NCBI RefSeq assembly: GCF_023016265.1
Contig: NZ_CP095412.1
Span: 806,001-870,000 of the forward strand
Direction: 5' to 3'
Length of the DNA stretch: 64,000 nucleotides
Origin: Blastococcus sp. PRF04-17
GTDB lineage: Bacteria > Actinomycetota > Actinomycetes > Mycobacteriales > Geodermatophilaceae
Shown here: one piece after another, positions 1 to 64,000 of the stretch
How the letters are laid out: every line of letters begins with the position of its first letter
Numbering within the stretch: the first letter of the stretch is position 1
Notes under the pieces: model-generated
What the model was told of the DNA's origin: nothing
The model's input: only the letters and a program-made list of their open reading frames with translations
Databases searched by the model: none
Program-made: the position numbers and the translations under genes

Positions 1-1138
1 GCCGGCTCCTGGAGAGCCCGAAGGAACGGGCGGAGAACCTGATGATCGTCGACCTGCTGCGCAACGACCTCGCCAAGGTGGCCGCCGTGGGCAGCGTCGA
101 GGTGCCCGCCCTGTTCGCGCTCGAGCGGTACCCGACCGTCTGGCAGCTCACCTCGGAGGTGACTGCAGACCTGCGGCCGGAGTGCGGGCTGGTCGACATC
201 TTCCGGGCGCTGTTCCCCTGCGGCTCGGTCACCGGTGCACCGAAGGCGAGCAGCATGCGGGTGATCCGGGACCTGGAAGGCGGTCCGCGGGGCGTCTACT
301 GCGGCGCGGTGGGTCTGGTGGCGCCCGGGACGAGCTTCCGGGCGCGCTTCGCCGTCGCGATCCGCACGGCCGTGGTCGACCGCGCGACGGGAACGGCCGT
401 GTACGGCGCGGGCGGCGGCATCACCTGGGACTCCGACGCCGCCGCCGAGCGCGCCGAGCTGCTGACGAAGGCGGCGGTGCTGACCCGGCCCCCGGGGAGC
501 ACGAGCTGCTGGAGACGCTCGCGCTCCGTCCGGGACGAGGGCCGGTCAACCTCGACCGCCACCTGGCGCGGCTCACCGACTCGGCGGCGTACTTCGGCTT
601 CGCGTGCGACCCCGAGCACCTCCGTGCGGCGGTGCAGGACGCGGTCGCCGGTGTCGTCGGGCCGGCCCGGGTGCGGGTCCGTCTGGCCCGCTCCGGCGCG
701 GCCACGGTCGACGTCGGCGAGCTCCCGCCGCCGCCGGAGCGCCCCGTCGTCCTCGCGGTGGACGACGACCCGGTCGACTCGGCCAGCCCGTGGCTGGTGC
801 ACAAGACCACGCGCCGGTCGGTGTACTCGACCCGCGCCGCGCGTCACCCGGATGCCGATGACGTCGTGCTCGTGAACGAGCGCGGGGAGGTCACCGAGAC
901 CACGATCGCCAACCTCGCGGTGCGCATCGACGGCCGCTGGTGGACCCCGCCCACCTCGTCGGGCTGCCTGCCCGGCATCGAGCGCGGCCGCCTGCTGGAG
1001 GTTGGCGCGCTGACCGAGCGCGTGCTGACCCCGGCCGACCTCGGCGCCGCGGAGGCGGTGGCCCTGGTGAGCTCGCTGCGCGGGTGGCGACCCGCCATGC
1101 TGGCTCCCAGGCACGCGCCGACCGGCGCGCGATCGTAG
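1..1138 (+). CDS. pabB: PabB-PabC fusion (aminodeoxychorismate synthase I / lyase), 5'-truncated and frameshifted
   Basis: The first part, entered mid-gene in frame 3, is the C-terminal half of a chorismate-binding domain: MIVDLLRNDLAKV, FPCGSVTGAPK and the YGAGGGITWDSD segment. The second part, in frame 2 from about 495, is a class IV aminotransferase-fold 4-amino-4-deoxychorismate lyase: LLETLALRPG, LVHKTTRR, VVLVNERGEVTETTIANLAV and CLPGIERGRLL. Natural PabB-PabC fusions join these exactly as seen here (AELLTKAAVL then EHELLETL). Together they turn chorismate and glutamine-derived ammonia into p-aminobenzoate for folate. The frames meet in a C5G4 run at 489-497, where one extra base would restore a single protein, and frame 2 has no start codon near the join. 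Either a base-calling error or a real break. A folate-related gene follows 10 bp downstream. Confidence 0.85.
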   Translation, partial: PAPGEPEGTGGEPDDRRPAAQRPRQGGRRGQRRGARPVRARAVPDRLAAHLGGDCRPAAGVRAGRHLPGAVPLRLGHRCTEGEQHAGDPGPGRRSAGRLLRRGGSGGARDELPGALRRRDPHGRGRPRDGNGRVRRGRRHHLGLRRRRRARRAADEGGGADPAPGEHELLETLALRPGRGPVNLDRHLARLTDSAAYFGFACDPEHLRAAVQDAVAGVVGPARVRVRLARSGAATVDVGELPPPPERPVVLAVDDDPVDSASPWLVHKTTRRSVYSTRAARHPDADDVVLVNERGEVTETTIANLAVRIDGRWWTPPTSSGCLPGIERGRLLEVGALTERVLTPADLGAAEAVALVSSLRGWRPAMLAPRHAPTGARS

Positions 1139-1148
1139 GGAGGTCCGG

Positions 1149-1790
1149 GTGCAGGACCGGGGCGACGACGCCGGGGAGCTGGACCGCCAGCCTCTCGGGG
1201 AGTTCCTCGGGCAGCTGGCGGCCCGCATGCCGGCCCCGGGCGCCGGCGCGACCGCCGCGGTCGAAGCGGCGCTCGGCGCCTCGCTCCTCGCGATGGTCGG
1301 CCGGTTCACCACGGCGGAGGAGCACGCCGACACCGTTCGCGCGATCGTGGCGGCCGCCGACGCCGAGCGGGACGCCTGCCTGGCCGCGGCGGCTGCCGAC
1401 GAGCGGGCCTTCGGGGCGGTGGCCGACGCCATGAAGCTGCCGCGGGAGTCGCCCGGGGAACAGGAGCGGCGCCGCCGCTCGCTGAGCGCGGCGCAGCTCG
1501 ACGCGGCCGGGCCGCCACGGGCCGTGATCGGCTCCGCCGCGCGGCTGGTCGACCTGGCCGAGCGGATCCTCCCGATCGCGAATCCGAACCTGGTCAGCGA
1601 CGTCGCGGCGGCGACCGCCGCGGCCCGCGCCGCCGCGGGGACCGCGCGACTGGCCGTGGAGACGAACCTGCCCGGCATCTCCGACGAGCGGGCCCGCCGG
1701 GAGCTCCGGACGGCGACCGACTCCGTGGACGACCTGGCGCGCCGGGCCGACGGCGTCGAGGCCGACGTCCGCGCGCGACTGCGCGCCTGA
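1149..1790 (+). CDS. Cyclodeaminase/cyclohydrolase family protein (FTCD C-terminal type)
   Basis: A 213-aa, mostly helical protein of the formiminotetrahydrofolate cyclodeaminase / methenyl-THF cyclohydrolase (FchA) family. Seen: PLGEFLGQLAARMPAPGAGATAAVEAALGASLLAMV, the usual N-terminal helix and small-residue loop (here PAPGAG, normally P.PGGG), and later the helical core around NPNLVSDVAAA and the ETNLPGI segment. The family interconverts one-carbon tetrahydrofolates in the cytosol. The GTG start has AGGGAGGT about 6 bp upstream. It lies 10 bp after the PabB-PabC gene, so it is probably co-transcribed, and the shared folate theme fits. Exact substrate cannot be read from sequence. It converges with the next gene, leaving only 12 bp. 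Confidence 0.8.
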   Translation: MQDRGDDAGELDRQPLGEFLGQLAARMPAPGAGATAAVEAALGASLLAMVGRFTTAEEHADTVRAIVAAADAERDACLAAAAADERAFGAVADAMKLPRESPGEQERRRRSLSAAQLDAAGPPRAVIGSAARLVDLAERILPIANPNLVSDVAAATAAARAAAGTARLAVETNLPGISDERARRELRTATDSVDDLARRADGVEADVRARLRA

Positions 1791-1802
1791 CCGGCCGCCG
1801 AC

Positions 1803-2678
1803 TCACCCGCGGAGCGCGACCACCCGGTCGAGCCAGGCGAGCAGGTCGGCGACGACCTCGTCGCGGTTGGTCTCGTTGAAGACCTCGTGCCGGGCGCCCT
1901 CGTACACCTGCAGGGTGACGTCGGCGAGGCCGGCGTCCCGCAGCCGCTGGACCAGCCCGTGGACCAGCGCGAGCTGACCGTTGACCGGGTCCTGGTCCCC
2001 CACGGCGACGTAGACGGGAAGGCCGGCGGGCAGGCCCGCCAGCCGGTCCGGGTCGGCGAGCTGCCGCGCCGAGACGAACATCTGCTTCCCGTCGGCGGCG
2101 GTCAGCCCGAACCCGCACCGTTCGTCGGCGACGTAGCGATCCACCTGGGCCGGGTCGCGGGAGAGCCAGTCGTAGTCGGTCCGGGCGGGCGCGAACGGCG
2201 CGTTGAACGCCGAGAGGTCCATCGGCGAGTCGAGGTCGAGCGCGGGTTCCAGGAGGTCGAGCGCCGCGGTGCCGCTGAGCACCAGACCGGCCAGCTCGTC
2301 GCCGTGGTCGAGCACGTACTGCTGCGCCGCGAACGAGCCCATGCTGTGGCCGAGCAGGACCAGCGGCAGTCCGGGGACCTCGCCCTGGATGCGGTCGCGG
2401 AGCCGGCCGATGTCGCGGACCAGCTCGTCCCATCCGCCCGGTCCCAGGCTGCCCCACGCGCCGTCGGTGGCGGTCGCCCCATGCCCGCGGTGGTCCTGCC
2501 CCACCACGACGAAGCCGGCTCGTGTCAGGTCGTCGGCCAGCGGCTCGTAGCGGAGCAGGTGCTCCCCCATGCCGTGGGTGAGCTGCACGATGCCGCGCGC
2601 CGGGCCGGCCGGATCCCAGCGGTAGGCCGTGAGCGGGACACCGTGCGCGGAGGGGACTTCCAGCACCTGCGGCGACAT
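1803..2678 (-). CDS. Alpha/beta hydrolase, monoacylglycerol-lipase-like (Hydrolase_4)
   Basis: A 291-aa soluble serine hydrolase. Seen: the oxyanion region QLTHGMGEHLLRYEPLADDL near residues 33-52, DHRGHGAT typical of monoacylglycerol lipases and lysophospholipases, nucleophile elbow GHSMGS near 115-120, acid-bearing AVGDQDPVNG late in the protein, and catalytic His in GARHEVFNE. All three triad positions are present and the length matches the family. No signal peptide, so cytosolic or membrane-associated. Likely cleaves monoacylglycerols or similar esters; the true substrate is not deducible. Single gene, convergent with the cyclodeaminase gene. Confidence 0.85.
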   Translation of the reverse strand: MSPQVLEVPSAHGVPLTAYRWDPAGPARGIVQLTHGMGEHLLRYEPLADDLTRAGFVVVGQDHRGHGATATDGAWGSLGPGGWDELVRDIGRLRDRIQGEVPGLPLVLLGHSMGSFAAQQYVLDHGDELAGLVLSGTAALDLLEPALDLDSPMDLSAFNAPFAPARTDYDWLSRDPAQVDRYVADERCGFGLTAADGKQMFVSARQLADPDRLAGLPAGLPVYVAVGDQDPVNGQLALVHGLVQRLRDAGLADVTLQVYEGARHEVFNETNRDEVVADLLAWLDRVVALRG

Positions 2679-2762
2679 GGCGGCACCCTACGACGCCCCG
2701 CCGCTCGACGGTGGTGGGGTCGGCGACCTGCGATGTGCGCGTGGTCGGGCGGCCGGTCGTCG

Positions 2763-3704
2763 TCAGCGTTCCACCACGTTCCTCAGCTGCTCGCCCGCCA
2801 GCAGAGCGGCGGCGTTGGTCGCGATGAGGTCGTCGGCGCCGACCGGCCGGCCGCCGGCGGCGTGCGGCGTGAGCAGCAGGTTGGGTGCGCCCCACAGCGC
2901 CGAGTCCGGGGGCAGCGGCTCGACGGCCGTGACGTCGAGGGCGGCGCCGGCGATGCCGCCGTCCACCAGTGCCGCGACCAGCGCCGCCTCGTCGACGGTG
3001 GAACCGCGCCCGACGTTGACGACGTGGGCGTGGCGTGGCAGCGCGGCGAGCCGGCGGGCGTCCAGCGCCTCGGCGGTCGACGCGGTCGAGGGCAGGATCA
3101 TGACGAGGACGTCGGCCCGCCCGAGCTCGGCCTCCAGCTCGTCCTCGGTGACGACGGGGAACCCCGACCGGTCCCCCGCGCTGCGCCCGACACCGCGCAC
3201 GTCGGCGCCGAGTGCGCGCAGCATCGGCGCCAGCGTCTGCCCGATCCGCCCGAAGCCCCACACCAGGACTCGGGCGCCGAGCAAGGTGGTCACCGCGCCG
3301 GTCGGGTGCAGCGGCTGCAGACCGCCGAGCTCGTCGGCCCAGCGGTGCTCGGCCTGGGCCACCTGTGCGGCGGGCAGGCGGCGGACCAGCGCGAGGACCA
3401 GGGCGAGTGCGTGCTCGGCGACGGGTCGGTCGTGCAGGCCGGAACCGGAGGTGACGAGGACGTCGTCCGGGAACCCGGCGGCCAGGACCGCGTCCGGTCC
3501 CGCGGCCAGTGTCTGCACCCAGCGCAACCGCGGCATCCGGCCGGCGACGGCCGCGAGGTGCTCGGGTGAACTGCCCCAGACCACCAGTGCCTCGGCGTCC
3601 AGGTGCTCGTCCGGCAGCGGGCGCGACGCGTCGTAGCCGTGCGCCTCGACCCCGTCGGGCAGGGCGGGGTGCAGCGGCATGGAGTCCGGGAGCAGCAGCT
3701 TCAC
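2763..3704 (-). CDS. NAD(P)-dependent D-2-hydroxyacid dehydrogenase
   Basis: A 313-aa D-isomer-specific 2-hydroxyacid dehydrogenase. Seen: Rossmann motif VWGFGRIGQTLAP in the middle, NVGRGSTVDEAALVAAL (NAD-binding/Arg region), DVTAVEPLPPDSALW with the catalytic-Glu-containing segment, and the catalytic His in LLTPHAAGG. It interconverts 2-oxoacids and D-2-hydroxyacids; the phosphoglycerate- and glyoxylate-reductase branches cannot be separated by eye. It is divergent from the galactonate dehydratase gene with about 145 bp between starts, so the two could share a regulator and a sugar-acid pathway (inference). Confidence 0.85.
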   Translation of the reverse strand: MKLLLPDSMPLHPALPDGVEAHGYDASRPLPDEHLDAEALVVWGSSPEHLAAVAGRMPRLRWVQTLAAGPDAVLAAGFPDDVLVTSGSGLHDRPVAEHALALVLALVRRLPAAQVAQAEHRWADELGGLQPLHPTGAVTTLLGARVLVWGFGRIGQTLAPMLRALGADVRGVGRSAGDRSGFPVVTEDELEAELGRADVLVMILPSTASTAEALDARRLAALPRHAHVVNVGRGSTVDEAALVAALVDGGIAGAALDVTAVEPLPPDSALWGAPNLLLTPHAAGGRPVGADDLIATNAAALLAGEQLRNVVER

Positions 3705-3849
3705 CGCGGCGGTCGCCTCCGGGCGGACGGGTGGGGCGGGACGGAGGAAGCCTCAGCATGCCCGCGTGGCCCCCGTCGTGCAGGCCGATGGCGGGCCTCG
3801 ACCGGCAGCAGCAGACTGCGCTCGTGCAGACGAGCTCGGCGGGCGCACG

Positions 3850-4998
3850 GTGAGGATCACCGGGATCGAGACCTTCCTGGTCGCCCCTCGCTGGTTGTTC
3901 GTCAAGGTGTCGACCGACGAGGGGATCGACGGCTGGGGCGAGGCGACCCTCGAGGGACGCAGCGCCACCGTCCAGGCGGCGGTGCACGAGCTCGAGGACG
4001 TGCTCGTGGGTCGTGATCCGCGCCGGATCGAGGACCACTGGCAGGTCATGTCCAAGGCGGGCTTCTACCGGGGCGGCGCGGTGTTCTCCTCGGCGGTCGC
4101 GGGCCTGGACCAGGCCTTGTGGGACATCGCCGGCAAGTCCTACGGCCTGCCGGTCCACCAGTTGCTCGGCGGCCCGGTCCGCGACCGGGTCCGTGTCTAC
4201 GGCTGGATCGGTGGCGACGAGCCGGCGGAGGTCGCCGATCGCGCCGCGGGGATGCGCGCCGCGGGCTTCACCGCCGTGAAGCTGAACGCCTCGGGCCGGA
4301 TGGGCCCGCTGGACACGACACTCGCGATCGACCGCACCCTGGACCTGGCCGCCGCGGCGCGATCGGCGATGGGCGAGGACGGCGACTTCGCCCTCGACTT
4401 CCACGGCCGGTTCACCACGCCGATGGCGCGGCGCATCGTGGCCGAGCTGGAACCACTGCGGCCCATGTTCGTCGAGGAACCCGTCCTGCCCGAGCACTCG
4501 GCCCACCGGCTCCGGGACGTCGTCGAGGCCACGACGCTGCCGATCGCCACGGGGGAACGGCTGTACGGCCGTGCGGAGTTCCTGCCCGTGCTGCAGGCGG
4601 GCATCGCGGTCGCCCAGCCGGATGTCGCCCACGCCGGGGGCATCTCCGAGTGCCGGCGCATCGCGGCCCTGGCGGAGACCTTCGACGTCCTCCTGGCGCC
4701 GCACTGCCCGCTCGGCCCCATCGCCCTGGCCGCGTGCCTCCAGGTGGACTTCGCGACGCCCAACGTGCTGATCCAGGAGCAGAGCCTGGGCATCCACTAC
4801 AACACCACGTCGGACCTCCTCGACTACCTCGTCGACCCGTCGGTCTTCGAGTTCGGGGCCGGCTGGTGCGCGCGGCCGACCGGGCCGGGCCTCGGCATCG
4901 AGGTCGACGAGGCCGCCGTCCGCCGGGCGGCGGAGATCGGGCACCGATGGCGCGGCCCGATCTGGCGCCACCCCGACGGTTCCTTCGCGGAGTGGTGA
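3850..4998 (+). CDS. dgoD: D-galactonate dehydratase (enolase superfamily)
   Basis: 382 aa from the chosen GTG, the usual DgoD length. Seen: N-terminal capping domain starting VRITGIETFLVAPRWLFVKV, then the barrel with AVKLNASGRM, metal ligands in DFHGRF, EEPVLPEH and TGERLYG, the catalytic-His-bearing APHCPLGPIALAA, and the C-terminal PTGPGLGIEVDE. The enzyme removes water from D-galactonate to give 2-keto-3-deoxygalactonate. An upstream ATG in the same frame (3679) would add 57 residues unlike the family, so the GTG is preferred although its ribosome site is weak. No kinase or aldolase of the De Ley-Doudoroff route is adjacent; the HpaI aldolase at 11 kb is a distant candidate. Closely related gluconate or mannonate dehydratases are possible alternatives. 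Confidence 0.85.
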   Translation: MRITGIETFLVAPRWLFVKVSTDEGIDGWGEATLEGRSATVQAAVHELEDVLVGRDPRRIEDHWQVMSKAGFYRGGAVFSSAVAGLDQALWDIAGKSYGLPVHQLLGGPVRDRVRVYGWIGGDEPAEVADRAAGMRAAGFTAVKLNASGRMGPLDTTLAIDRTLDLAAAARSAMGEDGDFALDFHGRFTTPMARRIVAELEPLRPMFVEEPVLPEHSAHRLRDVVEATTLPIATGERLYGRAEFLPVLQAGIAVAQPDVAHAGGISECRRIAALAETFDVLLAPHCPLGPIALAACLQVDFATPNVLIQEQSLGIHYNTTSDLLDYLVDPSVFEFGAGWCARPTGPGLGIEVDEAAVRRAAEIGHRWRGPIWRHPDGSFAEW

Positions 4999-5056
4999 CG
5001 CGAGACCCGCCACGACCGGCTCGCGCCACCGCGCGCTCCGGGGCAGCCGCCGCGGA

Positions 5057-5227
5057 TCAGAAGTCGTGCGCCTCGTCGTAGGCGAGGTCCTCGCTGCGGT
5101 CCGAGTCCGCCCTCCGCGGTGGCGGGCCCAGGTGCTCGCCGGACCTCCGCGGCACCGGCCGTGGTTCGTCCCGGACGTCCTGGTGCGCCAGGTCGTACCC
5201 GTAGTCGCCGTGCATCTCCGAGTCCAC
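5057..5227 (-). CDS. Small acidic hypothetical protein downstream of the carboxylase
   Basis: A 56-residue reading frame starting GTG with a GGGAGG site 5-6 bp upstream. The product begins VDSEMHGDYGYDLAHQDVRDE and ends SEDLAYDEAHDF; it is rich in D, E and R, has no membrane segment and no recognised domain. It lies 87 bp after the stop of the 1827-aa carboxylase on the same strand, so it could be co-transcribed. Some actinobacterial carboxylases use a small epsilon subunit encoded nearby, which makes this position suggestive, but no similarity to AccE is visible. Codon third positions are G/C-rich as in real genes here. Confidence 0.5.
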   Translation of the reverse strand: MDSEMHGDYGYDLAHQDVRDEPRPVPRRSGEHLGPPPRRADSDRSEDLAYDEAHDF

Positions 5228-5314
5228 GAGTCCTCCCGAGCCACTGGGGTGGTGGGGCCGATGGTGGCCCCGGCACCCGGCGGAGGCAAGGCCCGGGACG
5301 CGTCGAGTCCGTGC

Positions 5315-8300
5315 CTACCGGCTCGCCCGCTCCATCCCCCGCTCGACCGCCGCGACGAGCTGCGGCCGCAGCTCGGCAGCGGGCACGATCGCGTGCACCG
5401 ATCCCACCCGCCGGGCCCGCTCGATGTCGTGGATGGCCTCGAACTCGGCGGCCACCTCGCCCAGCTTCTCCGATCGCACGGTCGCGCGGACGGTGGCCAG
5501 CTCGGCCCGCAGCCGCCCCTGCTCGACCGGGTCCGCCGAGCCGAGCGCGACCTCGAGGTCACGGACCCGGGGGTCGGCCGCCGTCCGCTTGTCGACCTCG
5601 CGGGTGAACACCACCGCCGCCGCCGGGGCGCCGCCGATGACCGAGGCGTAGGAGCCCTCGACCGCCAACACCTCCATGTTGTCGTTCAGCACGCCGGAGA
5701 AGACCACGAACGCGCCGCCGTGGTAGCGGGAGATGACGCAGAAGACGACCGGTCCGTCGAAGTTGACCAGCGCCCGCCCGATCTCGGCGCCGTACTCCAG
5801 CTGCCACTTGCGCAGCGACTCGGGCGAGCCGTCGAACCCGGACAGGTTGGCCAGCACGACCAGGGGCCGGTTGCCGCTCGCTGCGTTGATGCCGCGCGCG
5901 GTCTTCACCGACGACCGTGGGAAGAGCGTGCCGGCGGTCCACAGGTCGGGGCCGTCGGCCGGGTAGGCGCCCCGGCGCGGGATGGGGTGGGACTCGATGC
6001 CGAGCACCGTGACGGGGTGGCCGCCGAGGTAGGCGTCCTGGACGACGGCGGTGTCGGCGTCGGCCATGCCCGCCCACCGCTCGAGCACCGGGTGGTCCTG
6101 GTCGGTGACCGCCCGCATCACGGTGCGGATGTCGAACGGCTTCTTCCGTTCCGGGTTGGCGGTCGGCGAGAAGACGTCGCCCACGGTGGTGAAGTCGCTG
6201 GACGGGTGCGCGTGCGGGAATTCCCGTACGTCGCGGTCCCGCGGGTCCACCGACCTCGCCGGTCGGGCCCACCGCTCCCCCGGCGCCAGGTAGGCGTACT
6301 CGTAGTGCCGGAAGAGCAGCTCGCACGCGGCGGTCAGGTTCGGCGCCCAGTACTGCGCCTGGCCGTTGGGCCCCATCACGCGGTCGTAGCCGCCGATGCC
6401 GAAGTTGTCCTCGGCCGACACCCCGCCGGAGTAGTCCAGCGAGTGCTTGCCGGTGAGCACCATCGCGCTGTCCGGCGTCATCACCAGGATGCCCTTGGTG
6501 TGCATCAGCATCGTGGCTTCGGCGTTCCAGTAGGGCTGGGCGCCGACGTTGATGCCGGCGACCACGACGTTGACCTCGCCGCCGGCCTGGGTGAACTCGA
6601 TGATCCGGCGCAGCGCGCGGGCCACCCAGTCCATGTTCTCGGTCCCGCTGTCCATGGAGATGCGCGCGCCCGAGGACAGGGCGAACCATTCGACCGGCAG
6701 CCCGCGCTGCTCGGCGAGGTCGAGCGCGGCCATCACGCGGGCGCACTCCGGTTCGGCGACGGTGCCCAGCTGCTTGGTCGGGTCGCCGAGCAGCGCCACC
6801 CGGGTCATCCCCTCCGGGTACCGGGCGGTCGGCGTGCTCACCACGCCGACGACGATGCCGGCCTTGTTCAGCCCCGGCGGCCGTTCCACCGGCACCAGCC
6901 GCCCGGTGTCGTCCAGGTCGTGCTCGACGAAGGAGCCGTCCGGCCCGGCCAGCAGGCCGCTGAGCTCGTACGGGTACACCGCGCCACGGGCCCGGGAGCT
7001 GAGCACCTTCTCCGTGTAGTCGTCCAGGGGCCGCATCGGCTCGGTCGGCCGGTCGGTCACCTGCAGCTGCACACCGGTGCCGGGCCGCGCCGAGAACCGC
7101 ACCGCGACCTCCCGCGGCGGCTGCCCCGGCTGCTGCAGGCGGGCGAACAGCATGATCTGGTCGATGCCCGCGCCGACCGTCAGCGGCGCCACGGCCTGCG
7201 CGAAGTTCGCGACCTCGGCCAGCGGCACGTCGATCGAGGGCCAGGCGTACAGGAAGACGCGGTTGTGCTCCAGCGGCCGCCGCGACCGCCGCCGCGACTG
7301 GGCGCGGCGCAGGCTGTCCAGGCAGGCGGTGAGCTGCCGCTCCGCGGTCGGGTAGCCGACGATCTCGCCGGCGTCGTCGCGGAGCGGTGCGAGGTCCCGG
7401 ACCTCGGCCATCGCGATGAACCGCTCGTCGTTCGGGTGGTCCTTGGCCGTGACGTGGAACAGGTAGGTGTCCTCGGCCGCCGGGAGGCGCTCCCCGGCGA
7501 AGTTCTTCAGCCGCCACAGGTTCAGCCGCTGGGCGGTCAGCGGGTGCATGCCGCGGATGATGCGGTCCTCCGCCAGCCCCTCGCCCGACGGTCGGAAGGT
7601 CACCGTGTCGACGTCGCCGGCGGGCGTGCACACGGTGACCGTCACCCGGCGGACGGACGCCGCCGCCGCGGGCTCGGCCAGCATGCCGCGCAGTTCGTCG
7701 GCCATCGCGTCGGAGTCGCCGGGGCGGTCGGGCCAGGAGACGTAGAGGTCGACCAGCAGCGTGTTCGGCTCGGCGACCGCGGCGGCCTGCCTGCGGACCT
7801 CCGCCAGCGCCACCGGCAGGTCGCGCATCGGGCCCATCAACGCCACCAGGTGCAGTCGGGTCCCCTGCAGGTCGTAGTCGGCGGTGACGCACGACCGCCC
7901 CTCGACGAGCAGGGACCGGACGTTCTGCAGGTCGCGGCTGCGGTAGTACCGGCGCGTGAGCACCTCCAGGACCGGGTCCGGGACGTCGGTCTGCCGCTCG
8001 GCACGCTGGGCGAGCAGCCGGATCAGCGGCTCGGGGCTCTCGACCAGCGCCTCGACGCGGCGCATCGCCGCCTCGCTGTCACCGCGCGCGGCGGCCTCCT
8101 CCAGCTCGGCCAGGAGTCCGGCGGCCGCCTCCAGGACGACCTGCCGGTTCTCCTGCACCATCGGTTCCTCGAAGTAGCGGAACCGCACGGCACGGGCCAG
8201 GTCGCCGACGGCCGGATACCGCAGCTGCGTGGCGACCACGAGCCGGTCGAGGACGTCGGAGACCTCGGCCCGCGCCGGACCGGTCGGCGGCGCCGCACCC

Positions 8301-10798
8301 AGCCACCGGTCGAGCAGCGCGAGTACGGCGGGCAGCTGGTCGGGGATGCGCTGCTGGGCGAGGAACAGCCGGTGCACCGCCTCCTGCAGCGCGGTCGTCG
8401 GCTCGAGGTCCTCGACGCCGTAGTGCCGCACGGCCCGCAGGAGCCGGGCCCGGAAGTACTCGGGCAGTCCCTCGCGCTCGGCGTCGAGGGAGTGCAGGAA
8501 GGCGTGGAAGTGCTCGCGGGGGCTGTGGACCTGCTGGTCGGCCTCCTCCTCCGCGCTCGCCGGTCGGTTGCGGGACAGCTCGGCGAGATCGGCGAACGTC
8601 GTGAGGACGGCGAGCTCCCCGCGCAGCAGCTCGTCGCCGTCCTCCAGGCCTCCGCGGGCGGCCGCGTACTCGGCCACCAGCTGCCGCGCGTACCGACCGC
8701 TGACGTCGAAGCCGGTGATCAGCGCCTGCAGACCGGCCAGCAACGACAGGGCGCGCTCGCCGGCGTGCGCGGGCGTCCCGTCCTCGTGCTCGGGCAGGGA
8801 GACGCGCTCGCCGGACGCCTCCTCGGCCTCGCCGCCGGCCCGCTCGATGCTCAGCAGCGCGGCACCGGCATCGACCTGCGCGTTGGGGCGGACGAGCACC
8901 TCCCGGACCCGGCCCGCGAACGGCGCGCGCACCGCCGTCTCCATCTTCATGCTCTCCAGCACGACGACCGTCTGGCCGGCCTCGACGTCGTCCCCGGCGG
9001 CGGCGCGCAGCGCGACGACCACGGCCGGGGCCGGGGCGCGGACGACGCCTCCGGCGTCGCGGGAGACGCGGTGGGTGACCCCGTCGACCTCGACGAGGTG
9101 GGACCCCGTCGCCTCCACGGCCACGACCGACCAGCGGCGGCCGTCGACGCCGAGCCGGCTCTCCAGCGGACCGAGGCGGTCGACGTCGACGTCGAGGTAA
9201 CGGCCGTCGAGCTCCACGCGGTACCGGTCGGCGGCGATGCGGGCGACGGCCAGCCGGTAGACCTGACCGCGCAGGCCCAGCTCCACCGTGCGGTCCACGT
9301 CCAGGGCGGCTCGCGGGCGCCCACCGCGCGCGGAGGCGAGGAACGCCGCCCGCTCCCCCGCCTCCTCGGCGTCGGCGACGTCGATGGCGACCTGCACCAG
9401 GGCCACCCACGCGTTGCCCGTGGCGGGGATGCCGGCGGCCGTGCCGGCGCGATCCAGCCACGCCGTGTCGGCGGTTCCGGCGACGACCTCCGGGCGGTCG
9501 AGGAGATCGAGCAGGAAGGACTTCGTCGTCGTCCCTCCCCGGAGGACGACGGTGGTCTCGCGCAGCGCGCAGCGCAGCCGGGCCAGCGCCTCGGGGCGGT
9601 CGCGGCCCCACGCGATGACCTTCGCGATCATCGAGTCGTACTGGGACGGGATGACGTCTCCTGCGCTGAAGCCGGTGTCGACGCGCACTCCCGGGCCGGT
9701 GGGCAGCCGCATGAGCTCCACGCGCCCGGGCGCGGGCGCGAACCCCTGCTCGGCGTCCTCGGCGTTGAGCCTCGCCTCGACCGCGTGCCCGAAGCCGGGC
9801 GGGCACTCGCCCACCAGCCGGCCGCCCCCGGCGACGTGCAGCTGCAGCTTGACCAGGTCCAGGCCCGTGGTCTCCTCGGTGATCGGGTGCTCGACCTGCA
9901 GCCGGGTGTTGACCTCGAGGAAGGTGAAGAGCTGCTCGTCGGGCTGGTAGAGGAACTCGACGGTGCCGGCGCCGACGTAGCCGGCGGCCTTGACCAGGGC
10001 GATCGCCGACTCCCGCAGCGAGCGGTCCTGCTCGGGAGTCAGGGCGGGCGAGCTCGACTCCTCGATCACCTTCTGGTTGCGCCGCTGCACCGAGCAGTCG
10101 CGCACGCCAGGGGCCCAGACGTTGCCGTGCTGGTCGGCGATGACCTGCACCTCGACGTGCCGGCCTCCCTCGACGAGCCGTTCCATGAAGATGACCGGGT
10201 CGCCGAACGTGCGCTCGGCCTCGACCTGGGTGCGGGTCAGCGCGTCCCCGAGCTCCGCCTCCGAGCGGACGATCCTGATGCCCCGTCCGCCGCCACCGCT
10301 GCGCGACTCGACGATGAGCGGGTAGCCGATGGTGGCCGCGTGCCGAGCGCCGTCCTCGGCCCCGGCGACCGGGCCACCGGACCACGCGGCCACGGGCACG
10401 CCGGACTGCTCGGCCAGCACCTTGGCCTCGATCTTCGCCCCCAGCAGGCGCATCGCCTCCGGCGGCGGTCCGACGAAGGTCACGCCGAGCTCGGCGCAGA
10501 GCTCGGCGAAGGCGGGATCCTCCGCGACGAACCCCCAGCCGACCCACGCGGCGTCCGCGCGGCTGGTGCGCAGCGCCCGGGCGAGCTCCTCGTGGTCGAG
10601 GTAGGGGTTCACCGCCCCGCTCTCCCGCAGCAGCACGGCCTCGTCGGCCGCCCGGACGAAGGTGGCGCGGCGCTCGGCCTCGGTGTGGAAGGCGATGACC
10701 TTCGTGTCCGTGCCGTGCTCGGCGTTCAGTTCCCGGACGGCGCGGATGAGCCGCAAGGCGGGCTCACCCCGGTTGACGACCGCGATCCGGCTGAACAC
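5315..10798 (-). CDS. Multidomain acetyl/acyl-CoA carboxylase (BC-BCCP-central-CT in one chain)
   Basis: An 1827-aa single polypeptide. Domains in order: biotin carboxylase from residue 1 (SRIAVVNRGEPALRLIRA, ATP-grasp glycine loop GGGGRGIRIV, FLEVNTRLQVEHPITEETTGLDLV); a biotinyl domain with ESMKME, biotin-accepting Lys near residue 618; a long central linker region (about 690-1300); then a carboxyltransferase domain (LLGDPTKQLGTVAEPEC, SSGARISMDSGTENMDW, GNRPLVVLANLSGFDGSPESLRKWQLEYG, RYHGGAFVVFSG). It carboxylates an acyl-CoA using ATP and bicarbonate, with biotin carried between the halves. Most bacteria and actinobacteria split these functions over separate genes; this layout resembles eukaryotic ACC. 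GTG start. Acetyl-CoA versus longer acyl-CoA preference is not decidable here. Confidence 0.9.
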   Translation of the reverse strand: MFSRIAVVNRGEPALRLIRAVRELNAEHGTDTKVIAFHTEAERRATFVRAADEAVLLRESGAVNPYLDHEELARALRTSRADAAWVGWGFVAEDPAFAELCAELGVTFVGPPPEAMRLLGAKIEAKVLAEQSGVPVAAWSGGPVAGAEDGARHAATIGYPLIVESRSGGGGRGIRIVRSEAELGDALTRTQVEAERTFGDPVIFMERLVEGGRHVEVQVIADQHGNVWAPGVRDCSVQRRNQKVIEESSSPALTPEQDRSLRESAIALVKAAGYVGAGTVEFLYQPDEQLFTFLEVNTRLQVEHPITEETTGLDLVKLQLHVAGGGRLVGECPPGFGHAVEARLNAEDAEQGFAPAPGRVELMRLPTGPGVRVDTGFSAGDVIPSQYDSMIAKVIAWGRDRPEALARLRCALRETTVVLRGGTTTKSFLLDLLDRPEVVAGTADTAWLDRAGTAAGIPATGNAWVALVQVAIDVADAEEAGERAAFLASARGGRPRAALDVDRTVELGLRGQVYRLAVARIAADRYRVELDGRYLDVDVDRLGPLESRLGVDGRRWSVVAVEATGSHLVEVDGVTHRVSRDAGGVVRAPAPAVVVALRAAAGDDVEAGQTVVVLESMKMETAVRAPFAGRVREVLVRPNAQVDAGAALLSIERAGGEAEEASGERVSLPEHEDGTPAHAGERALSLLAGLQALITGFDVSGRYARQLVAEYAAARGGLEDGDELLRGELAVLTTFADLAELSRNRPASAEEEADQQVHSPREHFHAFLHSLDAEREGLPEYFRARLLRAVRHYGVEDLEPTTALQEAVHRLFLAQQRIPDQLPAVLALLDRWLGAAPPTGPARAEVSDVLDRLVVATQLRYPAVGDLARAVRFRYFEEPMVQENRQVVLEAAAGLLAELEEAAARGDSEAAMRRVEALVESPEPLIRLLAQRAERQTDVPDPVLEVLTRRYYRSRDLQNVRSLLVEGRSCVTADYDLQGTRLHLVALMGPMRDLPVALAEVRRQAAAVAEPNTLLVDLYVSWPDRPGDSDAMADELRGMLAEPAAAASVRRVTVTVCTPAGDVDTVTFRPSGEGLAEDRIIRGMHPLTAQRLNLWRLKNFAGERLPAAEDTYLFHVTAKDHPNDERFIAMAEVRDLAPLRDDAGEIVGYPTAERQLTACLDSLRRAQSRRRSRRPLEHNRVFLYAWPSIDVPLAEVANFAQAVAPLTVGAGIDQIMLFARLQQPGQPPREVAVRFSARPGTGVQLQVTDRPTEPMRPLDDYTEKVLSSRARGAVYPYELSGLLAGPDGSFVEHDLDDTGRLVPVERPPGLNKAGIVVGVVSTPTARYPEGMTRVALLGDPTKQLGTVAEPECARVMAALDLAEQRGLPVEWFALSSGARISMDSGTENMDWVARALRRIIEFTQAGGEVNVVVAGINVGAQPYWNAEATMLMHTKGILVMTPDSAMVLTGKHSLDYSGGVSAEDNFGIGGYDRVMGPNGQAQYWAPNLTAACELLFRHYEYAYLAPGERWARPARSVDPRDRDVREFPHAHPSSDFTTVGDVFSPTANPERKKPFDIRTVMRAVTDQDHPVLERWAGMADADTAVVQDAYLGGHPVTVLGIESHPIPRRGAYPADGPDLWTAGTLFPRSSVKTARGINAASGNRPLVVLANLSGFDGSPESLRKWQLEYGAEIGRALVNFDGPVVFCVISRYHGGAFVVFSGVLNDNMEVLAVEGSYASVIGGAPAAAVVFTREVDKRTAADPRVRDLEVALGSADPVEQGRLRAELATVRATVRSEKLGEVAAEFEAIHDIERARRVGSVHAIVPAAELRPQLVAAVERGMERASR

Positions 10799-10984
10799 TG
10801 CGCGCCTCCCCCTCGTCGTGGGCCCACCACGACGGCGGGGCTCCGAGCCGGCGACGCGGCGCCGTGGAGGGCACCGCGTCGGGGGGCACCGAAGTTACTG
10901 GTCGCAGCATGGTTGGGTCCCGACGACGGCGTCAACCGGACCGGCCGGAGACGGGCATGGAACACCGGAGCCGTTGTCGGGACC

Positions 10985-11743
10985 TCACAAACGAGGCGGC
11001 GCTCCGAGCGGCCTCGGGGACGCATTCGCGCGGACGTCCCCGAGGCTCGTCCGCACCGCTCGGGCCAGCGCGACGGCGTCCGCCGCGACGGTGACGATCG
11101 TCGCGCCCTCGGCTGCGAAGGAGGCGGCCTCCCCGGCGTCCGATGCGTGGACGCCGACGGGGACACCGGCGGCGACGGCCCGCGCGACGACCGAGCTCAG
11201 GACCGCACGCAGTTCGGCGCGGTGCTCCTCGCCCGACAGCTCCACGGCCAGGCCGAGGTCGCCCGGCCCCACGTACACCCCGTCGATGCCGTCCACGGTC
11301 AGGAGGTCGTCGAGGTCGGCCAGGGCGGATGCCGTCTCGACCATGACGATGACGAGCGGGCGCTCGGCGCCGCCGGACAGCCGACCGATCGACCGGGTCC
11401 CCGCGGGCGCGTACCGGCAGGCGGCGACCACCTCGCGGGCGTGCTCCGCGTCCCGCACGCCCGGCACGACGACGCCGTGGGCGCCGAGGTCGAGCGCCCG
11501 GCCCACGTCCGGGAAGTGCGGGCTCCGGGTGCGGACGAGCGGCACCGCGCCGGCCGTGCGGATCGCCGCTGCCACACCCGGGAGGTCGGCCTCGCCCGTC
11601 GCGCCGTGCTGCAGATCGACGACGACGAAGTCGGCCCCCGCCCGGCCCAGGAGCTCACCGGTCACCGCGCCCGGCAGCATGCTCCACACCCCGTGGCACG
11701 GTCGGCCCGACATGAGTCTGTGCCGCAGCTCGTCGGCGTCCAT
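10985..11743 (-). CDS. HpcH/HpaI-type class II aldolase
   Basis: A 252-aa metal-dependent aldolase of the 2,4-dihydroxyhept-2-ene-1,7-dioate aldolase family. Seen: DFVVVDLQHGATGEADLP early, PLVRTR near 70, GAHGVVVPGV, the metal-binding Glu in IVMVETASALADLDDLL, and the metal-binding Asp in GVYVGPGDLGLAVEL. The family cleaves 4-hydroxy-2-oxoacids to pyruvate (or oxaloacetate) plus an aldehyde, often with 2-keto-3-deoxy sugar acids as substrates, which would fit the dgoD gene some 6 kb away; that link is inference. About 190 bp separates it from the carboxylase start on the same strand. Confidence 0.85.
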   Translation of the reverse strand: MDADELRHRLMSGRPCHGVWSMLPGAVTGELLGRAGADFVVVDLQHGATGEADLPGVAAAIRTAGAVPLVRTRSPHFPDVGRALDLGAHGVVVPGVRDAEHAREVVAACRYAPAGTRSIGRLSGGAERPLVIVMVETASALADLDDLLTVDGIDGVYVGPGDLGLAVELSGEEHRAELRAVLSSVVARAVAAGVPVGVHASDAGEAASFAAEGATIVTVAADAVALARAVRTSLGDVRANASPRPLGAPPRL

Positions 11744-11890
11744 CAGACCGACCGGTCGGCGAACGCGGCCGGGCGCTGGTGGGCGTCGTCCCGGGCGATC
11801 ACCGGGCCACGCTGACCGGCGGAGCCGCCTGACGAAGGGGCGCTACCCATGCCCCCGGACGGCGACGTGACAGGCGTGGGCTGGAATGCT

Positions 11891-13741
11891 TCACGGACCG
11901 AGCCGCGCGGCATCCACCCCGACGAACTCCGCCAGCTGGACCCCGTGTTCCTGGGCGATGAGCTCCGCCGCCTTCTCGCCGATCATGATCGAGGCCGCGT
12001 TGGTGTTGCCGCTGACCACGTTCGGCATGACGCTCGCGTCGGCGACCCGCAGCCGGTCGACCCCGAGGACGCGCAACCGGGGATCGACGACCGACCCGAT
12101 CCGGCAGGTGCTGGTCAGGTGGTAGACGGTGAACGAGTAGTGCCGCGCCAGGTCGACGATGAACTCGTCGCTCGGCACGTCACCTCGCGCGTAGCCGTGC
12201 TTCTCGGCCAGCCGCCGGGGCACCATGAGATCGCCGATCTCGTGGGTGCGCCCCATCTCGGTGACGATGTCGAGCGCGCGGCGCACCACGGCGACCATCA
12301 CCTCGAGGTCGTGCGGATCGGCGAAGTAGTTCATCCGGATGTCCGGGGGCGCCAGCGGGTCGGCGGCGGCCAGGCGGATCTCCCCCTCGCTGTGCGGCTG
12401 CACGGGATTGGCCAGGACGAAGATGTTCTCGGCCGTGGGACCGAGGGCCAGGGCCGGGTCGTCGAAGTACTCGGCCGGGTCGGCGCGCAGGCAGGCGTTC
12501 CAGATGTCGACGTTGTACCCGCAGACGAAGATGGCGATCTGCGCGTCGTGTGTGTGCCCGTCACCCAGGCCGGTCGACAGCCAGGCACCCGCGTCGTACA
12601 GGGACGACGACGCCAGCCCCTCGCCGGTCGTGAACCATTCGGTGAGCTGGCGCTCGGCCTCGGCCTTGAGTGCCTGCAGCTCCGGCGGCAGGGCCGCGTC
12701 GTCGGCCGGGTCGGCGGGGAGCGGGCCCGCCGGCGCCCGCAGCGCGTCCGGTCCCATGGCGACTCCCATGGCGGCCATCGAGACGCCCAGCCCCGGCGCC
12801 GGGAACATCAACCCGAGGTGCAGGTGGTCCTTGAGGTGGCTGCCGACCTCCGGGAGGTCGAGCACGCACGGGACACCCACCGATTCCAGGTGCTCGCGCG
12901 GCCCCACGCCGGAGAGCATGAGCAGCTGCGGCGAGCCGACCGCGCCGGCGCTGAGGATCACCTCGCGCTCGGCCTCGATCACCTCGGTAGCGCCGTCCGC
13001 GGTCACGTACTCGACCCCGGTCGCCCGGAGGTCGCCGCCCTCCCCCGCCGTGAGCACCCGGGTGGCCTGGGCGCGGGTGATCACCGTCAGGTTCGGCCGT
13101 TGCTCGACCTCCCCCTCGAGGAACGCGTGGTAGGTGCTCGACCGCTTGCCCTGCCGGGTCGTCGTCTGGAACAGCGAGACGATCCCCTCGGGTCCGCCCC
13201 GGTCGCGCCCGTTGTAGTCCGCGAGCGCCATGCCGGTGGCGACGGCCGCGTCGACGAACGCCTGCGCTCCCGGGATCACGGGCCGGCGCACCGACACCCC
13301 GAGCGGGCCGTCGGTGTTGTGCGCGGGCAGGTCGAGCGGGATCGCCTCGCTCGGCACGAGGCCCTCGCTCTTCCTGAAGTACGGCAGGACCTCGTCGTAG
13401 CTCCAGCCCTCCGCGCCGCCGGCGGACCAGGAGTCGAAGTCGCCGGGATGCCCCCGCACGTAGGCCAGGTAGTTGATCCCCGACGACCCACCCAGCATCT
13501 TGCCGCGGGGGACCATCATGCGGCCCTCGCGCAGGCCCTTGCCGCAGCCGCCCGCGTCCGCGGTCAGCATCCAGTCGGTCTCGGGGTCCACCTGCAGGAC
13601 CGGGCCGGCGGCCGGCATGAGCTCCGCGGCAGGCGGCGGACCGCCCGCCTCGATGAGCGCCACCCGGACGTCCGGATCCTCCGACAGGCGCGCAGCCATC
13701 ACCGCCCCCGCGGAGCCGGCACCGACGACGACGAAGTCCAC
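11891..13741 (-). CDS. GMC-family FAD oxidoreductase (choline-dehydrogenase-like)
   Basis: A 616-aa flavoprotein. Seen: dinucleotide-binding motif VVGAGSAGAVMAARLSED at residues 4-21, GMC signature region PRGKMLGGSSGINYLAYVRGHPGDFDSW, second signature SAGAVGSPQLLMLSGVGP, and the C-terminal active-site block with YHLTSTCRIG and SGNTNAASIMIGEKAAELI. GMC enzymes oxidise alcohols with FAD; choline, aryl alcohol, polyethylene glycol and sugar alcohol enzymes share this fold. No signal peptide. About 150 bp separates it from the HpaI gene and 31 bp from the upstream DAHP synthase stop, so it may be read through from the xylan operon or have its own promoter. Confidence 0.85.
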   Translation of the reverse strand: MDFVVVGAGSAGAVMAARLSEDPDVRVALIEAGGPPPAAELMPAAGPVLQVDPETDWMLTADAGGCGKGLREGRMMVPRGKMLGGSSGINYLAYVRGHPGDFDSWSAGGAEGWSYDEVLPYFRKSEGLVPSEAIPLDLPAHNTDGPLGVSVRRPVIPGAQAFVDAAVATGMALADYNGRDRGGPEGIVSLFQTTTRQGKRSSTYHAFLEGEVEQRPNLTVITRAQATRVLTAGEGGDLRATGVEYVTADGATEVIEAEREVILSAGAVGSPQLLMLSGVGPREHLESVGVPCVLDLPEVGSHLKDHLHLGLMFPAPGLGVSMAAMGVAMGPDALRAPAGPLPADPADDAALPPELQALKAEAERQLTEWFTTGEGLASSSLYDAGAWLSTGLGDGHTHDAQIAIFVCGYNVDIWNACLRADPAEYFDDPALALGPTAENIFVLANPVQPHSEGEIRLAAADPLAPPDIRMNYFADPHDLEVMVAVVRRALDIVTEMGRTHEIGDLMVPRRLAEKHGYARGDVPSDEFIVDLARHYSFTVYHLTSTCRIGSVVDPRLRVLGVDRLRVADASVMPNVVSGNTNAASIMIGEKAAELIAQEHGVQLAEFVGVDAARLGP

Positions 13742-13772
13742 CGCGCTGGGGACGGCGCGAACGTAGCGCCGG

Positions 13773-15053
13773 TCAGCCGCGAGGGAAACCGGAGTCGCGC
13801 CGGGCCCGGGCGGCGCCGGCCAGCTCGTCGAGCATGGCGGCGGTCATGTCGAGGTCCACGCAGGCGTCGGTGACGCTCTTGCCGTACTCGAGGACCTCCG
13901 GGTGCTCCTGGTCCAGGTCCTGCCGACCGGCGACGAGGTTGCTCTCCAGCATCACGCCGCGGATCGCGGTCTCCCCGCCGGCGATCTGTCCCGCCAGGTC
14001 GTGCACGACGTCGCGCTGGCGCAGGTGGTCCTTCTGGCTGTTGCCGTGGGAGGCGTCCACGACGACGACCTCCGGCAGCCCTCGCCGTCGGAGGTGCTCC
14101 CTGGTGTCGGCGATGTGGGCGGCGGAGTAGTTCGGGCCGGACTTGTCTCCCCGCAGGATGACGTGGGCCGTGTCGTTCCCGGTGGTGGACAGCTGGGCGG
14201 TCATCCCGTGCCGGTCGACGCCGAGGAACTCGTGCGGCGCCCGCGCGGCGACGACCGCCTGGACGGCGGCCTCGATGCTGCCCTCCGGTGAGTTCTTGAA
14301 CCCGACGACGGCCGAGAACCCGGACACCCGCTCGCGAGCGGTCTGGTCGGTGACGTTGCGCGCACCGACGCCGTTGTAGGTCACCAGGCCGTCGACGTAC
14401 TGGGGGGTGAGGGCGTTGAGCGGCTCGGCAGCCACCGGTACGCCCATGGCGGTGATGCGGCCCATGATCATGCGGGTCGCGATGAGACCGACGCTGATGT
14501 TGTTGGAACCGTCGAGGTAGGGGTCGTAGGCGAAGCCCTTCCAGTCGACCTCGGTCCTCGGCTTCTCGGTGTAGGTCCGCATCACGATCTCGAGCGCGTC
14601 GCCGTGCCGCTCCCGCATCCGGCGGAGGAACCCGGCGTACTCCAGCGTCGCGGCCGGGTCGTGGATCGAGCAGGGTCCGGCGATCACGCCCAGTCGCCAG
14701 TCGGCCGACCGGACGATGTCGGCCATGGCCCGGCGCCCGTTCCCCGTCGTCCGGGCCGACGACGCCGACAGCGGGAGCACCGTGGCCACGGCCTCCGGCG
14801 TCACGACGACGTCCAGCCCGACGATGCGGGTGTTCGTGAGGCCGGCGAGGTCGACCGGCTCCTGCTCCTGGTAGCCCAGCTGCCGGCGGACCTCGGGCAG
14901 CAGCCGCGACTGCGTGGCGTCCACCTGCTCGTTCACCAGCCGCTGGACCTCGAGCAGGCGGTCGGCGATGCGCTGTGCGACCCCCAGGACCTGGTCCCCC
15001 GGGACGCCGTCGTCGTGTGCCGTCACCGGCTCATCGTCGCAGGCGCGGCTCAT
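13773..15053 (-). CDS. 3-deoxy-7-phosphoheptulonate synthase, class I (AroF/G/H type)
   Basis: A 426-aa class I DAHP synthase, longer than the roughly 350-aa E. coli enzymes because of an N-terminal extension. Seen: GVIAGPCSIHDPAATLEYA, MRTYTEKPRTEVDWKGFAYDP, VAAEPLNALTPQYVDGLVTYNGVGARNV, FKNSPEGS, ILRGDKSGPNY, VVVDASHGNSQKDH and the metal-binding MLESNLVAG. It condenses phosphoenolpyruvate and erythrose-4-phosphate, the first step to aromatic amino acids. ATG chosen; a GTG 27 nt further in is possible (417 aa). Only 17 bp separate it from the arabinofuranosidase stop, so it sits at the end of the hemicellulose operon, an unusual partner. Confidence 0.9.
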   Translation of the reverse strand: MSRACDDEPVTAHDDGVPGDQVLGVAQRIADRLLEVQRLVNEQVDATQSRLLPEVRRQLGYQEQEPVDLAGLTNTRIVGLDVVVTPEAVATVLPLSASSARTTGNGRRAMADIVRSADWRLGVIAGPCSIHDPAATLEYAGFLRRMRERHGDALEIVMRTYTEKPRTEVDWKGFAYDPYLDGSNNISVGLIATRMIMGRITAMGVPVAAEPLNALTPQYVDGLVTYNGVGARNVTDQTARERVSGFSAVVGFKNSPEGSIEAAVQAVVAARAPHEFLGVDRHGMTAQLSTTGNDTAHVILRGDKSGPNYSAAHIADTREHLRRRGLPEVVVVDASHGNSQKDHLRQRDVVHDLAGQIAGGETAIRGVMLESNLVAGRQDLDQEHPEVLEYGKSVTDACVDLDMTAAMLDELAGAARARRDSGFPRG

Positions 15054-15070
15054 CGGGCCCGCGCTCGTGG

Positions 15071-16573
15071 TCAGCGGAGGCCGACGGCCGTCCACGACAC
15101 CGGCGGCAGCGTCACGCGCAGGGTGTCCCCTGCGATGAGCGCTCGATCGTTGGCCCGCAGCCCGACGCGGTCCTGCCGCTCGCCCGTGTTCGCCGCGTGC
15201 GGATCCGGGTCGGCCAGTGTCCACGCCTCCTCGACGGAGCCCACGCCGAGGGCCGCGAGGTCGACGGAGACCTCCGCCTCCTCCGTCTGCGACCGGTTCA
15301 CCAGGAACAGTGCGACCGCGCCGGCATCCGTGGTGGCGGCCGCGTCGACCAGGGGCACCTCGCCGTACCGGGCGGTGTCGTACCCAGGGGTGTCGATCCC
15401 CACGTGGAGGGCGAGGCCGCGGGCCAGGCGCGAGGTGGTCGCGAACGGGAAGAAGGTCGGCTTGCGCCACGCCGGTCCCTGCGGCTCGGCGGCGATCGGG
15501 GCTATGACGTTGACGAGCTGCGCGATCGAGGCACTGGTCACCCGGTCGGCGTGGCGGATCAGCGACATCAGGAGATTGCCGACGACGACGCCGTCGGCCA
15601 CCGTGTAGGGCTCCTCGCTGATGGGAGGTGCCAGAGGCCAGTCGTCGATGCGCTTGGCCAGGCCCGTCGGCACCTGGGACAGGTACCAGACGTTCCACTC
15701 GTCGAAGGAGATGTCGATCGTCTTCGAGCTCTTGCGGACGGACTTCACGTGGTCGGCGGTGGCCACGACCGTCTCGATGAAGTGGTCCATGTCGGTGGCC
15801 GAGGCGAGGAAGGAACCGAGGTCGCCGTCCTGCTCCTCGTAGTAGGCGTGGCAGGAGATGAAGTCGACGTCGTCGTACGCGTGGGTCAGGACGACGCGCT
15901 CCCACTCGCCGAAGGTCGGCATGCCGGCGCCCGACGAGCCGCAGGCGACCAGTTCGAGGCCGGGGTCGACCTGGCGCATGGCCTTGGCGGTCCGGGCGGC
16001 GAGCTTGCCGTAGTCCTCGGCGGAGAGCTGGCCCAGCTGCCACGGGCCGTCCATCTCGTTGCCGAGGCACCACATCCGGACGTCGAACGGCTCCTGGCGC
16101 CCGTTCCGGATCCGCTGGTCCGCGAGCGTCGTGCCGGACGGCACGTTGGCGTACTCGAGCAGGTCCAGCGCCTCGAGCACGCCGCGCGTGCCGAGGTTCA
16201 GCGCGAGCACGAGCTCGGCATCGACCTTCTCCAGCCAGGTCGCGAACTCGTGCAGCCCGACCTCGTTGGTCTCGCTGGAGTGCCACGCCAGGTTGAGCCG
16301 GCGCGGGCGCTGGTCGCGCGGGCCGACGCTGTCCTCCCACCGGAAACCGGAGACGAAGTTGCCTCCGGGGTACCGCACCGCCGTCACCCCCATCTCCCTG
16401 ACCAGGTCGATCACGTCCCGGCGGAAGCCGTCCTCGTCGGCCTCGGGGTGCCCGGGCTCGTAGATGCCCCCGTACACCCCGCGGCCCATGTGCTCGACGA
16501 AGGCGCCGAAGAGCCGGCGGGAGACCGGGCCGACCGGTCGGCTGGGGTCGATCGTGAGGCGCGCGCGCAGCAT
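15071..16573 (-). CDS. Alpha-L-arabinofuranosidase, GH51
   Basis: A 500-aa intracellular-type GH51 enzyme with no signal peptide. Seen: RRLFGAFVEHMGRGVYGGIYEPGHPEAD, VTAVRYPGGNFVSGFRWEDSVGP, acid/base Glu in WCLGNEMDGPWQ, SCHAYY, nucleophile Glu in DISFDEWNVWY, and the C-terminal beta domain ending LPPVSWTAVGLR. It removes alpha-L-arabinofuranosyl side chains from arabinoxylan fragments. ATG start; the restored acetylxylan esterase frame stops 13 bp upstream, so this is a tight operon (xylanase, xylosidase, esterase, arabinofuranosidase). Length and motifs are complete. Confidence 0.93.
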   Translation of the reverse strand: MLRARLTIDPSRPVGPVSRRLFGAFVEHMGRGVYGGIYEPGHPEADEDGFRRDVIDLVREMGVTAVRYPGGNFVSGFRWEDSVGPRDQRPRRLNLAWHSSETNEVGLHEFATWLEKVDAELVLALNLGTRGVLEALDLLEYANVPSGTTLADQRIRNGRQEPFDVRMWCLGNEMDGPWQLGQLSAEDYGKLAARTAKAMRQVDPGLELVACGSSGAGMPTFGEWERVVLTHAYDDVDFISCHAYYEEQDGDLGSFLASATDMDHFIETVVATADHVKSVRKSSKTIDISFDEWNVWYLSQVPTGLAKRIDDWPLAPPISEEPYTVADGVVVGNLLMSLIRHADRVTSASIAQLVNVIAPIAAEPQGPAWRKPTFFPFATTSRLARGLALHVGIDTPGYDTARYGEVPLVDAAATTDAGAVALFLVNRSQTEEAEVSVDLAALGVGSVEEAWTLADPDPHAANTGERQDRVGLRANDRALIAGDTLRVTLPPVSWTAVGLR

Positions 16574-16586
16574 CGGGCTCCCGGGA

Positions 16587-17578
16587 TCAGGCGGACGGAG
16601 GGGAGGGCTCGAGCCGGCTGCGCAGCCAGGCGACCTGCACGCGCCGGTGGAACGCCTCTCCCCCTCGTGGTCGTTGAACGGGTAGATCGACAGTTCCTTG
16701 GGCCCGCCGTAGGCGGCGTAGGCCGCGAAGACCGTCGAGGGCGGGCAGATCTCGTCCATCAGGGCGACGGAGAAGAGGGCGGGGGCTGACGCCCTCCTGC
16801 CGAGGACCGCTCCGTCGAAGTGGCTCAGGGTCTCGAAGACGCGGTCGACGTGGTCGCGGTGGGCCTTGAGGTACCGCACGATCTCGCCGTACGGGTCGCC
16901 GGCGGCGATGCGCACGGCCCGCGGGAAGTCGCAGAGGAACGGGACGTCGGGCAGCACGGCCCGCACCCCGTCGGCCAGGGCGGCGACGGCGAGGGAGATG
17001 CCGCCGCCCTGGCTCGCGCCGGTCACCGCGATCCGTTCGCCGTCCACCTCCGGTCGTCCGCGCAGCACGTCGAGGGCACGGACGGCGTCGGTGTAGACCC
17101 GCCGGTAGTAGTAGTCCTGCGGCGACAGCACGCCGCGGGTCATGAACCCGGGCTGCGCCGCGGCGGAGCCCACGGGGTCGCCGGTGTCGCCCACGGTCCA
17201 GCCGCTGCCCTGGCCGCGGGTGTCGACCACCAGGTGCGCGAAGCCCGCCGACGCCCAGAAGACGTGCTCGTGCGCGAGGCCCCGTCCGCCGTTGTAGCCC
17301 TGGTACTGGACCACGCCCGGCAACGGGCCGCGCTCACGCAGTGCCCGCGCCGGCAGGTGCAGCCAGGCGCTGACCGGCGAGCCGCCGAACCCGGCGAACG
17401 TCACGTCGAACGTCTCGACGGTCACCAGCCCGGAGTCGACGGGCGTGCACGCCGCGGCGAGCGGCCACCGGTCCGCCTCCTGGAGGGTGGACGCCCAGAA
17501 CGCGTCGAGGTCGGGCGGGGCCGGGAGGTCCGGGGCGTAGCGGTGCAGCTCCTCCAGCGGCAGGTCGGTCTGCGGCAT
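16587..17578 (-). CDS. Acetylxylan esterase / cephalosporin-C deacetylase (CE7), one-base frameshift near its 3' end
   Basis: A CE7/AXE1 alpha/beta hydrolase of about 330 aa once the frame is restored. Seen: DLPAPPDLDAFWASTL, VVQYQGYNGGRGLAHEHVFWASAGFAHLVVDTRGQGSGW, nucleophile GASQGGGIS, MDEICPPSTVFAAYAAYGGPKELSIYPFNDHEG with catalytic Asp and His. After DHEG the frame runs into the arabinofuranosidase gene, but the next frame gives the expected tail GEAFHRRVQVAWLRSRLEP and a stop at 16587. One missing base in the five-C run at 16660-16664 explains this. The ATG overlaps the GH3 stop (ATGA). Removes acetyl groups from xylo-oligomers in the cytosol. Confidence 0.85.
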
Positions 17579-19914
17579 CAGCCCGCGCTCTGCTCGACGA
17601 CGACGTCCGGGTGCAGCCGGCGGTCGGGGCCGACCGTCCGGCGGCTGCCCGCCAGGGTGAACGGCAGCACCTCCCGCACGTCGGTGCTCGAGGCGCCCAC
17701 GCGCAGCTCGATGTCGCCCGGCTCGACGATCCGCGCGCCGTCCCGGCCGGTGAAGGACGTCAGGTCGGCGTGCAGGGAGAACCGGACCGTCGCGGCGGAG
17801 CCGGCCGCGAGGTCGACGCGCCGGGCGGCGACGAGGGCCTGCACCGGACGGACGACCTCGGCGACGGGGTCGTGCAGGTAGACCTGCACGACCTCGGTGA
17901 CCTCGCGGTCGGTGTCGTTCCGGAGCTCGACCGACAGCTCGACGGTGCCGTCGGTGTCCCAGGTCGAGCCGCCGTCGGCCCGCACGCCCGTCCAGGCGGC
18001 CGAGCCGTACCCGAGCCCGTGTCCGAACGGGAAGAGCGGGGTGGGGTCGACGACGCTCACGTCGTTGCGCCTGCCCAGGGGCGCCGCCAGGTAGGTGCCG
18101 GGCTGGCTGCCCTCCGCCCGGGGGAAGCTGACCGGCAGCCGGCCGGACGGAGCCACCCGCCCGCTGAGGACGTCGGCCACCGCCGGGCCGCCCTCCTCGC
18201 CGGGGAAGAACCCGCACACGACCGCGGCGAGCCGCTCGACCTGACGGGACAGCTCGTAGGGACGGCCCACGAGCAGCACGAGCACGACCGGGGTCCCCGT
18301 CGCGAGCAGGGCCTCGAGCAGCTCCTCCTGGCGGCCGGGGAGCCGGAGGTCGACCGCGTCGCAGCCCTCCCCCGAGGTGCCGTTGCCGAAGAGACCCGCC
18401 TGGTCCCCCAGGACGGCGACGCACACGTCGGCGTCCGCGGCGGCGCGGACGGCCGCCTGGATGCCCTCGTCGTCCCCACCGAGCACCGGACAGCCCTCGG
18501 CGACGACGACGTCGTAGGCCGCCGGTGACGACTGCAGCGCGTCGGCCAGCGTCGGGATGTCGACGCCGACCGGCACGTCCGGGTGGTGGACGCCGACGTG
18601 CATCGGGAAGGAGTAGCAGCCGAGCATGGCCTGGGCGGTGTCGGCGCGGGGACCGACGACCGCCAGTCGCAGCCCCGGTCGCAGCGGCAGGGTCCCGTCG
18701 TTCGAGAGCAGCACGACGGAGCGCCGTGCGAGGTCTCCGGCGACCGCCCGGGACTCGGCGGAGTCCAGCGTGACGGCGCCGTCGAGGACCGCCGGGGAGT
18801 CCGGCGACCAGTCGGCGTCGAGGAGGCCGAGCTCGCACTTCTGCAACAGCACCCGGCGCAGCGCCCGGTCCACCAGTCCCTCGTCCACCGCGCCGCTGCG
18901 CACCGCCTCGACCAGTGGCTCGCCGTAGCAGCTGACCGTGGGCAGCTCCACGTCGATGCCCGCCTCCAGGGCGCGCGCGGCTGCCTCGCCCGGTGTGCCG
19001 GCCACGCCGTGCAGAGTCTGCAGGAAGGCGACCGAGAAGTAGTCGGCCACGACGGTCCCGGTGAACCCGTAGGTGTCGCGCAGCAGGGTGGTGAGCAGGG
19101 CCGCGTCCACGGCCGACGGGACCCCGTCGATGTCCGTGTAGGAGTTCATCACCGAACGCGCGCCCGCCTTCAAGGCCATCTCGAACGGCGGGAGGAGCAC
19201 GTCGGCGATCTCGCGGGGACCCGCGGACACCGGCGCGAGGTTGCGCCCCGCCCGGGAGGCGGAGTAGCCGACGAAGTGCTTCAGGGTCGCCACGATGCCG
19301 CTGGACTCCAGGCCCCGGACGTAGGCGCTGCCGATCGTCCCCACCAGGTGGGGGTCCTCGCCCATGGTCTCCTCGACCCGCCCCCAGCGCAGGTCGCGGA
19401 CGACGTCGAGCACGGGCGCCAGGCCCTGGTGGACGCCGAGCCGCCGCATGCCCTGCCCGATGAGCGCACCCATGCGCTCGACGAGGTCCGGGTCGAAGCT
19501 CGCCGCCCAGCACAGCGGCGAGGGGAAGACGGTCGCGGTCCAGGCCGCGAGCCCGGTCAGGCACTCCTCGTGCACCAGTGCCGGGATCCCGAAGCGGCCG
19601 GCCGCCATGATCTGCCGCTGGCTCTCCGCCAGGCCCTTGGCGCCGACGAGCGGGTCGACCGGCGCGGTGCCGAAGGGGCGGGTCAGCTGGCCCAGGCCGC
19701 TGCGGATCAGCTCGTCCCAGTCGACCGGGGCCGCGGCCATGTCGTGCTGGTGCGGAGCCACCTCGCCCTCGGTCTCGTCGATGCCCACCCACACGCCGTA
19801 CAGCTGGGCGACCTTCTCCTCCAACGTCAAGCGGTGGACGAGGTCTGCCACCCTGTCCTCGGCGGGGATGCCGGTGTCGCGCCAGGGCGCCGAGATGTCG
19901 TCGTTGGTGACCAT
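17578..19914 (-). CDS. bxlA: GH3 beta-xylosidase (BxlA type)
   Basis: 778 aa, no signal peptide. Seen: LTLEEKVAQLYGVWVG, VAPHQHDMAAAPVDWDEL and GLGQLTRPFGTAPVDP, a segment I recognise from Streptomyces BxlA-type intracellular beta-xylosidases; GIPALVHEECLTG; GEDPHLVGTIGSAYVRGLE; KHFVGYSASRAGRN; nucleophile Asp in VVADYFSVAF; then the C-terminal sandwich domain (LFGNGTSGEGCD) and a fibronectin-III-like end (LFPFGHGLGYG). It hydrolyses xylobiose and xylo-oligosaccharides brought in by the divergently encoded ABC transporter. ATG chosen by family N-terminus. Upstream lies the xylanase gene, 85 bp away. Confidence 0.9.
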   Translation of the reverse strand: MVTNDDISAPWRDTGIPAEDRVADLVHRLTLEEKVAQLYGVWVGIDETEGEVAPHQHDMAAAPVDWDELIRSGLGQLTRPFGTAPVDPLVGAKGLAESQRQIMAAGRFGIPALVHEECLTGLAAWTATVFPSPLCWAASFDPDLVERMGALIGQGMRRLGVHQGLAPVLDVVRDLRWGRVEETMGEDPHLVGTIGSAYVRGLESSGIVATLKHFVGYSASRAGRNLAPVSAGPREIADVLLPPFEMALKAGARSVMNSYTDIDGVPSAVDAALLTTLLRDTYGFTGTVVADYFSVAFLQTLHGVAGTPGEAAARALEAGIDVELPTVSCYGEPLVEAVRSGAVDEGLVDRALRRVLLQKCELGLLDADWSPDSPAVLDGAVTLDSAESRAVAGDLARRSVVLLSNDGTLPLRPGLRLAVVGPRADTAQAMLGCYSFPMHVGVHHPDVPVGVDIPTLADALQSSPAAYDVVVAEGCPVLGGDDEGIQAAVRAAADADVCVAVLGDQAGLFGNGTSGEGCDAVDLRLPGRQEELLEALLATGTPVVLVLLVGRPYELSRQVERLAAVVCGFFPGEEGGPAVADVLSGRVAPSGRLPVSFPRAEGSQPGTYLAAPLGRRNDVSVVDPTPLFPFGHGLGYGSAAWTGVRADGGSTWDTDGTVELSVELRNDTDREVTEVVQVYLHDPVAEVVRPVQALVAARRVDLAAGSAATVRFSLHADLTSFTGRDGARIVEPGDIELRVGASSTDVREVLPFTLAGSRRTVGPDRRLHPDVVVEQSAG

Positions 19915-19999
19915 GGCTGGAGAAGTCCGTCCTGTCTCGTCGGTGCGGTGCGGTGGATCGGAGGCCACCGGACGTGTGTGGTGGGTGGTGGTCCGGCCG

Positions 20000-21285
20000 T
20001 CAGGGCAGGATGACCACCGGCGACGGGGCGTCCTGCTGCAGCGTCCACTGCGCGGAGCTGTCGCCCGCCGAGACCGTGTAGTCCCCGGCCCATCCGCGGA
20101 CCGGGACCTTGCCCTCGCTGTCGGTCCGCAGCCGCGTCGGAGCCAGCCACCACTCACCCTTCACCAGCCCCCTGAGGGCCTCGTAGGCGGGCTTGGGGGT
20201 GCCGTCGGCACGGACGAGACCCGCAGGCGCGCCGAGCCAGGAGCCCCGGTCGGTGATACCCCAGTAGGTGATCGCCTCGACCGAGGGATGGGCCAGCAGC
20301 GTCCGGTAGTGGCGGACGATGTCGTCGGCCTGCCGCTCCTCGCCCGCGGGCGTGGAGGGCCACTCGGCGACCTGGTAGTCGTTGAGGTCCACGATCTCCG
20401 GGGGCATCAGGTCACCGGACAGGAGGGTCGTCTCCGTCCAGTGCAGGGGGAGGCCGTAGCGGGCGAACCGCTCGAGGACCTCCTGGGTCCGCTCCTCGCC
20501 CCAGTAGCCCTGGTGCATGTGGCTCTGCAGCCCGATCGCGTCGACCTGGACCCCGGCCTCGAGCACGCCCTCGATCAGGCACTCGTAGGCCGTCGACAGG
20601 TTGAAGTCGTTGAGCACCAGCGTCGTCGTGGGGTTCGCCCGGCGCGCCTCCTCGAAGGCCAGGCGGATGGTCGGGATGCGGCCGATGCGGCGGCACAGGC
20701 GGGTGATCGCGTTCGGCACGCCCTCGTCGGGCGGAGGCTCGTTGGCGAAGACCGGCATGATGACGACCTCGTTGATCGCGTCCCAGGTGTCGATCAGGCC
20801 CGCGAACGACGTCACCTCCCGCGCGACCCTCGCGCGCACGATCTTCTCGACGTCCTCGTCGGAGTACCGGCGCAGCCAGTCGGGGGCGAGCGTGTGCCAG
20901 ACGAGCGGATGTCCCTTCACGGTCACACCCCGGTCCCGGAACCAGGCGGCCGCGGTCTGCAGTCGCCGCGTGTCCGGCCGGCCCTCCACCGGCTCGAAGC
21001 CGCCCAGTAGAACGGCAGCGTGGCGGTGTTGAAGACGTCGAGCCACAGGTCCTCGAGCCGCCGGGCGGCCTCCGGGTCCGCGCCGCCGAAGACGTTCTCG
21101 CGGCCCTCGCCCTGCTCGCCGTTGGCCAGCCCGACGAAGTCGAAGCCGATGTTCCCGAACGCGAACCGGTGCCTCACCTGCTCGACCAGCACGTCCTCGT
21201 CGGCGCGCGGCGAGCCGTCGGCGCGGCGGACGGTCAGCTCCGTCTCGAAGGCGCGGTGGGTGGCGGCAGCGGCTCCTGTGGTCAC
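20000..21285 (-). CDS. GH10 endo-beta-1,4-xylanase, apparently cytoplasmic, one-base frameshift
   Basis: About 428 aa when one base is restored. N-terminal part: VEQVRHRFAFGNIGFDF, then WLDVFNTATLPFYW. After the break the other frame continues GFEPVEGRPDTRRLQTAAAWF, VTVKGHPLVWHTLAPDWL, acid/base Glu in TWDAINEVV, and the putative nucleophile in PLHWTETTLLSGDL, then a beta-rich tail after residue 360 (VRGWAGDYTVSAGDSS). The break is at a CCC (GGG on the coding strand) at 21003-21005 where four bases are expected. GTG start close to the LacI-type operator. There is no signal peptide, unlike secreted xylanases, so it probably acts on imported oligomers; whether the gene is really interrupted is open. 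Confidence 0.82.
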
Positions 21286-21292
21286 GGAGCGA

Positions 21293-21312
21293 AATCGTTA
21301 TCGACAACGATT
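21293..21312. promoter_or_regulatory. LacI-family operator between xylanase and ABC transporter genes
   Basis: AATCGTTATCGACAACGATT is a 20-bp inverted repeat with the central CG typical of LacI/GalR operators; nine of ten base pairs are symmetric. It lies 8 bp upstream of the xylanase GTG and runs into the TTGACA of the divergent transporter promoter, so a bound repressor would cover both. The obvious ligand-responsive repressor is the LacI protein encoded at the end of the transporter operon. Confidence 0.7.
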
Positions 21313-21339
21313 GACAGCGCAAGAACCCGCTGGAATCTT
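21311..21339 (+). promoter_or_regulatory. Predicted promoter of the sugar ABC transporter operon
   Basis: A perfect -35 TTGACA (21311-21316) is followed after 17 bp by a weak -10 AATCTT (21334-21339). The transporter ATG is about 54 bp after the -10. The -35 overlaps the right end of the LacI operator, a repression geometry. Confidence 0.5.
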
Positions 21340-21392
21340 TCTCGACTGTGTTCCACGCCACGGCGGCGTGCGGCGAGACGAAAGGACCAGAC

Positions 21393-22682
21393 ATGCGGCG
21401 TTCGAGGAGAACTTCCCTCGCGGTGTTGTGCAGCGCTGTGGTCGTGGGTGTCACGGCCTGTGGCGGTGGCGGCGGCTCCGAGAGCGAGGCCGGCGACAAC
21501 ACGATCACGTGGTGGCACAACTCGAACAACGAGCCCGGCCGGGGCTTCTACGAGCAGGCTGCCAAGGACTTCGAGGCCGACAACCCCGGTGTGAACATCG
21601 AGGTGCAGGCCATGGCACACCAGGACATGGTCGACAAGCTCGAGGCCGCGTTCCAGAGCGGTGACGTGCCGGACATCTACATGGAGCGCGGCGGCGGCGA
21701 GCTCGCCGACCACGTCGAGGCCGGCCTGGTCCGCGACCTGTCCGAGGACGCGGCGGAGGAGATCGAGAAGCTCGGCGGGTCGGTGTCCGGCTGGCAGGTC
21801 GACGGCAAGACCTACGCGCTGCCGTTCTCCGTCGGCGTCGTGGGCTTCTGGTACAACAAGGAGCTCTTCGCGCAGGCGGGCATCGAGGAGCCGCCGACCA
21901 CCATGGACGAGCTGGGCGAGGTCGTCGCCACGCTGAAGGGCGCGGGCATCACGCCCATCTCGGTCGGCGCGGGCGACAAGTGGCCGGCCGCCCACTACTG
22001 GTACTACACCGCGCTGCGCTCCTGCCCCCAGGACGTCCTCGAGGACGCGGTCACCAGCCTCGACTTCTCCGACGCCTGCTTCGTCGAGGCCGGCGAGGCG
22101 CTGGAGCAGCTGCTGAGCACCCAGCCCTTCAACCCCGGCTTCCTGACGACCCCGGCGCAGGAGGGCGCCACCTCCGCCTCCGGCCTGCTCGCGACGGAGC
22201 AGGTCGCGATGGAGCTGCAGGGCCACTGGGAGCCGGGCGTCATGCAGGGCCTCACCGAGAACGGTCAGGGCCTCGGCGAGAAGACCGGCTGGTTCCCCTT
22301 CCCCGAGATCGAGGGCGGCGACGGTGACCCGGCGGCGCAGCTCGGCGGTGGCGACGCCTGGGCGGTCGCGGAGGACGCGCCCGACGCGGCGGTGGACTTC
22401 GTGAAGTACCTGCTCTCCGACGAGGTGCAGCAGGGCTTCGCGGAGAACGACATGGGGCTCCCGACGAACCCGGCCGCGTCGGACTCCGTGTCCGACCCGG
22501 CGCTGGCCGAGCTGCTCGCGGTGCGGGACGCCGCGCCGTACGTCCAGCTGTACTTCGACACGGCGTTCGGGGCGTCGGTCGGCGGCGCGATGAACGACGC
22601 GGTCGCCCTGCTCTTCGCGGGTCAGGGATCGCCGGAGGACATCGTGAAGGCCACCCAGCAGGCGGCCGAGCAGGAGCGCTGA
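21393..22682 (+). CDS. Sugar ABC transporter substrate-binding lipoprotein
   Basis: 429 aa. ATG chosen because it has AAAGGA about 8 bp upstream and gives a lipoprotein signal peptide: MRRSRRTS, hydrophobic stretch, lipobox VTAC with Cys near residue 22, then a Gly/Ser linker. The mature part is a cluster B (extracellular solute-binding family 1) protein: ITWWHNSNNEPGRGFYEQAAKDFEADNPGVNIEV, SGDVPDIYMERGGGELADHVEAGLVRDLS, LPFSVGVVGFWYNKELF. Such proteins bind oligosaccharides; the xylan-degrading neighbours suggest xylobiose or xylotriose, as in BxlE. First gene of the operon under the LacI operator. Confidence 0.9.
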   Translation: MRRSRRTSLAVLCSAVVVGVTACGGGGGSESEAGDNTITWWHNSNNEPGRGFYEQAAKDFEADNPGVNIEVQAMAHQDMVDKLEAAFQSGDVPDIYMERGGGELADHVEAGLVRDLSEDAAEEIEKLGGSVSGWQVDGKTYALPFSVGVVGFWYNKELFAQAGIEEPPTTMDELGEVVATLKGAGITPISVGAGDKWPAAHYWYYTALRSCPQDVLEDAVTSLDFSDACFVEAGEALEQLLSTQPFNPGFLTTPAQEGATSASGLLATEQVAMELQGHWEPGVMQGLTENGQGLGEKTGWFPFPEIEGGDGDPAAQLGGGDAWAVAEDAPDAAVDFVKYLLSDEVQQGFAENDMGLPTNPAASDSVSDPALAELLAVRDAAPYVQLYFDTAFGASVGGAMNDAVALLFAGQGSPEDIVKATQQAAEQER

Positions 22683-22689
22683 TCCGACG

Positions 22690-23676
22690 ATGACGTCGCA
22701 GGGCGCCGTTACGGCGGACCCCGGCGCAGCGGTCACCCGGCGCGCGCAAGCGCGCCGGGTGGCCGGTCCCCCGGCCGGCCGGCCGGGCCGGGACAAGCGC
22801 CGGCAGCGCCTCGAGATCCTCCTGTTCGTGACGCCGGCACTGGTGCTGATGGCGCTCTTCGTCGTCTACCCGGTCGTCTCGGCGGTCCGGATGTCGTTCT
22901 TCCGCTGGAAGGGCTTCGGCCCGCTGGTCGACTTCGTCGGGCTGCGGAACTACGTCAGCGTGCTGACCGACTCCGTCTTCACCGACGCGGTCATGCACAA
23001 CTTCACGATCGTCTTCGCGTCGATCCTCGTGCAGCTGCCCCTGGGGCTGGCCCTGGCGCTGCTGCTCAACCGTCGGATCAGGGCGCGCGGTCTGCTCCGG
23101 ACCATCATCTTCGTCCCGTACGTGCTGGCCGAGGTCATCGCCGGCGTCGTGTGGTTCCAGCTGCTGCAGCCGCGCACCGGTGTCATCGAGACCGTGCTGT
23201 CGTCCGTGGGGATCCCGGTGCCCGAGCAGGGCTTCCTCGGCACCCCGGACCTCGCGCTCGCGACGGTCTTCGTCGTCCTCACGTGGAAGTACCTCGGCCT
23301 GGCCGTGCTGCTGTTCCTCGCCGGGTTGCAGGGGGTCCCGGACGAGCTCTCCGAAGCCGCGCAGCTCGACGGCGCGAGCTGGTGGCAGATCCAGCGCCGC
23401 ATCGCGATCCCCCTCATCGCACCGACGATCCGGACCTGGATCTTCCTGTCCATGATCGGGTCGCTGCAGTTGTTCGACATGGTCTGGATCCTGACCGGCG
23501 GCGGGCCGGCCAACGCCACGACCACGATGGCGACGTACCTGGTGAACCAGGGAACCCAGCGTGGCAACTTCGGCATCGCCGGCGCCGCGTCGGTGATCCT
23601 CTTCCTGATCGGGTTCGTGATGGCGATCGCCTACCAGTTCTTCGTCCTGCGGCGCGACACTAAGGCGGAGCGGTGA
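22690..23676 (+). CDS. Sugar ABC transporter permease (MalF-like)
   Basis: 328 aa with six predicted membrane helices after a basic cytoplasmic N-terminus; first helix LEILLFVTPALVLMALFVVYP. The EAA loop that contacts the ATPase is EAAQLDGASWWQIQRRIAIPL, and the C-terminal GGGPANATTTMATYLVNQG matches the MalF/UgpA family. It starts 7 bp after the binding-protein stop. No ATPase is encoded in the operon, so a shared MsiK-type ATPase elsewhere is expected, as for other actinobacterial sugar importers. Confidence 0.9.
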   Translation: MTSQGAVTADPGAAVTRRAQARRVAGPPAGRPGRDKRRQRLEILLFVTPALVLMALFVVYPVVSAVRMSFFRWKGFGPLVDFVGLRNYVSVLTDSVFTDAVMHNFTIVFASILVQLPLGLALALLLNRRIRARGLLRTIIFVPYVLAEVIAGVVWFQLLQPRTGVIETVLSSVGIPVPEQGFLGTPDLALATVFVVLTWKYLGLAVLLFLAGLQGVPDELSEAAQLDGASWWQIQRRIAIPLIAPTIRTWIFLSMIGSLQLFDMVWILTGGGPANATTTMATYLVNQGTQRGNFGIAGAASVILFLIGFVMAIAYQFFVLRRDTKAER

Positions 23677-24512
23677 TGGCACGCCGGTCGAGGGCGTTCG
23701 GGCAGGGCGGCCCGCTCGTCTACCTGGTGGCGCTGGCGGTCGTGGTCGTCACGCTCGGCCCGGTGCTCTACGGCGCGCTCGGCGGCTTCCGCAGCAACGA
23801 GCAGCTGGCGCGCGACCCCGCCGGACTCCCCGACCCGTGGCTCCTGCGCAACTACGAGGGGGTCTTCACCAACCCGAGCTTCTGGACCTATGCGTTCAAC
23901 TCGATGGCGATCGCCGTCCTCACGACGGCGGTGGCGGTACTGGCGGGGGTCATGGCCGCCTACCCGCTGGCGCGCTACCAGTTCAAGCTACGGGAGCCGC
24001 TGTTCCTGGTGTTCGTCCTGGGGCTGCTCTTCCCGGCTGCCGTGGCGATCATCCCGTTGTTCATCCTCGTGACCCGGGACCTGCAGCTCGGCAACACCTG
24101 GTGGGGCGTCGCGCTGCCGCAGGCGGCGTTCGCGCTGCCGGTCACGGTGGTGATCCTGCGGCCGTTCCTGATGGCGCTGCCCAGGGAGCTCGAGGAGGCC
24201 GCCCTGCTCGACGGGGCGTCCCGGGTGCGCATCTTCTGGCGTATCGCGCTCCCGCTGTCGATGCCCGGGCTGGTCACCGTCGGCGTCCTCGCCTTCGTCG
24301 CCTCCTGGAACGCCTACCTGCTGCCGCTGCTCCTGCTCCAGGGGGACATGCGGACCCTGCCGCTGGGCGTGGCCGACTACTCGAGCGAGCACTCGGCCGA
24401 CACCGCCGGGGTGCTGGCGTTCACCACCATCGCGATGATCCCTGCGCTCATCCTGTTCCTCGCGATGCAGCGGCGGATCGTCAGCGGGCTCCAGGGCGCG
24501 GTCAAGGGCTGA
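23676..24512 (+). CDS. Sugar ABC transporter permease (MalG-like)
   Basis: 278 aa, six predicted helices, second half of the permease pair. Seen: GPVLYGALGGFRSNEQLARDP, NSMAIAVLTTAVAVLAGVMAAYPLARYQF and EAA loop EEAALLDGASRVRIFWRIALPLSMPGL. The ATG overlaps the previous stop (TGATG); a GTG one codon earlier is equally usable. Imports oligosaccharide together with the upstream permease and lipoprotein. Confidence 0.9.
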   Translation: MARRSRAFGQGGPLVYLVALAVVVVTLGPVLYGALGGFRSNEQLARDPAGLPDPWLLRNYEGVFTNPSFWTYAFNSMAIAVLTTAVAVLAGVMAAYPLARYQFKLREPLFLVFVLGLLFPAAVAIIPLFILVTRDLQLGNTWWGVALPQAAFALPVTVVILRPFLMALPRELEEAALLDGASRVRIFWRIALPLSMPGLVTVGVLAFVASWNAYLLPLLLLQGDMRTLPLGVADYSSEHSADTAGVLAFTTIAMIPALILFLAMQRRIVSGLQGAVKG

Positions 24513-24638
24513 CCGGGCGCCCATGGACAGGCGGACGACACCCACCCCGACCGGGTCACACCGGCCCGGAGCAGGTCGGCGACGCTGCTGCTCGCAGTGC
24601 AGAATCGGCTGCCCGACGGCCCGACGAGGAGGTGCATC

Positions 24639-25724
24639 GTGACCCTTGGCTCGTCCCGTGACGGCTTCGTCGGGCCCCGCTTCCTCCCCGGTCCGGACGG
24701 CGCGGCACCGGCCCCCCGGCGTCGCGTGACGATGCAGCAGGTGGCCGCGGAGGCGGGCGTCTCGGTGTCGACCGTCTCCAAGGTCATCAACGGCCGGTAC
24801 GGCGTCTCCGCCGAGACCGTCGACCACGTCACGGGGGTCATCAACCGGCTGGGCTACGAGGTCAGCCTGGTCGCGCGGAGCCTGCGCAACCACCGGACCA
24901 ACGTCGTCGGTGTGCTCGTCGCCGACTTCGAGCCCTTCAGCACCGAGGTCCTCAAGGGCGTCGCCGACGCCATCCACGGCTCCGGCTACGAGCTGGTGGC
25001 CTACTCCGCCGGTGGTCACGTCGAGGAGCACGTGGGCTGGGAGCGGCGGTACCTGACGCGCCTGATGGGGACGCTCATCGACGGCGCCGTCCTGGTCACG
25101 CCCACGGTGACCGACGTGGACGCCGACGGTCCGGTGGTGGCGGTCGACCCGCACACCGGCCCGTCGGGCCTGCCCGCGGTGGCCGCCGACAACCTGCAGG
25201 GCGCACGACTGGGCGTGGAGCACCTGCTCGAGCTCGGACACACCCGGATCGGCATGGTGACGGGGCGCCCCGACCTGCTGTCGGCGCAGCAGCGCGAGCA
25301 GGGCTACCGCGAGGCGCTCGTCGCCGCGGGGCTGCGGGTGGACGAGGACCTGGTCCGCCCCGGCGGGTTCGAACCGGACCTGGCGCGCGTGGCGGCCCGG
25401 GAACTGCTCGCGCTCCCCGACCCGCCGACCGCGGTCTTCGCCGCGAACGACCTGACGGCGCTGGCCACGCTGGAGGTCGCCAGGGATCTCGGCATCGACG
25501 TGCCGGGGCAGCTCTCCGTCGTCGGCTTCGACAACATCCCCGAGTCCGCGATGGGCGATCCTCCGCTGACCACGGTGCGACAGCCGATCCGGCAGATGGG
25601 TCAGCAGGCGACGGCCATGCTCCTGCAGCTGATCTCCGGTGCGGCGGTCGCCGACCCGCACGTCACCCTGAGCACCTCCCTGGTCCGGCGCTCCTCCACG
25701 GCTTCCCGACCGCACGGCTGCTGA
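24639..25724 (+). CDS. LacI-family transcriptional regulator
   Basis: 361 aa from a GTG with GAGGAGG 6-7 bp upstream. N-terminal helix-turn-helix: TMQQVAAEAGVSVSTVSKVINGRYGVSAETVDHV, hinge LGYEVSLVARSLRNHRT, then a periplasmic-binding-like effector domain (GVLVADFEPFSTEVLKGV, VAADNLQGARLGVEHLLELGHTRIGMVTG, PPTAVFAANDLTALATLEV, LSVVGFDNIPESAMGDPPLTTVRQP). It follows the xylan transporter by about 126 bp and is the best candidate to bind the 21.3-kb operator, like BxlR. Ligand is probably a xylo-oligosaccharide (inference). Confidence 0.9.
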   Translation: MTLGSSRDGFVGPRFLPGPDGAAPAPRRRVTMQQVAAEAGVSVSTVSKVINGRYGVSAETVDHVTGVINRLGYEVSLVARSLRNHRTNVVGVLVADFEPFSTEVLKGVADAIHGSGYELVAYSAGGHVEEHVGWERRYLTRLMGTLIDGAVLVTPTVTDVDADGPVVAVDPHTGPSGLPAVAADNLQGARLGVEHLLELGHTRIGMVTGRPDLLSAQQREQGYREALVAAGLRVDEDLVRPGGFEPDLARVAARELLALPDPPTAVFAANDLTALATLEVARDLGIDVPGQLSVVGFDNIPESAMGDPPLTTVRQPIRQMGQQATAMLLQLISGAAVADPHVTLSTSLVRRSSTASRPHGC

Positions 25725-25742
25725 GCGTCGCCGGGACCGCCA

Positions 25743-26228
25743 TCAGTCGTCGTCGGCGCAGATCTTGACCTCCTTGCGGCCGTCGTCGAGCTCCACCTCG
25801 AGGTCGAGCGCGTCGCTGCCGTTCCTGCGGAAGTCGATCTCGATCTCGTCGTCGTCCTGGTCGTCGACCCGGCTGGTCCAACCGTCGGCGGCCGAGACCT
25901 CGCCCAGCACCAGGCGATCCCCCTCGCGGGTGACGACCGCGGTGCCGGCCTCGTAAACGGTGTACGCGCCGTCGGCCGCCTCCGGGATGACGACGCACTC
26001 GTCGCGGGCCGGCCGTGGCGGGTAGCCGGCCGGGACCGGCCCGTCCGCGCCGGTCTCCTGGGCGGTCGCCGAGCCGGTTTCGGCGGGCGACGACGCGGGC
26101 GCCTCCGACGTGGTGCCGGTGCTGCCCGCTGTGCCGCCGTCGTCCTGCTCGCCCCCGTTCCCGCAAGCGGTCAGGAGGAGCAACGAGCCGGCGGCGAGCA
26201 GGGATCGAGGGACGACCGAGTGCGCCAT
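25743..26228 (-). CDS. Hypothetical acidic lipoprotein
   Basis: 161 aa. ATG chosen because AGGAAGG lies 6 bp upstream and the product then starts with a lipoprotein signal: MAHSVVPRSLLAAGSLLLLTACGNG, Cys near residue 21. Next come about 40 residues of low-complexity G/T/S/E linker and a compact C-terminal domain starting DECVVIPEAADGAYTVYEAGTA and ending in DDGRKEVKICADDD; two Cys in that domain could form a disulphide. No family recognised. Convergent with the LacI gene (18 bp). Confidence 0.7.
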   Translation of the reverse strand: MAHSVVPRSLLAAGSLLLLTACGNGGEQDDGGTAGSTGTTSEAPASSPAETGSATAQETGADGPVPAGYPPRPARDECVVIPEAADGAYTVYEAGTAVVTREGDRLVLGEVSAADGWTSRVDDQDDDEIEIDFRRNGSDALDLEVELDDGRKEVKICADDD

Positions 26229-26406
26229 GAGGTGCCTTCCTGTCCGGGCCGACGGTCGGCGGCATCCTCCGATCGTCACCCGGCGCGCCCCACACCGCGC
26301 GGCGGACCGGGGGGCGGCTCCGGACGCGGCTCCGGGTGCCGCCTGCCCGTCACGACGTCTCCCGACGTGCCGGTTTCAGGCCGTCCGAAGGGGTACGGGT
26401 GCGTCC

Positions 26407-26484
26407 ATGAGTGCCACAGCCATGGCGAGGGACGCCACCGCGGTGCTCACCCGCCCAGGTCGGCCGTTACCGGGTCCGCCATGA
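26407..26484 (+). CDS. Possible 25-residue leader peptide overlapping mrpA
   Basis: A short frame (MSATAMARDATAVLTRPGRP, then LPGPP) starts with ATG 12 bp after GAAGGGG and stops at the TGA that overlaps the antiporter start codon (ATGA). The antiporter ATG itself has no ribosome site, so translation could be coupled through this leader. No codon-bias test is possible over so short a frame. Confidence 0.3.
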   Translation: MSATAMARDATAVLTRPGRPLPGPP

Positions 26485-29291
26485 TCCTGGGCGTCGCGCT
26501 CCTCGCGATGCTGGGCCTCGCCGCGGCGGCGCCACTCGCGCACCGTCGGCTGGGACGCAACACCGGCTACCTGCTCGCCGCCGGATTCGTGGTCGTCGGC
26601 GGGCTGCTGGCCACCCGGGCACCGGCCGTGCTCGACGGCGGCACGGTGGACGTGTCCTGGGCCTGGATGCCGTCCCTGCAGGTGTCGTTCACCCTGCGGC
26701 TCGACGGGCTGAGCGGGTTGTTCTGCGCGATCGTGCTCGGCGTCGGCGTCCTGATCATGGCCTACTCGCCCCGCTACATGAGCGAGAGCGGCCGCAACGG
26801 CGCCGTCTACGGGCTGCTCACCCTGTTCGCCGGCGCGATGCTCGGCCTGGTCCTGGCCGCCGACGTGGTTCTGCTCTACGTGTTCTGGGAGCTCACCACG
26901 GTCTGCTCCTTCTTCCTCCTCGGCACAGCCGGGCAGGTGGCCCTGAAGCCGGGCCGCAGGGCGCTGCTGATCACCGCCGCCGGCGGGCTGGCCCTGCTCC
27001 TCGCGGTCGTCATGCTGTCGGTCGTCGTGGGGACCACCGACCTGACCACGATCCTCGCCGAGCGCGACGCCGTGCTCGCCTCACCCCTCGCCTGGCCGAT
27101 CGGCGCGCTGATCGCCACCGCTGCCTTCTCCAAGTCCGCGCAGTTGCCGCTGCACTTCTGGCTGCCCGGTGCCATGGTCGCGATGACGCCGGTGAGCGCG
27201 TACCTGCACGCGGCGACCATGGTGAAGGCCGGCATCTACCTGCTGATGCGGATGACCCCGCTGTTCGCCGAGCGGCCGGCCTGGTCGGCGCTGCTGCTCA
27301 CCGTCGGGCTGAGCACCGCGGTGGCCGGTGCGTTCATGGCCCTGCGGGAGCACGACCTGAAGGCGATCCTCGCCCAGTCGACGGTGAGCCAGCTGGGCCT
27401 GCTGATCGCCGTGATCGGCGTCGGCACCCCGGTGGCCCTGGCCGCGGCCATGCTGCACACCTTCGCCCACGCCCTGTTCAAGGCGACGCTGTTCATGCTC
27501 GTCGGGATCATCGACAAGGAGACCGGCAGCCGCGACATCCGGGAGCTGTCCGGGCTCCGCCGGGTCATGCCGGTCACGGCCACGGTCACCGCCCTCGCCG
27601 CCCTGTCCATGGCCGGCGTGCCGCCCATGCTGGGCTTCGTCAGCAAGGAGTACCTGTTCCAGGGGTTGCTGGAGGCAGACTTCGCGCCCTGGGCCGGCCC
27701 GGTCGCGGGCGCCGTGGGCGTCACGGCGTCGACGCTGACCTTCGCCTACGGCCTGCGGATCGTCTACGGCGCCTTCGGCGGACCGACCCGGCAGCCGGAC
27801 CTCTACGAGCCGTCGGCTGCCTTCCTCGCGCCGGCCGTGGTGGCGGCCGCCGCCGGCCTGGCGCTGGGTCCCGGCATCGACCTGCTCAACCCGGCGGTGA
27901 CCCGGGCCGCGGCCGACGTGGTCTACGCCGGAGCGGTGCCCGAGTTCTCCTTCTGGCACGGCCTGAGCCCCGAGGTGGTCATGTCGGCGATCACCATCGC
28001 CGTCGGCACGCTCCTGTTCCTGCGGCGGGCCCCGGTCGACCGGGCACTGCAGCGCCTCCGGCTGCCGGACAGCGCGGCGATCTTCGAGCGGGCGCACGAT
28101 GCGACGCTCGCCCTCGGCTCCGCCGTCGGGCGCCCCGATCGGAGCGGCATCCTGGCCGCTCACCTGTCCCGTCCCGTGGTCGCACTCGTCGCGCTCGGCC
28201 TGGCGGGGGTCGCCGTCGTCGGGGACCTCCCGGCCCGGTCCCCCACGGACCGCCCGCTGGACTGGCCGGTCCTCGGTCTGCTCGCGCTGACCGTCGCGGC
28301 CACCGTGCGCACCCGCTCCGCGCTCGCCGCGCTGGGCCTGGTCGGCACCCTCGGCCTGGTGGTGGCGGCGTGGTTCCTGCTGGCCGGCGCGGTCGACGTC
28401 GCCCTCACCCTGCTGCTGGTGGAGGTGCTGACCGCGGTGGTCGCCGTCCTCGTGCTGCGCCGCCTGCCGCTCCACCTCCGTGGCGCCAGCCGGCCTCGGG
28501 CCGCCCTCGCGGCAGGGCTGGGCCTCGCGGCGGGTGTGGCCGCCGCGGCCGCCACCATGGCGCTCACCGGGCGGCGCGACCGGTCCGGCGCCGGTGCCTA
28601 CTTCCTGGAGTCCGCCGAGCCGGAGACGGGCGGCACCAACGTGGTGAACACGATCCTGGTCGACTTCCGCGGCATGGACACCTTCGGTGAGGCCATCGTC
28701 CTCGGTGCTGCGGCCGTCGGGCTGCTGGTCCTGCTGCGACGGGCGGACACCCCACGGACGGATGCGCCGCCGAGGGGCGTGACGCGGCGGCGTGAGCAGA
28801 CCGATGACGGGCTCGTCCTCCAGGTGAGCAGCCGGGTGCTGATCCCCGGCATGGCCATGCTGTCGGCCTACCTCCTGTGGCGAGGGCACGACGAGCCCGG
28901 GGGCGGGTTCATCGCCGCACTCGTCGGTGGCACAGCCGTGGGACTGCACCAGGTCGCCCACGGGTTCCCCGGGCTACCGCGTCTGCTGCGCCCCGAGCTG
29001 CTGGTCGGTGTCGGACTGGTGGTGGCGCTCGGCACCGGCCTGGCCGCCCCTGCTCTGGGAGAGCCGTTCCTCACCCCGTTCGACATCCCGGTGCTGGGGG
29101 CGCTGGGCATCGGCTCGGCTCTGGTGTTCGACCTGGGGATCTACCTGCTGGTGCTGGGACTGCTGGCCGCGGCCTTCGACCGTCTGGCCACCGGCGGGCC
29201 CGGCCCGGACCCGGGGACGGAAGCGACGCACGCCCGGCCGCCGGCCGCCCGCGCGGTTGGTGGGGCGCCCGTCTCGAGGGAGGCGCCGTGA
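26481..29291 (+). CDS. mnhA: Na+/H+ antiporter subunit A fused to MnhB
   Basis: 936 aa. The first about 780 residues are the MrpA/NuoL-like proton channel subunit: LRLDGLSGLFCAIVLGVGVLIMAYSPRYM, LLYVFWELTTVCSFFLLG, KSAQLPLHFWLPGAMVAMTPVSAYLHAATMVKAG, HTFAHALFKATLFM, and the A-specific end ETGGTNVVNTILVDFRGMDTFGEAIVLGAAAVGL. From about 795 the MnhB domain follows (SSRVLIPGMAMLSAYLLWRGHDEPGGGFIAALVGGTAVGLHQVAHG). A-B fusions occur in actinobacteria. With the next five subunits it forms a large membrane complex exchanging Na+ for H+ in salt or alkaline stress. Confidence 0.9.
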   Translation: MILGVALLAMLGLAAAAPLAHRRLGRNTGYLLAAGFVVVGGLLATRAPAVLDGGTVDVSWAWMPSLQVSFTLRLDGLSGLFCAIVLGVGVLIMAYSPRYMSESGRNGAVYGLLTLFAGAMLGLVLAADVVLLYVFWELTTVCSFFLLGTAGQVALKPGRRALLITAAGGLALLLAVVMLSVVVGTTDLTTILAERDAVLASPLAWPIGALIATAAFSKSAQLPLHFWLPGAMVAMTPVSAYLHAATMVKAGIYLLMRMTPLFAERPAWSALLLTVGLSTAVAGAFMALREHDLKAILAQSTVSQLGLLIAVIGVGTPVALAAAMLHTFAHALFKATLFMLVGIIDKETGSRDIRELSGLRRVMPVTATVTALAALSMAGVPPMLGFVSKEYLFQGLLEADFAPWAGPVAGAVGVTASTLTFAYGLRIVYGAFGGPTRQPDLYEPSAAFLAPAVVAAAAGLALGPGIDLLNPAVTRAAADVVYAGAVPEFSFWHGLSPEVVMSAITIAVGTLLFLRRAPVDRALQRLRLPDSAAIFERAHDATLALGSAVGRPDRSGILAAHLSRPVVALVALGLAGVAVVGDLPARSPTDRPLDWPVLGLLALTVAATVRTRSALAALGLVGTLGLVVAAWFLLAGAVDVALTLLLVEVLTAVVAVLVLRRLPLHLRGASRPRAALAAGLGLAAGVAAAAATMALTGRRDRSGAGAYFLESAEPETGGTNVVNTILVDFRGMDTFGEAIVLGAAAVGLLVLLRRADTPRTDAPPRGVTRRREQTDDGLVLQVSSRVLIPGMAMLSAYLLWRGHDEPGGGFIAALVGGTAVGLHQVAHGFPGLPRLLRPELLVGVGLVVALGTGLAAPALGEPFLTPFDIPVLGALGIGSALVFDLGIYLLVLGLLAAAFDRLATGGPGPDPGTEATHARPPAARAVGGAPVSREAP

Positions 29292-29665
29292 CCGCCGCGA
29301 TCGCCGTCGGTCTCCTCGTGGCCGGTGGGGTCTACCTGGTGCTGCAGCGCAGCCTGATCCGCGTGATCCTCGGTTTCGTCCTGCTCGGGCACGCGGTGAA
29401 CGTCCTGGTACTGGCCGCCGGCGGGATGGACCGGCGCGGTCTGCCCCTGATCGGGCAGAGCGACCCCGAGCAGGCGGCTGACCCCCTGCCGCAGGCGTTC
29501 GTCCTCACCGCCATCGTGATCACCTTCGGCATCACCGTCTACCTGCTCGCGCTCGCCCGCGCGGGCGGCGGTGACACCGACCGGGACACCGACCGGGACA
29601 CCGACCGGGACACCGACCGGGACACCGACCGGGACACCGACCGGGACACCGAGGGAGGCCGGTGA
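29288..29665 (+). CDS. mnhC: Na+/H+ antiporter subunit C with repetitive acidic/basic tail
   Basis: 125 aa from a GTG overlapping the previous stop (GTGA). NuoK-like, three helices: AAIAVGLLVAGGVYLVLQRSLIRVILGFVLLGHAVNVLVLAAGG and FVLTAIVITFGITVYLLALARAG. The last about 27 residues are six DTDR repeats from a DNA minisatellite, not part of the normal family fold; they would lie in the cytosol as a highly charged tail. Confidence 0.9.
   Translation: MTAAIAVGLLVAGGVYLVLQRSLIRVILGFVLLGHAVNVLVLAAGGMDRRGLPLIGQSDPEQAADPLPQAFVLTAIVITFGITVYLLALARAGGGDTDRDTDRDTDRDTDRDTDRDTDRDTEGGR
29573..29652 (+). repeat. 12-bp minisatellite (GACACCGACCGG) inside mnhC
   Basis: Six perfect head-to-tail copies of GACACCGACCGG (29573-29644) plus eight bases of a seventh. 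The unit is a multiple of three, so copy number can change without shifting frame; it encodes DTDR. Identical copies point to recent slippage. Confidence 0.95.
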
Positions 29666-31191
29666 GCGGCATGTTGCTGACCCTCCCCGTGGTCGCCCCG
29701 TTGCTGGCGGCCGGTCTGCTGATCCTGCTGGGGCGCAGGAGCGCCGCAGACTCCCCCGCGCTGGTCCGATGGGTGGGCTGGGCCGTGAGCGCCGGGGTCC
29801 TCGTCGTGGCGTGCGTGCTGCTCGCCACCACGCTCGACGGGGCCCGCCCCGTCGTGCGGCTCGGTGGCTGGCCGGCGGGGATCGCCATCACGCTGGTCGC
29901 CGACGTGTTCAGCGCGCTGATGCTGGTGGTCACGGCACTGCTGGTCCTCGCGAGCCTGGCGTTCGCCGCAGCCACCGACGAGGACGAGCGACCGTTCTTC
30001 GTCCCCCTGGCGCTCATTCTGTCCTCCGGCGTCTTCGGCGCCCTGCTCACCGCCGACCTGTTCAACCTCTTCGTGTTCGTCGAGGTCATGCTGCTGCCGA
30101 GCTACGTGCTCCTCAGCGCCGCCGGCGGTCGCCGGCCGCTGGTCGCCGGACGGCTGTACGTCACGGTCAACCTGCTGGCCTCCACCGTCTTCCTGGCCGG
30201 GGTGGGGCTGCTGTACGGGACCGCAGGGACGGTCAACCTCGGCGAGCTCGCCGAGGTGGCGGCGTCGTCCACCCCTGCGGCACTGGCCGCCGCAGTGATC
30301 ATGCTGGCCATGGCGGTCAAGGCCGCGGTCGTGCCCGTCCACAGCTGGTTGCCCTCGACGTACTCGGCCTCCGGGCCGGCGGTGACGGTGCTCTTCTCCG
30401 GCCTGCTCACCAAGGTCGGCGTCTACGCACTGATCCGCATCTACGCCGTCGTCTTCGACGGCGACCGGCAGTACCTGTGGCTGATCATGGCCGCCGCCCT
30501 GCTCACCATGGTCGTGGGCGTGCTCGGCGCCGTCGGTGAGAAGGCGATGCGCCCGGTGCTGACCTTCCACATGGTCAGTCAGATCGGCTACATGCTCCTC
30601 GGCCTGGCGCTCTTCTCCTCGGCCGGGCTGGCCGCGGCGGTCTTCTTCCTCGTCCAGTACGTCCTGGTCAAGGCGGCGCTGCTGATGGTGGCCGGCGCGG
30701 TGGAGGTGCGCTACGGGACCGGAGAGCTGGCCCGCCTCGGTGGGCTGATGCAGCGGGAACCGGCGCTGGCGGTGGCCTTCGCCGTCTCGGCGCTGGCGCT
30801 GGTGGGCATCCCGCCGCTGTCGGGGTTCGTCGCCAAGCTCGGCATCGCGACGGCGGCTGTCGCCGAGGACCAGTACCTGGCCGCCGCCGTCGTCGTCGGC
30901 GTGAGCCTGCTGACCCTGACGTCGATGCTCAAGGTCTGGAACGGGGTGTTCTGGCAGGCCGCCCCGGCCGACGCGGACCCGGCCGGCGGTGCCGAGGACG
31001 ACGCAGCGGACCGCTCGGCCGTCGGGGTGCGGACACGGTCGCGAGCCGCGCTCACCGCTCCGCCGTTGCTGCTCGCCGGACTCGCGGTGGTCCTGGGCCT
31101 CTGGGCCGAACCGCTGCTGGCAGCGGCCGACGCGGCGGCCGCGGGGCTCGTGGACGTCGGCGCGTACGTGAGGGCGGTGATGGGCCGGTGA
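29662..31191 (+). CDS. mnhD: Na+/H+ antiporter subunit D
   Basis: 509 aa, about 14 helices, NuoN/NuoM-like. Seen: LFNLFVFVEVMLLPSYVLLSAAGG, AVVPVHSWLPSTYSASGPAVTVLFSGLLTKVGVYALIRI, HMVSQIGYMLLGLALF and ALVGIPPLSGFVAKLGI. Provides the second proton path of the Mrp complex. GTG start overlaps the mnhC stop. Confidence 0.92.
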   Translation: MSGMLLTLPVVAPLLAAGLLILLGRRSAADSPALVRWVGWAVSAGVLVVACVLLATTLDGARPVVRLGGWPAGIAITLVADVFSALMLVVTALLVLASLAFAAATDEDERPFFVPLALILSSGVFGALLTADLFNLFVFVEVMLLPSYVLLSAAGGRRPLVAGRLYVTVNLLASTVFLAGVGLLYGTAGTVNLGELAEVAASSTPAALAAAVIMLAMAVKAAVVPVHSWLPSTYSASGPAVTVLFSGLLTKVGVYALIRIYAVVFDGDRQYLWLIMAAALLTMVVGVLGAVGEKAMRPVLTFHMVSQIGYMLLGLALFSSAGLAAAVFFLVQYVLVKAALLMVAGAVEVRYGTGELARLGGLMQREPALAVAFAVSALALVGIPPLSGFVAKLGIATAAVAEDQYLAAAVVVGVSLLTLTSMLKVWNGVFWQAAPADADPAGGAEDDAADRSAVGVRTRSRAALTAPPLLLAGLAVVLGLWAEPLLAAADAAAAGLVDVGAYVRAVMGR

Positions 31192-31607
31192 CCGCGACTC
31201 CTCCGCCCCCGGCGCAGCGGGTGCTGGTCCGCGCCCGGCGGGTGCTCGCCTTCGCCGGGACCTATGCGGTCCACTTCCTTCGCGCGAACTACACGGTCGC
31301 GAAGGAGATCGTGACGCCGGGTGACGGACTGGCGCCGGCGATCGTCACGGTGCCGCTGCGCAGCCGCACCCGGGCGGAGACCGCCGCCTTCATGAGCCTG
31401 ATCAGCCTCAGCCCCGGGACCATGGTGCTGGCCGTGAGCGACGACCGCACGCACTTGGTCGTCCACGGCATGCACGCGACGGATCCGGATGCCTTGCGCG
31501 CCGAACTGGGCGAGCTCGAGGAGCAGCTGCTGAGGGCCTGGCGCCCCGTGGTGCCTCGCCCCGTTGTGCCCCGCCACGAGGACAACCCGACACGGAGACC
31601 GACGTGA
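31188..31607 (+). CDS. mnhE: Na+/H+ antiporter subunit E
   Basis: 139 aa. Seen: YAVHFLRANYTVAKEIVTPGDGLAPAIVTVPL, SRTRAETAAFMSLISLSPGTMVLAVSDDRTHLVVHGMHATDPDALRAELGELE, the conserved MnhE body. N-terminal helices precede a cytosolic domain. GTG overlaps the mnhD stop. Confidence 0.9.
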   Translation: MTATPPPPAQRVLVRARRVLAFAGTYAVHFLRANYTVAKEIVTPGDGLAPAIVTVPLRSRTRAETAAFMSLISLSPGTMVLAVSDDRTHLVVHGMHATDPDALRAELGELEEQLLRAWRPVVPRPVVPRHEDNPTRRPT

Positions 31608-31864
31608 TCCTGCTCGACGCCGCACTGGTCGTGCTGGCCCTGTCCCTGGTCGTAGCCACGTGGCGGCTGGCGTTCGGCCCCACCGACGCCGACCGGGCCC
31701 TCGGCGTGGACTTCGGCTTCGCCGTCGTCATCGCCGGCGTGGCCCTGCTCGCCGTCCGGCTCGACGCACCGGCCGCACTCGACCTGGTCCTCGTCGCCAC
31801 GCTCGTCGGGTTCCTCTCCACCGTGGCCTTCGCCCGGCTGGTGGCCTCGAGGTCGTCGTCGTGA
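31604..31864 (+). CDS. mnhF: Na+/H+ antiporter subunit F
   Basis: 86 aa, three helices. Seen: LVVATWRLAFGPTDADRALGVDFGFAVVIAGVALLA and DLVLVATLVGFLSTVAFARLV, the family hallmark. GTG start overlaps the mnhE stop and its own stop overlaps mnhG. Confidence 0.9.
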   Translation: MILLDAALVVLALSLVVATWRLAFGPTDADRALGVDFGFAVVIAGVALLAVRLDAPAALDLVLVATLVGFLSTVAFARLVASRSSS

Positions 31865-32217
31865 CCGCCCAGGAGATCATCGGCGACGTCTTCGTGGCCG
31901 CCGGTGTCCTGCTCATCGCCATCGCCGCGATCGGCCTGCTGCGGCTGCCCGACGTGTACAACCGCGCCAACGCGGTGGCCAAGGCGGCGAGCCTGGGACT
32001 GGTGTCGGTGCTGCTCGGGGTGGTCGTCCTGGCCCCGAGCGCCTCCGCCGTGGCAACGCTGCTGGTCGCGATCGTCCTGCAGCTGTTCACCGTGCCCATC
32101 GCCGGCTACAAGATCGGGGAGGCCGCCTACCTGTCGGGAGCTCCGCTCGTGCCGGGCACGCACGTGGACCCGATGGACGCCGGGCTCGACGGGAACCGGC
32201 CGACCGGCAGGGCCTGA
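31861..32217 (+). CDS. mnhG: Na+/H+ antiporter subunit G
   Basis: 118 aa from a GTG overlapping mnhF. Seen: VFVAAGVLLIAIAAIGLLRLPDVYNRANAVAKAASLGLVSVLLGVVVL, the typical MnhG motif (R-P-D-x-Y-x-R), followed by two more helices. Last gene of the complete Mrp operon. Confidence 0.9.
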   Translation: MTAQEIIGDVFVAAGVLLIAIAAIGLLRLPDVYNRANAVAKAASLGLVSVLLGVVVLAPSASAVATLLVAIVLQLFTVPIAGYKIGEAAYLSGAPLVPGTHVDPMDAGLDGNRPTGRA

Positions 32218-32242
32218 CGGCCGGTCGTGCGGCGCGGCCCCG

Positions 32243-33946
32243 TCAGCCGTCGAGGACGGCGGCGACCCGATCGGTGTCCGCGTCGGACCAGCCCGGTGGC
32301 GGGAGGATCGCGGCCCAGTGCCGCACGAAGTCGCCGTAACGGTGCCCGTGGCCCACCGGCGTCGAATTGCCGACGGCCAGGTCCGCGGTGACCTGCGCGA
32401 AGGTGACGACGGGGTACCAGCTCATCGAGGGGCTGACGTCCGCACCACGCGGTTCCTCCAGCCAGTCGGGACGGCGGAACAGCAGGTCCGGCGACCACCA
32501 GCAGATCGGATCGGAAGCGTGCTGCAGGAACAACACGCGGGGGGCCTGCCAGGGTCTGCCGTCCGGCCGATGGACGTCGGAGCGGTCGGACGCGAACCGT
32601 ACCGTCAGCCCGGAGTCATACGTCGGCAGAACCTGGGGAGTGCCGCGATCACGCCGCTCCACCAGCTCCCGCCAGAGCGTGTTGGACTGCGGCGGTCCCA
32701 CGAACAGCGCGCCGTCCGTCCGCGCCCGGATGTCACCGAGCCCGCTGAAGGCGGCCTGCGCCCCGGTCGATCCGAGGCTCTCCCCGTAGACCAGCAGACG
32801 CGGGCGTGTGTCCTCGGGCAGCCCGGCCCAGCGTTCGTGCACCTGGTCGAACAACTGCCGGCCGGCCTCGCGGGCCCGCTCCGGGTCGGTCAGGAAGGCC
32901 AGGGAGCTCGGCAGGTAGGAGTACTGCATCGACACGATGGCGGTGTCGCCGGCGTACAGGTGCTCGAGCGCCTCGGCGGCGTCCTGGTTCACCCAGCCCC
33001 GACCGGTCGGCGTCACCACGCACAGCACCGCCCGGCGGAACGCGCCGGTCCGCTCGAGCTCGCGGACGGCCACCGCCGCCAGTTCCTCGAGGTCCTCGCC
33101 GCTGTCCAGCCCCACGTAGACGCGGATCGGCGTGCGGACGGTGCGGCCGGCCGCGGTCTCCGCGAGGTCTGCGCGGCCCGGACCGGAGGACACGAACCGT
33201 CGGCCCTGCACCCCGAGCTCGTCCCACGGGGACAGCGAGCCGGGCCCACCGGAGCGCATACCGGTCACCGGCGGTTCCCGGCCGGGTGGCACCTCGTTGT
33301 TGACCGCGTCGAAGGAGCTGTCGATGGCTGCGAGCGTCCAGCGCAGGACGAACTGGTCGAGCGCCGCACCGATCACCACGGCCACCGCGAGCGCTCCGAG
33401 CGGGCTGGCCACCCGGGCGGGCAGCACCCGCCCCAGTGGTCCGGCGACCCGTCGGGCGGCCGCGCGCAGCAGTCTCCCCACACCGACGAGGAGGAGCGCG
33501 ACCGCGAGGGTCACCGCGACGATCAGCAGCGGCGAGGCCCCGCTCGGCGGCTCGAGGCCGACCAGCCCGTGCACCTCCCGCTGCCAGCCGAAGGAGGCGG
33601 TCAGCATCAGGGCGAAGGCCAGCGGTGCCAGGACCCATACCGCCCAGCGACCGGCCTTGTGCAGGTGCGGCCCCGGCCGCCACGTGGCGCGCCGGGCCAC
33701 GCGGGTCCCGAGCCGCCCCACGCCGTAGCCCACTGCCGCCACGATCCCGCACACCAGACCCTGAGCAGCGGGAGACCGTGGCAGCAGGGAAGGCGTCAGC
33801 GCCAGGCAGGCCAGCGCCGTCCCGACCGCCACCCCTGGGGCGGTGAGCGGCGTGGGCAGCGGGATGCGCAGGGGCCCGCGAGGCGATCGGGTCCGCCGCC
33901 GGTCGGCCGCGCCGTCCGGCTCGCCCACGCCCCGGCCTCCGCTCAT
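32243..33946 (-). CDS. Membrane-anchored alpha/beta hydrolase of the Abhydrolase_9 family
   Basis: 567 aa from the chosen ATG. The first about 220 residues carry four to five membrane helices (VAVGTALACLALTPSLLP, GLVCGIVAAVGYGVGRLG, LAPLAFALMLTASFGW, LLIVAVTLAVALLLVGVG), matching the N-terminal partner domain of this family. The rest is a hydrolase-like domain: VYVGLDSGEDLEELAAVAVRELERTG, nucleophile elbow VYGESLGSTGA, FVGPPQSNTLWRELV, LFLQHASDPICWWSPDLLFRRPDWLEEPRG and SWYPVVTFAQVTADLAV. Function in the family is unknown; a lipase- or esterase-like role at the membrane is inferred from the Ser elbow. 31 bp after the zwf stop on the same strand. Confidence 0.85.
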   Translation of the reverse strand: MSGGRGVGEPDGAADRRRTRSPRGPLRIPLPTPLTAPGVAVGTALACLALTPSLLPRSPAAQGLVCGIVAAVGYGVGRLGTRVARRATWRPGPHLHKAGRWAVWVLAPLAFALMLTASFGWQREVHGLVGLEPPSGASPLLIVAVTLAVALLLVGVGRLLRAAARRVAGPLGRVLPARVASPLGALAVAVVIGAALDQFVLRWTLAAIDSSFDAVNNEVPPGREPPVTGMRSGGPGSLSPWDELGVQGRRFVSSGPGRADLAETAAGRTVRTPIRVYVGLDSGEDLEELAAVAVRELERTGAFRRAVLCVVTPTGRGWVNQDAAEALEHLYAGDTAIVSMQYSYLPSSLAFLTDPERAREAGRQLFDQVHERWAGLPEDTRPRLLVYGESLGSTGAQAAFSGLGDIRARTDGALFVGPPQSNTLWRELVERRDRGTPQVLPTYDSGLTVRFASDRSDVHRPDGRPWQAPRVLFLQHASDPICWWSPDLLFRRPDWLEEPRGADVSPSMSWYPVVTFAQVTADLAVGNSTPVGHGHRYGDFVRHWAAILPPPGWSDADTDRVAAVLDG

Positions 33947-33977
33947 CGGGCCAGATGGTGCCGCATCCGCCGGGCGG

Positions 33978-35333
33978 TCAGGCTGCCGGACCCGCCGATC
34001 CCGCCGGGTACTCCCGCAGCGGCACCTCGCCGGCGGCCCAGGCCGCCAGCACCGGCTCGACGATCCGCCAGCTCTCCTCGGCCTCGACGTCGCTGATCGA
34101 CAGCGTGGTGTCACCGTCGAGCAGCTCGCGCAGCAGCAGACCGTAGGCCGGCAACTCGTGCGGGGTCATCCGCGCGGCGAGCACCTCCCGCTCGAGGTCG
34201 AACGGGTCCCGCGCGCCGTTGAGGTTGACCTCCAGCGCGATCGCGTCCGGGGACAGCGACAGCCGCAGCACGTCCGGTTCGGGTTCGGCGTCCAGGAACG
34301 GCAGGTGGGGCACCGGCCGGAACCTGATCGAGATCTCCTGCCGGTCGGCAGCCAGGGCCTTGCCGGTGCGCAGGCGGAAGGGCACGCCGGCCCACCGCCA
34401 GTTGTCCACGGTCACGGTGAGCTCGGCGTAGGTCTCGGTCTCCCGGTCCGGATCCACGCCGTCCTCGGCGACGTAGTCGGGCAGGGCCCGCCCGGCGACG
34501 GTCCCTGCGGTGTACCGGCCACGGACGCTGCCGGCCCGCACGTCGGCCGGTGGCCGGACCGCCCGCAGCACGTCGGCCTTGCGGCCCGGGAGCGAGTGGG
34601 CGTCCACGGCCAGCGGGGGCTCCATCGCCACCAGCGCCAGCAGCTGCAGCAGGTGGTTCTGCACCATGTCGCGCAGGGCACCGGCCCGGTCGTAGTAGCC
34701 GGCTCTGCCCTCCAGCCCGAGGGTCTCGTCGGCGACGATGTCCACCTGCTCGACGTGCGCGGCGTTCCACACCGGCTCGAACACCCGGTTGGCGAAGCGC
34801 AGCCCCAGGATGTTGAGCACGGTCTGCTTGGCCAGGAAGTGGTCGACCCGGAAGATCGCCTCCTCGGGCAGCAGCCGGTGCAGCAGGTCGTTGAGCGCCC
34901 GCGCGTCGGCCTGGTCGGTGCCGAACGGCTTCTCCACGACGACGCGGGCGCCCTCCGGGAGTCCCACCTCGGCCAGGGCCGTCAGCGTGGGACGGAACAA
35001 CGTGTGCGGCAAGGCCAGGTAGACCACCGGCTCGCCGTCCAGGCGGGTCAGCGCTGCCCGCAGGTCGTCGGGATCGGTCACGTCCCCGCGGCAGAAGGCC
35101 AGCCGGTCGACGAGCCGTTCACGGGTGCTCTCCGGGAGCTCGCCGGCGTGCGCGGCCAGCCGGTTGCGCGCCCAGTCGCGGTAGGCGCCGTCGTCCCACT
35201 CCTCCCGGGCCACGGCGAGCAGACCCTCGCCGCCGTGGAGGACGCCGGTGTCGTACAACCGGGCCAGCGAGGGCAGGAGCAGCCGGCCGGTCAGGTCACC
35301 GGTGCCGCCCAGCACGACGAAGGACCGGGTCAC
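33978..35333 (-). CDS. zwf: Glucose-6-phosphate 1-dehydrogenase
   Basis: 451 aa, somewhat shorter than the usual 480-510. Seen: VVLGGTGDLTGRLLLPSL (the family's G-A-S/T-G-D-L-x-x-R-K nucleotide loop, here with G for A and ending GR), VVVEKPFGTD, catalytic-His motif RVDHFLAKQTVLNIL (family R-I-D-H-Y-L-G-K), FANRVFEPVWN, YYDRAGALRDMVQNHLLQLLALVAMEPP and LRTGKAL. It oxidises glucose-6-phosphate, making NADPH for the pentose phosphate pathway. GTG start overlaps the GH15 stop (GTGA), so the two genes are translationally coupled. Sequence differences from canonical motifs suggest a second, divergent G6PD rather than the housekeeping one (inference). Confidence 0.88.
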   Translation of the reverse strand: MTRSFVVLGGTGDLTGRLLLPSLARLYDTGVLHGGEGLLAVAREEWDDGAYRDWARNRLAAHAGELPESTRERLVDRLAFCRGDVTDPDDLRAALTRLDGEPVVYLALPHTLFRPTLTALAEVGLPEGARVVVEKPFGTDQADARALNDLLHRLLPEEAIFRVDHFLAKQTVLNILGLRFANRVFEPVWNAAHVEQVDIVADETLGLEGRAGYYDRAGALRDMVQNHLLQLLALVAMEPPLAVDAHSLPGRKADVLRAVRPPADVRAGSVRGRYTAGTVAGRALPDYVAEDGVDPDRETETYAELTVTVDNWRWAGVPFRLRTGKALAADRQEISIRFRPVPHLPFLDAEPEPDVLRLSLSPDAIALEVNLNGARDPFDLEREVLAARMTPHELPAYGLLLRELLDGDTTLSISDVEAEESWRIVEPVLAAWAAGEVPLREYPAGSAGPAA

Positions 35334-37186
35334 TCCGCGCTCCGTCCCCCGGGCGACTGGGCCGCGGCCAGCTTCACCCCGCTGGCGATCAAACCCAGGT
35401 GGCTGAAGGCCTGCGGGAAGTTGCCGAGGAACGCACCGGTGCCCGGGTCGATCTCCTCCGACAGCAGACCGAGGTGATTGGCCCGGTCGCACAGCGACTC
35501 GAACAGCGCGTGTGCCTCGTCCAGGCGGCCCTGCCCGGTGAGGTTGTCGGTCAGCCAGAAGCTGCAGAGCAGGAACGCCCCTTCTCCGCCGGGCAGACCG
35601 TCGTCGGACTCCTCGTGCAGGTAGCGGTAGAGCAGGCCGTCGCCGGCATCGAGGTGCCGGCGCACCGCCTCGGTCGTGGCGACCATCCGTGGGTCGTCGA
35701 AGGGCAGCAGGCCGCGCAGGGGCAGGGTGAGCAGCGAGGCGTCCAGGCCGCCGCGCTGGCCGCCGTCGTCGTCGGCCAGCTGCTCGGTGAAGCTGTTCCG
35801 CTCGGGGTCCCACGCCCGCTCGAGCACCGCCCCACGGATGTCGTCCAGCGCGGCGCGCCACCGGTCGCGCGGGTGGTCCAGCCCGCACACGTCCGCGATC
35901 CGCAGCGCCCGCTCGACGGCGACCGCGCAGAGCGCGACGGAGTAGGTGAACGGCCGCCCCGGGCTGCGCACCTCCCAGATGCCGTGATCGGGAGTCGTCC
36001 AGTTCTCGATCGCGCCCTCGGTGAGGTCGCAGAGTGCACTCCACAGATGGCCGTCGACCGCACCGCCGGACCGCACCCAGCCCCAGGCGACGTCGAGCAG
36101 CTCGCCGTAGACGTCGTGCTGGGTCTGCCCCGCCGCGCCATTGCCCCAACGCACCGGCGCCGAACCCCGGTATCCCGCCAGCGCGGCGTCCTCCTGCTCC
36201 GGCGGCGGCTGGCCGCCGTCGAGGGCGTACATCAGGTGCGGCTGCCCGTCCCGCTCGACGTTGGTGAGCGTCCAGGCGAGGAAGGCCCGGGACTCGTTGG
36301 GCATGCCCACCTGGCGGAGCGCATAGGTCGAGAAGGCGGCGTCGCGCACCCAGGTGTAGCGGTAGTCCCAGTTCCGGACGCCGCCGATCTCCTCCGGCAG
36401 CGAGGACGTCGCCGCCGCCATGATCGCCCCGCTGGGCACGTGGTCGAGCATCTTCAGCGCTAGGGCCGAGCGCAGCACGAGGCCGCGCTGGGGCCCCTCG
36501 TACTGCAGGTTCCCGGCCCACGACCGCCACGCCTGGGCGGTCTGGTGCACCAGCTGCGAGGGGTCGGTGCGGTCGAGCAGCCGGGTGGTGCCCGACCAGT
36601 GCAGCGAGGCGGTCAGCCGCTCGCCGGCGCGCATGCGCACCGTTCCCCCGATCGAGCCGTCGGGAGCGACCTCGAGGTCGTGCGAGCACCAGAGCACCAG
36701 GACGAGGTCGGGACGGGCGGGCCAGTGGATCCGCCACGCCCCGCTCTCGCGGGTGACGCGGACGTCGTCACGCGGCGCGAGTCGCACGTCGACCTCGGCG
36801 GTGCCGGAGACGACCCGCGCCACCCGCAGCAGCTCGCTGCGGCCGGCCGGCACGAGCTCGCCGAGGTCGGCACCGGAGCGCAGGGCCATGCAGTCGGTGA
36901 TCTCCACGACGCCGTCGGGACCGGTGAGCTCGGTGATGAGCACGTTGCTCTCGTCGAGGTACCGCTGTCCAGCGGCCCGCAACCCACGGGGGGCCATGGT
37001 GAAGGCACCGCCCCGTTCGGCGTCGAGCAGCCCGGCGAGCAACGGGGGGCTGTCGAACTCTGGCAGGCACAACCACGGGATCGAGCCGTCCCGGGCGACG
37101 AGCGCACAGGTGGCGCCGTCCCCGATCAGCCCGTGGTCCTCGATCGGCAGGAAACCCCCGACACGGGAGAGCGGACTCAGCTCCAC
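35330..37186 (-). CDS. GH15 glycoside hydrolase (trehalase/glucoamylase-like)
   Basis: 618 aa, bacterial GH15. Seen: IEDHGLIGDGATCALVARDGSIPWLCLPEFDSPPLLAGLLD at the N-terminal beta domain, GGVRNWDYRYTWVRDAAFSTYALRQVG, general acid Glu in DHGIWEVRS, and the C-terminal general base in LLSEEIDPGTGAFLGNFPQAFSHLGLI. Cytosolic, no signal peptide. Actinobacterial members include trehalases; alpha-glucan activity is the alternative. Its glucose product could feed the coupled downstream G6PD after phosphorylation. Confidence 0.9.
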   Translation of the reverse strand: MELSPLSRVGGFLPIEDHGLIGDGATCALVARDGSIPWLCLPEFDSPPLLAGLLDAERGGAFTMAPRGLRAAGQRYLDESNVLITELTGPDGVVEITDCMALRSGADLGELVPAGRSELLRVARVVSGTAEVDVRLAPRDDVRVTRESGAWRIHWPARPDLVLVLWCSHDLEVAPDGSIGGTVRMRAGERLTASLHWSGTTRLLDRTDPSQLVHQTAQAWRSWAGNLQYEGPQRGLVLRSALALKMLDHVPSGAIMAAATSSLPEEIGGVRNWDYRYTWVRDAAFSTYALRQVGMPNESRAFLAWTLTNVERDGQPHLMYALDGGQPPPEQEDAALAGYRGSAPVRWGNGAAGQTQHDVYGELLDVAWGWVRSGGAVDGHLWSALCDLTEGAIENWTTPDHGIWEVRSPGRPFTYSVALCAVAVERALRIADVCGLDHPRDRWRAALDDIRGAVLERAWDPERNSFTEQLADDDGGQRGGLDASLLTLPLRGLLPFDDPRMVATTEAVRRHLDAGDGLLYRYLHEESDDGLPGGEGAFLLCSFWLTDNLTGQGRLDEAHALFESLCDRANHLGLLSEEIDPGTGAFLGNFPQAFSHLGLIASGVKLAAAQSPGGRSAE

Positions 37187-37191
37187 GACCG

Positions 37192-37464
37192 TCAGCGGAC
37201 CAGGTTGCGGCGACGACCGGTGACGGCGACGTAGGCGCCCAGCACGATGATCGCCCCGACGATGGAGCCGATCCAGCCGGCGGTCCCGAGCTCGAAGCCC
37301 CGGCCGCTGAGGAGTCCGCCGAGCAGGTTGCCGACGAGCGAGCCGATGACCCCCAGCACGATCGTTGCGACGATGCTCAGGTCCTGCTTGCCAGGGATCA
37401 CGGCGCGGGCGATCAGCCCGGCCACCAGCCCGATGACGAGCAGTACGATCAGGTTCCAGATCAC
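37192..37464 (-). CDS. GlsB/YeaQ/YmgE-family small membrane protein
   Basis: 90 aa. GTG start with GAGGAGA 5 bp upstream. Three hydrophobic Gly-rich segments: LIVLLVIGLVAGLIARAVIPG, IVATIVLGVIGSLVGNLLGGLL and WIGSIVGAIIVLGAYVAV, the transglycosylase-associated-protein pattern (PF04226 as I know it). Often linked to stress response; molecular role unknown. 5 bp from the GH15 gene, so it lies just upstream in the same transcript. Confidence 0.85.
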   Translation of the reverse strand: MIWNLIVLLVIGLVAGLIARAVIPGKQDLSIVATIVLGVIGSLVGNLLGGLLSGRGFELGTAGWIGSIVGAIIVLGAYVAVTGRRRNLVR

Positions 37465-37681
37465 GATGTCTCCTCGGTAGCCGTACGGGCCCCCGGTCCG
37501 CCGTCGCGCTCCGCCGGCAACCGACCTCGACCGCCGGCCGTGGCCCGTCCCCGCCGTGACGGCCCGGTGGACGACGGAGAGGTCATGCCCAGGAACGGCC
37601 CGTTTGCACACTCCGTCGCCGCATTCCGGCACGGGGACGGATACGCGGGTCAGCCGCATCCCGACCGGGCACTCACGAGTC

Positions 37682-38851
37682 GTGCGCACACCGCGACCGG
37701 CCGGGCGAGACGATGCCGTACTGCTGCGGACGGGGCGGCGGGCCTGGGCGGCGCTGGGCGTCGCCGGCGTGCTGGTCCTGCTCTTCCTCCTGCTCCGGGA
37801 GGTGAGCATCATCGCGACGCCGCTGGTCGTCGCGATGTTCCCGGCCGCCGTCCTGACGCCGGCGGCGTCCTGGCTCAAGCGCAGGGGCGTGCCCGGCGCG
37901 GTGGCTGCGCTCCTCCTCGTCCTGGCGATGTTCGCCGTGGTGGGCCTGGCCCTGTGGTTCGTCATCCCCCAGTTCGTCGACCAGCTGCCCGCCCTGGCCG
38001 ACAGCGTCCAGGAGGCCTTCGACGACCTCGAGGACCTCCTCGCCGGCTCCCCGCTCCCCCTGCCCCTCGACATCGGCGAGGGCGGGCTCAGCGCGGCCGC
38101 ACAGGAGGCGCTCGACTCCTTCGACGGAGGCGCGGGCGAGGTGGTGGGGCAGGGACTGGACCTCCTGCAGCGAGTGGTCGACCTCGGCACCGCGCTGGTG
38201 ATCTTCCTCGTGGCGCTCTTCTTCTACCTGCGCGACGGCGACCGCATCTGGGCCGGCGTCACCAGCCTGCTGCCCGGGACGTCCCGGCACCAGGTCCGGC
38301 AGGTGTCCGGACAGCTGTGGTGGACCCTGGGGGCCTACTTCCGTGCCCAGATGCTCGTCGCGCTGGTGGATGCGATCGCCATCGGCATCGGACTCGCGCT
38401 GCTCGGCGTCCCGCTGGCCCTGCCGCTGGCCCTGCTCGTCTTCTTCGGAGGCTTCTTCCCCATCGTGGGGGCCTTCGTCTCCGGCTTCGTGGCGGTCCTG
38501 GTGGCGCTCGCCGACCAGGGCCTGGGAACCGCGCTGCTCGTGCTCGGCCTGGTGGTGCTGGTCCAGCAGGCCGAGGGCAACCTGCTGGAGCCGCTGATCA
38601 TCAGTCCCGTGCTGCGGCTGCACCCCTTTGCGATCATCCTCGCCGTCACCGCCGGGGCGGTCACCTTCGGCGTGCTCGGCGCGTTCCTCGCGGTGCCGTT
38701 GGCGGCCTGCGCCGGTCGGGTCATCGACTACGCGCGCGGACGGCGTCCGGCGGCGGGCCCCGGCTCCGATCCGGACGACGACGAGCCGGCCTGGGACGAC
38801 GGCACGGACGCCGAGGCGGACCCACCGCGGGCCGGCTCGCGCGACGGCTGA
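37682..38851 (+). CDS. AI-2E family transporter (YdiK/PerM-like)
   Basis: About 389 aa from the GTG chosen next to the conserved part; an in-frame ATG at 37556 would add 42 unconserved residues. Seven to eight helices: AWAALGVAGVLVLLFLLLREVSIIATPLVVAMFPAAVLTPAASWL, central soluble segment QLPALADSVQEAFDDLEDLL, then LFFYLRDGDRIWAGV, GAYFRAQMLVALVDAIAIGIGLALLGVPLALPLALLVFFGGFFPIVGAFVSG and the hallmark QQAEGNLLEPLIISPVLRLHPFAIILAVTAGAVTFGVLGAFLAVPL. An acidic C-tail follows. Transport substrate is not known for most members. A strong terminator follows. Confidence 0.87.
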   Translation: MRTPRPAGRDDAVLLRTGRRAWAALGVAGVLVLLFLLLREVSIIATPLVVAMFPAAVLTPAASWLKRRGVPGAVAALLLVLAMFAVVGLALWFVIPQFVDQLPALADSVQEAFDDLEDLLAGSPLPLPLDIGEGGLSAAAQEALDSFDGGAGEVVGQGLDLLQRVVDLGTALVIFLVALFFYLRDGDRIWAGVTSLLPGTSRHQVRQVSGQLWWTLGAYFRAQMLVALVDAIAIGIGLALLGVPLALPLALLVFFGGFFPIVGAFVSGFVAVLVALADQGLGTALLVLGLVVLVQQAEGNLLEPLIISPVLRLHPFAIILAVTAGAVTFGVLGAFLAVPLAACAGRVIDYARGRRPAAGPGSDPDDDEPAWDDGTDAEADPPRAGSRDG

Positions 38852-38866
38852 ACGGCGCAGACCGCC

Positions 38867-38904
38867 GTCAGGGACCGTTCCGGCTGTCCGGAACGGCCCC
38901 TGAC
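38867..38904 (+). terminator. Inverted-repeat terminator after the AI-2E transporter gene
   Basis: 17-bp arms (38867-38883 and 38888-38904) around a CTGT loop with a single mismatch. It lies 15 bp after the stop. No U-tract, as is common in high-GC genomes. It also ends the normal-GC chromosomal block. Confidence 0.65.
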
Positions 38905-38919
38905 CTGCGGTTTCCCGCT

Positions 38920-38964
38920 GTCGGGCTGACAGGATTTGAACCTGCGACCCCTTGACCCCCAGTC
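38920..38964 (-). other. 3' half of tRNA-Pro(GGG): attachment-site scar
   Basis: Read on the minus strand, this 45-bp stretch starts GACTGGGGGTCAAGG (anticodon loop with GGG), then GGTCGCAGGTTCAAATCC (T-arm) and ends TGTCAGCCCGAC (acceptor strand with encoded discriminator). The 5' half (D-arm and first acceptor strand) is absent: sequence beyond 38964 is unrelated. Tyrosine-recombinase elements recombine in the 3' half of tRNA genes and leave exactly such a displaced fragment at the distal end. The intact gene should then be on the far right side of the element; I find no such copy in the window. Confidence 0.75.
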
Positions 38965-39380
38965 ACATTCGCGGCGTTCCCAGCAGTCCACCGGCGTCTA
39001 TTCCTGCAGGTCAAGTGACTTGCGGCATTCGCACAGGTACGCCGCAATCCGTCGTCGTTCGGGGCGCGTTGCTGTACCGGTTGCTGTACTGCTCCCTCGC
39101 GCTCGGACGTGTCGCTGGTCTGACTGAGCGCACGCGTCATCCCCGTCGCGGAAGGCATCAGCCCAGCGGCCAGACGCCGGTCCGAACCAATGTGAGCCAG
39201 GACGCGCATGCAACCCCGACACCTCGAGCTGATCAAGCACCGAGTCCCCTACTGACCTTTCGGGAGCATGCCAACCCCGACGGGCCGTCGTGTTGTTCAG
39301 GCGCAGGCGCGTCGTCGCTAGCATTTGATTCGGAGAGGAGTTGCGGCCAGCCGCGACCGCTTCGGCCGCAAAGTGCCTTC
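38965..39380. other. Gene-free accessory DNA between att scar and the STAND gene
   Basis: About 415 bp with no convincing gene, no ribosome site with a long frame and lower G+C than the left flank. Likely the residue of an element end; no integrase is recognisable. Confidence 0.5.
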
Positions 39381-42300
39381 TCACTCGAACCACGTGCCGG
39401 TCATCGAGAGAAGCGCCGGCTCGATGTTGCCCTGAGAGATGCAGCGTTCAGCCACTACAACCCACGTCGCCGGATACCCCGCCGGCGCATCGAGGATCTG
39501 CTGAGCAATGCTGGCTGCTAGCCGGCCTTCGATGACCCCTGCGACCGCCTTCGGTCCGTATGCTCGGAGGACGGGCAGCCATTCCTCTGATGCCGAACTA
39601 GCCAGCTCGCGGCCGACCGCTCGGAGCGCTGGCCAGGCGGCGGTGCCGTATTGGGCTGCGTCGGTCAGCTCGCCGACAGTAAGCAGCCCGTTGAGGTTGG
39701 ATGTCGCGCTCAGGTCGTCTGCGTGATGCATGAGCAGAAGCGCGGTCACCGTCGAGGGCCGCGCTCGTGTGACGAGTGGCGTGGGCAGGCGTCGGCTGAC
39801 ACCCGACAGCCCGAGGCGACTCGAGCTGGATAGCACGGCTTGCAGGGCTTCCGCGTCAAGCGAGTCGACCGCCGCAACGACATCACATAAGAGGTGGTCA
39901 ATGACCGATGCGTGTGCGGTCGCGAGAAGTGCGTAGACCCAGGTCGCCAGATTGATTCCACTGAGCCCGGATCGTGCGGCCATCCACCAGGCGGCGTCAT
40001 TGCGATGAACGCGCACGTCGTTGACGAGATTGCCGTAGTGGATCGCGGGGCCGAACGGCGCGGCGCGCGGACTCATTGGTCCGAGATCGCGTCGCTGCTG
40101 CGGATCGATCGCCGCACCGATAAGGGCGATGTCAGTCGCCAGCCAGGACGGCCCATAAAGGGCGCGCAGCTGTTCTGCCGCGTCGCTCCACGGCTGAACT
40201 GTGTTTGCCGATCTCCGCACGACGTTCATCGCGCTCTGGATCTTGCCGAACAGAGGATCCACCGACTTGAGCCTGCGGAAGGCGTCGCCCCGCTTGAGGT
40301 CGGTCATGATCGAATCACAGTGCCCGGAAGTTGCTTCGAACAACCGCTGCTGAGCGGGCTTGGCGAGCGCCAGGAACTGCCGCGGTGCGAGTGCGTTGAC
40401 GAGATCGGCGACCAGCCCGGTTTGAGCCGAGTGAACGTCGGCGCAGCTGCCGCGCAGGGTAGCTTCGACGAACTTGGTCTCCAGCATCGAATCTTGGGGC
40501 GGTGTGATACCTGCCGCGATGGCGGTGGCGACCGCGCGGTCATCCGGTAGCGCCAGGCGTGCACGATCCGCGTCATTCAACAGGCTTCCGGCGTTCCACG
40601 ACCGACCGAGCGTGAGCCACGACGCTTCGGCCTGGGTGCCGAGGGCGGGCCGAGCGTGTGTGAGCCACCACTCGCCAAGCGAGGGGGAGTCGAGTCCGAG
40701 CGTGGCGACAATGCCGACACGCTCGACCGACACGGCATGTGCCGGAGCCCTGGCGGCATCCTCAAGCAAGCGATCAGCCAGCGAGACAGCACCACTGGAG
40801 GGAGGAAGAGCTGGAAGGTCGCCCGAACTGGTCGCAGCGTGGATCAAGCGGACGCTGAGCTCGTCGGTGAGCAACCCGACGGCACGGTTCTGGGCAATCA
40901 TCTTGCTAGAGAAGACGCCGTCCGCGAGCAGCGTCCAGACCGCGGTCCGCACCTGCATCGGGTGTGCACCGGACGCGCACTCTTCGGTGAGTCCGTCGAC
41001 GAGACCGCCGATCTCGTTCGGGTTGGCGAAGCCGGCGAAGAAGCGGCTGACGTTGAACCAGAAGGGGCGCCGGACCAACGCGTTGAGAATCTCGGACTTG
41101 TCGGCCGACGCGTACCTGGAGAGGTACTTGGCGGCGAAGTACTCGCGGACCGGCTGTACATCGAATTCAAAGGTCCCCTGGGCTTTGCTAGACAAGGCCC
41201 ACACCCGGTCGGTGACATTGGTGAACAGCGCATCCACCAGGCCAGTGTCCTTGCGGGCCTGGTCGAGGTACCTGAAGATCTCGGTTCGCAGTTCGCTCGT
41301 CTTCAATCTCCCTGCGCTGCCTTGCTGTTCGGCCCAGCCGTGCAGGAACCAGCCGAGGTATGCGGTCACTTCTTCCAGGTTGGTGCGGTTGTCGCGCACC
41401 GATGCGCTTTTCTCGGCCTCCCGGTCGAGGAACGTGCGCATGTAGTCGTCGTAGAGGGCAGTGCGGCTATCCGGTACCGACTGGCCGCGCAGGTGCAGCA
41501 GGTACAGCAAGATCGTAAGTTGCATCGGGTTCTCGGCCAGCTGCGCGATGTGCGGCTCGGCTGTCCGGGTGTCGAAGCTGCGCATCAGGCTGCGCTTGTC
41601 AGCTCCCCTGATACCGCGGACGGCGGACCACTTCCGCAGGTAGTCACTGCGAAGATCCCGGTCGAGCTTCGCGAGCGTGGCAACCTCGAACAGCCGTGGG
41701 CTCGGCTCGGCGAGGTCAGCGACGTTCGGGCGCGTCGTGACGACGATCTTGGGCGGTACGCCGCCGTAGCGCCAACGTTCAGCGAACTGCTCGATGAGCA
41801 TGACGACGCGCGCACGGGTGTCGCGCTGGGCGACCTCGTCCAGACCGTCGAGCACGATAAGGATGGGGTAGCGGTTGAGCAGGTCGTTGACCGTGCCGAG
41901 ATCGACCTTGTCCACGACGGCCCACCGGGTGAGCGCTGACGCTAGGAAGTGCTCCAGCCCCCCGTTGGCCCGGGGCTTGGGAGCCTTGCCAACCGCGGTG
42001 ATCACCTCGGCGAAAGGGTCGTAGCCTTCGAGCCAGCTCCCGTAGTCGCGCAGATCGACACGGATCGGCACGCGCTGTGCCGCCGGCCGGAGCGCCGGGC
42101 GCTTGACCTCCCCGTTTGCATCGTCCTCAATGAATGGTGATCGGTGAACCTGGCAGAGCTGTTGACCCAGCGTCGATTTGCCTTGGCCGGGCTCGCCGCG
42201 CACTAGGGTGAAGGGCTGTTTCGACGTCACGAGGTACTGCACCGCGCCGATCAGCTGGGTCGGGTTCGCCACGGCCGTGCGCGGACCAGTCGGCGAGGCG

Positions 42301-43042
42301 ATGGACGCCTTCACGTCAATAAATAGATCTTCAAGATCGTCGTCGTCGAGCTCCACTTGCTTGAACTTGACCTTGCAGTCCTGGGACCACTGCGCGCTCA
42401 CCGTTTTGCGGATGACGACAGCGAGCCTGTGCTGAGCGAGTTCTGCCTGGCTTGCCTCAAGAACGAAGCGCATGGCCTCCGCGCCGCCAGCATCTTCTGG
42501 AATCGCCAAAGGATGTTGGCCGGCGCATTGACCACGTGAGCATCAAGGTCTTCGCGCCACCAACACTCCATCTCCTGGAGGCCGAACTCGACGCGAAAGG
42601 CCTCGATGACCTCGTCGACCTTGTCGACCTTGTCGATCGTGCCAGCGCCGCGGCCGGTGTCATCCTTGGCCATCGCCGACGTGCCGGCGACAGATGTCAC
42701 GAGGATGTACCGCGTGGCGCCGTTCGCGACGTGCCGCTTGATCTTCGCTCGCTCGCCCTCGACCGCTTTCGTCAGCCAGCCGACGGGGTCCTTGACTGCG
42801 TTCTTGGACCACTTGACCTGGTAGACGAGATCGCCGCCGGCCGTCTTGCGCTTGATGTCGCGCCCGCCATCCTTCTGCCCGACGGGGTAGCAGCGCACCT
42901 TGTCGAACTTGTGCACGATGATCGCCGCACATAGGCGTTGAAAGTCGTGCTCCCCCAGGTTCTCGTACCAGTACGGACCCTGAGGTGTCTGCGCGGACGT
43001 CGGCGGGGCCACGAGCCCGATTCTGGACGATCCGTACGACAC
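39381..43042 (-). CDS. Mrr-like nuclease-NACHT STAND NTPase, candidate anti-phage protein (one-base frameshift)
   Basis: About 1220 aa when one base is restored. N-terminal Mrr-like PD-(D/E)xK domain: YENLGEHDFQRLCAAIIVHKF, DGGRD near 58, catalytic QVK at about 75-77. Then a NACHT/STAND ATPase: Walker A GEPGQGKSTL with Lys near 289, Walker B PILIVLDGLDEVA near 395, DLRDYG, VVTTRPNVADL, then long helical C-terminal sensor-like repeats. Nuclease plus STAND plus helical sensor is the Avs-type design of phage-protein-sensing defence. The nuclease frame and the rest overlap at 42398-42509; adding one base near 42484-42488 gives WRFQKMLAGAEAMRFVLEAS. Alternatively two genes: a nuclease ending at 42398 and an NTPase starting at TTG 42509. 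GTG 43042 or 43012 is the likely start. G+C is clearly below that of the flanks. Confidence 0.75.
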
Positions 43043-43470
43043 ACCGCCCTGGCTGCTCAGATTCCTTGCGCATTGCAGCCCAACTTCGACGCCACGGACA
43101 GAGCTTGGCCGTACCTCGCGAGGTTCACCGCCAGTCCCAACCAAGGGCGTCCGCCCCCTGGGGCATGACCCGAGAAGGAGCTGAGGGGACTCGAACCACC
43201 TGCCCCCGCACTGCCAGGGCGTCTGGTAAGGGTTCGCGGAGGTTTGCACCAGTACATTCGTGCAGGTCAGAAGGCCGAATGGATGGCAGGGAACCAGCGC
43301 GGATGACCCTGAACGATTGTGTCTGGCCACCGTCGTGGCACCACCCGGAAGCCGCCTGATCAACCCAATGAGCCCGCCGACTCCAGGATCGGGCGGGCCC
43401 CGCATGGCCGCTGGGGCCCCCGTGACGGGGCTCCGCGGAGGACGCACTCGACTGGTCATGCTTGTGGCCC
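43043..43470. other. Gene-free stretch upstream of the STAND gene
   Basis: About 430 bp. It holds the tRNA/tmRNA-like fragment and probably the STAND promoter; no coding frame here looks real. A GC-rich block, GGGCGGGCCCCGCATGG and neighbours near 43390-43440, has no recognisable function. Confidence 0.4.
43177..43209 (-). other. tRNA- or tmRNA-like 3' end fragment (possible second att scar)
   Basis: Minus strand reads GCGGGGGCAGGTGG, T-loop TTCGAGT, CCCCT and CAGCTCC. The T-arm has one mismatch, and CAGCTCC matches the 3' acceptor strand of actinobacterial tmRNA (partner GGGGCTG). No CCA and no 5' half nearby. Could mark the right end of the small island or an older integration into ssrA; could also be chance similarity. 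Confidence 0.3.
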
Positions 43471-43757
43471 ATGGCGACGCTATCGCTGGCTGAGGCGATG
43501 GTCTAACTGTCTGCCCTGGTGGTTAAGGGCAGCCGCCAGCACGAGCGGGTCCACGTGATGGTGCACGGCAAGCCCTCGGCCGTACTGGTGGCGACGGAGG
43601 ATCTCGAGTCGCTGGAGGAGACAATCGACATCCTGGTCGATGCCGACACGATACGGCGGCTGCACGCCTCGGGCGCCGAGCTGGCCCTGGCGAAGCCGAG
43701 ACGCGCGAGGATCTGGAGGCGGCCAGGCGTCACCGAGCCTCGGCCGGACGTGACTGA
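43471..43757 (+). pseudogene. Decayed Phd/YefM-type antitoxin gene
   Basis: Starts ATGGCGACGCTATCGCTGGC (MATLSLAEA) like Phd/YefM antitoxins, but TAA at 43504 interrupts it. After the stop the same frame continues LSALVVKGSRQHERVHVMVHGKPSAVLVATEDLESLEETIDIL, the clear antitoxin core. A second lesion near 43689 moves the tail to another frame (GEAETREDLEAARRHRASAG, stop at 43757). Both nonsense and frameshift make a functional product unlikely, although GTG 43519 could restart a shortened protein. Confidence 0.7.
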
Positions 43758-44034
43758 GCAGCCGGCGCCCTACATCCTGGCGATCACACGGACCGCCGCC
43801 GCCAGCTCACCGAGAACCTGCCGGAGGCAGTCGCCGCAGCCGCGTACACGTTTCATCACCCGCGGCTCCTGCTGGACAACCGGCACAGCGTCGGCAAGCA
43901 GTTGCTTCCCCACTACTGGACCGGCACAGCGCGCGCCGCGGCACCTACCGGGCCATCCACCGCGTCGACGACGACATCCGACGGCGATGGCCGTCGATGT
44001 CGCTCAACGCGGGAATGCGTACCGCCCGGGCCGC
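43750..44034 (+). pseudogene. Decayed RelE-type toxin gene
   Basis: Begins with a GTG overlapping the antitoxin stop (VTEQPAPYILAITRTA), the usual antitoxin-toxin coupling. The RelE body is then spread over three frames: RRQLTENLPEAVAAAAYTFHHPRLLLDNRHSVGKQLLPHYWTGTAR, then RGTYRAIHRVDDDI, then AVDVAQRGNAYRPG. Three breaks in under 300 bp argue for real decay. A live RelE would cleave mRNA on the ribosome. Confidence 0.65.
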
Positions 44035-44495
44035 TCACCACCTGTTGCTGCACCCCCGGACGCAAGAGGGCGCGTCGGGCGACATCCTGAAACATGTCCC
44101 CAATAGCCAGACGGTCCCATGCGGTACGCCCACTGCATGGAGCCGCATGCGATGGCCGACCACATAACGATCGGCACCGAAGACAACCACCCGACGCCAC
44201 GTGGTCGGTTTTCGAACGCCGTTCACACTTGAGCGGAAACAATAATTGGACGAATACTCGCCCAAAACTTCTGGACAACGATTGTCCACGGCGGAACGCG
44301 CAGCTCACGGGGGCAATTGGGTGTGTACGCGCGTTGGCCGGAAGTGAACCCGCGTAATGCAATCACAACTGCAACCGCTGTCGCTCAAATCCGTCCCGCC
44401 GCACCCGCTTCAGCCAGGGGCACCATGGGTCTTACCTTTCGCCGGAATCCGCGTACGTGATGATGGTCCGCACTTCCGGCGAAACTGCTCCGCGA
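44035..44495. other. Gene-free, AT-richer stretch
   Basis: About 460 bp with locally low G+C (for example GAAACAATAATTGG near 44236) and no convincing gene. Contains the 17-bp palindrome at 44272. The minus-strand ABC transporter operon ends at 44496 with no obvious hairpin. Confidence 0.4.
44272..44288. promoter_or_regulatory. 17-bp palindrome TGGACAACGATTGTCCA
   Basis: Perfect 7-bp arms around CGA, in an AT-richer gap. Operator-like symmetry, but no gene starts close by on either strand, so its role is unclear; it may be a leftover of lost DNA. Confidence 0.3.
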
Positions 44496-47087
44496 TTAGG
44501 AGGCGGCAGCGCGAGACCAGAAGATCCGACGAACGCGGGCCAGACTTTCGGCAGAGCTCAGCAGCGCGAGCAGGGTGAGGGTGCCGGCGAACACGAAGCT
44601 GGTGCCGTCGGACAGCCCCAGCACCGAGACCAGGCTCTGGCTGAGCACCAGGATGAACGCGCCGACCGCGGCGCCCATCAGGCTCCCGCGCCCGCCTGCC
44701 AGGGCCGCGCCACCGAGGATGGGGGCGGCGATGGCCAGCAGGGTGAAGTTGTTGCCGGCGTTCGGGTCACCGATGCCGACCTGGGCGGCGAGGATCACCC
44801 CGGCCACGCCGGCCAGGGCCGCGCAGGCCAGGTAGCACAGGGTCCGGATCCGGCTGGTGGGGATGCCGAGCCGGGTAGCGAACAGCCCGTTGAGCCCCAC
44901 GGCCCGCAGCCGCAGCCCGGTGCCCGAGTGGCGGAAAAAGGCGTCGGCCACCACCAGCAGCGCGAGGATCACGACCAGGGCGACCGGCACCGGGCCGATC
45001 GTCGTCAGCATCAGCGCGGTCCCGAGTTCGGGTGAGATGAGGCCCGAAGCCGTCGGACGCAGGATGTAGGCAAGACCTGACACCATCCCGAGCGTCGCGA
45101 TCGTCGCGATCACCGGCGAGATCTTGATGCGCTCTACGAAGAACGCGTTGATCCCGCCCACGGCTAGGCCTAGGGCCAGGGCGACCACCGCCCCGATCAG
45201 CAGCACGGCGACCATGCCCCCGGTCTGCGCCCAGGTGGACATCAGCACGACCGCGAGGGTCATCGTCGCGCCGACCGACACGTCGATGCCGCCGACCATC
45301 AGGACGAAGAACTGGGCGGCGGCGACGGTGACCAGCGGCAGCGCGACCAGTAGCACGTTGTAGATGCTTCTGTCGCTGAAGAAGGTGCTGTTCTGCGACT
45401 GGGCGAACAGCGCCAGCCCGATCATCAGGCCCACCAGGGCCAGCAGGCGCACCGCGTCGGCCGAGACGAACCGGCGGTTCCACGACAGCCGCCGCCCGCC
45501 CGGGACCTCCGGCGTGATCGTCCCGGCCGCCTCGCCGATGACCTCGGCGTCGGCCGCCAGCTCGTGCTCGACGGCGAAGGCACCGACGATCGACTCCTCG
45601 GACGCGCCCATTCCCGGCAGCTCGGTGGTGAGCTGCCCGCGGGACATCACCAGGATCCGGTCGCACAGCCCGGCCAGCTCGGAGGCGTCGGAGCTAACCA
45701 CGACGACGGCGCTGCCGCTGTCGGCGATCTCCCGCAGGAAGCGGTAGATGTCGAGCCGGGAGCGCGCGTCGACGCCCTGGGTCGGCTCGTCGATGAGCAC
45801 GACCTTGGGGCGCATGGCCAGCACGCGGCTCAGCGCCACCTTCTGCTGGTTCCCGCCCGACAGCTCGGTCGGCAGTTGGCCCGGGTGGCCGATGCGGATG
45901 CGGTAGCGCTCGATCGCCGCGGCGACGAAGCTGCGCTCCTTGCGGATGCGCATGACCCCGCCGCTGGACAGCTCGTCGAGCACGCCGATTCCGAGGTTGT
46001 CGCCCACGGTCAACCCGGCGAACAGCGACTCGTTGCGGCGGTCGGAGCTGAGGTAGACCACGCCGGCGTCGACCGCGGCGGCGTAGTTGCGCAGTCGCCG
46101 GCCGTCGACCTCGACGGTGCCGTGGTGGTCGCCCATGGCGGCCAGGCTCCGCAGCAGCGGCAGCTGCCCGTTGCCGTCCGCCCCGGCGATGCCGACGATC
46201 TGCCCGCCGCGCAGCTGCAGGTCGATCGGGCCGAAGCCCAGCCCGGCCAGCTCCGACGCGGTGAGCACCACCGGCCCGTCCTGGGTGCCGCTGCGGTCGG
46301 GGAACTCCAGGTCCACCCGGGTGCCGGCCATCAGCTCGACCAGCCGCGCCGGCGTCACGGTGGACGCCTCGTAGGTGCCCTGGTACTTGCCGTCGCGGAG
46401 CACCGTGACCTCGTCGGCCACCCGCATGACCTCCGACAGCCGGTGGGTCACGAACAGCACGGCGCTGCCGCGAGCGGCGACCTGGCGCATCAGCTCCAGG
46501 ACGATGCCGACCCCGTGGGAGTCCAGCGCCGAGGTGGCCTCGTCGAGGATGAGCACCTGCGGCTCGCACGCCACCGCGCGGATGATCTCGACCAGCTGCC
46601 GGTCGCCCGGCGGCAGGGCGGAGGCCCGCAGCGCGGTGTCGACGTCGAAGCCGTGCCGGTGCAGCAGCTCGGTCGCCCACGTCGACACCCGCGATAGCGG
46701 CGGGCGGTGGCCCTCGGGGGTGCCGAGGTAGAGGTTCTGGGCCACGGTGAGTTCGCCGATGAGGGAGCCGTCCTGGAAGACGGTGGTCGCCCCGTGCCGC
46801 TGGGAGAGCGCCGGCCGCGCCGCCTGCACCGTCGTGCCGGCGATCTCGACCGTGCCGCTGTCGCGGACGACCGTGCCGCTCACGATGCCGACCAGCGTGG
46901 ACTTCCCCGAGCCGTTCTCCCCCACCAGCGCGTGGATCTTGCCGGCCGCCAAGGTGATGCTCACGTCCTGCAAAGCCTGCACGGCGCCGTAGCGCTTGGA
47001 CAGCCCGGTGGCGACCAGCAGCGGCGGCCCGGCGGGCTCGGTCGGCTGGCGGTCGCGGACGGCGGTCTGGGCGGGGTTCTCGGACAC
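44496..47087 (-). CDS. RbsA-RbsC fusion: sugar ABC transporter ATPase and permease in one chain
   Basis: 863 aa. Residues 1 to about 510 are an RbsA-like double ATPase: Walker A GENGSGKST, ABC region ALPPGDRQLVEIIRAVACEPQVLILDEATSALD, second half with degenerate Walker A (GADGNGQLPLLRSLA), LSGGNQQKVALSRVLAMRPKVVLIDEPTQGVD. A linker (about 510-545) leads to an RbsC-like permease with eight to ten helices: FVLMVGGIDVSVGATMTLAVVLMS, VGGINAFFVERIKISPVIATIATLGM, AAPILGGAALAGGRGSLMGAAVGAFILVLSQSLV. GTG start with AAAGGGA upstream. With the separate permease and binding protein upstream it forms a CUT2 importer for sugars or related polyols. No visible frameshift at the junction, so the fusion appears genuine. 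Confidence 0.9.
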   Translation of the reverse strand: MSENPAQTAVRDRQPTEPAGPPLLVATGLSKRYGAVQALQDVSITLAAGKIHALVGENGSGKSTLVGIVSGTVVRDSGTVEIAGTTVQAARPALSQRHGATTVFQDGSLIGELTVAQNLYLGTPEGHRPPLSRVSTWATELLHRHGFDVDTALRASALPPGDRQLVEIIRAVACEPQVLILDEATSALDSHGVGIVLELMRQVAARGSAVLFVTHRLSEVMRVADEVTVLRDGKYQGTYEASTVTPARLVELMAGTRVDLEFPDRSGTQDGPVVLTASELAGLGFGPIDLQLRGGQIVGIAGADGNGQLPLLRSLAAMGDHHGTVEVDGRRLRNYAAAVDAGVVYLSSDRRNESLFAGLTVGDNLGIGVLDELSSGGVMRIRKERSFVAAAIERYRIRIGHPGQLPTELSGGNQQKVALSRVLAMRPKVVLIDEPTQGVDARSRLDIYRFLREIADSGSAVVVVSSDASELAGLCDRILVMSRGQLTTELPGMGASEESIVGAFAVEHELAADAEVIGEAAGTITPEVPGGRRLSWNRRFVSADAVRLLALVGLMIGLALFAQSQNSTFFSDRSIYNVLLVALPLVTVAAAQFFVLMVGGIDVSVGATMTLAVVLMSTWAQTGGMVAVLLIGAVVALALGLAVGGINAFFVERIKISPVIATIATLGMVSGLAYILRPTASGLISPELGTALMLTTIGPVPVALVVILALLVVADAFFRHSGTGLRLRAVGLNGLFATRLGIPTSRIRTLCYLACAALAGVAGVILAAQVGIGDPNAGNNFTLLAIAAPILGGAALAGGRGSLMGAAVGAFILVLSQSLVSVLGLSDGTSFVFAGTLTLLALLSSAESLARVRRIFWSRAAAS

Positions 47088-47168
47088 GAGGGTCCCTTTC
47101 GATCGGCGGGCGTCCGGGCACGGGCGGACCGGGGCGGGGGCGGCGGGCCCCCGCCCCGGTCGGGACGG

Positions 47169-48461
47169 TCAGTCGGCCGACAGCATCCGGGTCAGCAGGT
47201 CATCGGGGATGAGCACGCTGGGGCCGGGGTAGTCGTCCGGCCGGTTGGGGTCGTAGAGCCCCTCCTCGGCCTGCACGAACGGCTGCGGAACGATGATGTC
47301 GGCCGCCACGTCGTCGCCGGCCAGCAGGCCCATCACCGAGGTGATGGAGACCCGGCTCTGCCAGTTGAGGCCGTTGGTGAAGTAGATCGGGAACTCCCGC
47401 TCGGTGCCCAGGGCCTCCTCCCAAACCTTCGCCATGCCGTTGTTGGCGGTCCAGGTGACGATTGGGGGCGGCGTCACGCCGGCGGAGTTGAAGGCCTCGA
47501 TAACCTGCGGGATCGGGTCGGCGTAGTCGTAGAAGATGCCGCTGTACTCCTGGCCGGAGCTGACCAGCGCCGAGGCCGCCTCGAACGCCCCCGCCAGGGT
47601 CCAGTCGGTGTCCAGCTTCGTCCCGACGGTCAGGTCGGGACCCAGCGCGTCCTCGAAGCACTTGTTCCAGGTGGCCCCCTGCGGGTTGCCGGGGGTGCCG
47701 TTGAGGATCGCGACCTGGCCGGTGAGGCCCAGGTCCTCCTGCGCCACCTCGGCCATCTCCTCGCCGACGGCGCACACGTCGCCGTGGACCTGGCTGGCCA
47801 GCGAGGTCGGCGGGGCGTCGGGCACCGGCCCCACGTAGGTGGAGATGAAGGCGCCCTGCTGCTGGGCGGCCTGGAAGGCCGGCAGCGCGGCGGCACCGAA
47901 GTCGTTGTAGCTGACGATCGCGGTGGCGCCCTGGGCGGCGAGGCTGCGGACGTTGGACTGGAACGTCGCCAGGTCGCCCTGGGCGTCGGTGGAGATGATC
48001 CGGCCGACGTTCGGGTAGGTCAGCGCCTGGAGGATGGCTTCCATCTTCGCGATCCGGCGCCACTGGTTCTGGCCGAACGCCTCGGCGATGCCTACCGTCA
48101 CCTCGCCGTCGCCGATCTCGCAGCTGGTCTCCGACCAGCACTCGAAGGCCTTGTCCAGCTGCTCCGGCGTCAGCTCGATCGTCGCGCGGCGGAAGGCCTC
48201 CTGCACCGTCGGATCGAGGTCGTCGAGCTGCACCTCGTCGGTGAGGAAGGCCCGGCTGACCGTCTCCTGGACGTCGGCGTCGTCGATGGAGTCCAGGTCG
48301 ACGCTGGACTCCGAACCGCTGCCGCCGCCGCCACCGCCGCCGCCGTCGTCCTCGCCGCGGTTGCCGCAGGCGGTGAGGGTGAGGGCCAAGGCCGTCACCG
48401 CGATCAGCGCCGGCCTCCCTCGGCCACGGGTGACGCCGCGGCGGCGCATGAGGTTACCCAT
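47169..48461 (-). CDS. Sugar-type ABC transporter substrate-binding lipoprotein (CUT2)
   Basis: 430 aa. Lipoprotein signal MGNLMRRRGVTRGRGRPALIAVTALALTLTACG with Cys near 32, then a poly-Gly/Ser linker. The mature protein is a RbsB/Peripla_BP_4-like fold after an unusually long about 100-residue N-terminal extension: VTVGIAEAFGQNQWRRIAKMEAILQAL, ARGATAIVSYND-like segment LAAQGATAIVSYNDFGAAALPAF, TGQVAILNGTPGNPQGATWNKCFED, QEYSGIFYDYADPIPQVIEAFNSAG. Ligand cannot be told; CUT2 proteins bind monosaccharides, autoinducers and polyols. Overlaps the permease gene stop by 8 bp. Confidence 0.88.
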   Translation of the reverse strand: MGNLMRRRGVTRGRGRPALIAVTALALTLTACGNRGEDDGGGGGGGGSGSESSVDLDSIDDADVQETVSRAFLTDEVQLDDLDPTVQEAFRRATIELTPEQLDKAFECWSETSCEIGDGEVTVGIAEAFGQNQWRRIAKMEAILQALTYPNVGRIISTDAQGDLATFQSNVRSLAAQGATAIVSYNDFGAAALPAFQAAQQQGAFISTYVGPVPDAPPTSLASQVHGDVCAVGEEMAEVAQEDLGLTGQVAILNGTPGNPQGATWNKCFEDALGPDLTVGTKLDTDWTLAGAFEAASALVSSGQEYSGIFYDYADPIPQVIEAFNSAGVTPPPIVTWTANNGMAKVWEEALGTEREFPIYFTNGLNWQSRVSITSVMGLLAGDDVAADIIVPQPFVQAEEGLYDPNRPDDYPGPSVLIPDDLLTRMLSAD

Positions 48462-49536
48462 CGTTCTGCTCCCGGTTCTCTTGGTTCAGGGGCTGGTCCG
48501 GGTCGGACCGGCCACGGGATGTGCCACCGCGCAGGGCGGAGATCGAGGACCACCTCAACTTCTTGGAGGTGGCGACGAGGGTGAGACCGACACCCAGGAC
48601 GACGCCCTGGAAGGCCAGCGCAACGCCCGACGAGTAGCCCTTGACCCGGAAGATGAAGTCCAGGACCACCAGGAACAGCGCGCCCAGCGCGGTCGCACCC
48701 GGTCGCACCCGGCCACCGGCGAGGGAGGCACCGCCCAGCACCACGGCCACGATCGGGGTGAGCAGGTAGGGGATCCCCAGCGACAGGTCGGGGGTGGCGA
48801 GCAGGCCGGCGAGCAGCACGGCGCCGATCCCGACGATGAGGGTGCCGGTCATCCAGGCCGCCAGCCGCTGCCGGGTGGCCGCCAGGCCGCTGTTCTCCGC
48901 GGCGACCCGCGCCACGCTGCTGGCCGCCACCCGGCGGCCGGTCGTGTGGTAGCGCAGCCAGACCGCGATGATCGCCACCACGACGAGGGCGATGATCAGG
49001 ATGACGCTGATCTGGGCGACCGAGCCGCGAGCGAAGCCCGACAGGTTGGAGGGCACGTTGGACTCGGCCAGCACCGGCCCGCGGTAGATCCGGGTGGCGC
49101 CGGCGATCAGCTGCCCGGTGGCCAGAGTGACCACCAGCGCGTCGAGCCGGGTCACCTCGACCAGCAGCCCGTTGACCAGCCCGATGCCCAGGCAGGCGGC
49201 CAGGCCGAGCAGCAGCGCCGGAAGCAGCTGGCCGTTGTCGCCGGCGGCCTCCTTAAGCACGATGATGCCGACGAGGGTCACCGTCGACGGGATGCTCAGG
49301 TCGATGCCGCCGGTTCCGATGATGAACGCCTGGCCCAGGGCCATCAGGATCATCACCCCGATGGTCGGGGTGAGCGTGGAGAGGCTGGCTCGGCTGAACA
49401 TGTCGACGTCCAGCAGCAGGAGGCCGATGAGGATCAGCGCCACGTTGGCCAGCAGGATGCCCCGGCCGGGCAGCTGACGGGGCCGGCGCGGAACCGACCG
49501 GGTTGCCGGCGCGGGGCTCTCCGCGGTGACCGTCAT
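48454..49536 (-). CDS. CUT2 ABC transporter permease (RbsC-like)
   Basis: 360 aa; ATG chosen for its GGAGGAGG site. About ten helices: LLANVALILIGLLLLDVDMF, ALGQAFIIGTGGIDLSIPSTVTLVGIIVL (permease signature), NGLLVEVTRLDALVVTLATGQLIAG, TPIVAVVLGGASLAGGRVRPGATALGALFLVVLDFIF. First gene of the importer operon, followed by the binding protein and the ATPase-permease fusion; the two different permeases would form a heterodimeric pore. A regulon box lies 93 bp upstream of the start. Confidence 0.9.
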   Translation of the reverse strand: MTVTAESPAPATRSVPRRPRQLPGRGILLANVALILIGLLLLDVDMFSRASLSTLTPTIGVMILMALGQAFIIGTGGIDLSIPSTVTLVGIIVLKEAAGDNGQLLPALLLGLAACLGIGLVNGLLVEVTRLDALVVTLATGQLIAGATRIYRGPVLAESNVPSNLSGFARGSVAQISVILIIALVVVAIIAVWLRYHTTGRRVAASSVARVAAENSGLAATRQRLAAWMTGTLIVGIGAVLLAGLLATPDLSLGIPYLLTPIVAVVLGGASLAGGRVRPGATALGALFLVVLDFIFRVKGYSSGVALAFQGVVLGVGLTLVATSKKLRWSSISALRGGTSRGRSDPDQPLNQENREQNDG

Positions 49537-49628
49537 CGCACCTGCCTCCTCCACCGCGCGGCATGGGTGACTGCTGTCACACCATGCGGAACCACGGGGA
49601 AAGGTAGGAACGGGGCGGCGGCGGGCGC

Positions 49629-49645
49629 CGTGTCAGATTGAGACA
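49629..49645 (-). promoter_or_regulatory. Regulon box upstream of the ABC importer operon
   Basis: Minus strand TGTCTCAATCTGACACG, matching 15 of 17 positions of the box next to the AcoR-like regulator gene. Core symmetry is TGTC-N7-GACA on the plus strand. Distance to the permease ATG is 93 bp, a normal upstream activating position. Confidence 0.65.
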
Positions 49646-49668
49646 TGCTCCACTGAGACGTCGCCACG

Positions 49669-50531
49669 TCAGCTGCCGAACACGCTGGTGCGGAGCTTGG
49701 CGAGTCGGTCCAGCTCCTGCAGCATCTGCGCCGGCGTCTCGCCGCCGAGGTAGATGTTGACGTGGGCCACGCCGTTGCGTCGGTAGGCCTCCAGCGACGC
49801 CTCGTCCACCGCCGCCGGCGCGGTGCCGACGGCGACCGAGTTAGGGTCCCGCCCGGCCTCGGCGACCATCTCCCGGAACCGCGGGATCGACTCGGTCAGC
49901 AGCGGGTCGGCCAGCGGCGGGGTGGGGTACCAGACGTCGGCCCACTCCGCGGCGTGCCGCATGGTCAGTGGCCCGCTGCCGCCCAGGTAGATCGGTGGGT
50001 GGGGGGCTGGACCGGCTTGGGCCAGCACCAGCTCGGCTGCAGGGAGACGTACTCCCCCTCGAACTCGGCGACGTCGTCGGCCCACATCCGCCGCAGCAGC
50101 TGGACCTGCTCGCGCACCTTGCGGTGCCGGGTGGCGAAGTCCACGCCGTGGGTCTCGAACTCGTCCTTGTTCCAGCCGAAGCCCACGCCGAACACGAAGC
50201 GGCCGCCCGAGAGCCGGTCCACCGAGGCCACCATCTTGGCCGTGTGCACGGTGTCGCGGAGCGCGAGTAGGCAGATGCCCGTGCCGATCTGCAGCGTGGT
50301 CGTCGCCGCGGCCGCAAAGGAACAGCTGATGAACGGATCGTAAGTACGCTTGTAGAAGTCCGGGAGCACACCGCCGCCGTAGGACTCGGGGTAGGCGGTG
50401 GCCCGGGAGACCGGGATGTGCGAGTGCTCCGGGAAGAACATGCTGTCGAACCCTCGCTGTTCGATTTCGGCGGCCAGCGGGCCGGGGTCCATGTCGAGAT
50501 CGGTAGCGAACACGTAGACGCCGACCTTCAT
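49669..50531 (-). CDS. F420-type LLM-class oxidoreductase, one-base frameshift
   Basis: 287 aa when one base is restored. N-terminal frame: MKVGVYVFATDLDMDPGPLA, FFPEHSHIPVSR, LQIGTGICLLALRDTVHTAKMVASVDRLSGGRFVFGVGFGWNKDEFETHGVDF. The frame breaks at the six-G run 50001-50006 (seven expected); the other frame continues PHPPIYLGGSGPLTMRHAAEWADVWYP and ends RLAKLRTSVFGS. This is the luciferase-like family that uses F420 (or FMN) to oxidise or reduce hydrophobic substrates. ATG with GAGGAGG upstream. It is the only gene between two regulon boxes and is likely induced with the cluster. Confidence 0.85.
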
Positions 50532-50620
50532 GGGGTGCCTCCTCGAGTCGTCTGCTCCGCCGGGGGGCACCGCAGGCGCCCCAGTTCGCGCGAACGTAGG
50601 TCCGAGGCGGCGGGGTGGGC

Positions 50621-50637
50621 TGTGTCACTTAGAGACA
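50621..50637 (-). promoter_or_regulatory. Regulon box upstream of the LLM oxidoreductase gene
   Basis: Minus strand TGTCTCTAAGTGACACA, keeping the TGTC/GACA arms at the same N7 spacing and the outer ACA. It is 90 bp upstream of the LLM ATG, nearly the same distance as the importer box from its gene. Confidence 0.6.
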
Positions 50638-50650
50638 GCGGACAGGCAGC

Positions 50651-51439
50651 TCAGGGGCCGGTGTTCCCGCGGGAGAAGCTGCCGTCGATGGTGATGCCGC
50701 CGTCGACCCGCAGGACGGCGCCCGTGACGAAGGAGGCCTGGTCGGAGACGAGGAACGCGACGGCGGCGGCCACCTCGTCGGGGCGGCCAAAGCGTCCCAG
50801 CGGGGTCCGGTCGAGCAGCCGGTCGCGGTCGAGGGCTCCGGTGTCGAACCCCGACAGCATCATGGGGGTCTCGATGTAACCCGGGGCGACCGCGTTGACC
50901 CGGATGCCGCGGCGTCCCCACTCGGCGGCCAGCGTGCGGGTCAGCCCTACCACGCCGGCCTTGGCGGTGCTGTACCCCAGCCGCTCGGGCAGGCCGAAGG
51001 TCGACCCGACCGAGGCCAGGTTGACGATCGAGGCGGCGGCCGAGCGCCGCAGGTAGGGGTAGGCGGCCCGGCTGCAGCGCATGGCACCGCCGAGGTTGAC
51101 CGCGAGCTCCCGCTCCCACTGTCCGGTGTCGAACTCTTCGGCGGGCTGCCGGGAGAGGATGCCGGCGTTGTTGACCAGCGCGTCCAGCCTGCCGTCCCCG
51201 CCGCCGTCTCTCCCGGCCGCGGCGACGGCGGCCGCGACGGACTCGTCGTGGGTGACGTCCATCCGCACCGGGAGGGCTACCGAGGCGTCACCGGACAACC
51301 CGGCGGCGGCCTCCCGCACCAGGGCCTCGTCCACGTCTCCCAGCACGACGCGCCAGCCGTCGTCGACCAGGCGCCGGCTGATGGCCAGGCCGAGGCCCCG
51401 CCCGGCGCCGGTGACCAGGGCCGTGTGGCGGGCGCTCAC
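50651..51439 (-). CDS. Short-chain dehydrogenase/reductase (classical SDR)
   Basis: 262 aa. Seen: nucleotide motif [16 protein letters not shown] (TGxxxGxG), [13 protein letters not shown], catalytic Ser in [10 protein letters not shown], YxxxK in [28 protein letters not shown] and the C-terminal [16 protein letters not shown](P)-dependent alcohol/ketone oxidoreductase, cytosolic. GTG start overlaps the stop of the SDR fragment upstream. Probably last gene of the monooxygenase operon. Confidence 0.9.
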
Positions 51440-51690
51440 GCGATGTACCCGGACGTGCCCGCCCGGCTGATGACCACGCGGGGGACCACCGAGCGCGCCG
51501 AGAGCCCGACGACCGCCTCCACCAGCGCCACCACGTCGTCCACCGGGATCATCCGCTCGGCGGGGATGCAGTCGCGCATCCAGCCCGACATGTCGGTGTC
51601 GACGTAGCCGGGCGCGAGCGCCGTCGCGGTCACCCCGCTGCCCGACTCCTCGGCGTTCGTGGCGTCGACCAGCACGGCGCGCTCAGTCAC
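51436..51690 (-). pseudogene. C-terminal fragment of a second SDR
   Basis: 84 codons: after a short unrelated start ([11 protein letters not shown]) comes [27 protein letters not shown] and [27 protein letters not shown], the last third of an SDR. The cofactor motif and the catalytic Ser-Tyr-Lys are missing, and no room exists for them because the GTG overlaps the phosphotransferase stop. A deletion probably removed the 5' part while keeping operon spacing. If translated it cannot be a working dehydrogenase. Confidence 0.7.
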
Positions 51691-52738
51691 GCCGGCCCAC
51701 CACCTCGAGGCCGGCCTCGAGCAGCACCGGCACCGTCGCCGCGACCCCCTCGTACCCCTCGCCCGCCGTGGCGCCCAGGCGGTGCCGGTAGGCGATGCCC
51801 TCGGCGATCACGGCCAGCTTGTAGAACGCCAGCGCCAGGTGGAAGTGCCAGTGCGGGAGCGCCCGGCCGGCCCGCTCCTCGTACATCGCCCGGAGCTCCT
51901 CCACCGGCGGGAACCGATCGCTGGTCCAGGCGGCCTCGATGCCGAGCACGCCGTCGAGCGCTGGGTGGCGGTAGGCGCACATGAGCGCGACGTCGGCCAC
52001 CGGGTCGCCCAGCGTCGACAGCTCCCAGTCGACCAGGGCGCGCACGGCACCCGGGTCGTCGTCGGCCAGGATGGTGTTGTCCACCCGGAAGTCGCCGTGC
52101 AGGACGCCCGAGCGGTCCTGGTCGACCAGCCGGGCGCCGAGGTCGGCGGCGAGCCGCTCCGCGCGCGGGTCGGTGGCGCCCATCTCGGTCCACTGCCGCG
52201 ACCAGCGGCGCAGCTGCCGCGCGGCGTACCCGCCGGGGCGGCCGAAGTCGCCGAGACCGACGGCGGCCGGATCGACCTTGTGTAGCCGCACCAGCACCTC
52301 GACTAGCGCCGTGGCGCAGGCGGCGACGTCCGCGTCGGTCCACCCCGCCAGGTCGGCCCGGCTGCGCACCGTGCGCCCGGCGACGAAGTCGACGATCGCG
52401 GCGGGCGCGCCGATCACCGCTCCGGTCGCGTCGCAGCCGACCGCCCGCGGCACCGGCACGCCGGTCGGCCCCAGGGCCGCCACCACCCGGTACTCGCGCA
52501 CCATGTCGTGGGCGGACTCGATGACGCCGCCCAGCGGGGGCCGGCGCAGCGCCCACGACCGGACGTCGTCGCGCAGCCGGTAGGTCAGGTTGGACCGGCC
52601 GCCGGCCAGCAGCGTCGCCGTCAGCGGCCCGCGCGGGCTCTCCCCGCAGTCGACCAGGAACGCCCGCAGCCCGGCCAGCTGCTGCTCGGTGAGATCCGTG
52701 CCGGCCGGGTCGCGCGTCGCGGCGATGGGATCGCTCAC
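51683..52738 (-). CDS. APH-family kinase, ACAD10/11- and LvaA-like
   Basis: 351 aa phosphotransferase with protein-kinase-like fold. Seen: SNLTYRLRDDVRSWALRRPPLGGVIESAHDMVREYRVVAAL, catalytic loop GVLHGDFRVDNTIL, and the metal site ALVDWELSTLGDPVADVALMCAYRHP. The W-E-L-S-T-L-G-D/H-P-x-A-D block is that of the kinase part of ACAD10/11 and of LvaA, which phosphorylate 4-hydroxyacyl-CoAs. The gene overlaps the acyl-CoA dehydrogenase stop (GTGA), the partner in that chemistry. Aminoglycoside resistance is unlikely. Confidence 0.85.
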   Translation of the reverse strand: MSDPIAATRDPAGTDLTEQQLAGLRAFLVDCGESPRGPLTATLLAGGRSNLTYRLRDDVRSWALRRPPLGGVIESAHDMVREYRVVAALGPTGVPVPRAVGCDATGAVIGAPAAIVDFVAGRTVRSRADLAGWTDADVAACATALVEVLVRLHKVDPAAVGLGDFGRPGGYAARQLRRWSRQWTEMGATDPRAERLAADLGARLVDQDRSGVLHGDFRVDNTILADDDPGAVRALVDWELSTLGDPVADVALMCAYRHPALDGVLGIEAAWTSDRFPPVEELRAMYEERAGRALPHWHFHLALAFYKLAVIAEGIAYRHRLGATAGEGYEGVAATVPVLLEAGLEVVGRRD

Positions 52739-53943
52739 GGCGAGCGCTCCCGCCCGCGCGCGGCCGCCGAGACGGCGCGGCGGGCGATCGCCCAGCGGTG
52801 CACCTCCGATGCGCCGTCGTAGATGCGGAACGGGCGCACCTCGCGGGTCAGCCGCGCCAGCGGCAGGTCCTCGGAGACGCCCGGGCCACCGCACATCTGC
52901 ACGGCCCGGTCCACGATCCGGCCGATCGCCTCGGCGGCGAAGGTCTTGGCGATCGAGGTGGCGGTCGACGCGCGGCGCCCCTGGTCCAGCTCCCAGCAGG
53001 CCTGCACCAGCAGGGCGCGGGTGGCGGCGATGTCGATCTCGTTGTCGGCGATCAACTGCTGGATGATGCCCAGGTCGGCCAGCCGCGCGCCGAACGCCTC
53101 GCGCTCGGCCACGTGCCGTAGTGCCACCTCGTGCCCGCGGCGGGCGGCCCCCAGCCAGCGCATCACGTGGGTCATCCGGGCCGGTCCGAGCCGCACCTGC
53201 GCGTTGGCGAAGCCGGCGTCCACCTGGCCCAGCACGCCGTCGTCGGGCACGAACAGGTCGGTGAGGACCACCTCGCAGTGGCCGCCCACCATGGAGCGGT
53301 CCAGCGTCCGGATGTGCCGGCCTACCTCGATGCCGGGCGCGTCGGCCTGGGTCAGGAACATCGTCGCCCCGAAGGCGTCGCCCGGCCGGCCGCCGGTACG
53401 GGCCATGACGATGAAGAACCCGGCACCGTCGGCGCCGGTGATGAACCACTTGCGGCCGCTGAGCCGCCAGCCCCCGGCGACCTTCACCGCCTCGGTGCGC
53501 AGCGCCGCCGGATCGGAGCCGGCCCCCGGCGCGGGCTCGGTCATGGCGAACGCCGAGCGCTGCTCCCCGGCCACGAGCGGCCGCAGGTAGCGCTCCTTCT
53601 GCTCGGGGGTGGCCACGTGCGCCAGCAGGTGGACGTTGCCCTCGTCGGGGGCGGCGATGTTGAGTGCCAGCGGGCCGAACAGCGACTCCCCCGCCGCCTC
53701 GAACACCGGCGCCCGGTCGACCATGCCGAGGCCCAACCCGCCGAACTCGACCGGGGCGTGCGGGCTGAGCAGGCCGCGGTCGCGGGCCATGACCTGCAGC
53801 CGGCGGCGCAGGTCGTCACCGCCGGCGGCCTCGATGTCACCGCCGGCGGCGTCCTCGATCGGCAGCACCTCCTCCCGCACGAACTCCGCGGTCCGCGCGG
53901 TGAGCTGCTCCACCTCGGCCCGCGGCGCCGGGTCCACGGTCAC
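52735..53943 (-). CDS. Acyl-CoA dehydrogenase, ACAD10/11-like
   Basis: 402 aa. GTG with GGAGGAGG upstream. Seen: GLLSPHAPVEFGGLGLGMVDRAPVFEAAGESLFGPLALN, FAMTEPAPGAGSDPAALRT (FAD region), GRKWFITGADGAGFFIVMART, FGARLADLGIIQQLIADNEIDI, MCGGPGVSEDLPLARLTREVRPFRIYDGASEVHRWAIARR. The final block resembles ACAD11-type enzymes. Paired with the kinase it would act on phosphorylated hydroxyacyl-CoA, eliminating phosphate to an enoyl-CoA; otherwise it is a standard FAD dehydrogenase. Confidence 0.9.
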   Translation of the reverse strand: MTVDPAPRAEVEQLTARTAEFVREEVLPIEDAAGGDIEAAGGDDLRRRLQVMARDRGLLSPHAPVEFGGLGLGMVDRAPVFEAAGESLFGPLALNIAAPDEGNVHLLAHVATPEQKERYLRPLVAGEQRSAFAMTEPAPGAGSDPAALRTEAVKVAGGWRLSGRKWFITGADGAGFFIVMARTGGRPGDAFGATMFLTQADAPGIEVGRHIRTLDRSMVGGHCEVVLTDLFVPDDGVLGQVDAGFANAQVRLGPARMTHVMRWLGAARRGHEVALRHVAEREAFGARLADLGIIQQLIADNEIDIAATRALLVQACWELDQGRRASTATSIAKTFAAEAIGRIVDRAVQMCGGPGVSEDLPLARLTREVRPFRIYDGASEVHRWAIARRAVSAAARGRERSP

Positions 53944-53992
53944 CGGACACCCTCCTCCGGACAGAAGTGGCCTGGCGCCACGGGCCGCGCGG

Positions 53993-55630
53993 TCACGCCG
54001 GGACGGAGCTGCGCCCGAGCACGAAGTTCTCCCGGTAGTCGGTGTCCACCTCGTCCTGCAGCCGGTCCAGGTAGACCCCGCTGCCAGCCATGAAAAACAT
54101 GTTGGTGACCGGCTTGCCCGGGATGTTCGAGCCGTTGATCCACGAGTTGACCTCGGCGAACAGGGTCTGGTTCGCGATCTCGTCGCACTCGGCGATCCAG
54201 GCGTTTTGCGCCTCGAGCGTCGGCTCGATCGACCCGAGGTCTTTGTTCCGCACGTGCTCGATCACCCCCGCGACCCAGTTCACCTGCGCCTCGTGCAGCG
54301 GGGGCTGGTTGGTGAACGGCCCCATCGGCCCGTAGATCATGAACAGGTTCGGGAACCCGTGGCTGATCAGGCCGAGGTAGGTGCGGGGACGGTCGTGCCA
54401 GGCCTGGCGCAGCGTCACCCCATTGCGGCCCTCGTGGTGGATCTTGAGCTGGTTGCCCGAGACGGCGTCGAAACCGGTGGCCAGCACGATCACGTCGAGC
54501 TCGATGTGCCGGCCCGACTCGGTGCGGATGCCGGTCTCGGTAATCTCCGCGATCGGGTCGCTCTTGACGTCGACCAGCTCGACGTTGTCCCGGTTGTAGG
54601 TCTCGTAGTAGTTGTCGCAGCACAGCGGCCTCTTCGCGTAGAGGTCCTTGGGCGTCAGCAGCTCGGCCACCTTCGGGTCCTTGACCGTCTCGCGGATCTT
54701 CTTCGCGATGACGTCGGTCGCCGCCTTGTTGGCCACCCGGCTGGTCGCCACGTCGTTGAACGCGGCGAACATGTACTGGAAGCCGCCGCCGTCCTCGTAC
54801 TGCTTCTCGAAGGCGGCCTCGCGCTCCTCGGGCGAGACGCTCTCGGCGGAGATGTCGCTCTCCTTGAACCCGAACGCCGTCGTCGAGTACAGCACGTCGC
54901 GCCAGTAGCCCTCGTAGTCATCTTCGATGGCCTGCAGCAGCCCCGGAGAGATCGGCCGGTGCTTCGACGGGACCACCCACTGCGGGGTGCGCTGGAAGAC
55001 GGTGAGGGAGTGCACCTGGTGGGCGATCTCGGCGATCACCTGGATGCCGCTGGAACCGGTGCCGATGACTCCGACCCGCTTGCTGGACAGGTCGACGTCC
55101 TCGTGCGGCCAGCGCGCGGTGTGGTAGATCTCGCCGCGGAACCGCTCCTGGCCGGGGAAGTGCGGAACCTTGGTGGCCGACAGCAGCCCGACCGCCTCGA
55201 CGAGGAACTGCGCGGCGTAGGTGACGGCGTTGGCGGTGACCAGCCAGCGCTGGTTCTCCTCGTCCCAAGTGGCGCTCTCGACCTGAGTGTTGAACAGGAT
55301 GCTGCGGCGCAGGTCGTACTTGTCGGCCACGTGCCGGAGGTAGGCCCGGATCTCCTGCTTCTCCGGGTAGCGCTCGCTCCACTTCCACTCGTGGAAGAGC
55401 TCCTTGTCGAAGGAGTAGCAGTACGCGTTCACCTCGGTGTCGGAGCGGGCCCCCGGATAGGTGTTCCAGTACCACGTGCCGCCCACGTCGCCGGCGTTGT
55501 CGAACGCCTGGACCGTGAGACCGAGTTCGTTCCGCAGCTTGTGGATGCTGTAGAGCCCGGCGAAGCCCGACCCGACCACGATCGCGTCCACCACTGTGAG
55601 TTCGCCGCGCGTCTGCGCCTCGTCGCTCAT
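53993..55630 (-). CDS. Baeyer-Villiger monooxygenase (FAD, NADPH)
   Basis: 545 aa, the size of cyclohexanone/acetone-type BVMOs. Seen: first Rossmann motif GSGFAG at residues 20-25, DVGGTWYWNTYPGARSD, BVMO fingerprint FRGEIYHTARWP near residue 165-176, second Rossmann GVIGTGSSGIQVI, TVFQRTPQWVVP, VLATGFDAVSG, GFPNLFMIYGPMGPF. It inserts an oxygen next to a ketone, giving an ester or lactone. ATG with AGGAGGGA upstream. First gene of the operon with the dehydrogenase, kinase and SDR; divergent from the AcoR-like regulator. Confidence 0.93.
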   Translation of the reverse strand: MSDEAQTRGELTVVDAIVVGSGFAGLYSIHKLRNELGLTVQAFDNAGDVGGTWYWNTYPGARSDTEVNAYCYSFDKELFHEWKWSERYPEKQEIRAYLRHVADKYDLRRSILFNTQVESATWDEENQRWLVTANAVTYAAQFLVEAVGLLSATKVPHFPGQERFRGEIYHTARWPHEDVDLSSKRVGVIGTGSSGIQVIAEIAHQVHSLTVFQRTPQWVVPSKHRPISPGLLQAIEDDYEGYWRDVLYSTTAFGFKESDISAESVSPEEREAAFEKQYEDGGGFQYMFAAFNDVATSRVANKAATDVIAKKIRETVKDPKVAELLTPKDLYAKRPLCCDNYYETYNRDNVELVDVKSDPIAEITETGIRTESGRHIELDVIVLATGFDAVSGNQLKIHHEGRNGVTLRQAWHDRPRTYLGLISHGFPNLFMIYGPMGPFTNQPPLHEAQVNWVAGVIEHVRNKDLGSIEPTLEAQNAWIAECDEIANQTLFAEVNSWINGSNIPGKPVTNMFFMAGSGVYLDRLQDEVDTDYRENFVLGRSSVPA

Positions 55631-55719
55631 CGCTGGTAGTCCCTCCTGGTTGTCCGTGCGCGGCGTCGATCGACCTCCGGCGCGGCCCCCATCGTGAGCG
55701 GGGTCACCGCTCCCCTCGT

Positions 55720-55736
55720 TGTCCCATTTCGGGACG
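55720..55736 (-). promoter_or_regulatory. Weak regulon-like inverted repeat upstream of the monooxygenase gene
   Basis: Plus strand TGTCCCATTTCGGGACG: perfect GTCCC/GGGAC arms around ATTTC, but only about 10 of 17 matches to the other boxes. It sits 90 bp upstream of the monooxygenase ATG, the same distance as the importer and LLM boxes, which is why it is listed. Confidence 0.4.
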
Positions 55737-55875
55737 GCGGGACGGGCCGGCGCTCGGCCCGGGACCGACGGCGAACGGCGACGCGGTGGTCCCGCGACTC
55801 TCCTGGCGGTCGCGATCTGGGCAGCTGAGGCGAGTCTGGGACGGTGGAACAGCGGCGTTCGGCCGTCCGGCGGGG

Positions 55876-55892
55876 TGTGTCAGATTGCGACA
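55876..55892 (-). promoter_or_regulatory. Regulon box in the divergent promoter
   Basis: Minus strand TGTCGCAATCTGACACA, 16 of 17 identical to the box before the transketolase genes. It lies 107 bp upstream of the regulator ATG and could give autoregulation or upstream activation of the monooxygenase operon. Confidence 0.7.
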
Positions 55893-55998
55893 CCCGCCGA
55901 TCAGGCCAGCGGGGGACTGTAATTCGCGTCACGGTGCCGTTGGATGCTGGGAGAGGGCCGGGCACCGCGGGGTCCACTCGTTCTGGGAGGTGCAGTCC

Positions 55999-57798
55999 AT
56001 GGCGACGCTGCGACAGGTCGACGCCGCGCGCGAGCACTTGCTGGCCAGCGGGGTCATTCCGGAGCACCTGGCGAAGTCGGTCCGCCCGCAGGTGCTCCAG
56101 TCCTGGAAGCGCTCGCTGCTCAGCGGAGCCGGGGTGGCCAATCCGTCCCTCGAGTTCCGCGGGGAGCACCACGCTCGCGCCGCGCTCCGCCTGGCCGCCA
56201 ACCCCGTCCTGTCCCGGCTGGCCGAGGAGCTGTCCGGGCTCGACGCGGGGGTGCTGCTGTCCGACCACGAAGCGGTCGTGGTAGAGCGATGGGTGTCCGA
56301 CGCCGGGATCCTGTCGCAGATGGACCGGATCAACTCCGACGCCGGCTTCTGCGTCAGCGAGGAGGTCATCGGCACCAACGGCGTGGGCACGGTGATCGAG
56401 GTCGACCGCGCCATCCAGATCACCGGGCCGGAGCACCTGGCCGACACCCTGCGGCCGTTCACCTGCGTGGGCGTTCCGGTGCACCACCCGATCACCCGCC
56501 GGCTCGAGGGCGTCATCACGATGAACTGCCGGGCGACGTCGCACAACCCGCTCCTGACGCCGCTGATGACCAGCACCGCCCAGGAGGTGGAGTCCCGGCT
56601 GCTGGCGCAGGCCAGCACCGACGAGCGGCTGCTGCTCGACGCCTATCTCGTCGCGATCGGCGCCCGCCGCGCCCCGATCGCCGCGATCGGCCAGGACATC
56701 TTCATGGCCGGGCCCCGGGTGACCGACCTGCTCGAGGGCGTCGACCGGGCCGTGCTGTGGGAGTACGTCCGGGGTGTGGCGCTGGGCTCGCGGGGCCGCG
56801 CCGAGGAGCTCGGGCTGGCCACCGACCGCTTCCGGATCACCCGGTGCACGCCGGTCGAGCGGGACGGCACGGTCATCGGCGCGCTGGTGGAGTTCGACCT
56901 CTACCGCACGGTCCCCGACGACTTCACCGCCGCGGCGACGCCACGACGGCCGGTCACGCTCCCCGGCAAGAGCCCCGCGCTGATGCAGGCCACCGCGCAC
57001 GCCACCCGGCTGGCCTCCAAGGGCGTGCCGATCCTGATCGAGGGCGAGGCCGGGGTGGGCAAGTTCGCGCTCGCCCGGGCGGTGCTGGAGTCGGCGCAGG
57101 TGCCGGCCGACAAGGTGGCCGTCGTCGATGCCGCGGCCGGGTCGGCCGAGGGCGCCGGCCGGTTCCTCACCGAGCTGCGCCGGGAGATCGACGGCCGCCC
57201 GGAGGCCCTCGTCGTCCGCCACGTGGAGACCCTCCCCTCCGAGGCGGCCGCCGCCACCGCGTCGCTGCTCGAGGAGCTGGACGAGCAGCCCGCGCCGCCG
57301 CGGATCATCGCGACGCTGACCCCCACCGATGCCACCACGCCGGGGCTGCGGCGCCTGGTGGACACCGTCGGCGTCGGACGGGTGACCCTGCGGCCGCTGC
57401 GCGACCGGTCGGAGGACATCGCCCCGACGGCGCTGGCCCTGCTGGAGAAGCACCGCGGGCCGCGGCAGCTGCACTTCTCCTCCGCGGCGCTGCGCTACCT
57501 GATGCGAGCGCCGTGGCCGGGGAACCTGCGCCAGCTGGACGCCACCATCCGGGGCCTGATCTCCACCTGCCCGGGCCCGGAGATCCGGCCGGAGCACCTG
57601 CCGCTGGACCTGCAGGGCTCCAGTCGCAAGCGCAACCTGTCGGCCATCGAGGAACTCGAGCTCTCCGCGATCCTCGGCGCCCTGAAGCAGCACAACGGCA
57701 ACAAGGTCGCCGCGGCGCAGGCCATCGGCATCTCCCGGTCGACGCTGTACCGCAAGCTGCAGGCCTACCGGCTGGACCCGGACAAGCAGTACTTCTGA
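55999..57798 (+). CDS. AcoR-like GAF/AAA+/Fis-HTH transcriptional regulator lacking GAFTGA
   Basis: 599 aa; ATG with GGGAGG 8 bp upstream. N-terminal part ASGVIPEHLAKSVRPQVLQSWKRSLLSGAG, typical of AcoR-like activators, then a GAF domain (LLSDHEAVVVERW, ISSEVIGTNGVG-like EEVIGTNGVGTVIEV, HHPITRRLEGVITMNCRA). The AAA+ domain keeps Walker A GEAGVGKFALARAV and WPGNLRQLDATIRGL but has no GAFTGA loop and a degraded Walker B (EALVVRHVETLP). C-terminal Fis-type HTH: NGNKVAAAQAIGISRSTLYRKLQAYRL. Actinobacteria generally lack sigma-54, so it probably works with another sigma factor by direct binding to the TGTC boxes. Followed by a strong terminator. Confidence 0.88.
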   Translation: MATLRQVDAAREHLLASGVIPEHLAKSVRPQVLQSWKRSLLSGAGVANPSLEFRGEHHARAALRLAANPVLSRLAEELSGLDAGVLLSDHEAVVVERWVSDAGILSQMDRINSDAGFCVSEEVIGTNGVGTVIEVDRAIQITGPEHLADTLRPFTCVGVPVHHPITRRLEGVITMNCRATSHNPLLTPLMTSTAQEVESRLLAQASTDERLLLDAYLVAIGARRAPIAAIGQDIFMAGPRVTDLLEGVDRAVLWEYVRGVALGSRGRAEELGLATDRFRITRCTPVERDGTVIGALVEFDLYRTVPDDFTAAATPRRPVTLPGKSPALMQATAHATRLASKGVPILIEGEAGVGKFALARAVLESAQVPADKVAVVDAAAGSAEGAGRFLTELRREIDGRPEALVVRHVETLPSEAAAATASLLEELDEQPAPPRIIATLTPTDATTPGLRRLVDTVGVGRVTLRPLRDRSEDIAPTALALLEKHRGPRQLHFSSAALRYLMRAPWPGNLRQLDATIRGLISTCPGPEIRPEHLPLDLQGSSRKRNLSAIEELELSAILGALKQHNGNKVAAAQAIGISRSTLYRKLQAYRLDPDKQYF

Positions 57799-57840
57799 CC
57801 GGGCGCCTGCGCTGCGCGCGCGGGGAGACCTCCCGCGGGT

Positions 57841-57876
57841 GTCGCGCTGTGAGTCCCACTGAACTCACAGCGCGAC
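57841..57876 (+). terminator. Perfect 14-bp inverted repeat terminator after the regulator gene
   Basis: GTCGCGCTGTGAGT and its exact complement flank the loop CCCACTGA, 42 bp after the stop. No U-tract, but the hairpin is very stable. It separates the regulator from the transketolase operon. Confidence 0.7.
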
Positions 57877-57947
57877 TGTCCGCAGAGCAACCCGTCGAGC
57901 CCGGCCGGGGACGCCTCGGCAAGTGTCCGGGCGGGTGCCTCCCGGCT

Positions 57948-57964
57948 TGTCGCAATCTGGCACA
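57948..57964 (+). promoter_or_regulatory. Regulon box before the split transketolase operon
   Basis: TGTCGCAATCTGGCACA, 16 of 17 identical to the 55876 box. It ends only 35 bp before the transketolase ATG, closer than the other boxes, so either the transcript is nearly leaderless or the box acts differently here. Confidence 0.65.
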
Positions 57965-57999
57965 GCGCGCAACCTCGCCCGGCGACCAGCCTGGACGGC

Positions 58000-58845
58000 A
58001 TGTCCACGACCTCTGCCGCGCCCGCGGCGGTCGACGTCCTGGCGCTGCGGGACAAGGCCCACGCGCTGCGCCGGTCGATGATGGAGATGACCCGCGGCAA
58101 GGGCGAGGGCTACATCGCCCAGGGGCTGGGGATCGCCGACGTCCTGGCGGCGCTGTACTTCTCCGAGCTGCGGCACGACCCGGCGCGTCCCGACTGGCCC
58201 GACCGCGACCGGTTCCTGCTCTCCACCGGCCACTACTCGATCGCCATGTACGCGGTGCTCGCCGAGGCCGGCTACCTCGACCCCGCCGAGCTGCCCACCT
58301 ACGGGCTCAACGGCTCGCGGCTGCCGATGAGCACCTTCGACACCACCCCCGGCGTGGAGATCGTCGGCGGCTCGCTGGGGCACGGGCTGGGCCAGGGCGT
58401 GGGCATGGCGCTGGGGCTACGCCTCGACGGGTCGCCGGCCCGGGTGTTCGTCGAGCTCTCCGACGGCGAGCTGGACGAGGGGTCGACGTGGGAGTCGGCG
58501 ATGGGCGGGGCCACGTTCGGCTGCGACAACCTGGTCGCGCTGGTCGACTGCAACGGCATCCAGGCCGACGGCCCGGTGACGGTCGCGATCGAGCCGGTCG
58601 CGGACAAGTTCACCGCGTTCGGCTGGACCACGCAGGAGATCGACGGCAACGACATGCAGGCCCTGGTCGACGCGCTGCAGGCGTGCCGGGCCAGGGACGG
58701 CCGGCCGAAGGCGATCGTGCTGCGCACCACCCCCGGCTGCGGCGTGCCCAGCCTGGTCGACCGGCCGCGGGCGCACTTCGTGCGGGTGACCGACGCCGAG
58801 TGGGCGGACCTGATGGACGAGCTGGAGGCCTCCCGTGGCCGGTGA
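58000..58845 (+). CDS. Transketolase, N-terminal (thiamine-diphosphate-binding) subunit
   Basis: 281 aa. Seen: LRRSMMEMTRGKGEGYIAQGLGIADVLAALYF, DRFLLSTGHYSIAMYAVLAEAG, GGSLGHGLGQGVGMALGLRL, the diphosphate/Mg motif SDGELDEGSTWESAMGGA (GDGE...N type) and ALVDCNGIQADGP. Only the first half of a transketolase; the second half is the next gene. Transfers two-carbon ketol units; related split enzymes include apulose-4-phosphate transketolase, so the substrate is not certain. Confidence 0.88.
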   Translation: MSTTSAAPAAVDVLALRDKAHALRRSMMEMTRGKGEGYIAQGLGIADVLAALYFSELRHDPARPDWPDRDRFLLSTGHYSIAMYAVLAEAGYLDPAELPTYGLNGSRLPMSTFDTTPGVEIVGGSLGHGLGQGVGMALGLRLDGSPARVFVELSDGELDEGSTWESAMGGATFGCDNLVALVDCNGIQADGPVTVAIEPVADKFTAFGWTTQEIDGNDMQALVDALQACRARDGRPKAIVLRTTPGCGVPSLVDRPRAHFVRVTDAEWADLMDELEASRGR

Positions 58846-59851
58846 CATGGTTGTCGGAGACACGGTGAACCACGACACGGCCGTCTTCGGGCAGACCCGG
58901 GGCATGGGCGAGCTCGTCGAGGTGCCCGACCGGGTGACCGAGCTGGCCCCGTTCGGTACCGAGCTCGCGGCGCTGGGGGCCGAGCGGCCGGAGATCGTCG
59001 CGCTCACCGCCGACATGGCCCGCTACAGCGACGTCCTGCCCTTCCGCGACGCCCACCCCGAGCGGTTCTTCAACGTCGGCATGGCCGAGCAGAACCTCAT
59101 CCTGACCGCGGCCGGGCTGGCCAAGACCGGCAAGATCGCCTACTGCACCACGTACTCGGTGTTCGTCACCCGGCGCGCCTACGACTTCGTCGCCATCGCC
59201 TGCGCGCACTCGATGGCCGACGTGAAGATCTTCGCGGGCATGCCCGGCCTGCTCAACGGCTACGGCGCCACGCACCAGGCCACCGAGGACCTGAACATGG
59301 TGCGGGGCATCGCCGACCTGACGGTGATCGACCCGTGCGACGCCACCGAGCTGCGGCAGGTGGTCCGCGCGGTCGCCGACATCCCCGGCACCGTCTACGT
59401 GCGGCTGCTGCGCGGCAACGTGCCGGTCGAGCTCGGCCCCGACTACCGGTTCGTGCCGGGCCAGGCGGCGCTGCTGCGCGAGGGCAGCGGGGTGGGGGTG
59501 ATCTCGACCGGCTACATGACCGCCCGCGCGCTCGAGGCCGCCCGGCGGGCGCAGCGCGACGGGGTGCGGGCGGGGGTGCTGCACGTGCCCACGATCAAGC
59601 CGTTCGACACCGAGGCGGTGCTCGACTTCGCCGGCCGCTTCGACCGCCTGGTGGTCGCCGAGAACCACAAGACCACGGGGGGCCTGGCCACCCTGGTGAC
59701 CGAGGCGATGTTCGACGCCGGGCTGCTGCGGCCGGTGCTGCGGGTCGGCCTGGCCGACGAGTTCTTCGAGTGCGGCTCGCAGGAGTACCTGGAGGCCAAG
59801 TACGGCCTGGACCTGCCGCGCATGGTGCGCGCGCTGGTCGACGGCACCTGA
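58835..59851 (+). CDS. Transketolase, C-terminal (pyrimidine-binding) subunit
   Basis: 338 aa; GTG overlaps the previous gene by 11 bp. Seen: ALTADMARYSDVLPFRDAHPERFFNVGMAEQNLILTAAGLAKTGKIAYCTTYSVFVTRRAYDFV (the catalytic-Glu region), GYGATHQATEDLNMVRGI, and the C-terminal domain VISTGYMTARALEAARRAQ, VPTIKPFDTEAV, AENHKTTGGLATLVTEAM. Forms the active heteromer with the upstream subunit. Confidence 0.9.
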   Translation: MAGDMVVGDTVNHDTAVFGQTRGMGELVEVPDRVTELAPFGTELAALGAERPEIVALTADMARYSDVLPFRDAHPERFFNVGMAEQNLILTAAGLAKTGKIAYCTTYSVFVTRRAYDFVAIACAHSMADVKIFAGMPGLLNGYGATHQATEDLNMVRGIADLTVIDPCDATELRQVVRAVADIPGTVYVRLLRGNVPVELGPDYRFVPGQAALLREGSGVGVISTGYMTARALEAARRAQRDGVRAGVLHVPTIKPFDTEAVLDFAGRFDRLVVAENHKTTGGLATLVTEAMFDAGLLRPVLRVGLADEFFECGSQEYLEAKYGLDLPRMVRALVDGT

Positions 59852-59866
59852 GAGACGGCCCGTGAG

Positions 59867-60949
59867 ATGACCCGGCTGCGGATGTTCGCCGCGCCGCTGC
59901 GGTACATCCAGGGGCCCGGCGCGCTCGACGCGCTGCCCGGCGTGCTGGCGCCCTACGGGGAGCACCCGCTGGTGGTCACCGACCCCTACGTCCGCGAGCT
60001 GCTCGGCGCGCGGGTGGCCGGCGTCCTCTCGGAGGCCGGCCTGGCCCCCGCCGTCCTGGAGCTGCCCGGTGAGATCACCGCGGCGGCGGCCGACGAGCTC
60101 GCCGCCTCGGCCGGTGCGGCCGGCGCCGGCATCGTCGTCGGCATCGGCGGCGGCAAGGCGCTCGACGCGGCGAAGGCGGTCTCACTGCGGCTCGGGCTGC
60201 CGGTGGTGACGGTGCCGTCGGTGGCCTCCAACGACAGCCCGACCAGCGCCGCAATCGCCATGTACGACGGGGCGCACCGGCTGGTCGCGGTTGACCGGCT
60301 GCCGGCCAACCCGCACGCCGTCGTGGTCGACACCGCACTGGTCGCCGCCGCCCCGGTGGCCTTCCTGCGCTCGGGCATCGGTGACGCGGTGGCCAAGAAG
60401 TTCGAGGCCGCTGCCTGCCGCGCCGGCACGGGCGTGACCGCGCTGGGCACCCGGCCCCTGGCGATTGGCTCGGTGCTCGCCGACGCCTGCTACGACGTGC
60501 TGCAGGCCTCCGCGGTCGCCGGGCTGGCGGCCTGCGAGCGCGGCGCTGTCGACGACGCGCTGGAGGCCGTCGTCGAGGCGGTGGTGCTGCTCAGCGGGCT
60601 GGGCTTCGAGAACGGCGGGCTGTCGCTGGCGCACTCGCTGACCCGCGGGCTGATGCGAGCGCGGGGAGCGCGCGAGGCCATGCACGGCGAGCAGGTGGCG
60701 TGGGCGACGCTGGTCCAGCGCGTGGCCGAGGGTGCGCCGGCCGCCGAGGTGGCCGAGCTCCGCGGCTTCCTGGTCGGCGTCGGGCTGCCGACCGGGCTGG
60801 CGCAGCTGGGCATGCCCGCGCCGACCGCCGAGGAGGTGCGCGACATCGCCCGGATCACGATGACCGCCCCGCACCTGGCGAACCTGACCGTGCCGGCCAC
60901 CGAGGAGCTGGTGGCCGGGGCGATCCTCGCCGTCGAGGCGCTCGGGTAG
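59867..60949 (+). CDS. GldA-like iron-containing polyol dehydrogenase
   Basis: 360 aa, glycerol dehydrogenase family. Seen: GPGALDALPGVLAPYGEHPLVVTDPYV, the nucleotide loop GIGGGKALDAAKAVSLRLGLPVVTVPSVASNDSPTSA, metal ligands in RSGIGDAVAKKFEA, GGLSLAHSLTRGLM and AMHGEQVAWATL. Oxidises a vicinal diol or reduces a hydroxyketone with NAD. Located 15 bp after the transketolase pair in one operon; hydroxyketone chemistry (dihydroxyacetone-like) would suit that pair. Converges with the next operon, 10 bp apart. Confidence 0.9.
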   Translation: MTRLRMFAAPLRYIQGPGALDALPGVLAPYGEHPLVVTDPYVRELLGARVAGVLSEAGLAPAVLELPGEITAAAADELAASAGAAGAGIVVGIGGGKALDAAKAVSLRLGLPVVTVPSVASNDSPTSAAIAMYDGAHRLVAVDRLPANPHAVVVDTALVAAAPVAFLRSGIGDAVAKKFEAAACRAGTGVTALGTRPLAIGSVLADACYDVLQASAVAGLAACERGAVDDALEAVVEAVVLLSGLGFENGGLSLAHSLTRGLMRARGAREAMHGEQVAWATLVQRVAEGAPAAEVAELRGFLVGVGLPTGLAQLGMPAPTAEEVRDIARITMTAPHLANLTVPATEELVAGAILAVEALG

Positions 60950-60959
60950 CCGCCCGGGA

Positions 60960-63044
60960 TCAGCGACGCAGAACGACCGCGTCGACGGCGGCGGCGCCGT
61001 GGCGCAGCAGCATGACCGGGTTGGCGTCGAACCCGGCGATCGGCGAGGCCGCGTCGGCGAGCACCTCGGAGGCCCGGACGACGGCCTTCACCCAGGCGTC
61101 GACGTCGGCGGCCGGCTGCCCGCGCAAGCCGGCCAGCACCGGCGCCATCCGCAGCTGCGCAATGGCCTCGTGCACCTCCTCCGGCGTGCACGGCGCGAGC
61201 AACACCCGGGTGTCGGACATCGCTTCGACGTACACTCCGCCGGCGCCGACCACCATCACCGGCCCGAACACCGGGTCGAGGCTGGCACCGATCAGCACCT
61301 CATGCAGGCCGGCCACCATGGGGGCGACGAGGAAGCCGTCGAGCGCGACGCCGTGCCGCTCCGCCGACGCGGCGATCTCCTCCGCGGCGGCGCGGGCCTC
61401 GGCGGGCGAGGAGCGGCGCAGCTGCACCAGGCCGAGCTCGGACTTGTGCCCGGTCTCGCTGGTGCTGCCCTTGACCACGACCGAGGGCACGCCCAGCCGG
61501 GTGAACGCGCCCGCCACCTGCGCCGGGTCCGGCACGAACTCGTGCGCCACCACCGGCACGCCCAGCTCGGCGAGCGCCGCGAGGCTGTCGGCCTCGTTGA
61601 GCTGGCGCGGGTGGAGCGGTTCGCGGGGGCCAACCGCCGGCCGGGGCAGGCCGTCGGCGCGCGCCATCCGCCGGCGGTGGGCCAGGTACTGCCCGAGCGC
61701 GGCGACGGCGCCGGACTCCTCCTCGAAGACCGGCAGCCCGGTCCGGACGAACGGCTCGGCCACGTTCGGCTGCGGCACCGCGAGCACCAACGGGGTGCCG
61801 GAGGCGGCGAAGGCCGCGGCGTCGCTCGCGAACTGCTCGACGTCGTAGCCGCGGCCGGCGACCGGGATCGCCAGCAGACAGGCGTCGACGTTCGGGTCGG
61901 CGCCCAGGATGGGCAGCACCCGGCCGAAGATGGTGCTGTCGGTGAGCAGCGCGGCGGTCACGTCGACCGGGTTACCGGTGGCGGCGAAGGCCGGGAGCTC
62001 CCGCTTCAGCCCCTCGACGGTGTCGGGGGCCAGCTCGGCGAGCGGCAGCCCCTCGTCCTCGGCGGCGTCGGCGGCCAGCACGCAGACCGCACCCGAGTTG
62101 CTCACCACGGCCAGCCGGTTCCCCCGCGGCCGCCAGTCGCGCAGGTACAGCTCGCTGGCGGCGACCAGCTCGCGCACGCTGTGCACCTGCCAGATGCCCA
62201 CCCGCTCGAAGAACGCGTCGAGCACTCGCCGCTCGGTGGCCAGCGCCCCGGTGTGCGAGGCGGCGGCACGGCTGCCGCCGGCACTGCGGCCGCCGACGAG
62301 CGCGACGACCGGGGTGTCGTTGCGGCGGGACTTCTCCCCCAGCGCTATTAGCGACTCGGGGTCGGCGACGTTCTCCAGGTACAGCAGCAGCAGCTTCAGC
62401 TCGGGGTCGTCGATGGCGGCCGCGGCCAGCTCGGCGGCCGAGACGTCGGCGTCGTTGCCGGTGCCGTGCACGTACCGCACCCCGATGCCGCGGCGGCGGA
62501 GGATGCCGTAGGGCACCGAGGCCAGCGCACCGCTCTGGCTGACGATGCCGACCGGGCCGTCCTCGGGAGGCTCCTCGGTGAACAGCGTGGAGAAGCCGAG
62601 CACCGCACCGGAGGAGAAGGTGGCCAGCCCTTGGGAGTTGGGGCCGACGATGCGCATGCCGCTGCGGCGGGCGTGTCCCAGCAGCTCGGCCTGCAGCCGC
62701 TCCCCCTCGGCGGTGCCCGTCTCGGCGAAGCCGGAGGACATTACCACGCAGCCCGGCACGCCCATGTCGGCGGCGGTGGCCACCGCCTCGACGGCGGCGG
62801 CGCCGGGCACGGCGATGAGCGCGACGTCGGGGACCACCGGGGAGTCCTGCAGCGACGGGACCGCGGGCAGGCCCTGCACGGTGTCCCGCCGGGGGTTGAC
62901 CGGGACGACCCGCCCGGCGAAACCGAACTCGCGCATGTAGCGCAGCGGCCGGCCGCCGATCTTCTCGGTGTCGTCGGAGGCACCGACGACCGCGACCGAG
63001 GAGGGGCGGTGGAAGAAGTCGAGGCTGGCGCGGGGGGTGCTCAT
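60960..63044 (-). CDS. NDP-forming acyl-CoA synthetase (acetate-CoA ligase family)
   Basis: 694 aa with alpha and beta halves in one chain. Seen: CoA-binding Rossmann SSVAVVGASDDTEKIGGRPLRYM, GPNSQGLATF, SQSGALASV, ligase His-bearing SHTGALATERRVLDAFF, ATGNPVDVTAALLTD, then ATP-grasp VPSVVVKGSTSETGHKSELGLVQL and VMVVGAGGVYVEAMSDT. Activates a carboxylic acid to its CoA thioester. ATG overlaps the DUF35 stop (ATGA), with GAGAAGGA upstream. Confidence 0.9.
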   Translation of the reverse strand: MSTPRASLDFFHRPSSVAVVGASDDTEKIGGRPLRYMREFGFAGRVVPVNPRRDTVQGLPAVPSLQDSPVVPDVALIAVPGAAAVEAVATAADMGVPGCVVMSSGFAETGTAEGERLQAELLGHARRSGMRIVGPNSQGLATFSSGAVLGFSTLFTEEPPEDGPVGIVSQSGALASVPYGILRRRGIGVRYVHGTGNDADVSAAELAAAAIDDPELKLLLLYLENVADPESLIALGEKSRRNDTPVVALVGGRSAGGSRAAASHTGALATERRVLDAFFERVGIWQVHSVRELVAASELYLRDWRPRGNRLAVVSNSGAVCVLAADAAEDEGLPLAELAPDTVEGLKRELPAFAATGNPVDVTAALLTDSTIFGRVLPILGADPNVDACLLAIPVAGRGYDVEQFASDAAAFAASGTPLVLAVPQPNVAEPFVRTGLPVFEEESGAVAALGQYLAHRRRMARADGLPRPAVGPREPLHPRQLNEADSLAALAELGVPVVAHEFVPDPAQVAGAFTRLGVPSVVVKGSTSETGHKSELGLVQLRRSSPAEARAAAEEIAASAERHGVALDGFLVAPMVAGLHEVLIGASLDPVFGPVMVVGAGGVYVEAMSDTRVLLAPCTPEEVHEAIAQLRMAPVLAGLRGQPAADVDAWVKAVVRASEVLADAASPIAGFDANPVMLLRHGAAAVDAVVLRR

Positions 63045-63439
63045 GTTGATCCTTCTCGGGCGAAGCTCGGGACGAGCAGGGAGGTGTCCCCGGGTCGGGC
63101 GGGATCGCCGTCCCCGGAATCGGGCAGGAAGACGACCCGAGCGCGGTCCCCGGGGGCCAGCGCGTCGTCGCGCATGCGACCCATCACCAGCGGCCCCTCG
63201 TCGAGCTCGACGAGCACGAGGCCCAGCGGCGCAGTTTCCGCCGGCTGGGCCGAGGCGTGCAGGCGGGTCACCGCGACGCACAGGCCGCCGCCGCCGGCGG
63301 CCGAAGGGGTGGCCTCGCGGCTGCCGCAGTTCGGGCAGCGCTCGCGGGGCAGGTACCACCGCGCGCCGCACCGGTCGCAGCGCGTCACGACCAGCCGCGG
63401 CTCGCCCCGGGTCCAGTCCACCGGCGTCGCGGCGCTCAT
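63041..63439 (-). CDS. DUF35 OB-fold protein with rubredoxin-like zinc ribbon
   Basis: 132 aa. N-terminal zinc ribbon CDRCGARWYLPRERCPNCG (two C-x2-C pairs), then an OB-fold (GLVLVELDEGPLVMGRMR, LAPGDRARVVFLPD). Such proteins are adaptor subunits of thiolases and HMG-CoA synthases, helping CoA-intermediate channelling. Stop and start overlap its neighbours on both sides, and the thiolase is directly upstream, as expected. Confidence 0.9.
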   Translation of the reverse strand: MSAATPVDWTRGEPRLVVTRCDRCGARWYLPRERCPNCGSREATPSAAGGGGLCVAVTRLHASAQPAETAPLGLVLVELDEGPLVMGRMRDDALAPGDRARVVFLPDSGDGDPARPGDTSLLVPSFAREGST

Positions 63440-64000
63440 GGGCCACCGCCGCGGCGAAGCACGACGCCGACGTGCGCCGAGAGCACGCCGCCGTCGGCGT
63501 GCACGTAACCGGCGTGGCAGGAGGCCACCTGGCTGGCGCCGCGCTCGTGCCGCAGCTGCGCGGCGACCTCGGCGACGTGCGCCATGCCGCCGCCGACGCC
63601 GCAGTGGCCGTAGGAGAGCAGGCCGCCGTGGGTGTTCATCGGGTAGCGGCCGTCGATCTCGAAGGCGCCGGCGGAGGCGTAGGCGCCGGCGCGACCCTCG
63701 GGCACCAGCCCAAGCTCCTCCAGCAGCAGCGCCACGGTGATCGAAAAGCTGTCGTAGATGCCGTAGACGGTGATGTCGTCCCAGCCGAGGCCGGCCTCGG
63801 CTAGTGCGCCGCGGGCGGCCCGCGCGGCGCCGGTGTCGGCCGGGTCGAGCGCGGACAGGTGCTGGTGGCGGTGCGCCTGCCCGGTACCGGCGATGGTCAG
63901 CGAGCGGTCGGAGGTCGGCGCGGCGGAGACGACGAACGCCGCACCCCCGTCGGAGACCGGGCAGCAGTCGAGCAGCCGGAGCGGCTCGGCGACCGGGCGC
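63436..64000 (-). CDS. Thiolase-like acetyltransferase (SCP-x type), cut by the window edge
   Basis: C-terminal about 187 residues; the 5' part is outside. Seen: CCPVSDGGAAFVVSAA, WDDITVYGIYDSFSITVALLLEELG, MNTHGGLLSYGHCGVGGGMAHVAEVAAQLRHERGASQ, with the GxCGxGGG region typical of SCP-x-type thiolases that pair with DUF35 proteins. It cleaves a 3-ketoacyl-CoA (or runs in reverse). First gene of the operon thiolase, DUF35, acyl-CoA synthetase. Confidence 0.87.
   Translation of the reverse strand, partial: RPVAEPLRLLDCCPVSDGGAAFVVSAAPTSDRSLTIAGTGQAHRHQHLSALDPADTGAARAARGALAEAGLGWDDITVYGIYDSFSITVALLLEELGLVPEGRAGAYASAGAFEIDGRYPMNTHGGLLSYGHCGVGGGMAHVAEVAAQLRHERGASQVASCHAGYVHADGGVLSAHVGVVLRRGGGP

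Follow-up and report, generated by a model that had tools for sequence, protein, structure and literature searches.

A putative ketone-degradation island of Blastococcus sp. PRF04-17 with a Baeyer-Villiger monooxygenase and an LvaA/LvaC-like kinase-dehydrogenase cassette

Type I Baeyer-Villiger monooxygenases (BVMOs) are defined by two Rossmann motifs together with the signature FxGxxxHxxxWP, and members of the cyclohexanone monooxygenase (CHMO) family show good activity on rings. Among the closest described counterparts of the other two genes considered here is the levulinate pair LvaA/LvaC, encoded by the lva operon of Pseudomonas putida (Rand 2017, as cited in PMC11342911 and PMC12440821). 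Passages in the same two sources put the identity of LvaC to ACAD10/11 at 56-62% and give Asp in place of Glu as the catalytic residue of ACAD10, ACAD11 and LvaC, while a section of PMC12440821 describes the roles of R626, R631, H634, R637 and D753 in ACAD11. For ACAD10, the relevant part of PMC11342911 reports a phospho-intermediate with 4-hydroxy acids only, and none with 5- or 6-hydroxyhexanoate.

Gene content of the locus

We analysed a stretch of 64,000 nucleotides from Blastococcus sp. PRF04-17, here called the window. Reading frames place a BVMO gene (53993-55630), an acyl-CoA dehydrogenase (ACAD) gene (52735-53943) and a kinase gene (51683-52738) head-to-tail on the minus strand; 49 bases separate the BVMO and ACAD genes, and the end of the ACAD gene (CCG TGA) overlaps the start of the kinase gene (GTG AGC) by GTGA. 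A preliminary description of this DNA had named these three genes with their overlap, along with a nearby acyl-CoA synthetase and thiolase. The frames were confirmed as described and the families by Pfam and PDB matches; the synthetase and thiolase were also real, as a ligase gene (60960-63044), an OB-fold gene (63041-63436) and a thiolase-like gene from 63436, and their linkage to the locus was supported. An AMP-forming ligase is also present beyond the window. Absent from that description were several of the commoner partners of the BVMO: a split transketolase, GldA-like and SSADH-like dehydrogenases, a sugar-type ABC importer and a regulator. The acyl-CoA ligases, the thiolase and an MBL-fold lactonase-like gene also count among its commoner partners. 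The features of the window are:

44496..49554, minus strand: sugar-type ABC importer, whole (family matches)
44496-47087, minus strand: fused ATPase-permease of the importer
47169-48461, minus strand: binding protein of the importer
48454-49554, minus strand: permease of the importer
49630..49645, minus strand: operator-like inverted repeat TGTCTCAATCTGACAC, upstream of the permease gene
49669..50570, minus strand: LLM-class (F420-type) oxidoreductase, with a switch of reading frame within a C run near 50000
50622..50637, minus strand: operator-like inverted repeat, upstream of the LLM gene
50651..51439, minus strand: intact SDR dehydrogenase, with relatives (58-61%) adjoining the BVMO in loci L023, L025 and L137
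51436..51690, minus strand: shortened SDR gene, left over from the SDR located after the ACAD-kinase pair in other genomes (71% to the C-terminal part of a Georgenia SDR)
51683..52738, minus strand: APH-type small-molecule kinase, LvaA/ACAD11-kinase-like, with D216, N221, R81 and R174 (PF01636, PDB matches, alignment)
52735..53943, minus strand: ACAD with the ACAD10/11/LvaC-specific residues R251, H259, R262 and D376 (domain search, alignment)
53993..55630, minus strand: type I BVMO of the CHMO family (Pfam, PDB match, tree)
55877..55892, minus strand: operator-like inverted repeat in the BVMO/regulator intergenic region
55999..57798, plus strand: AcoR/DhaR-like GAF-AAA-Fis regulator without GAFTGA motif, start set at ATG 55999
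57948..57963, plus strand: operator-like inverted repeat, upstream of the transketolase
58000..59851, plus strand: split transketolase, N half 58000-58845, C half 58835-59851
59867..60949, plus strand: GldA-like iron-type polyol dehydrogenase (family matches)
60960..63044, minus strand: NDP-forming acyl-CoA ligase (family matches)
63041..63436, minus strand: ChsH2-type zinc ribbon/OB-fold protein
63436..64000, minus strand: thiolase-like gene, extending past the window end to at least 64407

The shortened SDR partner (51436..51690) and the LLM gene look damaged. Just outside the window, ~5 kb past its end, lies an MBL-fold lactonase-like gene; three lineages have such a gene in their islands (58-60%), and the Cnuibacter copy is annotated as lactonase family.

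Pfam places the BVMO among FMO-like proteins, and the top match to a solved structure is the cyclohexanone monooxygenase TmCHMO (7v8o, E 3.4e-180). The BVMO carries two Rossmann GxGxxG motifs (GSGFAG and GTGSSG), and the FxGxxxHxxxWP signature as FRGEIYHTARWP. The BVMOs of the island form a single clade of their own in the tree (support 100/100), whose sister, in the tree without solved enzymes, is a clade with a Polaromonas plasmid BVMO (100/100). Across a phylum sample of 396 genomes, no BVMO at E <= 1e-165 was found beyond the genome's own one. We conclude that this is a CHMO-family type I BVMO, predicted to act as an NADPH-dependent ketone oxygenase.

Near-identical inverted repeats stand ahead of four transcription units in the window. 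Four sites were observed against 0.24 expected, and none of 100 shuffles gave four or more, a test that overstates the case because three of the four had been spotted by eye beforehand. In the stretch that separates the Zn-ADH operon from the lactonase-like gene, two extra sites reached scores of 20.3 and 17.2, where the best of 20 shuffles reached 17.0, and in a matrix search the top shuffle was exceeded at only four of ten other island loci. The looser core TGTC-N7-GACA has two more window matches off the proposed sites, one at 6406 and one within the SDR gene at 50842. Genome-wide, TGTC-N7-GACAC-NNC has 17 occurrences, three of which are at proposed sites. The repeats before the four transcription units suggest that these form one regulon under putative operators.

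Diagnostic residues and distribution of the dehydrogenase-kinase pair

The N, middle and C domains of an ACAD were all found in the window protein. Its first solved match is 4hr3, followed by ACAD11 (E 2.4e-50), to which it is 33.8% identical over 379 residues; the genome's own canonical ACAD11-type copy (L143) matches ACAD11 at E 2.5e-132 and is 36% identical to the window ACAD. R251, R256, H259, R262 and D376 align with ACAD11 R626, R631, H634, R637 and D753, R256 being general and the other four subgroup-specific, so that the catalytic Asp instead of Glu is found as D376 and the phosphate-binding R626, H634 and R637 are matched by R251, H259 and R262. At 33.8%, the window ACAD falls short of the identity that LvaC has to ACAD10/11, and we file it as an enzyme predicted to work like LvaC/ACAD10/11 rather than as belonging to their narrow subgroup.

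We examined 86 relatives of the ACAD in two rounds (46 + 40), of which 71 keep the five-residue set. Every one of the 52 relatives whose examined stretch includes a kinase gene keeps all five residues, as do 19 of the 34 without one; in another 14 of these 34 the His and its Arg are gone and Glu replaces Asp, and in the remaining one (L178) the match ends before the Asp. Put the other way, all 14 members of the Glu subgroup come from stretches without a kinase gene. Conventional ACADs from the same loci never have the set (0/9). The idea of a family-wide conservation of these residues was therefore rejected, given Glu and no His in 14 of 86 relatives; these 14 ACADs resemble one subgroup, and so do not represent 14 independent losses.

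The kinase belongs to PF01636 (APH), with solved matches to 3dxp, 9o56 and the ACAD11 kinase domain (30.3% identity over 201 residues compared). The catalytic D220 and N225 and the CoA-binding R176 of the LvaA/ACAD10-11 kinases are found as D216, N221 and R174; when the numbering is shifted to suit D220 and R176, N225 comes out one place off, and the residue taken here is the conserved Asn of HGDFxxDN. R81-E82 is an Arg-Glu pair like that of CoA-binding R86 and the alphaC Glu, but with the same shift the published number 86 does not land on that Arg. Of 39 kinase sequences, 38 have D216, N221, R81-E82 and R174, and the other one has a gap. Aminoglycoside resistance was rejected as a role (the NCBIfam APH(3') score was 22, where 205 is the cut-off; ACAD11 is among the closest solved relatives). 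A second strong kinase of the genome (G000:C1:233081, L141) was found to have no signature ACAD beside it. A Variovorax 'hypothetical protein' encoded after an ACAD, considered as a kinase, was judged by eye to be a further ACAD-like protein.

Of 394 class genomes, 87 have an ACAD match at E <= 1e-75, and a kinase gene lies directly 3' of the ACAD in 29 of 40 loci, which were chosen by hand and are mostly closer matches. A Nocardioides MAG (L022) has the three genes ordered as in the window, and the ACADs of the window and L022, both with the pair beside the BVMO, are close to each other. In L023, from another actinobacterial MAG, the same genes are near each other and do not form a single operon, an opposite-strand SDR lying between the pair and the BVMO and the ACAD coming from another clade. 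A HAD-family gene near the pair in L023 is reminiscent of the ACAD10 HAD domain. A chance neighbourhood is unlikely because of the recurrence in L022 and L023 and the shared operator-like sites.

Among the nine loci of the BVMO clade, the pair is beside or near the BVMO in three and was not found in six, of which L025, L109 and L110 are limited by contig ends; in L021 the BVMO is followed by an SDR, without the pair. We therefore rejected BVMO-ACAD-kinase as a conserved unit, and the pathway may run without the pair. Ten loci of the sister CHMO clade (L111-L120) gave no kinase match and one ACAD match (L113, conventional residues). Island genes were found in the own genome, L021, L022, G399, G546 and a Cnuibacter plasmid. 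Nocardioides sp. URHA0032 and Cnuibacter physcomitrellae each have the BVMO, transketolase and GldA genes of the island, Cnuibacter also importer and ligase operons, and the ACAD-kinase pair was not seen in either. On an alphaproteobacterial plasmid, a signature ACAD and kinase stand ~11-13 kb away from a split transketolase-GldA module of this kind. We conclude that the dehydrogenase-kinase pair is a separate, widespread cassette.

A putative pathway and its alternatives

Reading every reaction, the co-regulation and the substrate from gene families, active-site residues, linkage and shared operator-like sites, we lean towards a regulon, probably horizontally moved, that would turn a cyclic alcohol or ketone via BVMO, lactone, CoA ligation and phosphorylation into beta-oxidation. 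The proposed island spans ~25 kb, from 44.5 kb in the window to ~69.7 kb counting past its end. A perhaps hydroxylated cyclic alcohol or ketone would be imported, dehydrogenases (SDR, Zn-ADH, perhaps LLM) would form the ketone, the CHMO-type BVMO would convert it by oxygen insertion into a lactone or ester, the lactone would be opened by the MBL-fold lactonase-like protein and the ligases would make the hydroxyacyl-CoA. A C4 hydroxyl, present on the acid or gained after one round of beta-oxidation, would be phosphorylated by the APH-type kinase, and the atypical ACAD would remove the phosphate through an internal FAD redox cycle, yielding a 2-enoyl-CoA that could enter beta-oxidation and thiolysis. 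A ketol or aldehyde fragment may be handled by the split transketolase together with the GldA-like and SSADH-like enzymes, and the widely distributed ACAD-kinase cassette would have been recruited into the BVMO operon.

Part of the overall reading in the preliminary description stands, as a prediction from sequence: LvaA/LvaC-like chemistry of the pair is well supported by the residue tests, the BVMO remains a would-be maker of esters or lactones, the MBL-fold gene of the same island makes lactone opening a possible step, and the ligases and thiolase keep their place. The pair as the core partner of the BVMO had to be revised, the cassette being in three of nine loci of the clade, and analogy does not support the 5-hydroxyacyl-CoA that had been suggested as an assay substrate, ACAD10-dependent phosphorylation being reported (PMC11342911) on 4- but not 5- or 6-hydroxyhexanoate. 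From this 4-hydroxy specificity, plain cyclopentanone or cyclohexanone would not serve directly; simple five- and six-membered rings give 5- and 6-hydroxy acids, and so two-carbon shortening or a differently substituted ketone would be needed, unless the divergent pair differs in specificity. Since the ACAD and kinase are distant from ACAD11 (33.8% and 30.3%), the substrate may indeed differ. As a long shot, a hydroxylated ring ketone (e.g. dihydroxycyclohexanone) would be imported; the BVMO would turn it into a lactone, which the MBL-fold protein would hydrolyse to a 4,5,6-trihydroxyhexanoate-type acid; GldA and the split transketolase would then shift a two-carbon unit to a sugar phosphate, leaving succinate semialdehyde for the SSADH-like enzyme, with kinase and ACAD as a second exit for the same 4-hydroxyacyl-CoA skeleton in some genomes. 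If true, this would give one explanation for the repeated meeting of lactonase, SSADH, GldA, split transketolase and LvaA/LvaC-type pair.

A rather unlikely alternative is that the cassette serves general 4-hydroxy-acid salvage (hydroxy fatty acids, terpenoid chains) and landed in the BVMO operon without a dedicated ketone role. Consistent with this, no CHMO-type BVMO was found near 40 ACAD loci, up to ~9 kb each side, only weak FMO-like matches (25% and 32%) occurring in L060 and L066, nor any BVMO match in 40 further loci, up to ~4 kb each side. The cassette keeps company with AtuA-like, carboxylase and beta-oxidation genes in Rhodococcus and with beta-oxidation-type genes in Thermus, the SDR remnant suggests the arrival of a three-gene cassette, and the BVMO and SDR of L021 have no pair. 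However, the pair immediately follows the BVMO, the same operator-like site preceding them; both the window and L022 have it intact, and a different ACAD lineage is again near the BVMO in L023.

The BVMO could also cleave an acyclic alpha-hydroxyketone (ketol) to acid and aldehyde, within a ketol regulon under AcoR-like control and without a lactone. The DhaR/AcoR-like regulator, GldA-like dehydrogenase and transketolase all fit ketols, and a polar substrate fits the sugar-type importer, but we think this unlikely given an MBL-fold gene, lactonase family by the Cnuibacter annotation, in the islands of three lineages (58-60%) and a BVMO of the CHMO family, with its activity on rings. That the pair uses the same phosphate-elimination chemistry on an acyl-CoA other than 4-hydroxy (e.g. 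5-hydroxy or branched terpenoid) seems quite improbable: at 34% to ACAD11 and 36% to the genome's canonical copy the specificity of the ACAD may have shifted, yet the catalytic and substrate-phosphate residues are unchanged, and the ACAD10 phospho-intermediate reportedly came from 4-hydroxy acids only (PMC11342911).

Comparison with described systems

The solved C-terminal half of a split transketolase, 6yaj, is a match for that of the window. A sulfoquinovose transketolase pathway has reportedly been described (PMC11659671); the window too has a two-gene transketolase, accompanied by dehydrogenases and an importer. We know of no association of a split transketolase with a BVMO. The Polaromonas JS666 plasmid locus (L127), presumably tied to cyclohexanol degradation, resembles the window in its sister-clade BVMO, dehydrogenases, hydrolase and GAF-type regulator. 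Its gene set has a hydrolase, BVMO, SDR and ADH, whereas no kinase, ACAD, transketolase, GldA or sugar-type importer is among the 17 features listed. Full-text literature searches gave no description of a BVMO combined with an LvaA/LvaC-type pair and a split transketolase module; the island would unite Baeyer-Villiger oxidation, 4-hydroxyacyl-CoA phosphorylation and split-transketolase two-carbon transfer, which were not met together in the literature searched.

In the lva operon a small LvaB gene adjoins LvaA, and no such gene was found at this locus, where the ACAD and kinase overlap by GTGA and an SDR remnant follows. Both loci have separate kinase and ACAD genes together, the same catalytic and phosphate-binding residues, and ligase and beta-oxidation-type genes close by. 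They differ in the feeder, which in the window is a BVMO/lactonase-like set, and in identity, LvaC being 56-62% identical to ACAD10/11 in the passages cited above and the window ACAD 34% to ACAD11. Mammalian ACAD10/ACAD11 likewise combine a kinase with an atypical ACAD and share the residues D, R, H and R, whereas the window pair is two proteins, not one, in a bacterial catabolic context. The Glu subgroup, without the phosphate-binding His and Arg, is a natural control. The sizeable bacterial group, with ACAD10/11-specific residues in 71 of the 86 examined although the window member is 34% identical to ACAD11, offers simple two-protein models for what the mammalian enzymes do and may supply enzymes for use on lactones and hydroxy acids.

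The dehydrogenase–kinase pair and its active-site residues

The preliminary description had placed a Baeyer-Villiger monooxygenase (BVMO) gene in a row with genes for an acyl-CoA dehydrogenase (ACAD) and a kinase. We found all three at the same coordinates on the minus strand, with the overlap of the last two genes at GTGA confirmed and a gap of 49 bases between BVMO and ACAD genes. Families were assigned by Pfam and PDB searches:

53993-55630, minus strand: BVMO
52735-53943, minus strand: ACAD
51683-52738, minus strand: kinase

The closest solved relative of the BVMO is a cyclohexanone monooxygenase (E 3.4e-180), and its sequence carries two GxGxxG motifs along with FRGEIYHTARWP. In the PDB search the ACAD matched 4hr3 and mouse ACAD11, and the kinase matched 3dxp, 9o56 and the ACAD11 kinase domain.

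The ACAD11 structure report describes binding of the 4-phosphate by R626, H634 and R637, D753 standing in for the usual ACAD glutamate, R631 as a residue general to ACADs, and D220, N225, R176 and R86 as the kinase residues singled out (PMC12440821). R251, R256, H259, R262 and D376 of the window ACAD (hereafter the signature) align with ACAD11 R626, R631, H634, R637 and D753, even though the two proteins share only 33.8% identity over 379 residues. Of 39 kinase sequences, 38, the window's included, retain D216, N221, R174 and R81-E82, and the remaining one has a gap; kinase identity to ACAD11 is 30.3% over 201 compared residues. The published D220 and R176 match the PDB chain at an offset of one, and the position of R86 is uncertain. 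These alignments agree with the earlier proposal that the pair is LvaA/LvaC-like.

Among a first round of 46 ACAD relatives (42–80% identical; from class genomes, plasmids and MAGs), 44 carried the full signature. We detected a kinase gene in 37 of the 46 loci, all 37 with the signature; where none was detected the signature was present in seven of nine, L094 and L095 showing F, S or N, and E in its place. As this round was poor in distant matches, we added 40 further places, reading at most about 4 kb on either side. The 15 with a kinase gene all had the signature, and the 25 without comprised 12 with the signature, 12 of an F...E type and one partial match (L178) reading RRHRW. Over both rounds the signature was therefore found in 52/52 loci with a kinase; where none was found in the stretch, it was found in 19/34 and the E type in 14/34. 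None of nine conventional ACADs from round-one loci had it.

The E-type ACADs (L094, L095, L145-L155 and L175) have Glu for Asp, lack the phosphate-binding His and Arg, and are 50–54% identical to the window ACAD; no kinase gene was found in their stretches. L094 and L095 group together as a clade in the ACAD tree, and the E-type proteins look like a single subgroup, thus not 14 independent events. Their residues may reflect a switch to ordinary ACAD chemistry. The genome of the window also codes for a canonical ACAD11/LvaC-type dehydrogenase at about 3.351 Mb (L143:2684-3931, minus strand; E 2.5e-132 to ACAD11, 36% identical to the window ACAD), so that the window ACAD is a second, divergent type. 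No LvaA-like kinase gene was noticed beside the L143 ACAD within the 8 kb read.

Distribution of the pair and of the BVMO island

ACAD matches at E <= 1e-75 occurred in 87 of 394 class genomes. We examined 40 of the 114 places listed, with flanks of up to about 9 kb. In 29 the kinase lay immediately downstream in the same orientation as the ACAD; three more had it elsewhere in that orientation, and in eight it was not found. No CHMO-type BVMO was near any of the 40 (L060 and L066 had FMO-like matches at 25% and 32%), and none of the 40 round-two stretches had a BVMO match. Plasmid copies from Georgenia, Rhodococcus and Thermus thermophilus HB8 (77%, 71% and 50% identical to the window ACAD) neighbour SDR, enoyl-CoA hydratase, ligase or similar genes. 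On Rhodococcus plasmid pRZP2 (L128, 4462-18270) ACAD-kinase-SDR lies within a carboxyl transferase, biotin carboxylase and AtuA-like cluster, possibly a terpenoid-type pathway. Directly after the window kinase stands:

51436-51690, minus strand: SDR remnant, 84 codons

Its match to the C-terminal portion of the SDR found after ACAD-kinase in Georgenia (71%) and others suggests that a three-gene cassette, ACAD-kinase-SDR, came into the BVMO operon and that the SDR was later shortened.

A BVMO search of named genome contigs gave six loci, and more came from 61, 397 and 396 genomes and plasmids. The window BVMO and those of L021, L022, L023, L025, L137, L109, L110 and L126 (L109 and L110 from the same genome) form one 100/100 clade, which stands in the tree beside a clade holding the Polaromonas JS666 plasmid BVMO. 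Three of the nine loci (window, L022 and L023) have ACAD and kinase together with the BVMO. In the ACAD tree a 100/99 clade unites the window protein with those of L022 and Georgenia, and the L023 ACAD falls in another, which suggests that BVMO and cassette came together at least twice.

Comparing neighbours by tblastn, we found that the window's genome, G399 (on a 34,266-base contig, equal in length to that of L024) and a Cnuibacter plasmid have in common the BVMO, both transketolase halves, GldA-like and SSADH-like proteins, Zn-dehydrogenases, an NDP-forming ligase, thiolase, an MBL-fold gene, importer parts, an SDR and a GAF/AcoR-type regulator. Identities are 32–79%, with the Cnuibacter regulator lowest at 32%. 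In G546, represented by two short contigs, the shared genes are BVMO, transketolase, GldA, SSADH, Zn-dehydrogenase, ligases and thiolase; within the 18–22 kb read, L021 and L022 both have BVMO, transketolase, GldA and two regulators. No transketolase was seen in the 19 kb read of L023 or the 13 kb of L025. This island is rare: the transketolase C half was found in two of 397 order genomes (E <= 1e-115) and four of 345 class genomes (E <= 1e-100), the window's own included in each, and the top BVMO match among 15 same-genus genomes was at E 1.0e-143 and 46%.

Regions read from G128, G322, Variovorax and a marine Paracoccaceae plasmid (L133) contain the transketolase-GldA-SDR part but gave no BVMO match. 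Genes flanking the L133 transketolase code for an SMP-30 lactonase, a thiolase and an NDP-forming ligase, and a full-signature ACAD (IRLGPARLTHCMRWL, LVDGADEVH) and an LvaA-like kinase lie about 11–13 kb before this transketolase. The split module (L133 9478-22125) is also annotated with two FGGY-type kinases; we describe it as a sugar-like counterpart of the island, without the BVMO.

Operator-like repeats and the putative regulator

A repeat was noticed on reading intergenic DNA and then searched for in the window with up to three mismatches, giving exactly four sites, every one intergenic:

49630: upstream of permease
50622: upstream of LLM gene
55877: BVMO/regulator gap
57948: upstream of transketolase

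Four sites compare with 0.24 expected, and at least four occurred in 0/100 shuffles, a figure that overstates the case because three were known before the search. Those not known beforehand are the transketolase site and two past the window end (about 68759 and 68788 in window coordinates), which fall between a Zn-dehydrogenase and the MBL-fold gene provided that both genes begin at internal ATGs. Against the repeat count two extra window matches to the bare core TGTC-N7-GACA, at 6406 and 50842 (the latter intragenic), and 17 genome occurrences of a slightly longer core form versus one for the reversed control. A matrix built from the four sites scored above the top of 20 shuffles in four of ten other island loci (L021, L022, L136 and L110; not in L023, L137, L109, L126, L138 or L139) and in none of six comparison loci (L133, L134, L057, L068, L125 and L128). 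The repeats are predicted to be operator-like sites and suggest one regulon. The putative regulator is AcoR/DhaR-like and has no GAFTGA motif. The LLM oxidoreductase frame (49669-50570, minus strand) shifts within a C run near 50000, where the L024 relative reads through, reflecting either a sequencing error or decay.

A possible route and its relation to known systems

Families, residues, linkage and sites are observed directly, and from them we infer every step of a route. Dehydrogenases would supply a ketone, the BVMO would convert it to a lactone, the MBL protein would open the lactone and the ligases would activate the acid. Kinase and ACAD would then take 4-hydroxyacyl-CoA via the phosphate to 2-enoyl-CoA, with the thiolase as last step of beta-oxidation. 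Cyclopentanones give 5-hydroxy acids and cyclohexanones 6-hydroxy acids, and one turn of beta-oxidation takes 6-hydroxyacyl-CoA to 4-hydroxyacyl-CoA. Shortening a 6-hydroxyacyl-CoA once would be one simple way for the pair to become necessary, especially with a secondary alcohol. A study in cells reports ACAD10-dependent phosphorylation of 4-hydroxyhexanoate and none of 5- or 6-hydroxyhexanoate (PMC11342911). We speculate that the transketolase, GldA and SSADH point additionally to a polyol or ketol fragment.

Each part belongs to a known kind, and their combination is what may be new: BVMO, pair and transketolase were not met together in open PMC full texts, which is weak evidence of absence since the subscription literature lay mostly outside the search. 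Near the L023 pair lies a HAD-family hydrolase gene (L023:4726-5451, plus strand); hence all three parts that ACAD10 unites in one protein (HAD, kinase and ACAD) are found there as separate, neighbouring genes.
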